This document shows positions 1 to 51,082 of a stretch of DNA of 51,082 bases, one piece after another (the stretch's first letter is position 1; each line of letters opens with the position of its first letter). The DNA is from an uncultured Opitutia bacterium. GTDB taxonomy: Bacteria > Verrucomicrobiota > Verrucomicrobiia > Opitutales > Opitutaceae. A model generated the notes under the pieces. It had not been told where the DNA came from, did no database searches, and saw nothing but the letters and a program-made list of their open reading frames with translations. The stretch is taken from positions 1 through 51,082 of the forward strand of contig CAIJFT010000266.1 of NCBI GenBank assembly GCA_903820035.1. The letters are read 5' to 3'. The translations under genes and the position numbers were made by a program.

Positions 1-1456
1 GGCCGTGGAGGTCGCGGAGGTGTTGGGTGAGCTGCTCCCAGAGCTCGCGGGCGTGGCGGGTGAGGTTTACGACGCACAGCACCTGCGGGGTGGCGGCGAG
101 GCGGGCGGAGAGCGTGGGCCAGTCGAAGGTTTCTCCGGGGGCGGGGAGACGATAGGTGACGCGGCGGAGGGCGCGGAAAAGTTCGTCGGGGGCCGGGGCG
201 ATTTCGCGGAGTTCCGTTGGGAGGAAACCGTCAGGCAGAGCGGCGGAGCGGCGAAAAGCGGGTTGAGTGGCGGAGCTGAAAATAAAACTGGTGCCGTAGT
301 TGACGGCGAGTTCGCGCAGGACGTTGAAGGTCGGCGCGAGCAGGTGCGCCGGCAGGGTTTGCACCTCGTCGAAGATGACGACGGATCGCGGGATGCGGTG
401 GAGCTTGCGGCAGCGCGAGGGGCTAGCGGCGAAGAGGGACTCGATAAATTGAACTGAGGTCGTTACAATGACGGGCGCATCCCAGTTTTCGGAGACGAGT
501 TCGAGGCGAGATCTTTCCTCCTCGTCGGCGTCATCGGAGGGGGCGACGCCGGAGTGGTTTTCAAGAACGATATTGTCGCCAAAAATGCGGCGGTATTCGG
601 CTGCGTTTTGTTCGATGATCGAGAGGTAGGGAATGACGACGATGATTCGGCGCAGTCCATGCGTGCGGGCGTGGGCGAGGGCAAAGGCCATCGAGGCCAA
701 GGTTTTGCCGCCTCCGGTGGGCACGGTGAGGGAAAAAAAGCCGGTGGGCAGTGTGGCGCGCTCAAGGGCCGTGTCGAAGATGCGGTTGCGGAGAGTGGTA
801 AGCGGGCTGTAGGGACTTTTCGAGCTGGCAATTTTCAATGCGCGTTCGGTCTGGACCGCGCCAAGCAAGGTGCAGGTGTCGAGCGGGGGGGGGCGGGGTG
901 GCGAGGTGGGCCAGTGCGCGGTGTCGAGCCGGTCTGCGTCTACGATGCACGAGAAAATCAGACGGGCGTAGAACTCGGCGGAGTGTTCATCGCGGACCCA
1001 CGCAGGCGGTGCAGGCGGCAAGGGAAGTGGGCCGAGCTCGCTTTCGAGTAAGGAAATCAGCCTGGGCACTGCTTCCGGGATACGAAGGCTGCGTTTGGCA
1101 CACATGGCTTCGATGTCACATTGGTTAGGCAGGCCGGCGTGGTGGCCGGCGATCGCGAGGGCGCTGCAGGGAATCTGACGGCTTGCTTCGGCCGCCCAGG
1201 CGGCACCAAAGATGGCGTGCTGGGTCTCGGCGCTGCTGGCGCGCTCGCCTCTGAGGTAGGATTGGAACTCGTCGCGGTACTTTCCCAGGTCATGCAGCAG
1301 GCCGGCGAGTTGCGCTTCGGCGCTGGCACCAAACGGTGCGCCGAATTCGGCGGCAAGCTTGGCGACGTTCTCCAAATGGGTGCGGAGGGGTTGCCAATCT
1401 GACTCAGGGAGGCGGTTCCCGGCGGCGTCGTCGGCGGTATGGGCGTAGTAGATCAA
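1..1456 (-). CDS. cas3: CRISPR-associated nuclease-helicase Cas3, 5' part only (type I-C-like)
   Basis: Cas3 is the effector of type I CRISPR systems: recruited by Cascade, it nicks, unwinds and degrades target DNA. About 485 N-terminal residues are in the window; the gene runs off the left edge. Counting from the TTG at 1456, the HD nuclease domain shows YYAHT (H6), LLHDLGKY (H55-D56), H80 and AGHH (H105-H106), followed by a conserved FSCIVDAD segment near 168-175. The superfamily 2 helicase part has Walker A VPTGGGKT (245-252), the DEAD-box-like DEVQ (363-366) and SSAT near 393. The N-terminus starting almost directly with YYAH and the FSC-VDAD segment match I-C Cas3. No ATG or GTG lies in frame before a TAG just upstream, so the start must be TTG (1456) or CTG (1462), or the 5' end is damaged. 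In I-C loci cas3 leads the operon, so cas5, cas8c, cas7, cas4, cas1 and cas2 would lie off the left end. Identity is confident; subtype is inference. Confidence 0.9.
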   Translation of the reverse strand, partial: MIYYAHTADDAAGNRLPESDWQPLRTHLENVAKLAAEFGAPFGASAEAQLAGLLHDLGKYRDEFQSYLRGERASSAETQHAIFGAAWAAEASRQIPCSALAIAGHHAGLPNQCDIEAMCAKRSLRIPEAVPRLISLLESELGPLPLPPAPPAWVRDEHSAEFYARLIFSCIVDADRLDTAHWPTSPPRPPPLDTCTLLGAVQTERALKIASSKSPYSPLTTLRNRIFDTALERATLPTGFFSLTVPTGGGKTLASMAFALAHARTHGLRRIIVVIPYLSIIEQNAAEYRRIFGDNIVLENHSGVAPSDDADEEERSRLELVSENWDAPVIVTTSVQFIESLFAASPSRCRKLHRIPRSVVIFDEVQTLPAHLLAPTFNVLRELAVNYGTSFIFSSATQPAFRRSAALPDGFLPTELREIAPAPDELFRALRRVTYRLPAPGETFDWPTLSARLAATPQVLCVVNLTRHARELWEQLTQHLRDLHG

Positions 1457-1888
1457 GCGCAGCGGAGAGTGGATTGGGGCATGATGCTAAAGGACAGGGT
1501 GGGACATTGACGGGCACACCCTTGGAAAATCGCGCTGGTCATGCCGCGCTTCCGTTTACCGGCGCGTGGGCTGCAACCACGAAAAGTGAAGCGGGGCGGG
1601 CTTGTCGGCATACTGAATCAGTACCGCAAAATTTTATTAGGACTGCCCCCCGTGGTTCGCGGAAGTAAAAGTCGTGGCGCGGAGCGTTTGTGGAATCCGA
1701 CGGCTGCGCAAGCGCGCGTAGAAAAAATGGAGTGCCGGAGAATCAGCGGGGATCTTGCTGGTCTTCGCGGCGGCGGCCGTCGCGGTGGAGGTGTGGATCG
1801 CTTGCGTCCCTCTGGATATAGGCGTTCGAGTCCACCGGCAATCTGGCGGCCGTTCGAGTATCCGATCGCCCCGGCGTGCGCGACGCGC
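1457..1888. other. Intergenic region upstream of cas3
   Basis: 432 bp between the cas3 start and the stop of the neighbouring sulfatase, both on the minus strand. It should hold the cas3 promoter, but no convincing -35/-10 pair or terminator is visible. No CRISPR repeats are seen. A short AT-rich patch lies near 1620-1640. Confidence 0.4.
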
Positions 1889-3283
1889 TTACGACTTGGT
1901 CGCCGCCTTGCCTTTGGCCTTTTTTTCCGGCGGCGGATTCTGCGGGGGCGTCCATGCGGCGGGTCTCGGATTGGCCACGGTCAGCGGAGCGGTGTCACCG
2001 TAGCGTTGCATCTCGCGCTGGAGGAGCGCGGTCAGGGCGGCGACGTGGGCGGCATGGGCGGGCTGGTCGGCGAGGTTGTTCAGCTCCCGCGGATCGGCGA
2101 CGAGGTCGAAGAGTTGCGTGCGATCGACGAGCGGGTAGCGGATGAGTTTCCAGCGGTCGTCGCGCACGGCGCGCTGGCCGTCGCGGTAGCCGGTGTAGAG
2201 GACGTCGCGGACCTTGACGGTCTGGCCGCGCACGACGGGGGCAAGACTGCGCCCTTCGACGCCGGCGGGTACCGGCGCGCCGGCGAAGTCGCAGAAGGTG
2301 GGAAACAAATCCATCAGGTAAACCAGTGCGTCGCTGCGGCCGTGGGGAATGCCGGGGCCGGCGATGACGCACGGCACGTGCATGCCGCCGAATTCGTAGA
2401 GGTTTTGTTTGCCGAAGAGTCCGTGTTCCCCGAGCGAGAGGCCGTTGTCGCCGGTGAAGATGATGATTGTGTTGTCCCACTCGCCCATGGCCTTGAGTTG
2501 CGCGAACACGCGGCCGATGTGGTGGTCGAGGCCGGTGACGCAGGCGTAGTAGTCGGCGAGTTGCTGCTTCGTGTCGGCGGGCGTGCGCGGCCAGGGCGCG
2601 AGCTGCTCGTCGCGGACGGACATTTCGCCGTTGTCCCAGGGATGTTGCGGGAGAAACGCGGCCGGGAGCGGAATCTGAGCGGGATCATAGAGCCCGTGGA
2701 ACTCCGGCGCGGCGACGCGCGGGTCGTGCGGCACGGGGGGCGCGAAGTAGATGTAGAAGGGCTTAGCGGCGGCCGTTTCGCCGCGGCGGTCGCGCAGGAA
2801 CGTGATCGTCGCGTCGGCGTGCCGCTCGCTCGAACCCCGCCGGAGTTCCACCGGGTGGTCGTCGTAGCGGAGGTTGGTGTCGAAGGCGTTGAGGCCGGCG
2901 GTGAATTCGTTGCCGCCCTTGCCGACGTGAAACGTGGTGTAGCCGGCGCGGCTGAGCACCTTCGGCAGCGACTGCGAGGCGTCGACGTGGGCGTCACGGC
3001 CATTGGGAATGCGCAGCCAGGATTTGCCGGTGAGCAGCATGGTGCGGCTCGGCAGGCAAACCGCGCCGACCATCGAGCCCTGCGTGTAGCAGCGGGTGAA
3101 CGTGGTGCCCCGGGCAACCAGCGTGTCGAGGTGGGGTGTCTGCAGCAGCGGGGTGCCGAGCGCGTGCAGGCCATCGGCGCGGTGGTCGTCGGCGTGGAGA
3201 TGGAGGATGTTCGGCGGGCGGGCGGGCGCGGCGACCGCGGCGGAACCAAGCAGGGCGGCGAGGAGGAGGAAACGAACGTGCAT
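1889..3283 (-). CDS. Secreted sulfatase (type I, formylglycine-dependent)
   Basis: Predicted hydrolase of sulfate esters, 464 residues, exported. The start at 3283 is chosen because it opens directly on a signal peptide (MHVRFLLLAALLGSAAVAA); the frame stays open further upstream but that extension is signal-less. After it come the metal-binding ADD motif (D32-D33), the maturation signature CLPSR with catalytic Cys76 (converted to formylglycine) and a second metal site, GDN in FTGDNG. The C-terminus is Lys/Pro-rich. It is the last gene of a three-sulfatase operon, 38 nt after the previous gene, and most resembles it, which suggests duplication. Layout resembles iduronate-2-sulfatase/choline-sulfatase-type S1 enzymes, but the substrate cannot be read from sequence. 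No sulfatase-maturing enzyme (FGE or anSME) is in the window. Confidence 0.9.
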   Translation of the reverse strand: MHVRFLLLAALLGSAAVAAPARPPNILHLHADDHRADGLHALGTPLLQTPHLDTLVARGTTFTRCYTQGSMVGAVCLPSRTMLLTGKSWLRIPNGRDAHVDASQSLPKVLSRAGYTTFHVGKGGNEFTAGLNAFDTNLRYDDHPVELRRGSSERHADATITFLRDRRGETAAAKPFYIYFAPPVPHDPRVAAPEFHGLYDPAQIPLPAAFLPQHPWDNGEMSVRDEQLAPWPRTPADTKQQLADYYACVTGLDHHIGRVFAQLKAMGEWDNTIIIFTGDNGLSLGEHGLFGKQNLYEFGGMHVPCVIAGPGIPHGRSDALVYLMDLFPTFCDFAGAPVPAGVEGRSLAPVVRGQTVKVRDVLYTGYRDGQRAVRDDRWKLIRYPLVDRTQLFDLVADPRELNNLADQPAHAAHVAALTALLQREMQRYGDTAPLTVANPRPAAWTPPQNPPPEKKAKGKAATKS

Positions 3284-3321
3284 GGGGATTGAGCGGCCGG
3301 GGGCCGAGCGGCGGTGGAAGG

Positions 3322-4737
3322 TTATCGTGTTTTCGGGGTGGCGGACTTGGCCGCGGGCGGCGACCACGGGGCGGGCCGGGGTGATGCGATGGTGAGTTCC
3401 GCCGGGTCGTCGAGACGCTTCATCTCGGCTGCGAGCGCGGCGGTCAGGGTGGCGACGCGGGCCGCCTGCTCGGGCCGGGCCGACAGGTCGGTGCGCTCGT
3501 CGGGGTCGGTGGTCAGATCGAAGAGCTGGGTTCGGTTCACCTGCGGGTAGCGGATGAGTTTGTAGCGTTCGTCGCGGAGGGCGCGTTGGACTTTCTGATA
3601 CGCGAACAGCAGCGAGGTCCGGGCGGGCTGGGTCGGATCACGCAGCGTCGGTCCGAGGTCGCGGCCTTCGCTGGTCTTCGGACCCGGGACTCCGCAGAGC
3701 CCGCCCAGCGTGGGGAGCACATCGAAGAGGTAGCACAGCGCGGCCGTGTTCTGATTCGCGGGGAGGCCGGGACCGGCGACGAGAAGGGGGACGCGCAGCG
3801 AGTGTTCGTACAGGTTTTGCTTGCCGATCAGGCCGTGGCTGCCGCGGGCGACCCCGGAGTCGGCGGAGAAGACGACGAAGGTGTTGTTCGCGGCCGGCGA
3901 AGCGTCGAGCGTGTCGAGCACGCGGCCGATCAGCAGATCAAGGTAGGAAACGTAGCGGTAGTAGTCGGCGAGCATTCTGCGGATGTCGGCCGAGGTGCGC
4001 GGCCAAGGCAGCAGTTGTTCGTCGCGGATGGTCATCTCGCCGTTGTCGAAGGGGTGCTGCGGGAGAAAATTGGCGGGGAGCGGAATCTGCTCCGGGTCGT
4101 AGCGCACGGGATAGTCGTCGGGCACGATGTGGGGATCGTGCGGTCCGTCGAAGGCGAGGTAGGCAAAGAATGGCGTGGGGTGCGGCTCCCGCAGAAACGC
4201 GATCGTTTCGTCGGCGAAGGTTTCGCACGCATGCTGGGGGCTGACGGCGGTCGGTCCCATCTGCCCGTTCTCGAGGTTGCCGAGCGGGGCGTGCATCGGA
4301 TTGGTCATGCCGCCGGTGAACAGCTGGCGGGCGCGTTGAAAACTGAGCGGGACCGCCGCGGGGGTGTTGTGCCACTTGCCGCTGATGAACGTGGTGTAGC
4401 CGGCGCGGCCGAAGGCGGCGGGCCAGGTCTCGTCGCGCGTGAGTTTCTCGTCGATGTGAAACAGCGAGCGCCCGGAGAGCAGCATGGCGCGCGAAGGCAC
4501 GCAGGTCGCGGCGTTCATGCCGCCCTGCATATACGCGCGGCTGAAGGACACACCGCGCCGCACCAGCCGGTCGAGGTTCGGCGTCTGGATGTGCCGGTTG
4601 CCGAGTGCGGCGATGGTGTCGGCGCGTTGGTCGTCGGCGAAGATGAAGAGGACATTGGGCCGCGGGGCAGGCGCGGCGGGGGCGGACGCGGTCGTCAGGC
4701 TGCCGAGGAGCAGCGCGTAGGAGAGCAGGCGTTTCAT
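3322..4737 (-). CDS. Secreted sulfatase with altered metal-site motif
   Basis: Predicted exported sulfatase of 471 residues. An N-terminal signal peptide (about residues 1-22) precedes FIFADDQRAD (metal ligands D35-D36) and the signature CVPSR with Cys79 for formylglycine formation. Its ATG overlaps the stop of the upstream arylsulfatase gene as ATGA, so the two are probably translationally coupled. Oddly, the second metal-binding motif, usually Asp-Asn-Gly or Asp-His-Gly, reads SADSG here (antisense of about 3845-3865), placing Ser at a metal-ligand position. The neighbouring paralogue has GDNG at the same place. This could mean altered or reduced activity. Substrate unknown; a sulfated polysaccharide is inferred from family and context. 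Confidence 0.88.
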   Translation of the reverse strand: MKRLLSYALLLGSLTTASAPAAPAPRPNVLFIFADDQRADTIAALGNRHIQTPNLDRLVRRGVSFSRAYMQGGMNAATCVPSRAMLLSGRSLFHIDEKLTRDETWPAAFGRAGYTTFISGKWHNTPAAVPLSFQRARQLFTGGMTNPMHAPLGNLENGQMGPTAVSPQHACETFADETIAFLREPHPTPFFAYLAFDGPHDPHIVPDDYPVRYDPEQIPLPANFLPQHPFDNGEMTIRDEQLLPWPRTSADIRRMLADYYRYVSYLDLLIGRVLDTLDASPAANNTFVVFSADSGVARGSHGLIGKQNLYEHSLRVPLLVAGPGLPANQNTAALCYLFDVLPTLGGLCGVPGPKTSEGRDLGPTLRDPTQPARTSLLFAYQKVQRALRDERYKLIRYPQVNRTQLFDLTTDPDERTDLSARPEQAARVATLTAALAAEMKRLDDPAELTIASPRPAPWSPPAAKSATPKTR

Positions 4738-6257
4738 GGCGGGGTGGCGGATTCCTTGGTCTTTAGCAGGACGATGGCGACGTCGTTGGGTTGGCGCGGA
4801 CCGGGGGTGCTGCGGCCGTCCGCGATGTAACGCTTGAGGAGCGCGGTGAGACGGGCGACGACGGCGGGATTTTCCGCGGCGAGATTCTTGGTTTCAGCGA
4901 GGTCGCGGCTGAGGTCGTAGAGTTGCACCTCGGGGAGACCGGCCTGGCGGGCGGCCGCGTCGCCGGGCGCGCCCCAGCCGCCCGAGCCGGGGCAGAGTTC
5001 GAGTTTCCACGGGCCCTGGCGAATCGAGAATAGACCGTGGATCGAGTGGTGGACGACCGCTTCATGGCGTGCCGCGCGGTCGGTCCCCAGCAGGGCCGGC
5101 AGCAGGCTGACGCTGTCCTCGCCGGCGTTGGCCGCGAGGGTGGCGCCGAGCAGGTCGGCGCAGGTGGCCATTAGATCGACATGGCAAATCAGCTGCGCGT
5201 TGCGGGATCCGCTCTGGATCTGGCCCGGCCAGCGCGCGAAGAACGGCACCCGGTGCCCGCCGTCCCAGATGTCGGATTTATAGCCGCGGAGCCCGGCGCT
5301 GGCGAAGTGTCCCTGCCGTTCGAGTTCCGGCGTGCCGGCCTGGGGCGAGCAACCGTTGTCGGCCGTGAAGATCACGAGGGTGTTTTCGGCGAGGCCGTGT
5401 TGGTCGAGCGCGGCAAGAATGTTTCCCACGACGGCGTCGGTCTGCATGACGAAATCCCCGTAGGCGCCCAGTCCGCTTTGCCCCTGCCATTCGGGCGTGG
5501 GGAGAATCGGCGTGTGCGGCGAAGTGAGCGGCACGTAGAGGAAGAACGGGTGGCCGGCTTTGGCCGCGGCGGCGTGGCTGGCGACATAGTTGACCGCCTG
5601 GCGCTCGAGGCGCGGGAGCATCTGCTGCGGCGGGAGATTTTCGATCACGCGATCGTTTTCGATCAGGCCGGACATCGTGCGGGCGTTGGAGCAACCCCAG
5701 AAATAATCGAAACCGCGGGTGACGGGGCCGCCGAGGATGCGGGCGCCGACGGGCAGGCCGTTTTCGCCCATTTTGCCTTTCTTGGCGCCGGGTGCCGCCG
5801 CCCCGACGGGGCGCTCGGACAGAAAGCCGAGGTGCCACTTGCCGATTGCCGCAGTGGTGTAACCGTGCTGCCGGAGCAGGGCGGGCACCGTCAGCCGGTG
5901 GTCGGCGATCAGCGGCGGGTCATCGGTGCCGTCGAGCACGCCTCTTTGCAGGCGGCTGCGCCACGCGTAACGGCCGGTGAGCAGCCCATAGCGGGTGGGG
6001 GTGCAGACCGAGGAGCCGCTGTGCGCATCGGTGAACGTCATGCCCTGCGCCGCGAGGCGGTCGAGGTGCGGGGTCTTGATTTTTCCCCGCGCGGGATTGA
6101 GCGCCTGCACATCGCCGTACCCGAGGTCGTCCGCGAGGATGTAGACGAGATTGGGCTTGGGGCGGAGCGCGCCGAGCAGCGGGGCGAGGGCGCACAGCCC
6201 GAGCAAGCAGAGTCGGAGGAGAGCGAACGGCGGGCGCGGGGCGCGGAGATCAGTCAT
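4734..6257 (-). CDS. Secreted arylsulfatase A-like enzyme
   Basis: Predicted exported sulfatase of 507 residues and first gene of a three-gene sulfatase operon. The ATG at 6257 gives a basic then hydrophobic leader (about 11-30), followed by YILADDLGYGD (D43-D44) and the signature CTPTR with Cys85. Thr in place of the usual Ser is common in bacterial arylsulfatase A-like proteins. KWHLG and ADNG motifs follow in the expected order. The open frame reaches 6428 but the extra residues look like translated non-coding DNA. The stop overlaps the next start by 4 nt. The upstream spacer carries a perfect 13-bp inverted repeat and a 15-bp motif shared with another sulfatase gene (see 6366-6466), which may relate to regulation. 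Confidence 0.9.
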   Translation of the reverse strand: MTDLRAPRPPFALLRLCLLGLCALAPLLGALRPKPNLVYILADDLGYGDVQALNPARGKIKTPHLDRLAAQGMTFTDAHSGSSVCTPTRYGLLTGRYAWRSRLQRGVLDGTDDPPLIADHRLTVPALLRQHGYTTAAIGKWHLGFLSERPVGAAAPGAKKGKMGENGLPVGARILGGPVTRGFDYFWGCSNARTMSGLIENDRVIENLPPQQMLPRLERQAVNYVASHAAAAKAGHPFFLYVPLTSPHTPILPTPEWQGQSGLGAYGDFVMQTDAVVGNILAALDQHGLAENTLVIFTADNGCSPQAGTPELERQGHFASAGLRGYKSDIWDGGHRVPFFARWPGQIQSGSRNAQLICHVDLMATCADLLGATLAANAGEDSVSLLPALLGTDRAARHEAVVHHSIHGLFSIRQGPWKLELCPGSGGWGAPGDAAARQAGLPEVQLYDLSRDLAETKNLAAENPAVVARLTALLKRYIADGRSTPGPRQPNDVAIVLLKTKESATPP

Positions 6258-6365
6258 GGCTGGGGGGGCGCGGGACGGGGTGGCGGGTTCCGCATCATGC
6301 GGGCAGTGGTCGGCGGGACTCCAGAACGAATCCCCCGGCGTCCGGTTGGGACCGTGCCGTTGCAA

Positions 6366-6466
6366 GCTGAGCGTTGAGGGTTGAGCGACCAATCCCAGGT
6401 GGAGACCCCGGCGGCGCGGACCGGCCAACGCGAAGCCACCCTATGGTTTGGCGCTCAACGCTCAGC
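6366..6466. repeat. 13-bp perfect inverted repeat upstream of sulfatase operon
   Basis: GCTGAGCGTTGAG at 6366-6378 pairs perfectly with CTCAACGCTCAGC at 6454-6466, with a 75-bp spacer. The left arm runs into GTTGAGGGTTGAGCG (6373-6387), which recurs exactly at 11612-11626 upstream of another sulfatase gene. It lies in the 293-bp gap between the arylsulfatase start (6257) and the stop of the PepSY-type gene (6551), about 110-210 bp before the sulfatase start. It could be a regulator site, a small mobile repeat, or both. Nothing else was recognised in this gap. Confidence 0.55.
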
Positions 6467-6550
6467 CACCCCCGCGCAACGGCTTGAGTTCGGCGGAGGA
6501 TCCGGATCTTTCAATCCTCACTGCTCAACCCGCAACGCCATGAGGCTCAC

Positions 6551-7153
6551 TCAGAGTGTGCCCAACAGAATCAGGATGCTGCCGAAGCCGCCGCCGATCG
6601 CGAGCCAGCCCCAGCGCCGCGTGGCGGTGAGTTTCCACCAGAGGTAGAGGCCGGTTGTGACCCAGATGAGCGAGGCGATGCAGAACGCGTCGACGACGAA
6701 GGCCCAGACGTTGTTGAGGAACCCGCCTTGGCCGTAGCCGGTGCGTTCGTGGAGGCGGATGAGGACGTCGATCCAGGCGAAACGTTTTTCCTCGGCGCGG
6801 AGTTTCTTCGTGGCGAGGTGGTAGGTGAGCCGCTTGGGATGCCAGAAATCGGGCACGTTGAGGTTCAGCTGCTCACCCTGCCGGCGGATGCCGAAGGCGC
6901 CGCCGAGGCCGTGGTCGGCCAAGATCCGCCGGCCGGTCTCGCGCAGGGCGGCGGAGTCGCTGCCGGCGTCCGCGGCGAGCGCGTAATCCTTTTCCCAGAG
7001 CGGCAGCCACTGCGGGTCGGCGGCGCGGTAGGTGCGGAAGTGTTCGGCGTGGTTGAAGACGAACGCGGAAAGCGCGTAGACGAGCATCCACGGGATCAGG
7101 AGCAGGCCGAGGTAGAGGTGCGCGCGGCGGAAGAGCAGGTTTCCGTTTTTCAT
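6551..7153 (-). CDS. PepSY-associated transmembrane protein
   Basis: Inner-membrane protein of 200 residues with the layout of the short PepSY-associated TM family: an N-terminal helix (about 12-33, RRAHLYLGLLLIPWMLVYAL) ending in FNH, a soluble PepSY-like middle, and two C-terminal helices (about 145-165 and 175-198). The ATG at 7153 is preceded by GGAG at a reasonable distance. It lies 14 nt after a paralogue on the same strand, so the two probably form a pair. Family members are linked to iron/siderophore or peptidase functions, but no such gene is adjacent here. Function unknown. Confidence 0.75.
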   Translation of the reverse strand: MKNGNLLFRRAHLYLGLLLIPWMLVYALSAFVFNHAEHFRTYRAADPQWLPLWEKDYALAADAGSDSAALRETGRRILADHGLGGAFGIRRQGEQLNLNVPDFWHPKRLTYHLATKKLRAEEKRFAWIDVLIRLHERTGYGQGGFLNNVWAFVVDAFCIASLIWVTTGLYLWWKLTATRRWGWLAIGGGFGSILILLGTL

Positions 7154-7167
7154 GGGGGCGTCTCCGT

Positions 7168-7773
7168 TCAAAGGGTGGCGAGCAACACGACGAAGAGGCC
7201 GACGCCCGTCAGGGCGCAGCCGGCGCCGGCGATCCGGGCCGGCTTGATTTCCCACCACATCAGCACGCCGGATAAGACCCAGCAGAGCATCCCGACGATC
7301 GCGAGGTCGACGGCGGCGCCCCAGAGTTTGGCGGCGAGGTACGGCTGTTCGTAGCCGTGGCGGAAGTGGGCGCGATTCACCACGATCGGAGCGGCGAGCC
7401 GCTGACGCTCGATCAGCAGACGGTTCTCGGTGCGGAAATAGGTGATACGGTGAACGGTGAAGGCGCCGTTGCGGTTGATCACGAGCCGCGCGGCGTTGGC
7501 GTTGGCCGGCACCCCGAACGAGCCCTCGAGCCCGAGGTCCGCCAGCACCTGCGCCGCGATTTGGCGCGGGCTGGCCTCGGCGGAGAACGCCGCGGTGTAC
7601 GGCCGCTCCTCGATTTTCTCAAAGTCGGGGAAGCTTCCGCCGAGCCAGCCGCGGATGGTTTCCCCATGGTTCAGGAAGAGGCCGCTGAGCGCGTAGATGA
7701 TCATCCACGGAGTCACAAACAGCGCCAGATACAGGTGAGTGCGGCGGATCATCCGGGACATTGCGGGGGTCAT
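7168..7773 (-). CDS. PepSY-associated transmembrane protein
   Basis: Inner-membrane protein of 201 residues, paralogous to the next gene. It has an N-terminal helix RRTHLYLALFVTPWMIIYAL (about 9-28) followed by LFLNH, a periplasmic stretch with a degenerate PepSY repeat, and two C-terminal helices ending ...LTGVGLFVVLLATL. Conserved Trp and His around the first helix match the family. A second ATG at 7761 is an equally possible start. It sits 39 nt after the nucleotide cyclase gene on the same strand, so the cyclase and both PepSY-type genes may be one transcription unit. What the cyclase would control is not evident. Confidence 0.75.
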   Translation of the reverse strand: MTPAMSRMIRRTHLYLALFVTPWMIIYALSGLFLNHGETIRGWLGGSFPDFEKIEERPYTAAFSAEASPRQIAAQVLADLGLEGSFGVPANANAARLVINRNGAFTVHRITYFRTENRLLIERQRLAAPIVVNRAHFRHGYEQPYLAAKLWGAAVDLAIVGMLCWVLSGVLMWWEIKPARIAGAGCALTGVGLFVVLLATL

Positions 7774-7812
7774 GGAAGGTGGGTGGGGTTGAACTGCGGG
7801 CCCGGGGAGTGT

Positions 7813-9720
7813 TCAGACCGGGGGCGGGACTGGATCCACCGCTTCGAGGCGGAACACCTGAAGGGGGGCGTCGAAGCCCTTGAGTTGGACTTCGCCCTTG
7901 GGGTGGCAGCGGGCGCGGGCACCGAGCTTGGCGCGGGTGGCCTCGTCGATCAGCACCTCGCCGGCGCGGGCGCTGTCGCACAGCCGGGACGCGAGGTTTA
8001 CGCGTTCACCGAGCACGGTGTAGTTCATCCGGTCCTGGGAACCCATGCAGCCCGCGACCACGGTGCCGGTCGCAATGCCGACGCCGATCGCGAGTTGGTG
8101 TTGCGAGGTGAGGTTGAGCTCGGTGCGGGCGGAGGTCAGGGCGAGGGCGCACCGCGCGGCGTTCTCCGCATCGTTTTCGTGATGCAGGGGCGCGCCGAAC
8201 ACCGCCATGAGCAGGTCGCCGACGAACTTGTCGAGCACGCCGTTGTGCGCCTTCACCACGCCGGTGAGACGCGTCATGTGCTCGTTCAGCATCTCGATCA
8301 CCGCCTCGGGCGGCATGTTCTGCGTGTGGGCCGTGAAATTGCGGATATCGCAGAAGAGGACGGAGATTTCCCGCAGTTCGCCGCCGAGCGAAATATTCCC
8401 GTGGATCAGCTGGTGGGCGATTTTCTCGTCGGCCACGATGTTCAGGATCGTCCGGTACTTTTCCTTCAGGGCGAGGCCTTCGGCCATTTCGTTGAAGGCG
8501 AGGGTGAGGCGGCCGAGGTCGTCCTTGCTGCGGACGGGCAGCCGGAAGTCGAGGTTGCCTTGGGCGACGGCGTGGGTGCCCTCGGTGAGGCGCTTCAGCG
8601 GGGCGGAAATCTGGTGGGTCAGCGCGAGCCCGAACAGCGTCGCGCCCAGCAGCACGGCGAACGACGACGCGGCGATCTTCCAGCGGATGGAGTATTTTTC
8701 CTGTGCGGCCTCGGCCATGGAGAAAAGGCACACCTGATAAGCGGGCGGGAAGAACGAGCCCGGGTTCATCAGGTGGAAGAAAACGCGGTGGGGAGTGTCC
8801 TCGATGGTGAGGTTGAATTCGCCCTCGCTGCGGGCGGTCGGGCCGAGCTCGAGCTTTAGCGCCTCGACCAACTCGGAGCCGGCATGGTCGGAGATGATCG
8901 CGGGATTGGCGTACAGCCGGCCCCGATACAGCATGCCGGCGCGGATGCCCGCCGGCTGGCCGGGGGTGTTTTTTTCGGCCGGGGCGGGCGCCGGCAGCAG
9001 ATCGGGCATCGGCAGGCCGAGCAGGAAGGCCCCGAGCGTCTTCGTCTTGTCCGCGGACAACACCTCGGTCAGCAACACCTCCTGGAAGCCGCGGCGCGGC
9101 TCCTCGGGCGGGGGCGGCCCCTTGGTCACGGCGCGGGGGCGTAGCGGTCCGGGCGGGTTGGTGCCGAACTCGTCGGTCTCGGCCTCCATCGACATGTAGG
9201 CGATTTGTTGCACGGCGGGGGCGGCGATCGCCGACGCGAGAAAGGTCGCCTGATTGTTGAGGCGGGATCGGAACGTGGGGGTGTAGCGGCGGGTGTTGGG
9301 CGGCTCCGGGGGCAGCACGGCTTTGCCGTCGGGCGTGACGAAGCGGTAGAAGGCCACGCCGTCGCGGCGCGGGGCAATCGCCGCGGGGCCCCGCTGGCCG
9401 GACCGGCGCGGTCCACCGGTGTCGTTGAACTCCTGGCTAGCCAGCGCGTAGAGCTTGGCGGCGTCGGGCTCGGGTTGGCTGAACGCGGTGACGATCGCCT
9501 CGGACTGGGTGAGCTTGAGGCATTGCGCTTGGGTGGCCTCGAGGCGGGCTTCCTGCAGTTCGCTGAAGTACGCCAACTGCCGTCGGAACTGCTGCTGGTA
9601 GAGGTGCTCGAAGGTCTCCTGCACCCGCTGCTGGGTTACGAGCAAGGTCGCTACGCCCCCGCCTGCGACCACGAGGAGCATGGTCAGCAGAAGTTTGAGC
9701 CGGAACGAGAGACGCGACAT
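7813..9720 (-). CDS. Membrane-bound class III adenylate/guanylate cyclase with HAMP domain
   Basis: Predicted to make cAMP (possibly cGMP) in response to a periplasmic signal; 635 residues from ATG 9720. Order: TM helix (about 9-30), a periplasmic sensor of about 300 residues with coiled-coil-like start and Pro-rich segments, a second TM helix (about 348-370), HAMP linker (about 371-425) and a C-terminal class III cyclase domain. The catalytic domain has both metal-binding Asp (FCDIRNF, D458; FVGDLLMAVFG, D502), LDKFVGD with the purine-selecting Lys, NYTVLGERVN and NLASRL supplying the transition-state Asn and Arg. All key residues are present, so it should be active. The sensor was not matched to a named family. 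Two PepSY-type membrane genes follow. Confidence 0.9.
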   Translation of the reverse strand: MSRLSFRLKLLLTMLLVVAGGGVATLLVTQQRVQETFEHLYQQQFRRQLAYFSELQEARLEATQAQCLKLTQSEAIVTAFSQPEPDAAKLYALASQEFNDTGGPRRSGQRGPAAIAPRRDGVAFYRFVTPDGKAVLPPEPPNTRRYTPTFRSRLNNQATFLASAIAAPAVQQIAYMSMEAETDEFGTNPPGPLRPRAVTKGPPPPEEPRRGFQEVLLTEVLSADKTKTLGAFLLGLPMPDLLPAPAPAEKNTPGQPAGIRAGMLYRGRLYANPAIISDHAGSELVEALKLELGPTARSEGEFNLTIEDTPHRVFFHLMNPGSFFPPAYQVCLFSMAEAAQEKYSIRWKIAASSFAVLLGATLFGLALTHQISAPLKRLTEGTHAVAQGNLDFRLPVRSKDDLGRLTLAFNEMAEGLALKEKYRTILNIVADEKIAHQLIHGNISLGGELREISVLFCDIRNFTAHTQNMPPEAVIEMLNEHMTRLTGVVKAHNGVLDKFVGDLLMAVFGAPLHHENDAENAARCALALTSARTELNLTSQHQLAIGVGIATGTVVAGCMGSQDRMNYTVLGERVNLASRLCDSARAGEVLIDEATRAKLGARARCHPKGEVQLKGFDAPLQVFRLEAVDPVPPPV

Positions 9721-9968
9721 CAGCAAGGGTTGGCGAAGGGAGACAGGAGGTTGGAGTGGATTTTTGGCGAGTGCAATGAGGGCGGCGGGAGTTACCTGCG
9801 TTGGCCGGGTTCCGAGGCGTCACGGGCGTTGGGGGCGCCGCACAACGTGGCCCGTGCGCGCCGGTGTCCTGTTTTCGCTTTCACCTCAAGCGGGTCGGCT
9901 TGGGGACACGGTTCCGACGGAGCACCGCTCCGATCCGGGGAGGGCGGATGAAGTCCGGTGCCCGCTCC

Positions 9969-11588
9969 TCATTCGTTCGGCTGGGCCGCGGCCTTGGCTT
10001 TTTTGCCGGCCTTCTTGCCGTCATTTGCCGGATACGGCACGACGTGCGCACGTTGGGCCCAGGCGTCCCAGATCGCGGCGAGTTCGCGCGCCTTGGCTGA
10101 TTCCTGGGTGGCGAGGTTGTTTAACTCGGTGCGGTCCGCCTTTAAGTGGTAGAGCTCCCAGGCGCCGGTGCGGCCTTGGCGTACGAGTTTCCAATCGCCG
10201 ACGCGGACGGCGGCGTTGCCTTCGTGTTCCCAGAAGAGCGCGTCGCGACGAATCGCCTGGTCGCCGAAGGCGGGCACCAGACTGCGGCCCTCCATGGGCT
10301 GGATGGAGCGACCGTTGAAGGTGGTCGGGTACGTGGCGCCGCCGACGTCCGTCACGGTGGCCATGATGTCGACGAGGTGCCCGGGTTGCCGGCGAAACTC
10401 GCCACGGGCGGCGATACCGGTCGGCCAGTGGGCGATCAGCGGCGTGGCGATGCCACCTTCATGGTTGTAGTGTTTGTAGCGACGGAAGGGGGTGTTTTGC
10501 AGGGCGGCCCAGGACTCGCCGCAGTACCACTGCGAGGTCGCTTCCGTCGGATCGCCTTCGGTGCGGCCGTTGGGACCGCTCTCGGCGTTGCCGCCGTTGT
10601 CGCTCATGAAAAGGATCAGGGTGTTGTCGAGCGCGCCGCGCTGCCGGAGACCGTCGACCAGCCGGCCGACCGCTTGATCCATGCGAAAGACGCACGCGGC
10701 GTAGACGGCCATGAGGTGGTCGAACCGGTCCTGCTCGGCGGGGGTGAGGGCGTCCCACGCTTTCACGACGTCGGCGCGCGGGGCCAGCGGCCAGCTGGAA
10801 TCGAGGAGGCCGGACTGTTTCTGGCGGGCGTGGCGCCCGGCGCGCAGGGTGTCCCAGCCCTGCTTGTACTTGCCGCGGAACCGGGCGATGTCGGCGGCCG
10901 GGGCCTGCAACGGAAAATGCGGGGCGTTGTGGGCGAGGTAGAGGAAGAAGGGTTTCTTCGCCGCCTGCGCTTCATCGATGAACTTCAGTCCGTAGTCCGT
11001 CCAAAGGTCGGTGGTGTACCAGGCCTGCGGGAGGCGCGGGTCGTCGTTGGCCAGTTCCTCGCCGTTGAGGAAGAGTTTCGCGCGCGGGGAGCCGGCTTGA
11101 TAAAACCCGCCGGCGGCCGCGTTGAGGCTGCGGTCGAAACCGCGCTGCCACGGAACGACCCCGTGTTCCTGTCCGACGTGCCATTTACCGGTCATGGCCG
11201 TGAAGTAGCCGGCGGGGCGGAGAACCTCGGCCATCGTCACGCAGGTATCGTTGAGCTGGCCGCGGTACCCGGGGAACGCCGCGCCTTGGTCGTTGACCAT
11301 GTGGCCGATGCCGGTCTGGTGCGAGTAGAGGCCGGTCAACAGGCTCGCGCGCGTCGGGCAGCAGCGCCCGGTGTTGTAGAACTGGGTGAAGCGCAAACCG
11401 CCCGCGGCGAGCCGGTCGAGGTTCGGGGTGGGAATCTCGCTGCCGTAGCAGCCGAGGTCGGAGAAGCCCATGTCATCGACGAGAATCACGATGATATTCG
11501 GCTTGGCGGCCGGGGCGGCGGCGAGCGGGCGGGACGGCAGGCCGAGGGCGAGCAGCGCCGCGGCAAAGGTGCAAAGCAGGGGTTTCAT
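9969..11588 (-). CDS. Secreted arylsulfatase
   Basis: Exported sulfatase of 539 residues. Signal peptide (about 1-25), then IIVILVDDMGFSD (D38-D39), the sequence TGRCCPTRASLLTG with catalytic Cys76 in a C-C-P-T-R signature, GKWHVG, and MSDNGGN for the second metal site. The CCPTR signature and the large central insertion match AtsA-type arylsulfatases. The C-terminus is Lys/Ala-rich. The ATG at 11588 is chosen because it opens on the signal peptide; the frame extends to 11678 without one. A 15-bp motif shared with the other sulfatase promoter region lies 24-38 bp upstream. The next upstream gene on the strand is a DUF1080 protein 142 bp away; sulfatase plus DUF1080 is a common polysaccharide-utilisation pairing in this phylum. 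Confidence 0.9.
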   Translation of the reverse strand: MKPLLCTFAAALLALGLPSRPLAAAPAAKPNIIVILVDDMGFSDLGCYGSEIPTPNLDRLAAGGLRFTQFYNTGRCCPTRASLLTGLYSHQTGIGHMVNDQGAAFPGYRGQLNDTCVTMAEVLRPAGYFTAMTGKWHVGQEHGVVPWQRGFDRSLNAAAGGFYQAGSPRAKLFLNGEELANDDPRLPQAWYTTDLWTDYGLKFIDEAQAAKKPFFLYLAHNAPHFPLQAPAADIARFRGKYKQGWDTLRAGRHARQKQSGLLDSSWPLAPRADVVKAWDALTPAEQDRFDHLMAVYAACVFRMDQAVGRLVDGLRQRGALDNTLILFMSDNGGNAESGPNGRTEGDPTEATSQWYCGESWAALQNTPFRRYKHYNHEGGIATPLIAHWPTGIAARGEFRRQPGHLVDIMATVTDVGGATYPTTFNGRSIQPMEGRSLVPAFGDQAIRRDALFWEHEGNAAVRVGDWKLVRQGRTGAWELYHLKADRTELNNLATQESAKARELAAIWDAWAQRAHVVPYPANDGKKAGKKAKAAAQPNE

Positions 11589-11611
11589 ACGGGGTGGGTA
11601 GGCGGTCGAGA

Positions 11612-11626
11612 GTTGAGGGTTGAGCG
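11612..11626. repeat. 15-bp motif shared by two sulfatase upstream regions
   Basis: GTTGAGGGTTGAGCG, identical to 6373-6387. Both copies are followed within a few bases by GCGACC and lie between genes on the 5' side of a minus-strand sulfatase gene. On the coding strand it reads as two CTCAAC units. Repeats of this kind are abundant between genes in Opitutaceae, so it may be a genome-wide repeat and not an operator. Confidence 0.4.
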
Positions 11627-11730
11627 GTGAGCGACCGCAAACGCCAAACGCAAAATCTCCGACTCCAACCCCAATCACCGAGTGTGAATCGCGGTCCTCC
11701 GACGCCTGACCGCCGGGCGCTGATGGCCGC

Positions 11731-12435
11731 TCAAAGCGGCTTCAAGCGGATGTTGCGCCAGCGGATTTCCTCGCCGGGTTTCTTCTTGATGCCGTCGCCG
11801 ATGCCGTGGACTTGCAGCGCGATGATGCCCTTGAGGGTCATGGCATCCTTGAGGTCGGCGGCTTTGACGCCGTTGATCCACGTTTGGATGTGGTCGCCCT
11901 GACACTCGATCCGCGCGAGGTTCCAGCCGCCCGCTTTGAACGCCTTTTGGGCAGCCTCGTTGCCCTTGAGTTCGGCCAGCCAACCGCGGCGGGCCTCATC
12001 GTAGACGCCCGCGGTGTAGGCCCGCGGCGAGGGGTCGATTTCGTACTGGTAGCCGAAGACGCGGTCGGCGGGAAATTTCTTCTTTTTGCCGTTCACCGCG
12101 GCCTCGGTTTCCTTGGTGTAGTACTCGCTGCGGAATTGGACGCCCGAATTCATGTCGGGTGCGACCTGGAACTCGAATTCGAGGATGAAGTCGCCGTAGG
12201 TTTGGGTGGTGCAGAGAAACGAGTTGCCGGTTTTGGCGACCGTGGTGCCGACGATGCAGTTGTCCTCGACGCGATATTTGGCGACGCCGCTGTGCTGCTC
12301 CCAGCCGTCGAGGTTTTTGCCGTTGAACAAATTAATCCAGCCGTCGGCGGCGTGCAGGCCGGGGACGACGGCGAGCGAGGCGGCGAAGGTGAGCGAGGGT
12401 AGGAGATGGCGGAGACCGGCGGGGAGGAGGTTCAT
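11731..12435 (-). CDS. Secreted DUF1080 (3-keto-disaccharide hydrolase-like) protein
   Basis: Exported protein of 234 residues with one DUF1080 domain, a concanavalin-like beta-sandwich. Family members act on or bind carbohydrate; some hydrolyse 3-keto-glycosides. The signal peptide spans about 1-30 (ending GLHA). Hallmarks follow: WINLFNGKNLDGWE, MNSGVQFRSEYY, the GYQYEIDPS segment and the C-terminal GEEIRWRNIRLKPL. It fills the whole domain without extra modules, so it is a stand-alone type. The ATG at 12435 is the only start giving a signal peptide. It lies upstream of an arylsulfatase on the same strand, consistent with joint use of a sulfated glycan. Family is confident; exact activity is not. 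Confidence 0.9.
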   Translation of the reverse strand: MNLLPAGLRHLLPSLTFAASLAVVPGLHAADGWINLFNGKNLDGWEQHSGVAKYRVEDNCIVGTTVAKTGNSFLCTTQTYGDFILEFEFQVAPDMNSGVQFRSEYYTKETEAAVNGKKKKFPADRVFGYQYEIDPSPRAYTAGVYDEARRGWLAELKGNEAAQKAFKAGGWNLARIECQGDHIQTWINGVKAADLKDAMTLKGIIALQVHGIGDGIKKKPGEEIRWRNIRLKPL

Positions 12436-12903
12436 TGAGGGGAGGAGGGTGCGCACAGAATGACGCCCGGAGGTGTCGGGAGGAAACAGATTTCCTGCGA
12501 ATCTCGGCAATTTTGGACTAATCGAAAAAACTTTGGGCCCTTTTGAACGTTCCGCGGTTTTGGGCGTCTTTCGCCGCGTAGTTCAATAGGTTTGCTTGGT
12601 GTTAGGTCTTGATGCCTCCCAGGGGTGGGAGGCATCTTTTTTTGCCCGAAGGGGGCGATCGGGGCCGGCCGAAACGGGATCGGCGAGTCCGGACTTTTTC
12701 GCGCTGGGACGAACTGAAACGGGTGCGCCGGCCAACCGAGGTGGGCGTGGGCCGCGGACACACGTGCGCTCGCGGTCGATGAAGATCGAAGGGCGGTGAT
12801 CACGGGCGGTGCAGCGGAGGTTCACCCAGCCGCTTGGTCGCTCCGGGCGCCAAGCGGTCCGCGTCATTGCCAACGAGACGTTCCTTAGGCGCGGCGCCTT
12901 CGC
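12436..12903. other. Intergenic region with candidate small RNA
   Basis: 468 bp between the truncated SIMPL gene and the DUF1080 gene, both on the minus strand. Its clearest content is a strong plus-strand terminator (12611-12643) with no plus-strand protein gene before it, so a short plus-strand transcript from about 12.45-12.6 kb is plausible. No clear promoter is seen. The stretch 12650-12900 shows nothing recognisable. Confidence 0.35.
12611..12643 (+). terminator. Strong intrinsic terminator with no plus-strand gene upstream
   Basis: GATGCCTCCCA and TGGGAGGCATC form an 11-bp perfect stem with a four-base GGGG loop (12611-12636), followed by seven T. Read on minus, the hairpin is followed by AAGACC, so it works only on plus. 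No plus-strand protein gene precedes it within the window. Confidence 0.8.
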
Positions 12904-13317
12904 TTATTTCAGGGGAAACTCCGCCGAAATCGTGGCGGTCATGGTCTTCTCGAGGGAGGATTGGTCGTTGTTCCCCTCCCAGCTCGTGGCGGTGGAGTGC
13001 TGCGGATTGATCTGTACCACCCCCACCTTGGCCGAGCGCAACTCGCGCACCTGGCGGCCCCCTTGGCGGGCGATCTCCTCCGCCCTTTTGCGGGCATCCT
13101 CGGTGGCCTCGGCCATCATCTCGAGTTTGGCCTGGCCGGCCTTGGTATAAATGAACTGGATACCAGAGGTCTGCAGCACCACGTCCTCGGCCATTAAGCT
13201 CAGGGCATCCGCCGCCAGCCGCGGGATTCCGTCCACGTCCGCGGAGGTCAACTGCACCGGTTGGAGCAACTGATAAGGGCGCGATTCGTCCCTGGTGGAG
13301 CAGCGCCGCCTCTTGCC
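12904..13317 (-). pseudogene. Truncated SIMPL (DUF541) domain protein
   Basis: The frame encodes the C-terminal half of a SIMPL-domain protein, a periplasmic or envelope family of unknown role. Seen here are VQLTSADVDGI, SGIQFIYTK, AEATEDARKRAEEIA, GGRQVRELRSAKVGV and NDQSSLEKTMTATISAEF, in family order. Family members are usually about 230 residues with an N-terminal signal anchor and a first half-domain. Here the frame closes at a TGA (13318-13320) and no ATG starts the remaining 137 codons. A short hydrophobic stretch resembling a family signal anchor (ALGLVACGWL) appears just upstream in another frame, suggesting an internal deletion with frameshift. A TTG at 13269 could express a fragment. 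Confidence 0.7.
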
Positions 13318-13673
13318 TCAGGCGATCAAGCCAACCGCAAGCGACCAATCCGAGTGCCCCAGGGAGGCAAAAAAATCGTCCGCGCCGACGCAACTTTACC
13401 CCGGCTCATAGGCCCTCGGGCGATTTTAGCCTCACCGATGAAGGCTTCGATCGAGAGGTGGCAAACCGCGCGGGTCGTACTGCTTGAGCGGACGCGTCAG
13501 CGGTTTTTTGTGCCCGCGGCCGGGTCATCGCAGTCTATCTGCCTGCACTTTCGCGTTTTACCGGTGAAGGTGACGATGTCGTGACGCGGCCAACACTCAG
13601 CTGGTGCATTGGCCTCCTATTTGCTACGGTCTCGCCGGAGCGCGGGAATTCCCGTGGTTCCGTCCATCCATCC
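13318..13673. other. Intergenic region
   Basis: 356 bp between the truncated SIMPL gene and the divergent basic-protein gene. The left part holds the relic signal-anchor-like stretch described for the SIMPL fragment. No promoter, RNA or repeat could be recognised in the rest. Confidence 0.4.
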
Positions 13674-14129
13674 ATGAGCACATCCAAAAAAACTTCGTCT
13701 AAGTCCAGCAAGTCGCCCGCCCCAGCGACGAAGTCCGCCGCGCGTAAGCCCGCGCCGGCGCCCCGCGCCAAGGCCAAGGTTGTGGCCAAGCCCGCGGCCA
13801 AGCCTGCCCTGGCACCCGTTTTGGAGCCGGTCGTCGCGCCAAAGCCCGTGCCCAAGCCGCAGGCCAGCAAGACCGTTCAGACGGTGATCAGCGCCAAGGT
13901 GGATGTCGGTTTCGGCAATGCACTTTACATCCGCGGCGAAGGCGCCGGCCTCAGTTGGGACACCGGTCGGCTGATGGACTGCGTCGAAGCGCATCTCTGG
14001 CGGGTCGCGCTGCCCGAGTCGGCCCGCGGTTACGTGTTCAAGTTTCTCGTGAACGACCTGACTTGGAGTACCGGCCCGGACTATACCGCTGCGAGCGGGG
14101 TTGCGGATACGATTACTCCCGCGTTCTGA
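13674..14129 (+). CDS. Lys/Ala/Pro-rich protein with C-terminal starch-binding-like domain
   Basis: 151-residue protein in two parts. Residues 1-65 are a low-complexity Lys/Ser/Ala/Pro tail (SKKTSSKSSKSP, KPAPAPRAKAK) resembling bacterial histone H1-like tails. Residues 70-151 look like a small beta-sandwich: GNALYIRGEGAGLSWD, then LWRVALPE and YVFKFLVNDLTWSTGPDYT, as in CBM20/CBM48-like and related Ig-like glycogen-binding modules. No signal peptide, so probably cytoplasmic; the tail may bind nucleic acid or be a linker. The ATG at 13674 is preferred over upstream in-frame starts because the low-complexity tail begins there. Domain assignment is by pattern only. Confidence 0.6.
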   Translation: MSTSKKTSSKSSKSPAPATKSAARKPAPAPRAKAKVVAKPAAKPALAPVLEPVVAPKPVPKPQASKTVQTVISAKVDVGFGNALYIRGEGAGLSWDTGRLMDCVEAHLWRVALPESARGYVFKFLVNDLTWSTGPDYTAASGVADTITPAF

Positions 14130-14136
14130 GTTGAAC

Positions 14137-14210
14137 GATGGAGGCCCGCCCGGTGGGCGGGCCCCACCGATTCGGACTGCCTCCACCCGGCCAACGGCCG
14201 GGCCTCCATC
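14137..14210. repeat. Nested inverted repeat (REP/cruciform-like) between convergent genes
   Basis: GATGGAGGCCCG (14137-14148) and CGGGCCTCCATC (14199-14210) are a perfect 12-bp inverted pair. Inside sit two more GC-rich palindromes, GCCCGCCCGGTGGGCGGGC and CCGGCCAACGGCCGG. The element fills the gap between convergent genes and has no T-run, so it looks more like a REP/BIME-type repeat than a terminator, though it could stop both transcripts. Confidence 0.65.
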
Positions 14211-14269
14211 GGCCGGCCGCTTGCGCTTCATCGCGCCGGCCGTGCTTGCGCTGTGGAGTTCAGGTCCGG

Positions 14270-15016
14270 CTACGCCGCCCTCGTCGTTTCTTGGCGATCC
14301 GGATTCAACGCCACCAGCCGCTCCCGCAGCAACGTCAGCGCGGCGTCGCGATCGGCGAGTTGCTCCGGCATGACCACTTCGCAGCGCATGCGGACGCGCG
14401 AAAACGGCTTGGGCAGATAGAAGCGATCCCAGCTCTTGAGCTGCCAGGCGGACTCAAACTCTCCGCCAATCAGGAGAATTGGCGCTTGGGTCCGACGCGC
14501 GACGATCACCCCGCCCGGTTTGAAATCGTAGCAGGGACCGCGGGGACCGTCCGGGGTGACACCAATGTCATGGCCCGCGCGCAGGGTTTCCACCAAGGCG
14601 CTGGCGGCCTCGCGGCCAAGGCGGCTGCTGGAACCCCGGACCGTGCCGAGACCGGCGAGGGAGAAAAACGCGGTGAGCCAAGCGCCATCCTGGCTGGCGC
14701 TCACGAGCGCGTAGGCCGGCCGACCACCGCGGTACCGGCGGACGATTTCCGCGGCGAGGAAGAGCCGGTTGTGCCAGAGGATCATAGTGACGGGCACGTC
14801 GCGCTTGGCGTAGGCGCGCAGGTCGTCCGGCGACGTTTCGAAACGCAACGACCGACCCCAGAGGCGGAGCAGCAGCCCGAACGGCCACAAGAGTGCGCGG
14901 CGCCACCCGGAAATTTCGTGCACGTGCGTCTCCGCCGAAGGAGGGGGGGCGGGCGAAACGTTGGGCGGCGGGGCGTTCAGAGGCGTCGTTGTCGTATAAA
15001 CCGGCCGCTCCGCCAA
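14270..15016 (-). CDS. Lysophospholipid acyltransferase-family protein (DUF374)
   Basis: Predicted membrane-associated acyltransferase, up to 248 residues. DUF374 proteins resemble LpxL/PlsC acyltransferases and are thought to acylate lipid A or a lysophospholipid. Motifs: ILWHNRLFLAAEI (His-Asn in place of the PlsC HxxxxD), ASQDGAWL, RGSSSRLGREA, and TPDGPRGPCYDFKPGGV, the family hallmark. A hydrophobic segment near 41-52 could dip into the membrane. No ATG is available: TTG at 15016 gives the longest form with a Pro/Thr-rich leader, while GTG at 14923 would start just before the conserved domain. The start is therefore uncertain. It diverges from the next gene. Confidence 0.82.
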   Translation of the reverse strand: MAERPVYTTTTPLNAPPPNVSPAPPPSAETHVHEISGWRRALLWPFGLLLRLWGRSLRFETSPDDLRAYAKRDVPVTMILWHNRLFLAAEIVRRYRGGRPAYALVSASQDGAWLTAFFSLAGLGTVRGSSSRLGREAASALVETLRAGHDIGVTPDGPRGPCYDFKPGGVIVARRTQAPILLIGGEFESAWQLKSWDRFYLPKPFSRVRMRCEVVMPEQLADRDAALTLLRERLVALNPDRQETTRAA

Positions 15017-15125
15017 GCGAAACTCGTCGTGCGCCGCGGCGGACGGTTGACGCCGCTCCGGCTCCCCGCCACCACCGCGGGATGTTGAATCCGGGGCGCA
15101 ACCGTGGCTGGCGGAGGTTGGTAAC

Positions 15126-15686
15126 GTGAGTCAAGAGGCGTCGCCGATTGTGCTGCCGCCTTGCCCGCATTTGCCCGAGCCGCGTCCCGGCTTGGATTGG
15201 CGGGCCCTGCACGCGTTCCGTGAGACCGATCGCGGGGGCGCATTTTATTTTGCGTGTTTGGAGTACGGCCACGCGCTGTGGCGGCAGGGCTTGGCCGCCC
15301 GCTCGCTTCTCTGTCTCGACCGGGCGTTCGGGTCCGCGTTGAACGGGTCGGAGCCCGAACTGGAGCGGCATCCACTCCCTTACGCGGCGATGGCCTGGCT
15401 GATCGCGCAGACGCCGCCGGACGTTTTTCTGGGCAACCCGCGGGTGCATTTTCAGCACTATGCCGACCGCATGAATGAACCGCGCCGCGACCAGCGCCGC
15501 TGGCGGGCGTGGGCATGCTGGGCGTTGACGCGTCAGGTTCGGCCGGAGTTTCCGGCGGACCCGCGGCATCAAGTCGTCGAGCCGACGCTCGACGAGATCG
15601 ACGCCGCGTTGCAGGTGCACGGCCTGCCGGGGGAAGCCGCCTTGTGGCGCGCAGTTTGGGCGCAGTGCGGCGTTCTGCCGACCTGA
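15126..15686 (+). CDS. Conserved hypothetical protein
   Basis: 186-residue soluble protein rich in Trp, Arg and Ala, no signal peptide or membrane segment. Notable stretches are CPHLPEPRPGLDWRALHAFRE, GGAFYFACLEYGHALW, and FLGNPRVHFQHYADRMN. Such all-helical proteins are found in Opitutaceae next to lipid-synthesis genes, but no family name could be given. The start is GTG at 15126, the first in-frame start after a short spacer to the divergent acyltransferase gene. A terminator hairpin follows 40 bp after the stop. Confidence 0.6.
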   Translation: MSQEASPIVLPPCPHLPEPRPGLDWRALHAFRETDRGGAFYFACLEYGHALWRQGLAARSLLCLDRAFGSALNGSEPELERHPLPYAAMAWLIAQTPPDVFLGNPRVHFQHYADRMNEPRRDQRRWRAWACWALTRQVRPEFPADPRHQVVEPTLDEIDAALQVHGLPGEAALWRAVWAQCGVLPT

Positions 15687-15726
15687 CGCTGACCGATCCA
15701 ACGCCGCCGCAGCGCCCGAATGCCGG

Positions 15727-15750
15727 AACCCGATGCCCTCATCGGGTTTT
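15727..15750 (+). terminator. Intrinsic terminator between convergent genes
   Basis: AACCCGATG (15727-15735) and CATCGGGTT (15740-15748) form a perfect 9-bp stem with a CCCT loop and end in TTTT. It follows the hypothetical gene ending at 15686. The AA at the 5' foot gives only a weak U-tract on minus, so the downstream minus-strand sulfatase end is less well served. Confidence 0.65.
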
Positions 15751-15814
15751 GGTCAGGATCGAACGACCGCGTCAGCCCGATGGCGGACATCGGGCCCCGC
15801 TTGGAATCGACTCG

Positions 15815-17314
15815 TTACGGAAACCGCTTCTGGGCGCCGGCCATGTCGGCGCGGACGGTGCCGTCGAGGGCAATGATGGGCTTCGGATCGGCGACGCGCC
15901 CGAGTGGACGGCAACCGGGCCCGATACCGGTCACGCCGAGGTCCGCATTGCTGGCCTCGGCCAGAGCAAGCAGGCGTTTGACCACGTCGGGGTTCTGCGC
16001 GGCGACGTCCTTGGCCTCGCCGATATCCGTCCCGAGATGATAGAGCTCACGTTTCGCGAGGTGCAATTTCCACGGGCCGGAGCGAACTGCTTCGAGTTCG
16101 AAGCCGCGGTGATAGAGGAATGAATCGCGCGGTGGTTGCGCGGGATTGCCCGTGAGCACAGGCCAGAGGTCGACGCCGTCGATCTTACGCTTGGCGTCGA
16201 GCGTCGCGCCACCCAGGCGCGCGAGCGTGGGTAAAATGTCCATCATGGTGGTGATGGCGTCGGTGTGGGTGCCGGCGGGGATCTGTCCGGGCCACCACGC
16301 GAGGCCGGGGACGCGGATGCCCCCTTCGAGGGTCGTGCCCTTGGCGCCGCGGAGCGGGTGGTTGTTGGCGCCTTGGAAGACGGGGCCGCCGTTGTCGGAG
16401 ACGAAGAGCACGAGTGTGTTCCGGTCGAGCTTCAGTTCGCGCAACGTGTCGAGGACCTGGCCGACGCTCCAGTCGACCTCCTGCACCCAGTCGCCGAGGA
16501 GGCCGTTGGGGGATTGGCCGCGGAATTTCTCCGCGGGGTAGCGGGGGAAGTGGACGGCGGAGTGCGCGAGGTAGAGAAAAAACGGCTGATCCTTTTTCGC
16601 GCGGATGAATGCCACTGAGCGCTCGGTGTAGCGGCGGGTGAGATCGGCTTGATCCTCGGCGCGAATCCGGCCGATCACGGTTTCATTTTCAATCAGGGCG
16701 AGCGGGGTTTGGGCCAGGCCCTTCAGCCCGGTGCTTTCATCGCCGGGATCGACCTGCTTGGCCGCCTTTTTGGCGGCATTCTTTTGCGGCACGGCCTTGG
16801 TCGCGGGACGCGGTTTGCCGAAATCATTCTTGGTGCCGTCTTCGACCGGGCCCATGTCGTTCGAGTACGGCAGGCCAAAAAACTCATCGAAACCCTGCCG
16901 CCGCGGCAGGAACTCAGGTTGGTCGCCGAGGTGCCATTTGCCCACGCAGGCGGTGGCGTAGCCGGCGGTCTTGAGAACGTCGGCGATGGTATGTTCATCC
17001 GGGTTAAGTCCGACGGCGGCGCCGGGGAACAACACGTGCGGGATCGGCAGCGCGCGTTTCGGATACGAACCGGTCAGGAGCGCGGCGCGGGACGGCGAGC
17101 AGACCGGCGCAGCGTAGTGGCTCGTGAGCTTGCGGCCTTCGGCGGCCATGCGGTCGAGCGCCGGAGTGCGGTTGGTCGAGCCGAACGGCCCGATCTCGCA
17201 GTAGCCGAGGTCGTCGATATTGATGACGATCAGATTGGGCTTGGTGGCGGGCGCGGCGGATGCAGCGGCTACGCCGAGGATGAGCAGGCAGGTGAGGAAA
17301 CGGGGGAGGATCAT
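15815..17314 (-). CDS. Secreted arylsulfatase A-like enzyme
   Basis: Exported sulfatase of 499 residues. Signal peptide about 1-21 (ending ASA), VINIDDLGYCE (D34-D35), VCSPSRAALLTG with Cys72 in a canonical C-S-P-S-R signature, CVGKWHLG, a Lys-rich insertion (about 165-185) and FVSDNGGP for the second metal site. The ATG at 17314 starts directly at the signal peptide; upstream in-frame codons do not. It lies 204 bp downstream of another sulfatase on the same strand with no obvious terminator between, so the two may be co-transcribed or separately promoted. Exact substrate unknown. Confidence 0.9.
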   Translation of the reverse strand: MILPRFLTCLLILGVAAASAAPATKPNLIVINIDDLGYCEIGPFGSTNRTPALDRMAAEGRKLTSHYAAPVCSPSRAALLTGSYPKRALPIPHVLFPGAAVGLNPDEHTIADVLKTAGYATACVGKWHLGDQPEFLPRRQGFDEFFGLPYSNDMGPVEDGTKNDFGKPRPATKAVPQKNAAKKAAKQVDPGDESTGLKGLAQTPLALIENETVIGRIRAEDQADLTRRYTERSVAFIRAKKDQPFFLYLAHSAVHFPRYPAEKFRGQSPNGLLGDWVQEVDWSVGQVLDTLRELKLDRNTLVLFVSDNGGPVFQGANNHPLRGAKGTTLEGGIRVPGLAWWPGQIPAGTHTDAITTMMDILPTLARLGGATLDAKRKIDGVDLWPVLTGNPAQPPRDSFLYHRGFELEAVRSGPWKLHLAKRELYHLGTDIGEAKDVAAQNPDVVKRLLALAEASNADLGVTGIGPGCRPLGRVADPKPIIALDGTVRADMAGAQKRFP

Positions 17315-17518
17315 GGCGGGGTAAAACAGTGGGATTCGAAACCACGAATCGCGCCGACGCACGCGGATTGTTGCGCCTTCTGCGCCTCTCCACCGCGAAC
17401 GCGGAAAGAATGATTGGAACAGGAAGCAAGATCAGGAAGACCGGAAAGCCTGAATTAGAGCTCCCGCCATCCTCCCCGTCCTTGTATGTTCAACCTTTGG
17501 GCGTCGTTGCGCTACGGT

Positions 17519-19018
17519 CTACTGCTTGCCCTTGCCGCCCTTGCCCGCCTTGCCGCCTTTTGCGGCGCCGGTGTTCGGGCTGTCGCCGATGTCGGGCAGC
17601 GGCAGGTAATCGAAGTCGAGGATCATGCGTTCGGCGAGGACCCGGCGAAGTTCGAACTCGGTCGTTTGCAGGGCGGGTGTGCCGCTCAGGTTGTTCAGTT
17701 CCGACGGATCGGCCTGCAGGTCGTACAGCTCGTAGACGGGACGGGGCGACGTGAAGTAGGTGTTCCGCAGCCCGGGGCTGAGTTGCCCGGCTTCGTTGGC
17801 GGCGGTCATCTCGCGCCAACCGGCCCCGCCGGCGGAGTCGACGGGTGAGTACGGAATCCACGGCGTGCAGTTGTAGATGAGTTTGTAGCCGTCGCTGCGG
17901 ACGGCGCGCGCAAGATCGTACGAGCTGCTGCGGATCGTGGGGGTCACGGGCGCGGTGCCGTGCGGACCGCGCTCCACGAAGATATATCGGCGGGGCGAAT
18001 ACGTTTCGTCCTTCAGCAGGGCCACGAAATTGTGTCCGCTCATTTTCGCGGGTGCGGTCAGCCCCGCGGCGGCGAGTATGGTCGGGGCAATATCCTCGCC
18101 GCTGAGCAGGGAGCGCGACTCCCGGCCCGGTTGGATGACGCCCGGCCAGCGGATCACGAGCGGGACGTGGGAGCCGGGATCGTAGAGCGAACCCTTGCCG
18201 TGGGGCAGGGCGGCGCCGTTGTCGCCGGCGAAGATGACGAGCGTGTTTCCCGCAAGCCCGGTCGCATCGAGCGCGTCGAGCACGGCCTGCATGCTCCGGT
18301 CGACACGGTTGACCTCGCCGCAGTAGTCGGCGAGTTGCGCGCGCAGTCCGGGGAGGTCGGGCCAGTGGGGTGGTAACTTTAAGGTCGCGGGGTCGGGACG
18401 GTCGGCGGCGGACGGCGTCCAGGGATGGTGCGGGTCGCTGAAATTCAGCCAGAGGCAAAACGGCTTGTCCTTGGGGCGCTGCGCGAGGAATTCACGCATT
18501 TGCACGATCGCCTCGGTGTCGGAGCCCGTGCGCAGATAGTCGACGCGTTCGGCGAACGTGCGCAGGCCGTTCCTCTCGATCAGGGCCCCGACGCTGCCGG
18601 CGGTGGCGCGGGCGCCGCCGGGACCATCGAGGTGATAAGTGCGGCCGCAGATGCCGGTGTAATAGCCGGCTTTTTCCCGGAGCAACTCGGGAAAGGTGAT
18701 TTCATCGCGGGGCAGGGGAGAGGAGAAACGCGTCATGCGCGCGGCGACGGCGGAGCGCCCGGTGAGGAAGGCGGCGCGGGACGGCACGCACTGCGGCGCG
18801 GAGGTGAAGAAACGGTGGAACTTCATGCCCTCGGCCGCGAGCCGGTCCAGCGTGGGGGTGCGGACGTTGGGGTCGCCGTAGCAGCTTAGGAACGGGTAGC
18901 TGTGGTCGTCGGAAAGGACGAAGAGGATGTTAGGTTTGGAGGCGGCAGCGGCGCCAAGTCGCACCAGACCGAACACAAGCGCAGCAAAGATCAGGAGCAG
19001 GCGGGGGGAGCGGGCCAT
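17519..19018 (-). CDS. Secreted sulfatase (sulfamidase-like)
   Basis: Exported sulfatase, 499 residues from ATG 19018 (an in-frame ATG at 19030 adds four). Signal peptide about 1-26 (ending AAAA), FVLSDDHSYPF (D37-D38), CVPSRAAFLTGRS with Cys77, and IFAGDNGAALPHGK for the second metal site. The SDDHS-Y-F-SCYGD opening and the PQCVPSRAAFLTG context resemble N-sulfoglucosamine sulfohydrolase-type enzymes, so an N-sulfated glycan is one possibility. The C-terminal tail is a Gly/Lys low-complexity stretch (GGKAGKGGKGKQ) of unclear use. First of the two right-hand sulfatases; its upstream region carries a repeat seen again near the tRNA-Arg gene. Confidence 0.88.
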   Translation of the reverse strand: MARSPRLLLIFAALVFGLVRLGAAAASKPNILFVLSDDHSYPFLSCYGDPNVRTPTLDRLAAEGMKFHRFFTSAPQCVPSRAAFLTGRSAVAARMTRFSSPLPRDEITFPELLREKAGYYTGICGRTYHLDGPGGARATAGSVGALIERNGLRTFAERVDYLRTGSDTEAIVQMREFLAQRPKDKPFCLWLNFSDPHHPWTPSAADRPDPATLKLPPHWPDLPGLRAQLADYCGEVNRVDRSMQAVLDALDATGLAGNTLVIFAGDNGAALPHGKGSLYDPGSHVPLVIRWPGVIQPGRESRSLLSGEDIAPTILAAAGLTAPAKMSGHNFVALLKDETYSPRRYIFVERGPHGTAPVTPTIRSSSYDLARAVRSDGYKLIYNCTPWIPYSPVDSAGGAGWREMTAANEAGQLSPGLRNTYFTSPRPVYELYDLQADPSELNNLSGTPALQTTEFELRRVLAERMILDFDYLPLPDIGDSPNTGAAKGGKAGKGGKGKQ

Positions 19019-19077
19019 GCGACTATCCATGAGGCTGCCCGACAGACCGCGAGGCTGAACTTCCTCCGCGTAAGGGA

Positions 19078-19372
19078 GAGGCTTTAGGCCCCGACGGCGG
19101 GTCGTCGAGCGATCCTTTGGCCCAGGAGGTCACAGAGGAACGAAGAGGACGGTCGTGCTCCGTGTTCGTCGTTAACTCCTGCGGGAAGGTTTGGGGGCCG
19201 AAGCTTGGCCGCGAAAACCCCCAACGATCGGAGGGCGAGAGACACCACCGAGGCGCCCATAGGCGCGCGAAAATTTTCCGCCTGCTGGACGGACCCTCTG
19301 GGCTGTTTTGCGGCCACTTGCCTTGCCGGGATTGAAGCGCCTTCGGCAGTGGGAGGGGCTTTAGGCCCCGAC
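19078..19372. repeat. Direct repeat copies between sulfatase and tRNA genes
   Basis: GGCTTTAGGCCCCGAC occurs at about 19080-19095 and again at 19357-19372, each after a GAG-containing purine run (GAGAG, GAGGG). The second copy is self-complementary (GGGGC-TTTAG-GCCCC). This 392-bp gap (19031-19422) holds no credible gene. Such elements are typical dispersed intergenic repeats. Confidence 0.5.
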
Positions 19373-19422
19373 CGTCGCGGGATAAACCCGTTCCCACCCC
19401 GCGCGCCGGGGCAAAAATGTGG

Positions 19423-19496
19423 CGCGGTGGAGGTGACTCGAACACCCGACCGGCGGTTTAGAAAACCGCTGCTCTATCCAGCTGAGCTACCACCGC
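19423..19496 (-). tRNA. tRNA-Arg (anticodon UCU)
   Basis: Read on minus: acceptor GCGGTGG pairing with CCACCGC, D arm GCTC/GAGC, anticodon stem GCGGT/ACCGC with loop TTTCTAA giving anticodon TCT, T arm with TTCGAGT. An encoded CCA follows (19420-19422). All four stems close, so it should be functional. Confidence 0.95.
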
Positions 19497-19601
19497 AAAC
19501 CACGCCTGCACGGGTATCTTGAGGGAAATTGAGCGACAAGGGAAAACCGCGCTTGACTCAACCTCCGTCGAACCTACGTTCCGCCTCCTTTCCCAATTTT
19601 A

Positions 19602-19678
19602 GGGGTGGTAGCTCAGTTGGTTAGAGCGTCTGCCTGTCACGCAGAAGGTCGCGGGTTCGAGTCCCGTCCATCCCGCCA
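19602..19678 (+). tRNA. tRNA-Asp (anticodon GUC)
   Basis: Acceptor GGGGTGG with CCATCCC (one G-U pair), D arm GCTC/GAGC, anticodon stem TCTGC/GCAGA with loop CTGTCAC giving GTC, T arm GCGGG/CCCGT with TTCGAGT, then G and encoded CCA (19676-19678). The integrase remnant just downstream suggests its 3' end was an attachment site; the gene itself remains intact. Confidence 0.96.
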
Positions 19679-19688
19679 GTTTGGCCTA

Positions 19689-19718
19689 GGCCCGTTTTCA
19701 CCCGAAAACGGGCCTTTT
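19689..19718 (+). terminator. Terminator of tRNA-Asp
   Basis: GGCCCGTTTTC (19689-19699) pairs with GAAAACGGGCC (19704-19714), an 11-bp perfect stem with a 4-nt loop, followed by TTTT. It lies 10 bp after the tRNA CCA end. Confidence 0.85.
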
Positions 19719-19844
19719 CATTCGTAAACAAAGAATTACGATGGATGCACGATTGATCACGATTAAGCTCAATTATGCCCGATTGGCGGTTTTTTCTGGC
19801 ACCAAAGTGGCACCAAAATTGGCCGATAGGAAATAGGACAAACT

Positions 19845-19988
19845 CATGGAAATCACCGGCCCCTTCCTTGACCGCGGAAAAAAACGCGCGCAGCACCGCA
19901 GCTGCTGGTATCTCAGTTACACCGTGCCGAAAGTCGGCGCGCAGCGGCCTTTGGATTGTAGGCTCAGGGACGTGGCAGCACCTGTTTG
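19845..19988 (+). pseudogene. Tyrosine integrase remnant (N-terminus only)
   Basis: An ATG at 19845 opens a 47-codon frame starting MEITGPFLDRGKK and containing CWYLSYTVPK, the signature opening of many phage-type integrases that begin with a short SH3-like or SAM-like DNA-binding part (usually ...RYWYLSYxVPK...). It then runs into a TGA, and nothing downstream restores the core-binding or catalytic domain. The position, 166 bp after tRNA-Asp in the same orientation, is the classic place for an integrase of a tRNA-targeting island. It is read as the decayed integrase of the element that founded this island. The match rests on a short motif. Confidence 0.6.
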
Positions 19989-20357
19989 AAAAACATGGCG
20001 ACGGTCGTCGCATCGGCTTCAACACCGACCGCAATCAAGTGCTGTGCGCAGCCGACGCCGATGCCGCCATTGTCGATCGCATTCGCGGGGCTGGGCATAT
20101 CCCGCGAGAACTTCTCGCGCGGTTCTCGACCGAATTATTGGTGCTTACCTATCCAACGCCGGCCGAACTGACCGTGCTTTTGGAATCATTGGGGATCAAT
20201 GCGCTGGCGCCGGGCCGCGGACACGACGGTCTCGGCGGACGACCTCGACCTGGGCGTCGCCGGCATGCGGACCCTCGAAAGTGTGGTCACCCGGCTGTTG
20301 CTGCGCCGGCAGGCCCTCCAAGGCCTTGCTGGCGTCCCTCCCGACATCGCAACCTGA
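19962..20357 (+). pseudogene. Frameshifted remnant of an unidentified (possibly AAA+) protein
   Basis: Two consecutive frames read as one broken protein. The first gives GRRIGFNTDRNQVL, then RGAGHIPRELLARFSTELLV and PTPAELTVLLESLGINALA. After a frameshift near 20205-20230 the second gives SADDLDLGVAGMRTLESVVT and ends at a TGA at 20355. The GHIPRELLARF...L-PTPAE...L pattern and the following helix recall the sensor-2/lid part of AAA+ ATPases, but this is only a guess. Neither end looks intact. The remnant overlaps the integrase stub in a different frame, so the junction is a deletion scar. Confidence 0.4.
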
Positions 20358-20497
20358 GCGCCCAGCGGGGCATCGTTTGATGCTGAGTCACCGAAGCCTC
20401 GATCGCTCCGCTGGTGACCGATAGCGGTGCATGATCGCGGGCCGCCTCACCGCGGCCAGGCCGATCGCTGCCCCGCCTCGCATTCCATTCGGACAAG

Positions 20498-20553
20498 ATA
20501 CCAAAGCAGGCGTCAGCATAATACCAAAGTATCGTTTGACATGAAACCAAAGT
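20498..20553. promoter_or_regulatory. Three 10-bp direct repeats at 23-bp spacing upstream of AbiEi-Fic gene
   Basis: ATACCAAAGC (20498), ATACCAAAGT (20521) and AAACCAAAGT (20544) start exactly 23 bp apart, about two helical turns, so a protein could contact all three on one face. They end 16 bp before the ATG of the AbiEi-like/Fic gene. AbiEi-type antitoxins repress their own promoter by binding repeats, so autoregulation by the N-terminal domain of the next gene is a reasonable inference. Confidence 0.6.
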
Positions 20554-20569
20554 AACCCACCGTGGCGGA

Positions 20570-22126
20570 ATGCCGGTAAACCCCCAACGGGACCTGGCGG
20601 AGGCCCTGCGCCGCGCGCAGGTCGCCGCCCCCTCGCACATCCTCCGTTCCGGGCAACTGCCGCGGCGGGCGCGCACCCTCCTGCAGCAGCGCGGGTTCCT
20701 CGTCGAAATCATTAAGGGGTGGTATGCCCTGACGACTCCGCAGGCCAGCCCGGGCGACACCACTTTCTGGCATCTCCATTTCTGGAGCTTCGTGTCCGCC
20801 TACCTGCAGGCCCGCTACGGTCAGCGTTACTGCCTTTCGCCTGAGCATTCCCTCGACCTCTGGACGGCCGGGACGCAAACCCCGAAACAGCTGATCGTGC
20901 TCACCGCCCGCGGCGGCGTGTTCACCCTGAAGCTGCCGAACGAAAGTTCGATACTACTCTATCCCAACCGCAAGGGCCTCCCGCCCTCGACCGAATCAAA
21001 GCAGGGCGTGCAGGTCATGCCGCTGGCACTTGCTCTTATTCGCACGACCCCGAGCTATTTCACCCGGTCGGCGACCAATGCGGAGCTGGCGCTGCGGATG
21101 GTGAGGGTCGAGGAACTCTCGCGCGCCATGCTCGCTGGCGACGTAAATGTCTCCGCTGCCGGCCGCATCGTCGGTGGGCTGCGGCATCTCGGCCTCGCGG
21201 ACTCCGCCAACCGCTTGGAGGCGGACCTGCTGGCCGCCGGCATTGCCCTCAAGCCGCAGAATCCATTCGAAGAACCGCCCCGTCTCCCGGTCGGGGCAAC
21301 TTTGCAGTCTCCCTACGCCGGTCGCATCGAGGCGATGTGGTCGCGGTTGCGGCCCGACGTGCTGGCGCATTTCCCGGCGCCGCCCCGGGCCCAGCCCAAC
21401 CACGCCCGTTACCTGAAACGCGTGAATGAAATCTACACGCATGACGCCTACAATTCGCTCTCCATCGAGGGCTACCAAGTCACACCAGACCTGATTCAGC
21501 GCATCGCCGACGGGGCCTGGGATCCGATCGATAATCCCCAGGACCAGGCGCAGATCAATGCGATGGCCGCGAAGGGATACCGCGAAGCGTTCAACGGGGT
21601 GCTCTCCAGTCTGGGCGACATTTGGCGTGGCCGACCGCCGGGTGCGGTCGTCGATCGCGACCTGCAAGGCTGGTATCGCGCGCTCTTCAGCCCGTCGGTG
21701 CAGGCGAATATCCTGCCCGCGTCGGCACTTGCCGGTTATCGTGAACGGCGCGTTTTTATCCGCGGCTCGGAGCACGTACCGCCCGCGATTGAGGCCGTCC
21801 CCGCCTTGATGGAGGCGTTTTTCACTGCCCTTAACCGCGAACCTGCGCCTGCCGTCCGCGCGGTGCTCGGTCATTTTGTCTTTGTGTTCATTCACCCTTA
21901 TTCCGACGGCAACGGTCGCATCGGACGTTTCCTGATGAACCTCATGCTCGCCTCCAGCGGATACAATTGGGCTGTCATCCGGCTCGAGCGGCGGCGCGAA
22001 TACATGGCCGCCCTGGAAAAAGCCTCGGTTCAGGGCGAGATCGGTGACTTCGCCAAATTTGTGGCGGAGGAGATGAAGGCCTCGGCCAAGCTGAAGCCGT
22101 TCAGAGCTGCGCGGCGCACGCCCTGA
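20570..22126 (+). CDS. AbiEi-like antitoxin domain fused to Fic AMPylase domain
   Basis: 518-residue fusion. Residues 1-60 resemble the AbiEi-type winged helix (HILRSGQLPRRARTLLQQRG...IKGWYAL); the following part to about 230 continues the AbiEi-like region. The C-terminal half is a Fic domain with catalytic motif HPYSDGNGR (442-450); His442 is the catalytic base and the Asn/Arg bind the nucleotide phosphates. An inhibitory motif S-x3-E-G (SLSIEG, 296-301) precedes it, as in class II self-inhibited Fic enzymes. Fic proteins usually transfer AMP to target proteins. Three repeats sit just upstream and may be its operator. GGCGGA lies immediately before the ATG, too close for an ideal ribosome site. 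First intact gene of the island. Confidence 0.85.
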   Translation: MPVNPQRDLAEALRRAQVAAPSHILRSGQLPRRARTLLQQRGFLVEIIKGWYALTTPQASPGDTTFWHLHFWSFVSAYLQARYGQRYCLSPEHSLDLWTAGTQTPKQLIVLTARGGVFTLKLPNESSILLYPNRKGLPPSTESKQGVQVMPLALALIRTTPSYFTRSATNAELALRMVRVEELSRAMLAGDVNVSAAGRIVGGLRHLGLADSANRLEADLLAAGIALKPQNPFEEPPRLPVGATLQSPYAGRIEAMWSRLRPDVLAHFPAPPRAQPNHARYLKRVNEIYTHDAYNSLSIEGYQVTPDLIQRIADGAWDPIDNPQDQAQINAMAAKGYREAFNGVLSSLGDIWRGRPPGAVVDRDLQGWYRALFSPSVQANILPASALAGYRERRVFIRGSEHVPPAIEAVPALMEAFFTALNREPAPAVRAVLGHFVFVFIHPYSDGNGRIGRFLMNLMLASSGYNWAVIRLERRREYMAALEKASVQGEIGDFAKFVAEEMKASAKLKPFRAARRTP

Positions 22127-22340
22127 AATGCGCCCCCGGAAGTTTAGTCACCCGGCTGCGCCGTGAGCACCCAGCGATTCATCGTTCCCAACAAAAACAC
22201 GGAATCCCTCCGCGTCCCCGGCATTCAACGTTTTCATTGTTGATCGCAATTCCGCGCGAGGGCGGAGGCGACGGACTTGGGGGGATTTCATCACCAAGCG
22301 TGCGCCTGCGCCGCAAACCGGTCTTGTTTAGGCCGGCGGC

Positions 22341-23300
22341 GTGATCGATTCCAAATTGCTGGCCGGCTTCATACCCGTTTCCGCACAAAGGGGTTTTGCA
22401 CCGGCTGATCGTAATGCATTGCTCGAGGCGAACAGTAACGGCATTTTCGATGATACGCCCACAAGGATGAAAACCCTCGAGGATGGAGACCTGTTTGAAC
22501 GTGGATACCGGCCATGGATCATAGAAAATCTCCCATTCTATGAGGTGACGTGGCGACGTTTCGTCGGAAACGACGGCGCCGGGCATCCAAAACCAGAGAT
22601 CAAAATTCCTAATGAGTTGGCCGGTGATTGGCGCAAGTTCTACCAGTCACACTATTCGATGGCGGTTTTCGCTTTCCTTCTCGATCGCCAAACGAAGGTA
22701 GGGCTCGATTACCTCGCAGAGAACGGCGAGAAGGGGCTGATCAATACCCCCGCGGCGCTCGCGAGGAATGTCGAACTCTTCAGTCAGTTCGTGGGGATGG
22801 TCGGTCAAATCTGCGACATGGTTAGGCAGATTGGGGAGGCGCTCAAGAATCAGACGATGGTCGATCTGGTCGTCGACTTTGCGGCGGAGCGAAATAATTC
22901 GATCCACAGCGCCAGCATACCGATGAGCTACGACGGCGTCGGGATCAGAATGCCATCAATCGCGGTGAAAAGGGGTGAGGAGGGAAAATGGTTTGAAGAC
23001 CAACGCTGGGACTTCATTGCGCGAGATAAGCTCCAGTATCTGGAGGAATGGTATAGCGAGACTCGCAATGGGCTGCTGGGGAAATTAAAGAAGCCGATCG
23101 GGGAGATGATCTACAGCGCCGCCGAAAAGCGTTTCCAAGGAGAACCTCCGAGTGGGGAAAACCGGATAAAGATTCCAATTCTGCCGCCGCCGCGTGCTCC
23201 GCTCCGTGATCCAACAGCCCCCGAATGGGGCAACATTCCGGGTTCGGGCGACGCGGCGATTCGAAGGCCGCACCAGTTTCCCGAGTCGTCTGTCGACTAG
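22341..23300 (+). CDS. Hypothetical protein with HEPN-type RN-x3-H motif
   Basis: Up to 319 residues, cytoplasmic, no named family recognised. The middle is helical (ALARNVELFSQFVGMVG, QICDMVRQIGEALKN) and leads into DFAAERNNSIHSASIP. The hexamer RNNSIH (184-189) fits the RN-x3-H catalytic motif of HEPN ribonucleases and follows a long helix as expected. HEPN proteins are common RNA-cutting effectors in defence islands, so a toxin-like role is an inference from motif plus context. The C-terminus is Pro-rich. The GTG start at 22341 is uncertain; an ATG at 22467 would leave the motif intact. The 214 bp upstream contain nothing recognised. Confidence 0.5.
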   Translation: MIDSKLLAGFIPVSAQRGFAPADRNALLEANSNGIFDDTPTRMKTLEDGDLFERGYRPWIIENLPFYEVTWRRFVGNDGAGHPKPEIKIPNELAGDWRKFYQSHYSMAVFAFLLDRQTKVGLDYLAENGEKGLINTPAALARNVELFSQFVGMVGQICDMVRQIGEALKNQTMVDLVVDFAAERNNSIHSASIPMSYDGVGIRMPSIAVKRGEEGKWFEDQRWDFIARDKLQYLEEWYSETRNGLLGKLKKPIGEMIYSAAEKRFQGEPPSGENRIKIPILPPPRAPLRDPTAPEWGNIPGSGDAAIRRPHQFPESSVD

Positions 23301-23443
23301 GGGAAGAGGATACTCACGATTGGGCTCCGGCAATTCTTGCTGCAACTGGCATCCATGTTTCGAGCAGGTGCTGTTTTGAAATGCGCGTTGAAATGAGTGT
23401 CACTCGGAGCGCGGTGGCATTATGATCGTCGCATACCTCCCCT

Positions 23444-23680
23444 ATGGAAACAGCGGCCAAGCCTCTTCCGCCACCGATCAAGGAGTTTCTGCAAAGGGTG
23501 CGATCAGACGATCTGCCCAAGTTTGCCGCGATGCTGCGCCGATTCTCCCTGCCCGGTGCCAGCGTGGATATTTATCAGGTCGATGTGATTCTCGATGCGA
23601 ATATCGTTATTCGCGAACTGCTCACTGACGTAATTTCTGTGCATGCTGGCCGGCTCAGCGCGTTGGGTCGCAGTGTGTAG
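23444..23680 (+). pseudogene. Truncated PIN-domain protein
   Basis: 78 codons starting METAAKPLPPPIKEFLQRVR. The segment VDVILDANIVIRELL is the first strand and active-site Asp of a PIN nuclease domain (hh-D-x-N). After that the frame gives unrelated residues and stops at 23680; the remaining acidic residues of a PIN fold (normally 80 or more residues further on) are absent. The 3' portion was probably lost by a deletion that brought the neighbouring convergent gene to within 2 bp. The intact part may still be translated but should be inactive as a nuclease. Confidence 0.6.
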
Positions 23681-23682
23681 CC

Positions 23683-25152
23683 CTAGTCCGGATTGAAAAG
23701 CGGGGTTGGGAGATTGGCTTCCCCTTCGGCGCTCGCGAAGGCGGTCTTCAACAACTTGCTTTCGTCCGTCCACGCCACAGGCCCGACCATCTGGAGAAAC
23801 CGATCCGAAACGCGGGATTGTTCGATGTCCCACGTGAGGACGCCAAGGAGGCACCGTTCAAGCACCCACTGCAGGTGAAACTGTGCAACCATCAGCGCCC
23901 GATATCCGCTGTGTGGCAGGATGCGGCCGTGCACGATCTGGTTTCGGATCTGGTAAAGGCTCACGCTGTCGCCCGGCGGTTCGGTAACCGGCCACAGGCT
24001 GTCTAGGTTTATCTTCTCCTTCGTGACGAAAGCCTTCAGGACCGCACTCAGCGCCGGCCGGTTTAATTCTCCCAGCTTGTTGTAGAGCAGCTCACGTTTC
24101 GTCTTGTCCGCTTTGAAGGAGGCATGGCCCTTGATGAACTCGCGCAGTTGCGCATTGAACGGCTTCCACTTGTGGGCCGGCAGGATCCCGGACTTACCCT
24201 TCGCGTAAGCGTTGAGCAGGTTCTCTAGCCCGGCGAATTGGGCGATAAAGGCACTCTCCAACGTCCGGCCGCTGTCGGAATTTAGCTTCAGCATCGCCTG
24301 TCGAAGATACGCACCATAGCGCGACTTCAACAGCCGGGGGTAGCAGTCGGTCATGAACGTGTTGAACTTCTCGGGCCCGATGAGCGTGTCGTTGTGACCA
24401 TGGGACGGTGCCGGATCGGGAATCGTGATGTTCCCCCGGTAGTGCTTCACGATTTTTCCCGGGCTGTATTGCGTGACGGCGTAGCAAGCAATACGGCGCC
24501 GTTCGGCGAACGACACCAAAGTAAGGAAAATCTCGAGCGCATGCACCTGCTTCTTGATGTCGCCGGCGCTCTTGCTTTCGCAGACCGCGGCCAAGCGCTG
24601 CCGGGCGGAGAAGCTCCGGTTAGGCTCCTTCTCGTAGACTAGGTGCGACTCGAACCGTGCTTTGGGCACGCCTTTGATCTTAAATTTCGCCGCGCGATGG
24701 GTCCTCACCTTGAATCCCTGCTGGTAGTGCTGCACCGTGCTCTGGAACGGCTGTAAAAGATCGCTCGGCGTGAGATAAAATGACGTGATGAAGCGAGGTT
24801 TCTCCGATGGATCTTCACCGACGAGCTGCGTGTAGGTTAGGTCCAAGGCCTCACCGCGCCAGATTTCGCGACCGAGTTTTTTTGTCCCTTTTCGCCAAAA
24901 AACTTTTTTCGCCCGGAGTCCACCGATCTTCTTGCCTTCGACATCATCCACGTCCGCCTGCAACTCGAATTGAAATCCGAGTCGTAGCGGTATAACGTCG
25001 TCCTCGAAGGCGCAGGTGATCCCGACTACTCCGCTGTCGAGCGAGGGGAATTCGATCTCGGTGACAATATCCGCCTCGGTGAAGCGCTCGCCCTTGAGCG
25101 TCGCCTTCACGGTGATCTTTTCATTCGCAGTCTTGCTGGAGAGTTCTTCCAT
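23683..25152 (-). CDS. Large protein with C-terminal HEPN-like domain (ApeA-like layout)
   Basis: 489 residues from the ATG at 25152; the longer frame upstream looks non-coding. The N-terminal half is predominantly beta (about 1-220: SSKTANEKITVKATLKGERF, ...GLRAKKVFWRKG). The C-terminal half is helical with the motif RNQIVH (R403 to H408), an RN-x3-H match inside YQIRNQIVHGRIL, typical of HEPN ribonucleases. A beta-rich N-terminal sensor plus C-terminal HEPN recalls ApeA anti-phage proteins, but N-terminal homology to ApeA cannot be shown here. Expected role: RNA cleavage on infection. It diverges from an HNH gene across 86 bp, which must hold both promoters. Confidence 0.55.
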   Translation of the reverse strand: MEELSSKTANEKITVKATLKGERFTEADIVTEIEFPSLDSGVVGITCAFEDDVIPLRLGFQFELQADVDDVEGKKIGGLRAKKVFWRKGTKKLGREIWRGEALDLTYTQLVGEDPSEKPRFITSFYLTPSDLLQPFQSTVQHYQQGFKVRTHRAAKFKIKGVPKARFESHLVYEKEPNRSFSARQRLAAVCESKSAGDIKKQVHALEIFLTLVSFAERRRIACYAVTQYSPGKIVKHYRGNITIPDPAPSHGHNDTLIGPEKFNTFMTDCYPRLLKSRYGAYLRQAMLKLNSDSGRTLESAFIAQFAGLENLLNAYAKGKSGILPAHKWKPFNAQLREFIKGHASFKADKTKRELLYNKLGELNRPALSAVLKAFVTKEKINLDSLWPVTEPPGDSVSLYQIRNQIVHGRILPHSGYRALMVAQFHLQWVLERCLLGVLTWDIEQSRVSDRFLQMVGPVAWTDESKLLKTAFASAEGEANLPTPLFNPD

Positions 25153-25238
25153 GGTTTCTGCACCATGATCGATCCCTTGCCTCCGCTCACGACGATTCTG
25201 GTAGCCGCCAAAGCGTGATCCAGTTGCGCTTCTAGACC

Positions 25239-25853
25239 ATGCTCCTGCCGTTTCCCACGATCGATCGGGATGCGATTTATCAACCGATCCGGAAGAAATA
25301 TCAGTGTACGCATCCTTCGACGGAGGTCCGGAAGAAGATCGCAAGTAACGGTAACGCGATGATTCGGCCGCAGTGCATGAGCTGTGGGAAAATGACGGGC
25401 ACTGCCATCAAGCGGGAGACGCTGACGCAGGCTGCGTTTGCCGCTCTTCCCCTATGGGACGACACGATTTCATCGCGCTACTGGGGTGGGTTCAGCGAAG
25501 AATTGCGCTGTGCCGAAACCAAGGCGTATGCCGCGGCGCTCGCCGAGGCGCGGGCTAATTACGACGCCTACCGCGAGGGCGACCGATGGAGGAAAAAGTG
25601 TGCGTTGGTGATGCAGCGGGCGGCCCACGTGTGCGAAGGCTGCCGGACTGCGCGGGCAACCGAAGTTCATCATCTGACGTATGAGCATTGCGGCGACGAA
25701 TTCCTTTGGGAGTTGGTGGCGATCTGCCGCTCTTGTCATGAACGTTACCACGGCGGAAAGGAACCGTCTCCGTTTGGCCCGCCGCCCATCACCGAGGATC
25801 AGGAGCCACCGTCTGACGATGAGTTGAAGGAGGGTGAGGATGTCCCGTGGTGA
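25239..25853 (+). CDS. HNH endonuclease-like protein
   Basis: 204-residue protein with a C-terminal HNH-type zinc-finger nuclease fold: C132-x2-C135 (HVCEGC), H144-H145 (EVHHLTYEH), C163-x2-C166-H167 (ICRSCH) and H171. The His-His and the zinc Cys pairs match HNH proteins closely; the N position (around 156-159, LWEL) is not Asn, which happens in divergent members. The N-terminal part has another Cys pair (CMSCGK, 46-51) suggesting a second small zinc site. An acidic tail ends it. Likely cleaves DNA; a restriction or phage-defence role is inferred from the neighbours. It converges on the restriction endonuclease gene 21 bp away. Confidence 0.75.
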   Translation: MLLPFPTIDRDAIYQPIRKKYQCTHPSTEVRKKIASNGNAMIRPQCMSCGKMTGTAIKRETLTQAAFAALPLWDDTISSRYWGGFSEELRCAETKAYAAALAEARANYDAYREGDRWRKKCALVMQRAAHVCEGCRTARATEVHHLTYEHCGDEFLWELVAICRSCHERYHGGKEPSPFGPPPITEDQEPPSDDELKEGEDVPW

Positions 25854-25874
25854 TTCGAGTGAACATAAAGCCCT

Positions 25875-26714
25875 TCAAGGTGGCCCTACGACTTCAAGTG
25901 CAATGCGTGAGCCCGTCACTTCGTCAGGTGGCGCCTCAAGGCGGGCAAAGCGTCCACGCTTCTCAATTGAAAAGGTTGAGACAACTCGCATCGCTTGCAC
26001 GTCGACGACGTAGTCAAAATCGAGGTCGAGCACACGAATATCCCAATCCCCGACGAGCAGCTCGCCTGCCTTCATTTCAAATCTGATCGCGTGTGTTCCC
26101 ACATGGCGTCCCACGCCGTGCGAAAATGCGCCACTGGCAGCCATGTGTTGATTCGCTAACGTGTGTGCGACGTCTGTGAATGAGGTCGGGTTACCCGCGA
26201 AGACGCATGGTGCCGCCACAAAGTTCGGCTGTGGCGTTTCGGGTGAACCAGCAGCGCGATACGCGTTAGTTTGAAACCGGGTGAAATGGTGCGAGAATTT
26301 ACTCGCTCCGATCGATCCGAATGCCGACCAAACATCGTCCGTGAATGTGACGAGTTCGAGGTGTTGCGTTTGCTTTGCTTCAACCACCGCTTCGGCGGTG
26401 AATTTCCTGCCGATGATCGTTCCGCGTGCCGCTCCCAATGCCGTCATTTTCCTTGCGAAGATCGTAACGACGTTTCGGTCGACGGGTTCCTTCCAGTTTT
26501 TGCACTCGAAGAAATGCTGCGTCTCGTAAGGCGAGTTTTCGTTAATGCGCACCAGCAAATCGATCTCGAAGGCCTGCTCACCCTTTTTGAGGCGGGCTCG
26601 GGGTTGCATTGAGAATGGTGCCTGAGCAATGCCTGGCTGAGCGCGAATGACCATTTCCTCTATGGCTCGTGTTGCGCGCTCCAGTGCGTCACCCTTTTCG
26701 GCCGCATCATTCAT
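25875..26714 (-). CDS. PD-(D/E)xK restriction endonuclease-like protein
   Basis: 279 residues from ATG 26714 (a GTG at 26729 is also possible). An N-terminal Mrr-like nuclease fold shows FEIDLLVRI (E50, D52), then HFFECKNWKEPVD with E70-C-K72 and a nearby helix, a complete D...E-x-K active site. Such domains usually cut DNA, often modified or phage DNA. The part after about 130 is unrelated and has a hydrophobic-rich patch and several beta-like segments; it may bind the target. No methyltransferase is adjacent, so it is either modification-dependent or a defence nuclease under other control. It is transcribed divergently from the zinc-ribbon/PIN-like gene. Confidence 0.7.
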   Translation of the reverse strand: MNDAAEKGDALERATRAIEEMVIRAQPGIAQAPFSMQPRARLKKGEQAFEIDLLVRINENSPYETQHFFECKNWKEPVDRNVVTIFARKMTALGAARGTIIGRKFTAEAVVEAKQTQHLELVTFTDDVWSAFGSIGASKFSHHFTRFQTNAYRAAGSPETPQPNFVAAPCVFAGNPTSFTDVAHTLANQHMAASGAFSHGVGRHVGTHAIRFEMKAGELLVGDWDIRVLDLDFDYVVDVQAMRVVSTFSIEKRGRFARLEAPPDEVTGSRIALEVVGPP

Positions 26715-26860
26715 GGCTCGAATCAGCACATTGCCACACGTTCTGCACTGTTATTTTGGGGAGCGCAGTGCTGCGCCGAGCGGGAGCGGCAACTGCCATC
26801 GTCGGCGAGCAATTCCCTCTGGCCAGCCTCGGCCGCCGTGGCATTCTGAGTTCGATCTCC

Positions 26861-28165
26861 ATGATGCCGCGCACGCGAACGCCCAAGGTAAAGGAGTTCG
26901 TAAGCCCACCCTTCATCCAGTGCCCCGACTGCGACGTCGAGGGTAAGTTTGGCGTGCTCATGATCGCCGAGCGCCAATACACCCGGCGCTGCGTCAATTG
27001 CTGGTTCGACAAGCGCTACCCGCTGCCGCCGATCCGCAAGAAGCGGATCTACGTCGATCAGTTCGTCATCAGCAACATGATGAAGGAACTCGATCCCGCG
27101 GCGCCGGCGAAGGCCAAGGGCGTCAAGGGCGGGTTCTACCTGACGCTCTTCGAAAAGCTGGACCGGCTGAGCAAGCTGCACCTGATCGTCTGTCCGGATT
27201 CGCCGGTGCAGGATCACGAATCCATCGTCGATACGCGCTATGAAAAGCTCCGCCGAGTTTTCCGGCAACTTTCGCATGGCGTCTCCTTCGTGCGCCCGCA
27301 GCAGATTTTCCATGCGCAGTTGCTCTGCGCCTTCCGTGGCTGGCACGCCGGTGCGGAGGTGAATCCGCAAGTTTCCAGTGACTTCGCACTGCACGGCAAC
27401 CCTGACTCGTGGCTCGATCGTCTGCGAGTCGAGATGAACTACAAGCTGCCCGGCCTGGCTCAGGAATTGCGGGCGACCACCGCGGCGCAAACGCAGCGAG
27501 TGCATGAGGTTTGCCAGCGATGGGTGGACACTCCGGATTTTGATTTCAACCGGTTCTTCGAGGGACAGCTCGACGTCTTGCTGGATGCGCCGCTGATTGA
27601 GCAGTCGCGTTTTGTCGAGAAGATGGCGGCGGCGCAAAAGGACGGGCGGCCGGCAAATCTGGCCGAACTTTATCCGCCGCCGTCAGTGAGCCTCGTTCAG
27701 CACCTCTTGGCGGAGTGCGCGGAAACGATTTCCGACCTTCCGGGTCGCGTCGCTCGCGTGCGCGAGTTCTTTACCTCCGACGCGATTCGCACTGTTCCGT
27801 TCGCTCGGGTAAGCGCGCTGTTCTGGGCCACCCTCGCGCGCGACGTCCGCTCCGGTCGCAAGCCCGACAAGTTTCCCGGTGGCGGGATGTTCAACGACGT
27901 CGATGTCGTCGCTGCCTACGCGCCGTTTTGCGACGCCATGTTCGTGGACAAGGAGATTTCGCACCTCGCGCACCAGGGCGAGCTGCGCCGCGAACTGAGC
28001 GGCTCGGCCAGGCTGTTCTCATTGCGTGCCAATGAAGACCACCAATTTCTCGCGTTTCTCGACCAGATCGAAGCCGACGCCTCGCCGGAGCACCTCAAGC
28101 TCGTGGCGGAAGTCTACGGCACCAACTGGCAGAAGCCGTATCTCGAACTCCTGGCACATCGTTGA
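26861..28165 (+). CDS. Zinc-ribbon protein with PIN-like nuclease domain
   Basis: 434 residues from ATG 26861. Residues 21-47 form a zinc ribbon, C21-x2-C24-x19-C44-x2-C47 (CPDCD ... CVNC). Immediately after comes RIYVDQFVISNMMKEL with D66, resembling strand 1 of a PIN-like domain. The C-terminal FNDVDVVAAYAPFCDAMFVD (344-363) supplies D346, D348, D358 and D363, the spacing of the later PIN active-site acids. The roughly 270-residue middle is helical with no named match. A PIN-type RNase with a zinc-ribbon sensor fits a defence effector, but the family is not one recognised by name. The frame extends upstream to 26669; 26861 was chosen because the extension is unconserved-looking and overlaps the divergent gene. 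Confidence 0.55.
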   Translation: MMPRTRTPKVKEFVSPPFIQCPDCDVEGKFGVLMIAERQYTRRCVNCWFDKRYPLPPIRKKRIYVDQFVISNMMKELDPAAPAKAKGVKGGFYLTLFEKLDRLSKLHLIVCPDSPVQDHESIVDTRYEKLRRVFRQLSHGVSFVRPQQIFHAQLLCAFRGWHAGAEVNPQVSSDFALHGNPDSWLDRLRVEMNYKLPGLAQELRATTAAQTQRVHEVCQRWVDTPDFDFNRFFEGQLDVLLDAPLIEQSRFVEKMAAAQKDGRPANLAELYPPPSVSLVQHLLAECAETISDLPGRVARVREFFTSDAIRTVPFARVSALFWATLARDVRSGRKPDKFPGGGMFNDVDVVAAYAPFCDAMFVDKEISHLAHQGELRRELSGSARLFSLRANEDHQFLAFLDQIEADASPEHLKLVAEVYGTNWQKPYLELLAHR

Positions 28166-28246
28166 GGCATCGGTCAGTCGTCTTCTTCACGCCCTTAGAC
28201 CCATTATCACTACTGCCTTCAACGAAGCCGGAGAATTTTCACTGCC

Positions 28247-28975
28247 ATGCCAGCGCGCTGCTATCTTTGCGGAGACGGATTGATCGAGGTTCCGAACGGT
28301 CATCAAGGACCGCTCTTACCGAAACACCGCACCCGCGATCACGTGCCGCCTCAGGGACTGTTCGATGCGCCTAGGCCAGACAACATGATCTGCGTGGCAA
28401 GCTGTTACGCGTGCAACAACGCCCAAAGTAGTTTCGACGAAAAACTGCGAATGTTGGCGGCCAGCGAAATCTCCTGCAACGCCGCGGGAAAAAAGGTGAT
28501 GCTCGAAAAGGTGATTGGTTCAACGATGGCGAAAGCTCGTCAGCCTAAGTTCGTCACGTCGGTTGTTTCGACGATGCGTGACGCCGTCGTGCAGACCCAT
28601 TCCGGACCTAAGGAGGTGTCGATGTTCACGACTCGGTCGGACGAGATTTTTCCCGGAATCATTCGCATCACGAAGGGCCTGCTCGCCGCCTTCCATCCTA
28701 GTTATGACTATCGGCACGATGTCTTCAACGTGGTCGATATTCACTCCGCCACCCTCCTGAAAAAGGACCGCGATCTCCAACTCCACATTGTGCAGGAGTT
28801 AAAAACGAAGACCCGAGGGGATGGTCGAGGAAATCACGGGGAATTCAAATTCTGGCGCCAAGTAGAAGCAACGCGTGGCGTGTGGTTGCTCGTATTCTAT
28901 GAAGCGATGCATTTCGTCGTGTGGCATGAGGCTTCCCGCGCGCGGATGCCCGAGAGTGTAAGCTGCCAGTGCTAG
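28247..28975 (+). CDS. HNH endonuclease-like protein
   Basis: 242 residues. The first 60 hold a compact HNH fold: C5-x2-C8 (CYLCGD), RTRDHVPP (D31-H32), N46 and ASCYACNNAQ (C53-x2-C56-N-N). This pattern fits HNH nucleases with a zinc ribbon at each end. The rest (about 70-242) is a mixed alpha/beta region without a recognised domain, ending with WLLVFYEAMHFVVW. It sits 81 bp after the zinc-ribbon/PIN-like gene in the same direction and may be its operon partner. It converges on the large STAND gene with a 43-bp gap. Confidence 0.7.
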   Translation: MPARCYLCGDGLIEVPNGHQGPLLPKHRTRDHVPPQGLFDAPRPDNMICVASCYACNNAQSSFDEKLRMLAASEISCNAAGKKVMLEKVIGSTMAKARQPKFVTSVVSTMRDAVVQTHSGPKEVSMFTTRSDEIFPGIIRITKGLLAAFHPSYDYRHDVFNVVDIHSATLLKKDRDLQLHIVQELKTKTRGDGRGNHGEFKFWRQVEATRGVWLLVFYEAMHFVVWHEASRARMPESVSCQC

Positions 28976-29018
28976 GCATCTGAGTTCGCGACGTCTGCAC
29001 AATCAGCTTCCGGTGCTG

Positions 29019-32000
29019 TCAGTCGCGTTCCTTCATCGCATGGCGTTCAAACGAGTCATTCAATCGGAGGACACCCAGCATTCGCTGCACCTCTGCCCAA
29101 GCATCCTTAGTCACGATCCAGCGGTTCAAAATCGGCTGACGTTGTCGGCCATTCCCATGAACCCAGCGAAGCGGCCCGTGCATTCGCTCGTATCGGACGA
29201 CGATCTGCCCGGATTTTTTCCATACCAACGGGTCAAGCGGGTCGGGCTCCCACTTGAGTTCATTCTTCCACAAACGCGCAGGATACAGATCGAGCATCGC
29301 GTGGCCGAGCCTGAGCATAGCACCAGTTCGGAACACCAGCGGGCGCTTGCCGCGTTCAATCTCTGGCTCCCACCACCGTCCCATCAGCCAGGGAAATACG
29401 CGCGCGCTGACCGTTGTTGGCAGACTTGAGCGCCGGTTGAGTTCGTCTGCACGACCCTCTTCCCACCAAAGCCAAAAATCCAAGTCCTCATGAGAGGATG
29501 GCAGCTCGAAATGAGCGGCCAGCACGCATTCGGTGTTCCGGACGGCATGAGTTAGCGCCATGTCGAACATTCGGTTTCGAATGGCTGCCGCATCGGGCGC
29601 GGTCTCCTTGTTATATCCGAGCAACTTTTCGTCGGGCCATGCTGTAAGGGTCGGGTCTGACATAGGGCTCCTGCATAGAATCCAAGGATCATCGCCACTC
29701 AGGTAGCCCTGCGCGAAACGCCCGGCCATCGTTTGCGGCAACGGATTCTCGGCCATGAAACCTTCGAGTGCCTTTGCCAAGGCTTCGTCAGCTTCGACGC
29801 TGCCGCAATACATGTCCCCATCACGGCACAAGTAGGGCGGGCCAAGCCGATCAGTCTTGGTTTCGGGAGAATTCTGCTGGAAGACCTCCGCAACTCTCGT
29901 GACAACGTCGTCCAATTCTGCGCCCGTGGTTGCTTCGATCCGCTTGATCATGCCTGCCACGGCTAACTCACGATCGACTAGCCGCATTCCTCCGAAGCGA
30001 CGGTCCGTAGTTTGGAAAAGCTCGCGAGCGGGGCGCAGCAATTCCGACTCGATGTTCGGAGTAGCCGCTGGGCCTTTTTGCGGAAACACCGGCGGCGTGG
30101 CGTATACTGCTAGAACTACCCAAGCTTGAGTCCGAATTTTCAGGTTTTCGTGACTGAGGCAGGCCGTAACAGAGGCGTGAACGCGACTGAACTCGGCAGG
30201 ATACCTGCGAGCCCAAACTTCGGCGGCGAGTAGCAGCCACTTGAGGACCCAATCGTCCGCCGGCATGGGCGTGAAGAATCGTGCTATTATCCGCGGTGCG
30301 TGCGCGACCAGCACCTGAATGCCATGCAGCGCGCCGCTGATTACCTCCGCGCTGCGGGAATTAAGCAGGAACATCAGTTCTTCCGCTGCGAGTTCATTCC
30401 AAGTGACTGGTGGTCGTGGTGCGGGCAGCGTTACGGCCTTGAATGGCAGCACCAGTTCTCCGCCGCGGAGCCACCGCTCATGCATGTCCAAGATTCGAGT
30501 TAGCCCGCTTTTCAATTCATTCGGCCCGCACGCGTCCGCGCGGGCCAGCGCGACGAAGAGCATGTTTTGGGCGATGGCTTCGCTCCACCGTGACCCCGTG
30601 CCGGCAAATTTTATTGCCGATTCGGCGAGAGCCCAAAGCTCGGATTCGGCACAGGTGGCCCCGAGATGGAGGAGCGACGACCTCGTCTTCCAATCATACC
30701 AAGACCACGCGCTCCCGAAGTCTGATCCGGTGCCGATGGTGCGCAACACGGTAGCAATCGACTCGCCGGTGTTGTTTTTCCGGATGTCGTCCATAAGCAA
30801 CGTCGCTTCCTTGGGTTTCAGCTCGCGGCCACTCGCAAACTTTTGCCTGATTTCGCTCAAGTCGAGCGGCTCATCGGACCTGCCATTCGATTTGTCTCGA
30901 TCTGGATCCGGCACGACTCGAATTGCCTCTGCCGGCGTCAGCTCGTGGAGAGCTTTCTCCAATTCGGTTCGCGTTGGACCCGCCGTCGCGAGCAACACCT
31001 CGCGGAGCTTTTCGAGGTCAGATGCGTCATTGCGTGTGAACCATTCGCTGTATCCGACAAGCAGGCACCAAGCGGACAGACGGTCCGTCATCGAAATTTC
31101 TCGATTGCGCAGCCATGCTTTCATTCCCGAAAAGAGGCGGTTTCGAGTGGAATAAAACCAGCTAGTGTCTCGCTCGTTCGGCTGCGTAGCGTGAATCAGA
31201 CGGTAAACGTCGTCGGGACCGCAGGAAAAGGCACACGCTCCGAGCGTCACGTCGATCTCGGGCGACGCGCGATTGTCGCAACCGGCGGCCGATGCAGCAT
31301 CGCTCAAACTCCAGAGGCGGACGCCGATTTCGCGCCACTCTTCCGGAGCTCTCATCGCGAGCTGGTCAAACCAGTCGCTGGCCATGCCGAAGCTATAATC
31401 TTTGTGGCCGCGGTAAGTGATCTGCATCCAATTCAGTCTTGCCGCGGCGGCTCGCAGCAACGCGGTCTCGCCCAACTTTTCGGCGAGCGGCTCAAGCGTT
31501 TCGTATATGCTCTGGGCCTCGTCGTTGGGCTCGGCCCAAACGTGTCCGTTTTTTCCGATCCAAGTTTCTAACCACATGCGCTGGTGCGTGACGTTACCTT
31601 CGCGGCGATGCAGGTCCCATAAAGAGGAGAGGCGTTGGTCGACGACAAACTTGCCAGATGCTTCGGCGGTTGCGGATAGTAGGGCGGCACGGTGCTCCCC
31701 TCCCAGCGGATAGACCGTAGCAACGCAGAGGGAACACAGATCGCCGGCCGTCGGGCGGTGCATGAAGTGCACGTCACTCCAGAGGTTAGGATGCCATAGC
31801 GCTCCGAGTATCCGTTGCAGCTGACCGGCAGGCACCAAGTCTCGCGCCGCGTCTAATCCTTTCCTGTGGCATAATCCCTCAATACGCCCGACGCATGTAG
31901 CGGCTGCAATCAAGGTGCGGGTATGGCGTCCCGATCGGTCAAGCGAGGTGATCGCGAAACGTCCCGCAACCTTCTCGACCAATGTGCCAATCTCAGAGAC

Positions 32001-34910
32001 GGAGTCTCTCCAGCCGAGTGCTCGGGCCAAGCTCAGTGCCGGCTGCATTCCCGAATCAACGTTTGCTGGTATCAAATCTGTTTGATCGAGCACCTTGGTC
32101 CATGGGTCGGCCCCCAATCCGAGGCGCATCGCCCACAACGCCGCGAGTATCCGGAAATCTAAGCTCAACTTCCCGTAGGTCCCGGCTATTTCGGTCAGCA
32201 GAGTCTTTAGCGCACGGTCCGCGGCGGCTTCCACCAGTTGTCGGCCGGCCTGTTCCCAGCTACCGATGTAGTAAAGATCCAGCCCGCGCAGGAACGTATC
32301 AAAGTCGTCGGCTGGGGAATTTATCGTGCAAGTGCCAATCCAGCCTCTTTCATAGCCAAGGGCGAAGTGGTGAGCTGCGTCATTATCAGGAGTGCCCGAA
32401 GGCAAAAGGACGCCGACTCGACCGCAGACTTGGCCGAGATGTCCTCCGCGCGAGTCGATTTGCGCGGCCCAATCCGATTGGTTCTCGCTAATTATCGCTT
32501 TTGCGATTTCCGCCACATTCAATCCGTCGAACCAGCGTTTAATCATCCCGGCTGCCCGGTCACGTTCGCCGGCAGACAGCAGCTGCGAGGCGTCGTTGAG
32601 GACGTTGATCAGTGCATTCTCTGTCCACTGCTCCCGCGGAAGCACACGCACTTCGGAGAGCAGAAAAAGAGGCGCGGTGGGCTGCGGACGGACCGGTGCC
32701 GTCCGGCCGGACTCGATTTTGTCTTCCCAGCGGCCAAGACATTCCAAAGCGCACGCGACCTCCTGTAGCTTACTCCAATCCTGTCGGCGGACTGCCTGCA
32801 CGGCGGCGGCCTCCGCGCTTTCCGCAACGGTGGTGAAATTTGCCCCTACCGCCGCGGCCTCGAAAACGAAATCGACGCTGAAGATATCGGCCCACTCAAT
32901 CTCGCGGTCGCCGTCGCGCAGTAGTCGGTGGAGAACGGCATGGGCCACGACCCGGTTGCTCGAACTCTTTCGGTAGTGGTCGGCCATACCCGACGCGACC
33001 AAACGGCGCTCTGCTGGTGCTTTCGCCGCCAGAAGCCCATGCATAAACGTGCGCACGTCATTGTGCATCACCCTGTAGCCCCCGCCTTCGGCAATGATCA
33101 ACGGCCCTAAGCGCGCGAGCACTAGCTCCCATTGATCGGCAGTCCGACCTAAACCAGGAAAGCAAGATGCGAGAAAGGTGCCTGTGATTCGCTCTTGGGC
33201 AAGGCATAGCGCGCCCGCCAGCATCGACTCCAACTGTGAGCCGTCCGGCGCTGCATTCGCCAACGCGTGTCGCCAGATATTCCGGTAATAGTCGTCGAGC
33301 TGGGCGCCGATCTTCTGGTCGGACAGACGCACGGCCAGTTCATCCACAGTGGCGCACTGCTGAGCTTCCGCCACCGCGAACACGACCGAAAGAGTATTTC
33401 CCTTAGTAGTGTCGACGATGAGGCGAGCGGCGGGCGCGGCTTGCGCTGGCATAAACGGCGGCCGATTTCGTTCCAGCAGAAGCAGCACGTCGGCTTCCTC
33501 CAGCCGACCGATGGTCAAAGGGGTCACCTCACTTGAATCTTGTGCCAGCCACGACGGATACTCCGAGTAGTTCTCGCTCGGTTGCCCGGCCACCAGTAAT
33601 CGCACAGCCATGTTCCTCAATGCGTCGGGACTAGGTAAGGACTGGAAAAATTCTCGAGCGGCGGGCTGGTTATAACGAGAGGCGCGAGCGGCATGGTCGA
33701 TCCCGTCGATCGCGATTACGAAGGGTCGACTGAGTTCCCGCCCCAGTCGGTCAGCGAGCCGCAACACGTGGCCGCGCGCCTGCTCCCAATTCAAGAGCGA
33801 ATTCCGCACCGGCACTTGATACGCTGCGAGCTTTCCGCGAAGGCCGCGACGCAATTGGGTGAGTAGGTCATTCCACAGCCGGTCAGCGCGCACCCGCTGG
33901 TCCGCGTCCGGAGGTATCAAAGGTGTCTCCGGCGAGATTGGCCTAAAGGCATAATAGCGCAGACCGATCACGCCGCCGAAGGCGGCGGCGGAGCGACGGT
34001 TGTCGAGTTCGCTGATAAGACTGGTTTTGCCTGCCCCGGGGGGCGCCGACAGGAAGATTACGGGCGTCCCGGGGGCGGCTAAGATGCTTTCGAGAGCGGC
34101 GAGATCCTTCAGTCGGCTGGGAAAGAAAGGTGTGGGTGGCGGGGGAGAATGGCGCTCGCTCTCGGAGTCGTCATCCAGCGCCAAAACACTGAGCAGGTCC
34201 TCGAGTGTCACCGTTTCGTGAGTCGTAGTCCAGCGGCGCAGCGCTTGGTCTAGCGCGGGCAGCAAGGTCTCCGCTTTCGATTCCGAAACCTGAAACAACG
34301 TCGCGAGTCGCGTGCGCAGCTGGTCGACTGATGGCCCCAAGTCCGCTTGATTGGCGCGAATATCGAACGCCTGAAGGAATGCGTGCTGCGGGTCCGCGGG
34401 GAGCGTCGCCAGCGTGGCTAACCATTCCTGCCAGGCTTCGCGCCACTTGTCGGGCGGTTGGATTTGCGCGCAAGTTCGGTTGGCAACCAGTTCGGATTTC
34501 AGCCACTCGTGGAACTCGATCAGGGGCGGACGCGAAATGCCTGTCTGGGTGGTGCTGTTACGTTCACCCGCCGTCCGGTTGGTGTAGAGGATACAGGTGG
34601 ACCCTGTGGGCGCGTCGATTTCGTGCCAAGCCTTGGCCAGTTCTCCGAGCAGGGTCTTCCCTTCCTCGTCCTTCCCAACCAGATCGCCGAACGTGAGCGA
34701 ATCTTCGACTCGCGAGTGCTTCACTTGGAACATCTGCACGGTGCCGTTCTTGAAGCGCACCACGACGTCGTCCCATCCCTTGATTCCTGTCAGCTGCAGC
34801 GACACCGATGCTACCGGCGAATCCGGATCAAGCATCTCGACAATCTGCAAAAGGCCCACGGTCCATTCATACCAATAGGGATCGCCTTTGCCGGCCGTGG
34901 CTGCGCGCAT
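29019..34910 (-). CDS. Avs-like STAND NTPase with N-terminal Cap4/DUF4297-type nuclease domain
   Basis: 1963 residues from ATG 34910 (a TTG 23 codons upstream is possible). Residues about 15-170 resemble the Cap4/DUF4297 dsDNA endonuclease fold: TGIKGWDDVVVRFKNG (D47-D48) and MFQVKHSR (Q62-V-K64), a PD-(D/E)xK core. A STAND-type P-loop NTPase follows with Walker A APPGAGKTS (about 289-297) and Walker B FVIAIDGIDHAA (about 397-407). The remaining 1300 or so residues are mostly helical with Trp-rich repeats, as in TPR-like sensor arms. This order and size match Avs (antiviral ATPases/NTPases of the STAND superfamily), which recognise phage proteins through the C-terminal arm and trigger the nuclease. 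Which phage protein is sensed cannot be told. It is a lone gene. Confidence 0.75.
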   Translation of the reverse strand: MRAATAGKGDPYWYEWTVGLLQIVEMLDPDSPVASVSLQLTGIKGWDDVVVRFKNGTVQMFQVKHSRVEDSLTFGDLVGKDEEGKTLLGELAKAWHEIDAPTGSTCILYTNRTAGERNSTTQTGISRPPLIEFHEWLKSELVANRTCAQIQPPDKWREAWQEWLATLATLPADPQHAFLQAFDIRANQADLGPSVDQLRTRLATLFQVSESKAETLLPALDQALRRWTTTHETVTLEDLLSVLALDDDSESERHSPPPPTPFFPSRLKDLAALESILAAPGTPVIFLSAPPGAGKTSLISELDNRRSAAAFGGVIGLRYYAFRPISPETPLIPPDADQRVRADRLWNDLLTQLRRGLRGKLAAYQVPVRNSLLNWEQARGHVLRLADRLGRELSRPFVIAIDGIDHAARASRYNQPAAREFFQSLPSPDALRNMAVRLLVAGQPSENYSEYPSWLAQDSSEVTPLTIGRLEEADVLLLLERNRPPFMPAQAAPAARLIVDTTKGNTLSVVFAVAEAQQCATVDELAVRLSDQKIGAQLDDYYRNIWRHALANAAPDGSQLESMLAGALCLAQERITGTFLASCFPGLGRTADQWELVLARLGPLIIAEGGGYRVMHNDVRTFMHGLLAAKAPAERRLVASGMADHYRKSSSNRVVAHAVLHRLLRDGDREIEWADIFSVDFVFEAAAVGANFTTVAESAEAAAVQAVRRQDWSKLQEVACALECLGRWEDKIESGRTAPVRPQPTAPLFLLSEVRVLPREQWTENALINVLNDASQLLSAGERDRAAGMIKRWFDGLNVAEIAKAIISENQSDWAAQIDSRGGHLGQVCGRVGVLLPSGTPDNDAAHHFALGYERGWIGTCTINSPADDFDTFLRGLDLYYIGSWEQAGRQLVEAAADRALKTLLTEIAGTYGKLSLDFRILAALWAMRLGLGADPWTKVLDQTDLIPANVDSGMQPALSLARALGWRDSVSEIGTLVEKVAGRFAITSLDRSGRHTRTLIAAATCVGRIEGLCHRKGLDAARDLVPAGQLQRILGALWHPNLWSDVHFMHRPTAGDLCSLCVATVYPLGGEHRAALLSATAEASGKFVVDQRLSSLWDLHRREGNVTHQRMWLETWIGKNGHVWAEPNDEAQSIYETLEPLAEKLGETALLRAAAARLNWMQITYRGHKDYSFGMASDWFDQLAMRAPEEWREIGVRLWSLSDAASAAGCDNRASPEIDVTLGACAFSCGPDDVYRLIHATQPNERDTSWFYSTRNRLFSGMKAWLRNREISMTDRLSAWCLLVGYSEWFTRNDASDLEKLREVLLATAGPTRTELEKALHELTPAEAIRVVPDPDRDKSNGRSDEPLDLSEIRQKFASGRELKPKEATLLMDDIRKNNTGESIATVLRTIGTGSDFGSAWSWYDWKTRSSLLHLGATCAESELWALAESAIKFAGTGSRWSEAIAQNMLFVALARADACGPNELKSGLTRILDMHERWLRGGELVLPFKAVTLPAPRPPVTWNELAAEELMFLLNSRSAEVISGALHGIQVLVAHAPRIIARFFTPMPADDWVLKWLLLAAEVWARRYPAEFSRVHASVTACLSHENLKIRTQAWVVLAVYATPPVFPQKGPAATPNIESELLRPARELFQTTDRRFGGMRLVDRELAVAGMIKRIEATTGAELDDVVTRVAEVFQQNSPETKTDRLGPPYLCRDGDMYCGSVEADEALAKALEGFMAENPLPQTMAGRFAQGYLSGDDPWILCRSPMSDPTLTAWPDEKLLGYNKETAPDAAAIRNRMFDMALTHAVRNTECVLAAHFELPSSHEDLDFWLWWEEGRADELNRRSSLPTTVSARVFPWLMGRWWEPEIERGKRPLVFRTGAMLRLGHAMLDLYPARLWKNELKWEPDPLDPLVWKKSGQIVVRYERMHGPLRWVHGNGRQRQPILNRWIVTKDAWAEVQRMLGVLRLNDSFERHAMKERD

Positions 34911-35424
34911 GGTTTTGATGTTATCGACAATGAGGAGCGGTTTCGTCGTCTGACATAGCCCCGTTACGCTCCGCAGCAATGCTCTTCACCCGGCCGATGG
35001 TTTGTCGGCGAACGCGGCTGATGGCGGAAACGCGCGTGTGGAGGCACCGACGCGAAGCTCGTGGGCGAGCGCCAGCCGATGCCGCTGGCTGCACCTTGCT
35101 AGCGTGGTGAATCGGCGCGAAAAGCGCTGAGAGGAGCCGGGAGGCTTCTTTCGCTCCGATTCAATGCTGAAATTCGTCTCGCGCCCGCCCTGTTTTGCTA
35201 GCGAGCGCCGTGTGTCGTGGTGTCCCTGCGCCTCGAGAGGGAGGGCCGTCGACGGAGAAGAACAAGCGAAGAAGGATTCCCTTTAGGGTGCTTCGTTTGT
35301 TCTGGTCGCGCAGCGACCACGCCTATTGCGGGGACCGCCAGCGGGGACACTAAGGATCGTGACGCTCGTGCTGGATGGCGCGCCAGCATGTGCCGGCTTA
35401 CTCATTGGCTGATTCAACTGTCGC
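34911..35424. other. Intergenic region with structured element
   Basis: 514 bp between the start of the STAND gene and the end of the restriction operon, both on minus. It must contain the STAND promoter and the operon terminator. The part 35218-35352 is a repeat-rich element described separately. No other gene is supported. Confidence 0.5.
35218..35352. repeat. MITE/REP-like element with terminal and nested inverted repeats
   Basis: The ends TGGTGTCCCTGC (35218-35229) and GCGGGGACACTA (35341-35352) are inverted repeats matching at 10 of 12 positions. Inside, AGAACAAGCGAAG (35259-35271) pairs with CTTCGTTTGTTCT (35291-35303) at 12 of 13, with the palindrome CCCTTTAGGG in its loop, and GGTCGC/GCGACC (35304-35318) adds a 6-bp hairpin. 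The compact 135-bp layout suits a non-autonomous mobile repeat or a structured RNA. It lies 73 bp after the last gene of the restriction operon. Confidence 0.6.
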
Positions 35425-36072
35425 TTAGGCCTTCTTCACGCGAACCCAGTCGCCTGGTGATCGCTCAACTCGCCAGAACCAGCGGCCGTTGGTAGAGCTT
35501 CCGGTTGCCTTGGAAGCAGCGGCGGAAAGCGACGAGTAGATTTTGCCTTTGTAGCGGACGGTGCCGTCGCGTTGCCATCGGGCGCGGACGATTTTTCCAT
35601 TGTAACGCCCACGAATTGAGCGCGTGCGCTGTTTGGGTGAGTCGTCCTTAGCTTCTTCATTGATGGGCCGGCCAAACAAGGTGTCGCGCTCACGCTTGTG
35701 TTTGGCCTTCAGGATTCGCTCCAAAGTGCGTTCCAAATTGTCGGCGCCCGCGAATCGGCCCTTCTGCTTGTTGCCAGCCGCAAGAGTGATCCTGATGGCG
35801 AGCGACTCCAGCTCGCGGAGGTGTTGGTCGCCGATCGTGATGTAGACACTGAAGCGATCCCACGAATTTTGATGACGATCCTTCAGGTGATGTTTGAGTC
35901 GCCAACGAAGGTCCTTCGCCAGCCCGACGTAATAAAGTTCGTCTCCGTCGTAGAGCGCATAGATGCCGTTCCGACCGCGAACGATCTCACGGATAATTTC
36001 GGGGTGCTCCGCGAATGCATCTCGGTGGATTCTCTCCAAATATTGCGAAACTAGCTTAGGACGGCGTGGCAT
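35425..36072 (-). CDS. GIY-YIG nuclease with C-terminal RAMA-like domain
   Basis: 215 residues. The N-terminal half is a GIY-YIG endonuclease: NGIYALYD (GIY 36-38), YYVGLAKDLRWRL (YVG 48-50, R56), His61-62 in KHHLKD and ELES (E88-E89) as metal-site candidates. The C-terminal part from about 150 (NGKIVRARW, then YKGKIYSSLSAAASKATGSS and NGRWFWRVE) resembles the RAMA module, which is found in restriction systems and is thought to read modified DNA bases. So this may be a nuclease guided by DNA modification. It starts 9 nt after hsdR on the same strand and is the last gene of the seven-gene operon. RAMA assignment is by pattern. Confidence 0.7.
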   Translation of the reverse strand: MPRRPKLVSQYLERIHRDAFAEHPEIIREIVRGRNGIYALYDGDELYYVGLAKDLRWRLKHHLKDRHQNSWDRFSVYITIGDQHLRELESLAIRITLAAGNKQKGRFAGADNLERTLERILKAKHKRERDTLFGRPINEEAKDDSPKQRTRSIRGRYNGKIVRARWQRDGTVRYKGKIYSSLSAAASKATGSSTNGRWFWRVERSPGDWVRVKKA

Positions 36073-36081
36073 GGCTGAGGT

Positions 36082-39000
36082 TCAGTTCTCGTAAGTCATC
36101 CCAAACACCGTGTCCGTGAGCCACCCGCGGAAGGATTCGTTATCCTGGAATTGTTTGAAGAGCTGGGCGTCGTCTTTGAAGAGCGCGGTGATGACTCGCT
36201 TCAGCGCCTTGTCGTGTTCGATCTTCGCGTTCTGGCGGTCGGAGTTCTTTTTCGCGTTTTGATACTTTTTGTCGGCCGCCACCTTCTGGGGAATCTCGCC
36301 AGTGATGCGCTCCTCCATTCGTTTTGCATCCGCAAAGAGCCCGCCGAACTGGTCGTTGAATTGCTTCACGATGTTCGAGAGCTTGTCCAATTCTGGCTCC
36401 GCCTTGCGTCCGCCGCCTGATGTCGGCACCGGCTCGATCTCGGCATCCGCATCGGGCAAAGCGATGGCCATGGTTGCCTTCTTCTCCGCGCGGTAGCTGT
36501 CCATGTCGATGGCTTCGAGGATTCCTTTGGCGAGGTCTTCCTCGATGGGCGCAGGCAGCTTCGAAATGAGGAAGTTCAGGAAGATCGAGAGCTTCTCCCA
36601 GTCTTGCACGCCATACGGCAGGATCGTGGCAAGGAAGTCGTAAGTGCGGGTAAACGCCTTGGCCTTGCCCTTGAAATCCACCTGTCCGTCTTCATCGAGG
36701 TCGTTCACATAGACGGTCACGCAGGCGTCGAGAATGGGGTCGAGTTTGTCCCGGTCGGCTCCGCCCAGATACAACTCCACCAGCGCGTTGATCTGGTCGG
36801 GCGAATACACCTGATACTTGTCCAGCTCTCCCTTGAGCGTGTGGAGCTTGTTCGGGTCGGTCTCCTTGCTGAGGATCGTCGTGCGGTAGTAGTCGGCGAA
36901 GGATTCCTCGATGGTCTTGGTGTCGTTTTGGAAATCGAGGACGAAGACGTCGTGCTTCTTCGGGTGCGCCCGGTTCAGGCGGGAGAGCGTTTGCACGGCT
37001 TTGATACCGCTCAGCGCCTTGTCCACATACATGGTGTGCAGCAGCGGTTCATCGTAGCCGGTCTGAAACTTCTCGGCGCAGATGAGGAAGCGATACGGGT
37101 CTTCCTGAATCCGGTCAGCAATCTCGCCGCTCGGAAAGCCGTTGAGCTTCGATTCACTGACCTTGTCGCCTTTGTATTCCGGCTCGCCGGAGAAGGCGAC
37201 GATGGCCTTGTAGGGACTATTGATCTCTTTGAGATAAGCGGTGAACGCGAAAAAATATTCGATCGCTCGTTGGATGCTACCAGTCACGACCATCGCCCGC
37301 GCTTGACCGCCGATTTTATTCTGTCCGATCACCTGTTCGAGGAACTGATCTGCCATAATCTCCGCCTTCTCGCGAATGGCTTTGCTGTGGCTCTCGACGT
37401 AGCGGCGCAGTTTCTTCCGGGCCTTCTTCACGTCATACTCGGGGTCGCCTTCCACGGTCTTTGCGAGCCGGTAGTAGCTGGCCACGGGCGTGTAGTTTTT
37501 GAGCACGTCGAGGATGAAACCTTCCTGGATCGCCTGCTTCATCGTGTAGCCATGGAAGGGCCGGTGCTTCACCTCGCCGCCTTCCGAATACTTTACGCCG
37601 AACATCTCCAAGGTTTTGTTCTTTGGCGTCGCGGTGAAGGCAAAGTAACTGGCGTTCTTCGCGAGCTTTTTCTTTTTGATGCGCTCGTCGAGGGCGTCGT
37701 TGATCTCGTCCTCGGTGTCCGCCACGACCTGACTGACGGCGGAGGAGGTTTTGCCGCTCTGGCTGGAGTGCGCCTCGTCGATGATAATGGCAAACTTCCC
37801 GCCACGATGTTCATCGCCGATGCTGTCGAGCACATGGGGAAAGGTCTGCACCGTGGAGATGATGAGCTTCTTGCCGTCCTTGAGATACTTCGTGAGCTGC
37901 TCCGTTTTGGAAGTGCCCGCGCCTTCCTTCACCGCGCCGATCACGCTGCCCACCTGGGCAAAACCCTTGATCGTCTCGCGGATTTGTTTGTCGAGGAGGC
38001 GGCGGTCGGTGATGACGATAACGGAATCAAAGACCGGCTTTCCGTCATTCGACAGGCTGATCAACTGGTGGGCCAGCCACGCGATAGAGTTCGACTTCCC
38101 GCTGCCCGCGCTGTGCTGGATGAGGTAGCGCTTACCCGCCCCGTGCTCCTGCACGTCGGCCAGAATCTTCCGCACCACTTCGAGTTGATGGTAGCGGGGG
38201 AAAATCTGCACCTGCTTCTTTTTGCCCGTCTTCAGTTTCTCCTCCTCCACGACTTGCGCGTAGTTCTCCAGAATCTCCGCCAATCGCGCCGGGGTGAGGA
38301 TGCGCCTCCATAGGTAATCCGTCTTGAGGCCATCCGGGTTCGGGGGATTGCCCGCGCCATCGTTCCAGCCCTGATTGAACGGCAGAAACCACGAATCCTT
38401 CGCCGTGCCGCCCTTGCCTTTGAGGGCAGTGCACATCGCCACTTCATGGTCATCCACCGCGAAGTGGACGACGCAGCGGCCAAACTGAAAGAGCGTCTCC
38501 CGGGGGTCGCGGTCGCGTTTGTATTGTTCGATAGCGTCTTCGACCGTCTGCTTGGTCAGGCTGTTTTTCAGTTCAAAGGTGATCACCGGCAGCCCGTTGA
38601 TAAAGGCGCACAAATCCAGCGAGCGCTTATTCTCCCGGCTGAAGTGCAATTGCCGCGTGATACTGAACCGGTTTTTGGCATGGCGCTCTACCGCCTTCGC
38701 GTTCTCCGCCGAGGGCTTGCCGTAGAACAGGTCAAAGCTCAGCGCCCCGTGCTTGATGCCATGGCGCAGCACATCAATCACCCCGCGCCGCGTGATCTCT
38801 CCTTGCAGCCGGGCGAGAAACTTCTGCCGCGCCATCCCTTGCTTATCTTTGTAATCCCCGATGCCCAGCTTTGCCCATTCCTCCGGCTGCGTGGCGATGA
38901 GAAAGGCAAAGAGCTGCTCCGAATCCACGGCAAACTCGCGGTCATACGCAGCATCATTTCCCACGAACCAGCCGCTGCCGCCTTTGGCGGGTGCAGCTTC

Positions 39001-39099
39001 GGCCACGACGCCCGACACGCCGGAGGCCAAGCCATCCGACCCGGTCATGTGGCGCATGATCAGGCTTTCGAGTCCTTTTTCACTGGTGTCGGTTTTCAT
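36082..39099 (-). CDS. hsdR: Type I restriction enzyme R subunit
   Basis: The motor and nuclease subunit of a type I restriction-modification complex: it translocates and cuts unmethylated DNA with HsdM/HsdS. 1005 residues from ATG 39099. Order: N-terminal RecB-like nuclease with D162, E176 and K178 (PVITFELKNS), two RecA-like helicase domains with Walker A HSAGSGKS (329-336) and DEAH (441-444), then the helical C-terminal part that contacts the methylase. All catalytic motifs are intact. Unusually it is separated from hsdM-hsdS by three inserted genes (RT, nitrilase, putative nuclease), 17 nt after the last of them. Confidence 0.95.
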   Translation of the reverse strand: MKTDTSEKGLESLIMRHMTGSDGLASGVSGVVAEAAPAKGGSGWFVGNDAAYDREFAVDSEQLFAFLIATQPEEWAKLGIGDYKDKQGMARQKFLARLQGEITRRGVIDVLRHGIKHGALSFDLFYGKPSAENAKAVERHAKNRFSITRQLHFSRENKRSLDLCAFINGLPVITFELKNSLTKQTVEDAIEQYKRDRDPRETLFQFGRCVVHFAVDDHEVAMCTALKGKGGTAKDSWFLPFNQGWNDGAGNPPNPDGLKTDYLWRRILTPARLAEILENYAQVVEEEKLKTGKKKQVQIFPRYHQLEVVRKILADVQEHGAGKRYLIQHSAGSGKSNSIAWLAHQLISLSNDGKPVFDSVIVITDRRLLDKQIRETIKGFAQVGSVIGAVKEGAGTSKTEQLTKYLKDGKKLIISTVQTFPHVLDSIGDEHRGGKFAIIIDEAHSSQSGKTSSAVSQVVADTEDEINDALDERIKKKKLAKNASYFAFTATPKNKTLEMFGVKYSEGGEVKHRPFHGYTMKQAIQEGFILDVLKNYTPVASYYRLAKTVEGDPEYDVKKARKKLRRYVESHSKAIREKAEIMADQFLEQVIGQNKIGGQARAMVVTGSIQRAIEYFFAFTAYLKEINSPYKAIVAFSGEPEYKGDKVSESKLNGFPSGEIADRIQEDPYRFLICAEKFQTGYDEPLLHTMYVDKALSGIKAVQTLSRLNRAHPKKHDVFVLDFQNDTKTIEESFADYYRTTILSKETDPNKLHTLKGELDKYQVYSPDQINALVELYLGGADRDKLDPILDACVTVYVNDLDEDGQVDFKGKAKAFTRTYDFLATILPYGVQDWEKLSIFLNFLISKLPAPIEEDLAKGILEAIDMDSYRAEKKATMAIALPDADAEIEPVPTSGGGRKAEPELDKLSNIVKQFNDQFGGLFADAKRMEERITGEIPQKVAADKKYQNAKKNSDRQNAKIEHDKALKRVITALFKDDAQLFKQFQDNESFRGWLTDTVFGMTYEN

Positions 39100-39116
39100 G
39101 TTTGGACGCAACCCGG

Positions 39117-40385
39117 TTAGCTCCGTTCTTCCTCGTCATCGCCTTCGTAGAATGAACTGGTGTCGACCGAGATACTCTCCCGGTCGATCTCGATCTTTGA
39201 CGGGTCGCCAATCGGCGCTCTGCCTGAGAATTTGAAAGGGAAGGACGCCGAGCTTTCAGCTCCGTCGCCTCGGCTTACATCGCCGTCGGAGCCCCATTGG
39301 AGATCGCAATCAACAGAACCGGTTCCGCTGAACTCGATCCATTCTTCGTCGAATGTAAGCTCACCGACTTCGACATCCGAGGCTCCTTGCGGTCGGGTGT
39401 GAGACGAGAGGCAATCTAGCTCATCGAAGAAGTCGCCCGTAAAGATGTCGTCGAGGTGCGATTGGATATCAACCGCGATGTCCTGTTCTATGAGAAGCTT
39501 TGCGGTCTCGATTGCAGACACCAACAGAATGAACCGTTGCATGACCGCGGCGAAAAGAGGTGCTGCTTCCGTGTAGCTTTTTTCCAGCACATCTTCGGTG
39601 ACGTGAGTTAATGCGGATAGTTTTCCGATGTCCTTCAATAACGCAGACGCTATTTCGTCGGCTTGCTCCGAGAACGTCTTGGGGAACTTCTCCTGCGTGA
39701 GGTTTTTGAAGATCGCGTAGTCAATTCGATGCCGTCGGGTCACGCCACCGCTGGCGTCCTTGGCCGGAACAAACCATGGAGCTTTTTTGACTTCCGTATC
39801 AGGCGCCACTTCCCCCAAGAACTCACGAAGCAGCTCTCGGAGCGCGGTGCCCGCGTTAACGAATCGCAGAGAGTTCCCGGCATCACGATAGGATGCTAAC
39901 GCTCCACGCAGTATGGTTTCTAGATGCTCAGAATAGGGTCCCAACCGGGAACACAGTCGCTCCTCAAGACTTTGAAGCTCCTCGTTGTGCGTGGAGAGCA
40001 TTTGCTTCAAGGAATCGAGCCCCGCCTGCGTTTCGGGCGCACTAGCAGCTATGAGCGCCGATACGCCCGATTGAATCGTCGATTGGATTTGATCGCTATA
40101 GAAGCTTCTCCCAGAACCCGGCGGCGACACCCTGAACTGCTCACACATCGGAATTGCCATGCTACCTGTTGGGAAAATTGTTGATTGCGCTGCGCTCCGG
40201 TAAAGCGAGCCGCTGCTGTAGCCAAATATCTTTAGGCTTTCGTCCACTAGACCCTTTGAATAAAGCAAAGCGTCAAGTTGTTCCTTCGAGCGTTTCGCCT
40301 CGAGTTCAGCGCTATTCACGCCTGCTGCGAGGTGGCTGCTGAGGGATTTCAGCATTTCAAGAGTTGGGTCGGGATTCGAATCCAT
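39117..40385 (-). CDS. Uncharacterised protein, possible pPIWI-associating-nuclease-like
   Basis: 422 residues, no signal peptide or TM segment. Residues 1-170 are helical with coiled-coil-like stretches (LDSLKQMLSTHNEELQSLEERL, split by a Pro-rich loop). The middle holds AGTALRELLREFLGEVAPD (about 178-195), then TRRHRIDYAIFKN (216-228), a pattern resembling the predicted pPIWI-associating nuclease family (LRELL..LAPD...RRxRxxYA). The C-terminus (about 320-422) is acidic and beta-like (EVGELTFDEEWIEF, SVDCDLQW). It lies 3 nt after the nitrilase and 17 nt before hsdR, so it is almost certainly co-expressed with the RT. Family match is tentative. Alternatives are a scaffold or regulator of the RT. 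Confidence 0.5.
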   Translation of the reverse strand: MDSNPDPTLEMLKSLSSHLAAGVNSAELEAKRSKEQLDALLYSKGLVDESLKIFGYSSGSLYRSAAQSTIFPTGSMAIPMCEQFRVSPPGSGRSFYSDQIQSTIQSGVSALIAASAPETQAGLDSLKQMLSTHNEELQSLEERLCSRLGPYSEHLETILRGALASYRDAGNSLRFVNAGTALRELLREFLGEVAPDTEVKKAPWFVPAKDASGGVTRRHRIDYAIFKNLTQEKFPKTFSEQADEIASALLKDIGKLSALTHVTEDVLEKSYTEAAPLFAAVMQRFILLVSAIETAKLLIEQDIAVDIQSHLDDIFTGDFFDELDCLSSHTRPQGASDVEVGELTFDEEWIEFSGTGSVDCDLQWGSDGDVSRGDGAESSASFPFKFSGRAPIGDPSKIEIDRESISVDTSSFYEGDDEEERS

Positions 40386-40388
40386 GGC

Positions 40389-41357
40389 TTATTCGTTTGG
40401 AGTGGTTGGTGGCGTATTCAGCGTTCTTTGCCCAAGGCGAATCCTCTTTTCGATCTCAGCAGGGTCAAAATCTGGTGGCGTCGGTTTATATTCCTTCGAG
40501 TCTTTCTGAAGACCATATCGCTTGAGTTGGTGACTACGCAGTTGCTGGAGCGGAAGCCGCATCGTGAGAAACGTCTGATTATCGCCACCCTTGATACGGA
40601 GGGGATTCAGCTTCTCAGTTTTTGAAGGGCTGACCACACGTGAGTCTCCGAACTGAGCGCTGTTTACCTGAATCACGTAGCAGTGGAGATCGCGTGCAGC
40701 AGATTCAACGATGTTGGAGAAGTAATTCACGTCCTTGTTGAATTCCGAGCAGACGATGAAATCCACCATGCCTTTGAAGAGGCACCGATCCTCCAGGCTT
40801 GCCAACTCGTAGCAGTTGTAGACCGCAAAACTTGCTCCCCGCCATTGAAAGAGCTGGTAGCGGCTCTTCGCTCTGAATTTCGGAACCGAGAGACGATTGT
40901 TCGTCAGTTGAAATTCCTCCTCGGGAGAATAGTGCTTCTTTAGACGCCGAATGGGGGCGCATTCTTGGGACCCTCTCGCCCCTCGAAAGGGCAGTGCCGC
41001 CAGCAGTTCGTTCCAAGCGCGACGTCGGTCGTCAATCCGGTGTTCGAGCCCGCAAATCACTCCTACTTGGTGGTCTTTTGCCCACCGCGTGATGAACGTG
41101 GCCCACCTGTGCGGCACTGACACTTCTGGGAGGACCAGCAAGTCCACGCGTTGCGCTGGGTGGCGAACGCCGTGCTTCACGACATCGTTTAGAAGTTCTG
41201 AAAGCACCTTTTTCCGCTGCCGCGAGACATTCGGCGAGCCCATGAAACTGTCTTCGATATTCTTTTCATCCACCGTTAGGTGCCCGACACCGACTCGCAA
41301 GCCGCCATGTAAATCCGGAGTGCGAGCACCAATCGAAATCCTGAGGAATGGGTTCAT
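40389..41357 (-). CDS. Nitrilase-superfamily (C-N hydrolase-like) protein partner of RT
   Basis: 322 residues of the nitrilase fold. The Glu-Lys-Cys triad is visible: E78 in VDLLVLPEVS, K140/K141 in RRLKKHYSPEEE and C182 in FAVYNCYELAS, with SEFNKDV and DLHCYVIQVNS in the usual following strands. The active site therefore looks intact. Defence-associated RTs of the DRT1 type carry a nitrilase domain fused to the RT; here it is a separate gene whose ATG overlaps the RT stop (ATGA, 41354-41357). Neither the substrate nor the role of nitrilase domains in DRT defence is established. It is followed after 3 nt by the uncharacterised gene. Confidence 0.75.
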   Translation of the reverse strand: MNPFLRISIGARTPDLHGGLRVGVGHLTVDEKNIEDSFMGSPNVSRQRKKVLSELLNDVVKHGVRHPAQRVDLLVLPEVSVPHRWATFITRWAKDHQVGVICGLEHRIDDRRRAWNELLAALPFRGARGSQECAPIRRLKKHYSPEEEFQLTNNRLSVPKFRAKSRYQLFQWRGASFAVYNCYELASLEDRCLFKGMVDFIVCSEFNKDVNYFSNIVESAARDLHCYVIQVNSAQFGDSRVVSPSKTEKLNPLRIKGGDNQTFLTMRLPLQQLRSHQLKRYGLQKDSKEYKPTPPDFDPAEIEKRIRLGQRTLNTPPTTPNE

Positions 41358-43324
41358 TGCGAATCTTTCTCGCCGATGAGTTCGCTCGTTACATCTTCAA
41401 GTTCCGAGCCATGAAACTGTTTGTAGACCTCGTTGGCCCTTTCTACCGAATCCTTCTTGTTTATCCGGGCAAAGCCGGAATCCACAAATCCAAGGCACTC
41501 GTCAAAATGAACGAAGCGCGGAGTGTTAAGCGCCTTCTGGTGATCGATCACTAGGCCCGAGGCGCTCGATGGCGATGCCAGGTTTCCTTCGTAACTAGTG
41601 TAGTTCAGCAGCGGTATGGCTACCAAGTGGTGCCTGATGAGATTTGATTTCCTCCACAGTCGAGTTGCCGAATCGCCACCATGGCCTGTGGATTTAGTCA
41701 CCGCCAAGCTGAGCTCCATGCAAAGATCAAGGTGGGCTGCCAAAGTCTGCCGGAGGCGGATAGAGACTTCGGATCGACTACCCGACGGCGCCTCATTCGC
41801 CGACGAGTATTTTACCTTCACGCTCTCGCCGCGCATCGCTTTGCTGAAGCGCTCAGCGCCCTTCTGGTCTCCCGCGATCACAAGGAAGCTGATGACGCGT
41901 TCCCACATGTCCCAGTAGTCAATTGCGTTGCGGCCCTTAAAAAACCGAAACAGCTCGTCCTTCAAATCCCTATCGCCGGAGCCTTCCGTCATCAAATGTA
42001 GCTGGGTTTGTTTCGCGAGGTGGCCCGCCAATTCCCAACGGTTTTCCGCGATCGCCTTCACGCTGCGGAATTTGTTTACCGAGTCGTCATACAACAGATC
42101 GTAGGCAACCTGAGCCACCGGACTATCATCGCCATCTACCGGCAGGAGGGCAAAATCGCTGGCGTTCTCTTCGAGTTGCTTTTGAAACTTCTCGAGACCG
42201 GCGGTTGAGTGTTCCGCATCGAAGAACTGCAAAGTGCATTTCCTTTTCTGCAAGAAAAGGCCGGGTCTAGACCGAAGTTCGAATCGTTCATGATTCTCAT
42301 CCCATTTGAGAACCCCTGCGTTTACGAGAACCCGATCCATGAAGCTCATGATGGGGTCCGACTCTTCCGGCGGCTTGGGCATCGTTACGACCATGAATAT
42401 GTCGTCAACATAGCGCCCGTAGTAAGCGGGCCTGACGTTCTCAAGGATAACGTCGTCGAATTCCTTGAGATACCAGTTCGCGATCACAGGAGACGCACAA
42501 AGACCAATCGGCAGACATGTTGCCGCGTGCGGCAAATCGGGATGCGTCACGGCTAGTAATGGAGCTAGCTTCTCGCGGTAGCGCTTGCAGACCTCCTCAA
42601 TGCACTTGAAAAGCTTTTCCCCCAGTAGCTGGCGCTGCATGAAGAAAGCTTGGAGAGGTCCTTTCGAGATAGGGCGCTTGATTTGCGTCCGGAGCGTTTC
42701 CCAGTCGAGCTGGATGCGGTAGTAATACTCCTGCACGTCAAGGCCGACCACACAGACACTCTGCCGGTCTTCGGAGAGAAGGTCCCGGGCTTTTTGAATA
42801 CCGGAGTCACGCCACTTCGAATACAGTTCGTGATATTTTTCGAAGAGGTAGGCAGAGTGGTCTTCGTCGTTTCCGACGAACTGGTGCAGGCGGGAGCCTG
42901 AGCAGTGACTGGACAACGTGTGATCATACTCCGGCCCTTCAATCATCAGCCACAGAACGGACAGCAGGTGTAACTCGACCGGACCGTCGAACATGTAGTT
43001 TACCTTCTCCACTCGATGCACAGGCGCACTCGTGACATTCGACACAAACGAGCCCTGGCCTTCCTTCGGCTTCGCGGGTCCCACCACGCTCTTCGGAATC
43101 ACATCGAAGCCGATTTCCTCGATCCACTTTTCGAACTGAGTGGTTTCGTGAGGCGCTTTGGATTCAGCAACCTTTGTGACCGCCTGAAGTCGCTCCTCGA
43201 AATCGGCTTCGCACTCAAACTCGGCCATGCGCCGTCGCAGGGTGAGCGGATGCTTTTCGAAGTGAACCATCTGCTTCAGCTTCTTGTAGGCAACTTTGAC
43301 GCGGTCGTGGAGGTCGAGAATCAT
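41354..43324 (-). CDS. Defence-associated reverse transcriptase (UG/DRT class)
   Basis: 656-residue RT not belonging to a group II intron, retron or DGR by context. Palm motifs are clear: first catalytic Asp in VVGLDVQEYYYRI (D196), LPIGLCASPVIANWYLKEFD (about 271-290), and YGRYVDDIFMV with YVDD (305-308). A helical N-terminal part (1-190) and a 300-residue helical C-terminal part flank the palm, as in UG-class (unknown group) RTs that protect against phage. The adjacent nitrilase points to the DRT1/UG5-like branch. Its ATG overlaps the hsdS stop and its TGA overlaps the nitrilase ATG, so it is embedded in the type I restriction operon. No gap before it could hold a template ncRNA. Confidence 0.85.
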   Translation of the reverse strand: MILDLHDRVKVAYKKLKQMVHFEKHPLTLRRRMAEFECEADFEERLQAVTKVAESKAPHETTQFEKWIEEIGFDVIPKSVVGPAKPKEGQGSFVSNVTSAPVHRVEKVNYMFDGPVELHLLSVLWLMIEGPEYDHTLSSHCSGSRLHQFVGNDEDHSAYLFEKYHELYSKWRDSGIQKARDLLSEDRQSVCVVGLDVQEYYYRIQLDWETLRTQIKRPISKGPLQAFFMQRQLLGEKLFKCIEEVCKRYREKLAPLLAVTHPDLPHAATCLPIGLCASPVIANWYLKEFDDVILENVRPAYYGRYVDDIFMVVTMPKPPEESDPIMSFMDRVLVNAGVLKWDENHERFELRSRPGLFLQKRKCTLQFFDAEHSTAGLEKFQKQLEENASDFALLPVDGDDSPVAQVAYDLLYDDSVNKFRSVKAIAENRWELAGHLAKQTQLHLMTEGSGDRDLKDELFRFFKGRNAIDYWDMWERVISFLVIAGDQKGAERFSKAMRGESVKVKYSSANEAPSGSRSEVSIRLRQTLAAHLDLCMELSLAVTKSTGHGGDSATRLWRKSNLIRHHLVAIPLLNYTSYEGNLASPSSASGLVIDHQKALNTPRFVHFDECLGFVDSGFARINKKDSVERANEVYKQFHGSELEDVTSELIGEKDSQ

Positions 43325-44712
43325 GCTTCGATCTCCTCTGATTCGGTTTCTTCCAGCGGCTCGTCGGGTGCGGGTTCGGCGGCAGCATCCACGGGCGGTG
43401 CGGGGAGATGGGCGGCGGCTTCGCGCACGTCCAGCTTGCCCGTCACGAGGTCGGCGGTCAGGCGCGTCCGGTATTCCTGCATCAGCGCGATTTCTCGCTC
43501 GGTGCGGGCGATGGCGGCGTTGAGGTCTGTCGATTGCTCACCAACCCCTTTTAGGATGGAATCCTGCTCTTTCCGAGGGGGCAGCGGAATGTGGATCGCG
43601 CCGAACCTATCGTTGTAGAGGCGCATGAATCCCGACGTGCCGGTGCCCAGGCCTTTTGATTCGGAGCGAAATTTGACTCGTAGCGTCCGACTCCTGAAAA
43701 GCTCTCCCAAGTAATCGACGTTTACATCCGCTATCGGGTCGAAGACCGCGTAGTCAGGACTGACAAGCCCGGTGATGCTGAGGCACGACGGGAAGATGAC
43801 TCCGTTGCCTGCCTGCATCCGGTTCACGACGAACTGCCGTGGTCTGACAATCTTGAATCCAACCAGCGTTGCCGCTTGAGGTGGGCGAGTGAAGTGTTCG
43901 GAAAACACGACGAGGCCGTGATGCATACGCATTGAGAGTAGCGGTTCCAATCCGGTCGTAGACCGATTATCCACTTCGCGCAGGAGATACTTGATCCGCT
44001 TCGCCTCCCAATGCTTCGGGATGTCGCCGAGCCAGGGGATGCCGGAGGGCTTGAGGGGGACGTCGGGGTCGAGGCCGCGGGTGACGGCGCGGTGGATGAT
44101 GGCCTGCTTCTGCTCGTTCAGCAGGCCAATCAGCTTCCGTTTGGCGCGGATGAAGCCGTCTATCTTCCGGTTCGCGTGGTCCAGAAACCGCACGATGGCC
44201 GCTTGTTCGTCGGGCGGTGGGAGGAAAATCGGAAGGCGTTTGATTTCGCCGTGGTCGAGATTCTGGCGGAGGCCAGAGCCGTAACGATAGATCGCCTTCG
44301 TGAGATCGAAGACGTTCAGGATTTGATAGCCGTAGTCGGGCGTGACCACTGGCTGGGCTTCAAGGCAGAGATAGGCAGACGAGATGATTCCACGATTGCG
44401 CGACAGACCAATGCGCAGGCTGGTGTGGTCGTTCTGAAGGTCAGTTCCTCGGATAATGACGTTGCCCTCGTTGACGACTTGATACGTCTCGTAGGACTCG
44501 GGAACCAATCCGTGCTGCTTGTCGGTCGCCTTCACCTTGATGCGCCCGTAGCTGAGCGAGAGAACAATTTTCTCCTTCATCCCACGGTTGGGTTCCTTTC
44601 GCTTCGCGAACGCAGCATGTCCGGGCTTTAGATCCCAATGGGCAGGAACGCCGCCGAGCCATTTCTGCCCCGACTCCTTGTATTCCGCATACGGTTTGAG
44701 TCCCTCAATCAT
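43321..44712 (-). CDS. hsdS: Type I restriction enzyme specificity subunit
   Basis: 463 residues from ATG 44712. HsdS holds two target-recognition domains joined by conserved helices and sets which bipartite DNA site the complex methylates and cuts. Seen here: first TRD opening GQKWLGGVPAHWDLK, first conserved helix AAIVRFLDHANRKIDGFIRA (about residue 190), then the second TRD opening GIPWLGDIPKHWEAKRIKYL and a final conserved region ending EIALMQEYRTRLTADLVTGK. Both TRDs are full length. The frame continues upstream into hsdM but that is a shadow. ATGA overlaps link it to hsdM upstream and RT downstream. Confidence 0.95.
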   Translation of the reverse strand: MIEGLKPYAEYKESGQKWLGGVPAHWDLKPGHAAFAKRKEPNRGMKEKIVLSLSYGRIKVKATDKQHGLVPESYETYQVVNEGNVIIRGTDLQNDHTSLRIGLSRNRGIISSAYLCLEAQPVVTPDYGYQILNVFDLTKAIYRYGSGLRQNLDHGEIKRLPIFLPPPDEQAAIVRFLDHANRKIDGFIRAKRKLIGLLNEQKQAIIHRAVTRGLDPDVPLKPSGIPWLGDIPKHWEAKRIKYLLREVDNRSTTGLEPLLSMRMHHGLVVFSEHFTRPPQAATLVGFKIVRPRQFVVNRMQAGNGVIFPSCLSITGLVSPDYAVFDPIADVNVDYLGELFRSRTLRVKFRSESKGLGTGTSGFMRLYNDRFGAIHIPLPPRKEQDSILKGVGEQSTDLNAAIARTEREIALMQEYRTRLTADLVTGKLDVREAAAHLPAPPVDAAAEPAPDEPLEETESEEIEA

Positions 44713-47051
44713 GCCGTGGCTCCTTTCGTGATTTCGTGGAGCAGGCCTTCGGTTTCCTGCTCCAGCGCGAGGATGTCGGCGCTGATCTGGGCGAGGGTGC
44801 GGAGCTGGGGCGGCTGGTAGAAGTGGCGGGTGAAACTGACTTCGTAGCCGATCTTGGTGTCGGCCTCGACGATCCAAGCATCGGGCGTGTAGGGCAGGAC
44901 TTCGCGGCGGATGAAGGCTTCGATCCCGCCCTCCTCCAGCAGCGGGATTTGTTCGAAGTCGCGGAGTTCGCTGTCGGGCTCGTATTCGACGACGCAGGTC
45001 TTGCCGTCGATCTTCGCCTCGAACAGGCCGCGCAAGGGGTCGGGCTGGGCCTTGCCGGGCTTGTGGATTTTCTTGATGACGCGGGGCGCATCCTCCACGC
45101 GCCAACTGACGGCGTTGACGATAAGTTTGAGTTCGGAGGCGCTTGGCTCGAGATCGAGTTTCTTGAGCGCGGCCTCCACGTCTTTCAAGAAGACGTTGTG
45201 GTCCTCGAAAAGCTCTTCACCGAGGGCCTTGCGGAGCTTGTTCGCGACATCGAGGAGCATGGCGTCGCGCCTCCAGGTGGCTTCGCTGAGGAGCTTCTTT
45301 TTCTTTTTGTCGGACAGGCTCTTTTTCGGCGTGTCGGCTTTGCCTTCCTCGTCCTCCTCGCCTTCGCTGTCGGCTTTACCCCAGTCGTTGACGAGCTTCT
45401 CCAGTTGCGGGCGGACGGAGGCGGGATCGTTGAAGAGGGTGTCGCCGAGTTCGGCGTGGAGGGCGGCGCGGATGGCTTCGTCACCCGAGGCGTAGCGCAA
45501 GGGCTCTATGCGCAGGAGAGTGAGCTGGCTGTGGAGGCGGAGCGGGCGCTCGACCTTCACTTTCCAATAACCGAAAGCGGCATTGGGGAAGAGTTTCGAC
45601 TGCGGCGTCTCCTTGAAGGCGAGGAAGGTATCGCAAATGCGCTGGATGTCCTCGGCGGCGAGTTCGCAGTTCTTTTTGCCCATGTTCTTACGCAGGGGCT
45701 TGAACCATTGGGTGGCGTCGATGAGCTGGACCTTGCCTTGACGCGGCGCGGCCTTGCGGTTGGTGAGCACCCAAACGTAGGTCGCGATCCCGGTGTTATA
45801 AAACATGTTTAGCGGGAGGGCGACGATGGCCTCCAGCCAGTCGCTCTCGATCACCCAGCGGCGGATGTTGCTCTCGCCCTGCCCGGCGTCGCCGGTGAAG
45901 AGGGAGGAGCCGTTGTGCACCTCGGCGATGCGGCTGCCGAGCGGGGTGTCGTGCTTCATCTTGCTGAGCATGTTGGCCAGAAAGAGCATCTGGCCGTCGC
46001 TGCTGCGGGTGATGAGCGAGTATTCGGGATCGCCGGCGTGCTCGATGAGGAAGCGCGGGTCTTTGACATCCTTCTTTCCACCTTCGCCGCTCATGCGCTC
46101 CAGATCGCTCTTCCAGCTTTTGCCGTAGGGCGGATTGGCGAGCATGAAGTCGAAGGTGCGGGAGCGGAACTGGTCGTTCGACAGGGTGGAGAAGGCGGGG
46201 CCGCCGACGATGTTGTCCGCCGCGTCGCCGTCGCCTTTGAGCAGGAGGTCGGCTTTGCAGATGGCGTAGGTTTCGGCGTTGATCTCCTGCCCGTAAAGGT
46301 GGGTGGCGACCTGTTTGCCGTGGGCGGTGGCGATCTGCTGGAGGGTTTCCTCGGCGACGGTCAACATGCCGCCGGTGCCGCAGGCGCAGTCGTAGAGCAG
46401 GTAGGTGCCCGATTCGATCTTGTCCGCCACGGGGAGGAACATGAGGCTGGCCATGAGCTTCACGGCATCGCGCGGCGTCCAGTGCTGCCCGGCTTCCTCG
46501 TTGTTGTCCTCATTGAACATGCGCACGAGGTCCTCGAAGACGGTGCCCATGGAGTGGTTGTCGAGGCCGGGCAGCTCGCCGACGGGGCGGGGGCTGAGGT
46601 TGATGTCCTTGTCGAGGAACTTCTCGATGAGCTGGCCGAGGCCGTCGGACTCGACGAGTTTGCCGATCTGATTCCGAAACTCGAAGTTCTTGATGATGTC
46701 CTGCACGTTCGGCGAGAAGCCGTCGAGGTAGGCGATAAAGTCGTCCTTGAGCGTCTGTTGGGTCTTGCGAGACTTGAGGTCCCGCAGGAGGAAGGGCGAG
46801 GTGTTGTAGAAGGCCTGGCCGGAGGCGGAGCGCAGGGCGTCGTCTTGGTTGGTGACTTTCTCCCGATCGAGGGCCGCCTTCATTTCGAGCACGTCGGCTT
46901 TGGTGGGCTCGAGGACGGCATCGAGGCGGCGGAGGACGGTCATCGGCAGGATGACATCCCGGTATTTGCCGCGAACGAACACATCGCGCAGGCAGTCGTC
47001 GGCGATGTTCCAGATGAAATTGGTGATCCAATTGAGTTGGGCTTGATCCAT
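44709..47051 (-). CDS. hsdM: Type I restriction enzyme M subunit (N6-adenine methyltransferase)
   Basis: 780 residues, first gene of the operon. HsdM methylates adenine in the site defined by HsdS, protecting host DNA. The N-terminal helical bundle (about 1-150) is followed by the SAM-binding motif DCACGTGGM (221-229) and catalytic NPPY (306-309). The C-terminal part is longer than in many HsdM proteins and holds an acidic/Lys-rich linker (DSEGEEDEEGKADTPKK) and a coiled-coil-like tail. The ATG at 47051 fits the family start (MDQAQLNWITNFIWNIADD). The 516 bp upstream contain a 17-bp palindrome that may be an operator. Confidence 0.95.
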   Translation of the reverse strand: MDQAQLNWITNFIWNIADDCLRDVFVRGKYRDVILPMTVLRRLDAVLEPTKADVLEMKAALDREKVTNQDDALRSASGQAFYNTSPFLLRDLKSRKTQQTLKDDFIAYLDGFSPNVQDIIKNFEFRNQIGKLVESDGLGQLIEKFLDKDINLSPRPVGELPGLDNHSMGTVFEDLVRMFNEDNNEEAGQHWTPRDAVKLMASLMFLPVADKIESGTYLLYDCACGTGGMLTVAEETLQQIATAHGKQVATHLYGQEINAETYAICKADLLLKGDGDAADNIVGGPAFSTLSNDQFRSRTFDFMLANPPYGKSWKSDLERMSGEGGKKDVKDPRFLIEHAGDPEYSLITRSSDGQMLFLANMLSKMKHDTPLGSRIAEVHNGSSLFTGDAGQGESNIRRWVIESDWLEAIVALPLNMFYNTGIATYVWVLTNRKAAPRQGKVQLIDATQWFKPLRKNMGKKNCELAAEDIQRICDTFLAFKETPQSKLFPNAAFGYWKVKVERPLRLHSQLTLLRIEPLRYASGDEAIRAALHAELGDTLFNDPASVRPQLEKLVNDWGKADSEGEEDEEGKADTPKKSLSDKKKKKLLSEATWRRDAMLLDVANKLRKALGEELFEDHNVFLKDVEAALKKLDLEPSASELKLIVNAVSWRVEDAPRVIKKIHKPGKAQPDPLRGLFEAKIDGKTCVVEYEPDSELRDFEQIPLLEEGGIEAFIRREVLPYTPDAWIVEADTKIGYEVSFTRHFYQPPQLRTLAQISADILALEQETEGLLHEITKGATA

Positions 47052-47567
47052 GAGTGAGCGATAGCCGCGAAGCTTTAGGCGGAAGATGAAACGGAACTAA
47101 CGGGGCTGGAGCAGGCGAAGGACAGAGAGCAACACGCCGAGGCGCAATCATCCAGTGGCGCGATGATTCGGGAGAATTTCCCGACGCCGGCTTCTACCGC
47201 TGCGCCAATCCGAACGATCGACGTCAGCGCCGGGCAGGTCGCTCGACGCAGCTAACGCCGAGTCGTATGCGCGCGATGGATGGTCCATCCTTACTTGAAA
47301 GCCGCGTTTCTCTGGTGGGCGCTTCGCCGTGCCTTGCGAAATAGGAAGCACGAGTTGTGCGCCGCTTCGCCGGAAGCATGACTGTCGGAAGCGGACATTT
47401 CATGGTTCCTCCGACACGCACACGGAATTGATGGTTCGGCCCAGAAATGGCCTCACTGGGATTCTAATTGTCGCTCGCTGATCTTGAAATTCTCGACATG
47501 GAAGTTCGCTTTACCTCCGAACACCGACGCGGCCACGCAAAACTAAAAGTGACTCAAATGTCATTTT
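47052..47567. other. Intergenic region between hsdM and recombinase
   Basis: 516 bp between divergent genes, so it should hold both promoters. Only the palindrome at 47168-47184 stands out. No clear promoter pair or RNA is visible, and no attachment-site duplicate of tRNA-Asp was found here. Confidence 0.4.
47168..47184. promoter_or_regulatory. Palindrome upstream of restriction operon
   Basis: TCGGGA-GAATT-TCCCGA, with perfect 6-bp arms around a 5-bp AT-rich centre, lies 117 bp before the hsdM start. Operators of R-M control proteins often look like this, but no C-protein gene is present, so the role is speculative. Confidence 0.35.
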
Positions 47568-48302
47568 ATGGCCGGCTCACGTCCCCTCACTCCCTCCGAA
47601 GAACGCCACCTCGTCCGCCAGATCCGGCGCATCAACGCGCGCGACCGTGCGCTCATTTCTGCGCAACTGTTCCTCGGGTTTCGTATTTCGGAGGTTCTCG
47701 CTCTGACTATTGGCCACGTCTGGGACGGCAGCCGGATTCGTGCGCGCGTGGCGCTGCCGCCGCGCTTTTTGAAAGGTGGCTTCGGGACGACGCGCACGAT
47801 CCCAATCGGTCCGGAACTGCGCCGCGCGCTTGAGCGTTATCTCGCGCAACGCGGCCGCCACGAAGACCTGCTCCCCAACACGCCGCTCTTCCTGAGCCCG
47901 CGGCGTCGCCCCGACGGCGCGCGAAAACCGATCTGCCTTTCGATGGCGGAAAAAATCATCAAGGACGCCTTGGTCGCCGTGTGCGGAGACCCGCAAGGTC
48001 TTTCGACGCACAGCTTGAGAAAATCATGGTCGGTTCGCCTCTACGAGGCGAGCGGCCACGACCTTTTGGTGGTTCGCGACGGACTCGGGCACCGCTCCGT
48101 GGCGGTAACGCAGGCCTACCTGCCGACCGACCAGGCAAAGATGGAGGATCTCATTCTGCAGGGCGACTGGACCCGCGCCAAAAAGGCGATGTCGCCGAAG
48201 ATCGCCGCGAAAACATTGCCGTCATCGTTGGCGGCGAAGCCGCTGCCTCCGCTGCCGGGCCCAGCGCCGTTCCTTCCGGGGTTCGAGGATTTCGCGGCAT
48301 GA
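47568..48302 (+). CDS. Tyrosine recombinase, catalytic domain only
   Basis: 244 residues, spanning just the catalytic domain of a tyrosine recombinase. All active residues are present: R39 in FRISEVL, H148 and R151 in STHSLRKSW, H175 in LGHRS and nucleophile Y184 in VTQAYLP. The N-terminal core-binding domain, normally 80-100 residues, is missing; there is no in-frame extension with that character, so it is either a naturally short XerD-like type or a truncated gene. The C-terminus is Pro-rich. It could resolve or move the island, or be a remnant. It is transcribed away from the restriction operon. Confidence 0.82.
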   Translation: MAGSRPLTPSEERHLVRQIRRINARDRALISAQLFLGFRISEVLALTIGHVWDGSRIRARVALPPRFLKGGFGTTRTIPIGPELRRALERYLAQRGRHEDLLPNTPLFLSPRRRPDGARKPICLSMAEKIIKDALVAVCGDPQGLSTHSLRKSWSVRLYEASGHDLLVVRDGLGHRSVAVTQAYLPTDQAKMEDLILQGDWTRAKKAMSPKIAAKTLPSSLAAKPLPPLPGPAPFLPGFEDFAA

Positions 48303-48314
48303 GTCGCCGTTGGA

Positions 48315-48374
48315 TCATTCCGGTCCGCTACCGCCAACCGGAAAGGGTTTCGGAAGATATGTATCCAATATTTT
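48315..48374 (-). pseudogene. Remnant of a Fic gene 3' end
   Basis: Read on minus it gives KILDTYLPKPFPVGGSGPE then TGA, nearly the C-terminus of the intact Fic gene at 49469 (KVLDTYFPKLFPVGHGGAE, then stop). DNA 48308-48376 matches 49462-49530 at 55 of 69 positions without gaps. No other Fic motif precedes it, so only the last 20 codons survive. It indicates an older second Fic copy or recombination between copies, with the hypothetical gene lying between the two repeats. Confidence 0.65.
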
Positions 48375-48476
48375 CGAATTCATCGCCGCGACCTCGGTTG
48401 GCTCGCGTGAATTCTGAACCTCCGGATTGGAGCGAGGCGACGGGCTCCAAAACGAGGCATCCGAAAACAAAAATTG

Positions 48477-49277
48477 ATGAACGAACCCGCATCACCTGAT
48501 CCAAAGCACAAGGCCGCGTCGTCACCTCGCATGAACTACCACTGCAAACCCGACCTCGATCCCAGGCAGGATCTCACCGTGGATATGGTCAGCCTCTTTC
48601 AGCGATTTCGCCAAGCCGAGGACGTTGCGACCGTCGACGCCCTCCTCGATCAGGAATTTGCCCGGCACATCAAGTTCTGTGAATTGGCGATCCTCCAGGC
48701 CGCCAAGTCCGATATTTTCTGGTGCGACCTTCCTCGGCATCCCCTCGATGGCTTCGACCTTTGGGCATCTGACCATCTCAAAAAAATGGGCTTTCAAGTT
48801 GAGTATATCCACACCGCTTGCGAAGAAACCGCGCCCAGCGAATACGACCGAGAGAAAACGGTAAGCGCCGTGGTCGTGCGCGCCCGCTTCGTCGCGAAAT
48901 GGTTTTTGGCGAAGCCACTTCACCCCGAGGTGGAGGCCGCCGAGTGGCGACGGCGCCAGGAATTGGAGGAAAAGAACCTGATTACGAATCCTCCCCAGCG
49001 ACAGTCGTCCGGCCCGGGTAAAACGGGAGCGGAGCTTGAATGCGGAGTGGCGGTTTGGGCGACGATTCTTGACGAAAAATACGTGGTCGAGATTCAGCGC
49101 ATCAATCACCGGAACTATCTTTGCCTATTCGAAATCGGCGGGAGAGTCCTCCATCTGGAGGCGACCAACGTGGCTTTTGGCGCCATGTTCGGGCCGGACG
49201 TAGGGGACGTTGCCCAATGGGAAGAACGCGCGGTGAAAATTGTCGATGGCTGGCGAGCCGGAGGCGCTCCTGGCTGA
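48477..49277 (+). CDS. Hypothetical protein
   Basis: 266 residues from ATG 48477 (a TTG just before is possible); also ATG 48531. Soluble, no signal or membrane segment. Recognisable stretches are VSLFQRFRQAEDVATVDALL, the FCELAILQAAKSDIFWCDL helix and, towards the C-terminus, CGVAVWATILDEKYVVEIQ, NHRNYLCLFEIGG and VLHLEATNVAFGAMFGPDV, which look like a beta-rich domain. No family could be named. It lies between the Fic remnant and the intact Fic gene, so it may be accessory DNA captured with them. It converges on the Fic gene. Confidence 0.5.
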   Translation: MNEPASPDPKHKAASSPRMNYHCKPDLDPRQDLTVDMVSLFQRFRQAEDVATVDALLDQEFARHIKFCELAILQAAKSDIFWCDLPRHPLDGFDLWASDHLKKMGFQVEYIHTACEETAPSEYDREKTVSAVVVRARFVAKWFLAKPLHPEVEAAEWRRRQELEEKNLITNPPQRQSSGPGKTGAELECGVAVWATILDEKYVVEIQRINHRNYLCLFEIGGRVLHLEATNVAFGAMFGPDVGDVAQWEERAVKIVDGWRAGGAPG

Positions 49278-49468
49278 ATTTCCCCAATCCGCCCCGCGCT
49301 TCGCGCCAAAAACTGCCACGTTGAAACGGAAAATTCGAGTGAGCCCACAGGTCTCCCGTGCTGCGGCCCGCCCAAATGGCCATTACGTGTTTTCGGGGAA
49401 AGTTCTAATCAAGCTCGAGGGAGAACCAGCGCGGAAAGGGGAAATCATGACCGACGGGGCACGTCGGA

Positions 49469-50659
49469 TCATTCCGCTCCGCCATGGCCAACCGGGAAGA
49501 GTTTCGGGAAATAGGTGTCCAATACCTTGGCAGGGAGGGCCAATTTCACCGGAGCCTTATGAGTCGGGGACTGAAGTAATCCGGCTTTGAGTGTCAGGCT
49601 GAGCAAGGCCTGGCCGGTGCGACTGCTGGCACCAACGATCCGGCCGGCCTCGCCGCGTTCGAATTGCCCACGCAAAAGTGCCTCACGGAGGAGAAGGAAT
49701 ACGCGATCGGCCTGTTTCTCCACCTCAGGGTCCGCCACTTGGACGTAATGGTCGATTCGGCGTTCGAGTCCATTGAGGTCCAGGATTTTTTCCATGAAGG
49801 CGATCTGGTCGATCATGGTTCGCAGGATGAATTCACAGAATTCCCAGAGGGCAATTTCACTCAAATGGCCCCGGCCGTCGTCCGCGCGTGAACTACTACG
49901 CTCTTGGTCGGCATTTGAGAGGCGGGCATAATATTCCGTTCGGAAGACGGCGAGGCCGCGCGACAGCGACCACAGGCCGCCGCCATCAATGCCCAATTGG
50001 CGTATGAGCGCGTCGGAGAAAAGTCGGACCACGCGACCGTTGCCGTCCCGGAAAGGATGGATCCACGCCATCCGGTGATGGCTGGCGCCAATGGCGATTA
50101 TTCGTTGGATGCGGGACAGGTCAGCAGACTCGTAGCGGTTCTGAAAGTGACCAAGCATTGGAGCAACGAGGGTGTGCTCCGGCGGAACGTGAGTGCCCAC
50201 CTGGACATCGTTGTTTCGAAGTTCACCTGGGACCAGTGGCGTCTCCTCGCCATTTACCGTGGTGGCGACGCGCATTTCTGCGGGCAGGGCCTCGTAGAAC
50301 CGGCGGTGGAGATTGCAGATGAAATCCTGACTGTGGGGTGCGTCGGTTGATTGTTGCGCCCACCGCTGGACCTCGAGGTGGGCCAGCGCCAGTTTTTGAA
50401 GATTCCGTTTTTTTGGCTCGGCCGAAAAATCCTTTTTGAGCGCGGCTTCGATGTCGCAAACTTTGGCCTGCTGGCCCTCGATCAGGTTCGAGTAGTAGCA
50501 GTGCATCCACCGCGTGATTTCCGCCAGGTCCGTGTGGAGCGGTTCGCGGATTCTTGCCGAAAGTCGCGCCGATGATTCCAATACGGTGCAGGCCAAATCC
50601 TCCAACGGCTTCAGCTTTTGCGTCGGGATGATGGGTTCTATGGCAGTTTTGGAGAGCAT
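49469..50659 (-). CDS. Fic family AMPylase
   Basis: 396-residue Fic protein. Inhibitory motif SNLIEG (57-62; S-x3-E-G, class II) and catalytic motif HPFRDGNGR (201-209) are both complete, so it should be a self-inhibited adenylyltransferase that modifies hydroxyl groups of host proteins. The N-terminal helical segment and a C-terminal winged-helix-like part (GRIVGASSRTGQALLSLTLKA) match the common Fic/DUF4172-type architecture. The ATG at 50659 is followed by a Lys-rich opening. Unlike the Fic at 20570 it has no AbiEi-like domain. An AT-rich upstream region may hold its promoter. Confidence 0.88.
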   Translation of the reverse strand: MLSKTAIEPIIPTQKLKPLEDLACTVLESSARLSARIREPLHTDLAEITRWMHCYYSNLIEGQQAKVCDIEAALKKDFSAEPKKRNLQKLALAHLEVQRWAQQSTDAPHSQDFICNLHRRFYEALPAEMRVATTVNGEETPLVPGELRNNDVQVGTHVPPEHTLVAPMLGHFQNRYESADLSRIQRIIAIGASHHRMAWIHPFRDGNGRVVRLFSDALIRQLGIDGGGLWSLSRGLAVFRTEYYARLSNADQERSSSRADDGRGHLSEIALWEFCEFILRTMIDQIAFMEKILDLNGLERRIDHYVQVADPEVEKQADRVFLLLREALLRGQFERGEAGRIVGASSRTGQALLSLTLKAGLLQSPTHKAPVKLALPAKVLDTYFPKLFPVGHGGAE

Positions 50660-51082
50660 GCTTAATTACCAGTTATTTCGCTGGTTCCGTTTCCGGTTCT
50701 TTAGAATTACTAACAGCCGCAAGCCATCAACCTAAAAAAATATAATGGGTGATAATTATGTGTATCTTGCTTGTTATCCTGCCGATTCAAACGCCGGTTG
50801 ACCCAGACGAGAGGAGTCCGTCCGCCCGCGCCGCGAACGGACCCCACAAAAAGAACGTAATTTCCGCTAGGCCTGCGACGTCGCGCCCCTCTTGCGAATT
50901 AGTGCCCACGATACTGAACGGAGACGCGCATCTTAGCCGGAATCATGCAATTGAGGGCCAGATAAGTTGGTGAGGGCCGGCTCTGGCGGAGAGGGCGGCA
51001 ACTGCATCGCAGTCGTCGTTAGGGCTCATTTGACGGAGGAGAACGTGCCACCAATGGCGGCGTTGGGGAGTGGCGACGGCGA
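50660..51082. other. Right-end region upstream of Fic
   Basis: 423 bp. The 5' part (50660-50760) is AT-rich and includes a plus-strand TATAAT (50737-50742) and the short inverted pair CCAG/CTGG (near 50674-50689); it should contain the Fic promoter on minus. A minus-strand open frame reaching the window edge stops at 50943-50945 (it contains RRHWWHVLLRQMSPNDD) and could be the end of an unseen gene, but too little is visible to call it. Nothing else is recognised. Confidence 0.35.

Follow-up and report, generated by a model that had tools for sequence, protein, structure and literature searches.

On balance, the gene at positions 29019–34910 on the minus strand of the window (the whole 51,082-nucleotide stretch of DNA analyzed here) would encode a divergent, stand-alone, single-protein Avs-type (NLR-like) anti-phage sensor-nuclease, with the terminase large subunit as its most likely ligand. 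The initial annotation had called the product an Avs-like STAND defense protein with a Cap4-type nuclease, and homology, fold, and conserved residues all sustain that description. The features of the gene are as follows.

29019–34910, minus strand: whole gene (P0002), encoding a Cap4 nuclease, a STAND NTPase, and a sensor arm, 1963 amino acids; an ATG frame with many homologues of about equal length.
34176–34910, minus strand: Cap4/DUF4297-type PD-(D/E)xK nuclease, residues 1–245; PADLOC SAVED_PDDEXK and LmuA matches and a VIA match to Cap4 (7yib).
34719–34868, minus strand: presumed catalytic core, residues 15–64 (E15, D47/D48, Q62-x-K64); unchanged in all 31 aligned proteins, with the role presumed from the Cap4 fold.
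33291–34160, minus strand: STAND/AAA NTPase, residues 251–540, with Walker A at G292-K295-T296 and Walker B at about 399–406 (IAIDGIDH); AAA_16/AAA_22 matches, the Apaf-1, NRC, and Avs3 folds, and conservation.
32931–33290, minus strand: winged-helix region, residues 541–660, with an HND motif at 616–618 that we take to be MHD-like; conservation.
29571–32930, minus strand: helical sensor arm, residues 661–1780; structure models, Avs3 as the best fold match, and a profile link to capB and through capB to Avs1b.
29022–29570, minus strand: C-terminal alpha/beta domain, residues 1781–1963; model strands at 1794–1958, within the range aligned to Avs3.

The coordinates and length given in the initial annotation hold, and the strand, which it had not stated, is the minus strand: there the frame runs without a stop for 1963 codons from its ATG, and an alternative TTG start could lengthen it to 34979 (1986 codons), while the plus strand across the same interval contains many stops and is not open. 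A profile scan of genome contigs from a four-sequence alignment located 34 related loci in several phyla, and the scan with the window protein alone as query found nothing. Alignment A2 (31 rows) comprises 29 of these loci, the window protein, and L003; left out of the 34 are a locus with a broken frame (L011), two that run off contig ends (L033, L035), and two fragments (L036, L038), and also omitted are L002 (on the same contig as L007), L004 (which has no nuclease part), and L005 (short). A further alignment, A3, holds 25 of the 31 rows. Among the other 30 proteins of A2, 24 are 1907–2046 amino acids long, five are 1529–1551, and one is 1766, and because these relatives are mostly of similar length the frame can be regarded as a real, conserved gene. 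It is the only copy in its own genome (6.05 Mb in 469 contigs, of which the window is one whole contig), and a search for close kin gave only the window protein itself among 95 genomes, and the window protein and one other match among 387 genomes of the phylum. A phage origin was considered and rejected, as there was no match in 50,697 phage records and none was confirmed in a pattern-based scan of viral contigs.

The Cap4/DUF4297-like nuclease that had been proposed for the N-terminus is borne out by homology, fold, and conserved presumed catalytic residues. The window protein matches the PADLOC models SAVED_PDDEXK (1.7e-6) and LmuA (1.9e-5), and Pfam Cap4_nuclease is found in 9 of the 25 family members scanned, the window protein itself having no match. 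Cap4 crystal structures align to the nuclease with Z 14.4–14.8 over 213–216 residues in VIA (7yib: Z 14.8, rmsd 3.6, 213 residues), and E15, D47, D48, Q62, and K64 are each invariant across all 31 aligned proteins. The acid, D, and (E/Q)xK residues of a PD-(D/E)xK core thus sit on a Cap4 fold, and these five positions (E15, D47/D48, Q62, K64) are presumed to form the catalytic core. Cap4 (PDB 7yib, 7yia), a CBASS effector nuclease, has this fold in common with the window protein and differs in its control, which by the PDB entry titles is exerted by a SAVED nucleotide sensor, whereas here it would be exerted by the STAND NTPase and arm.

The P-loop STAND NTPase is likewise confirmed by an AAA_16 match (4.2e-7, at 31 bits against a cut-off of 32.6) and by the NB-ARC folds of Apaf-1 and NRC. 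Walker A residues G292, G294, and K295 and Walker B residues I399, D402, and D405 are present in 31 of 31 aligned proteins, and the motif at 616–618 is nearly as constant (H616 in 29, N617 in 31, and D618 in 30 of the 31). The protein therefore has two features expected of the Avs superfamily, a nuclease effector at the N-terminus and, in the middle, a STAND NTPase that carries both Walker motifs.

The third expectation, a long helical arm of the Avs fold, was addressed with two structure models, of residues 1–1080 and of the arm (residues 764–1963), which have mean pLDDT values of 84.0 and 83.9 and pTM values of 0.61 and 0.73. The best PDB match of the first model in Foldseek is terminase-bound Avs3 (E 1e-15), and Avs4 takes ranks 4 and 6; in VIA, MalT (Z 17.2) and Apaf-1 (Z 16.3) both stand above Avs3 (Z 15.3, rmsd 39.5, 691 residues). 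For the arm model, two Avs3 chains take Foldseek ranks 1 and 2 (E 8.7e-12 and 3.4e-11, TMq 0.44–0.45), the next row is CAND1 (E 4.5e-4, TMq 0.13), and no Avs4 chain appears among the best 50 rows. Avs3 is also first in VIA, with 872 residues aligned over model range 54–1197 (residues 817–1960 of the protein) at rmsd 6.9 and about 10 per cent identity, and a Z of 11.1 that lies below the value of about 13 under which, according to the tool, helical-repeat matches may mean only a common arrangement. Ranks 2–7 align just 73–92 residues, and among the matches listed there is no Avs structure besides 8dgc. What makes the match of the arm to Avs3 persuasive is how much of the arm it spans and how far its E-value stands from that of the next row; a Z of 11.1 by itself would be insufficient, and it is together with a two-step profile link to Avs1b, described below, that it places the arm within the Avs fold.

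The arm had been described beforehand as about 1300 residues long, helical, and built of Trp-rich repeats. Its size and mostly helical character stand, although the last approximately 180 residues hold most of the arm strands and form the C-terminal domain. Tryptophan is somewhat high, with 38 in the 1120 residues of 661–1780 and 12 in the 183 of 1781–1963 (together 3.8 per cent of the arm). Over the arms of the 31 aligned proteins, the window protein included, the mean is 2.55 per cent (range 1.52–4.17), and five Avs3a relatives have 1.95–2.93 per cent. The repeats are absent: the tryptophan spacings are irregular, and comparing the arm profile with itself revealed no repeated unit within it (best off-diagonal score 29, probability 0.8 per cent).

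By direct sequence search the arm has no match to a known type. The window protein is hit by none of the Avs models, whether in PADLOC (E ≤ 0.1) or in NCBIfam (E ≤ 0.01). Among 25 family members scanned, the Avs1b model is found in 9 with PADLOC and in 8 with NCBIfam, and no other Avs model is found; in five hits examined the Avs1b model covers the NTPase, and only in L039, a distant member and the best of the five at 1.8e-39 (the other four range from 3.5e-10 to 3.9e-7), does it extend to the start of the arm. The Avs3a model NF041816 and the Avs2, Avs4, and Avs5 models (NF041813, NF041815, and NF041814) have no match at E ≤ 0.01 in the window protein and the 25 members, and no Avs4 protein scores above the model cut-off in 274 genomes from the class to which L013 belongs. 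Profile searches of PDB sequences do not reach Avs3 and return mostly P-loop ATPases and designed helical repeats; the arm profile returns only unrelated enzymes, and one further PDB sequence search gave a single chance match.

Links were found by profile-to-profile comparison. The capB set comprises six plasmid Cap4-like STAND proteins (L055, L057, L059, L078, L079, and L085, with L059 and L085 about 91 per cent identical), and the Avs1b set four genes, each flanked by annotated avs1a and avs1c, of which two carry the name Avs1b and two are called 'serine protease'; L039 was excluded from the family profile in the capB, Avs1b, and Avs3a comparisons. Family and capB profiles are collinear over nearly their full length including the arm (E 1.3e-49; nuclease alone E 3e-12). 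With the arms alone, the family scores 146.5 against capB (11 decoys ≤ 23.9) and capB scores 122.4 against Avs1b (11 decoys ≤ 21.9), while the family scores 23.2 directly against Avs1b, which is the decoy level (decoys ≤ 23.0). Since both steps via capB are far above the decoys and the direct score is not, homology to the Avs1b arm is transitive. The merged family and capB arm profile scores 40.5 against the Avs1b arm (decoys ≤ 26.7), and the family arm scores 39.1 against that of L039 (probability 13 per cent). Against the five Avs3a relatives, two of which are above the curated cut-off, residues 1–672 (nuclease and NTPase) are collinear at E 3.8e-16, and the arm is not alignable by sequence, at 28.8, a score that has no decoy reference. 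The arm thus aligns with described Avs types at the fold level (Avs3) and transitively (Avs1b), with a direct sequence match absent, and the argument of the initial annotation, that the arm could not be matched to a known type and its ligand may therefore be new, is not supported.

In a midpoint-rooted tree of 53 NTPase regions, the 30 family rows (L039 is not among them) form one clade with support of 94/84, just under the mark set by the tree tool. They adjoin a group (97/93) in which L039 falls with Avs1b, capB, and seven further plasmid STAND proteins. The family lies outside the Avs1b clade itself (100/98), Avs1b being the nearest named relative, and five Avs3a rows stand apart (100/100). 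The clade spans Verrucomicrobiota, Planctomycetota, Bacillota, Myxococcota, Pseudomonadota, Thermodesulfobacteriota, and Leptospira plasmids, and the eight-row clade around the window protein by itself mixes Verrucomicrobiota, Planctomycetota, Thermodesulfobacteriota, Myxococcota, and Pseudomonadota, a pattern that suggests horizontal spread. No model of its own for the clade was among the matches in the libraries searched (Pfam, PADLOC, NCBIfam), annotated plasmid records name its members just 'ATP-binding protein' or 'hypothetical protein', and a search of openly licensed literature by title and start of abstract gave no description of it among the matches listed.

Among plasmid relatives, the annotated frame of the Leptospira noguchii protein L004 (6037–11076) starts at the NTPase and is without a nuclease, and L003 has one. 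Three other plasmid Cap4-like STAND loci (L058, L060, and L062) encode a protein of 1450–1474 amino acids followed closely by a gene for 458–481 amino acids, and the pairs together cover 85–99 per cent of the one-piece L061 (tblastn).

Of the named types, Avs3 (AVAST type 3; PDB 8dgc, NF041816 Avs3a) is the closest in build. The two have in common a Cap4-type nuclease, a STAND NTPase, an arm of about 1300–1400 residues with a C-terminal domain, and similar length; Avs3 heads the Foldseek list for each of the two models and the VIA list for the arm model, and its nuclease and NTPase can be aligned by profile. They differ in that the arms cannot be aligned by sequence, the NTPases fall in different clades, and the curated Avs3a model does not match; the Cap4–STAND–arm architecture and fold of Avs3 are present. 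Avs1b (AVAST type 1; NF041810, PADLOC PDLC02159) has the nearest named NTPase and an arm linked through capB, but it carries a protease where the window protein has a Cap4-type nuclease. The capB set resembles the family collinearly over nearly the whole length, arm included, while its NTPases form a separate clade nearer Avs1b and its annotations also read only 'ATP-binding protein' or 'hypothetical protein'; its nuclease is deduced from the profile match, as PADLOC nuclease models miss the three proteins scanned (L055, L057, and L059).

The precedent of other Avs receptors suggests how such a protein would work. We infer a defense function, oligomerization, DNA cleavage, and terminase as the ligand. 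At rest the protein would be an inactive ATPase-nuclease; upon infection its long C-terminal arm would bind a conserved phage protein, most likely the terminase large subunit of the DNA-packaging motor, and binding would shift the STAND NTPase to an ATP-bound, oligomerizing state. With oligomerization the Cap4 domains at the N-termini would be gathered and activated as nucleases, and would then cut dsDNA and abort the infection. The terminase large subunit is favored because Avs3, the closest fold among solved structures, was determined in complex with terminase, as the title of entry 8dgc (Avs3 binds terminase) indicates, and because an Avs1 from Erwinia is activated by terminase (PMC12799240).

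Given that a fold likeness at about 10 per cent identity leaves the ligand unfixed, and that known ligands differ among Avs types, there is a smaller but appreciable chance that the same machine answers to another trigger, its arm recognizing the portal, some other protein of the capsid or of packaging, or a phage protein with no structural role. The low identity to Avs3 and the missing direct sequence match to any named type are consistent with this, as is the range of reported triggers: one account of Avs1–4 gives terminase large subunit, portal, or Ksap1, along with nuclease effector activity (PMC12931631). Arm length also varies among relatives. In a short-armed Bacillota sub-group (L023, L027, L028, L029, and L037) the arm ends near window-protein residue ∼1510, about 450 residues fewer, and in L025 the last approximately 200 arm residues are absent; the C-terminal domain is missing from all six, and no split-off C-terminus was found in the flanking DNA examined near the five Bacillota relatives. 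With five of 31 proteins and L025 truncated at the end of the arm, the sensor therefore varies. Against another trigger, terminase-bound Avs3 leads the other fold matches by some seven orders of magnitude in E-value, no Avs4 chain is among those best 50 arm rows, and the profiles link the arm to Avs1b, a type that in Erwinia responds to terminase (PMC12799240). A bolder proposal, which we consider rather unlikely, is that the family (the aligned proteins except L039, 30 of 31) may be an Avs type of its own, Cap4-armed, partner-free, and distributed over seven phyla, with a diverged arm whose target would be a conserved phage protein that is neither terminase nor portal nor any further trigger reported so far.

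A receptor made of a single protein agrees with the genomic setting. Tblastn (0.01) detected no counterpart of the Avs1a, Avs1c, or Avs1 protease proteins, either in the window or across the DNA examined of 37 related loci, the same search having returned 40 hits in four annotated Avs1 loci as a positive control, and no neighbor group recurs in more than 3 of 32 loci (427 open reading frames, up to 10 kb per side, several contigs being short). Because there is neither a common neighbor group nor an Avs1a or Avs1c homologue, the gene is most likely a stand-alone system as far as its sequence and surroundings indicate. A reading as an Avs1 system that exchanged its protease for a Cap4 nuclease but continues to depend on Avs1-type partners is accordingly very improbable: Avs1b is the nearest named NTPase group and PADLOC's Avs1b model is found in those 9 of 25 members, but the N-terminus is a Cap4-type nuclease (the N-termini of two Avs1b proteins find nothing), and the missing avs1a and avs1c genes and the lack of a recurrent neighbor both argue against it.

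The window carries other defense-related genes, and the region is perhaps an integrated defense island. At 36082–47051, minus strand, a reverse transcriptase (PADLOC RT_UG5_small), a nitrilase-like gene, and a pP_pnuc nuclease lie within a type I restriction–modification (R-M) operon (hsdM, hsdS ... hsdR). The nesting hsdM-hsdS-RT-nitrilase-hsdR recurs, with no pP_pnuc hit, in two of three other loci of the phylum that were read (L102, L103), and the third (L104) shows only the reverse transcriptase and nitrilase and stops at a contig edge. Between hsdR and the STAND gene, at 35425–36072, minus strand, is a small gene; its product matches GIY-YIG weakly, has a DUF2924/RAMA-like C-terminus, and is similar to the PADLOC candidate PDC-S14. 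Two Fic-domain proteins flank the island (20570–22126, plus strand, and 49469–50659, minus strand, the second SoFic-like), and near its edges are an Mrr-type nuclease (25875–26729, minus strand), a phage-type integrase (47568–48302, plus strand), and tRNA-Arg and tRNA-Asp genes (19420–19678).

The STAND gene comes after the minus-strand cluster hsdM-hsdS-RT(UG5)-nitrilase-pP_pnuc-hsdR and the GIY-YIG-like gene, and its position on the same strand, just downstream, might suggest a component of the R-M/RT-nitrilase island that does not act independently. A gap of 514 bases separates its ATG from the next upstream gene, however, its relatives share no common neighbor in the 32 loci, and the cluster occurs elsewhere with no STAND copy detected in the 11–19 kb read (in L102 only 2.8 kb beyond hsdR), so this reading has hardly any likelihood left. 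No better placed is an intact STAND nuclease with a non-phage role, such as plasmid control or programmed death under another stress, for although STAND proteins serve many roles and the defense function of the clade is argued by analogy, the surrounding defense genes, the patchy spread over phyla, and the Avs fold throughout speak against it.

The architecture and fold are thus of a kind already known, in a clade that is divergent and apparently unnamed. With an Avs3-like fold and effector and an NTPase nearer Avs1b, the window protein falls in the gap between these two types, within a broad clade of Avs-type receptors that Avs models mostly miss. If terminase is what these proteins sense, the clade would show how far the sequence of a sensor arm can diverge with its ligand kept; if the ligand is another, it would supply a new phage pattern.
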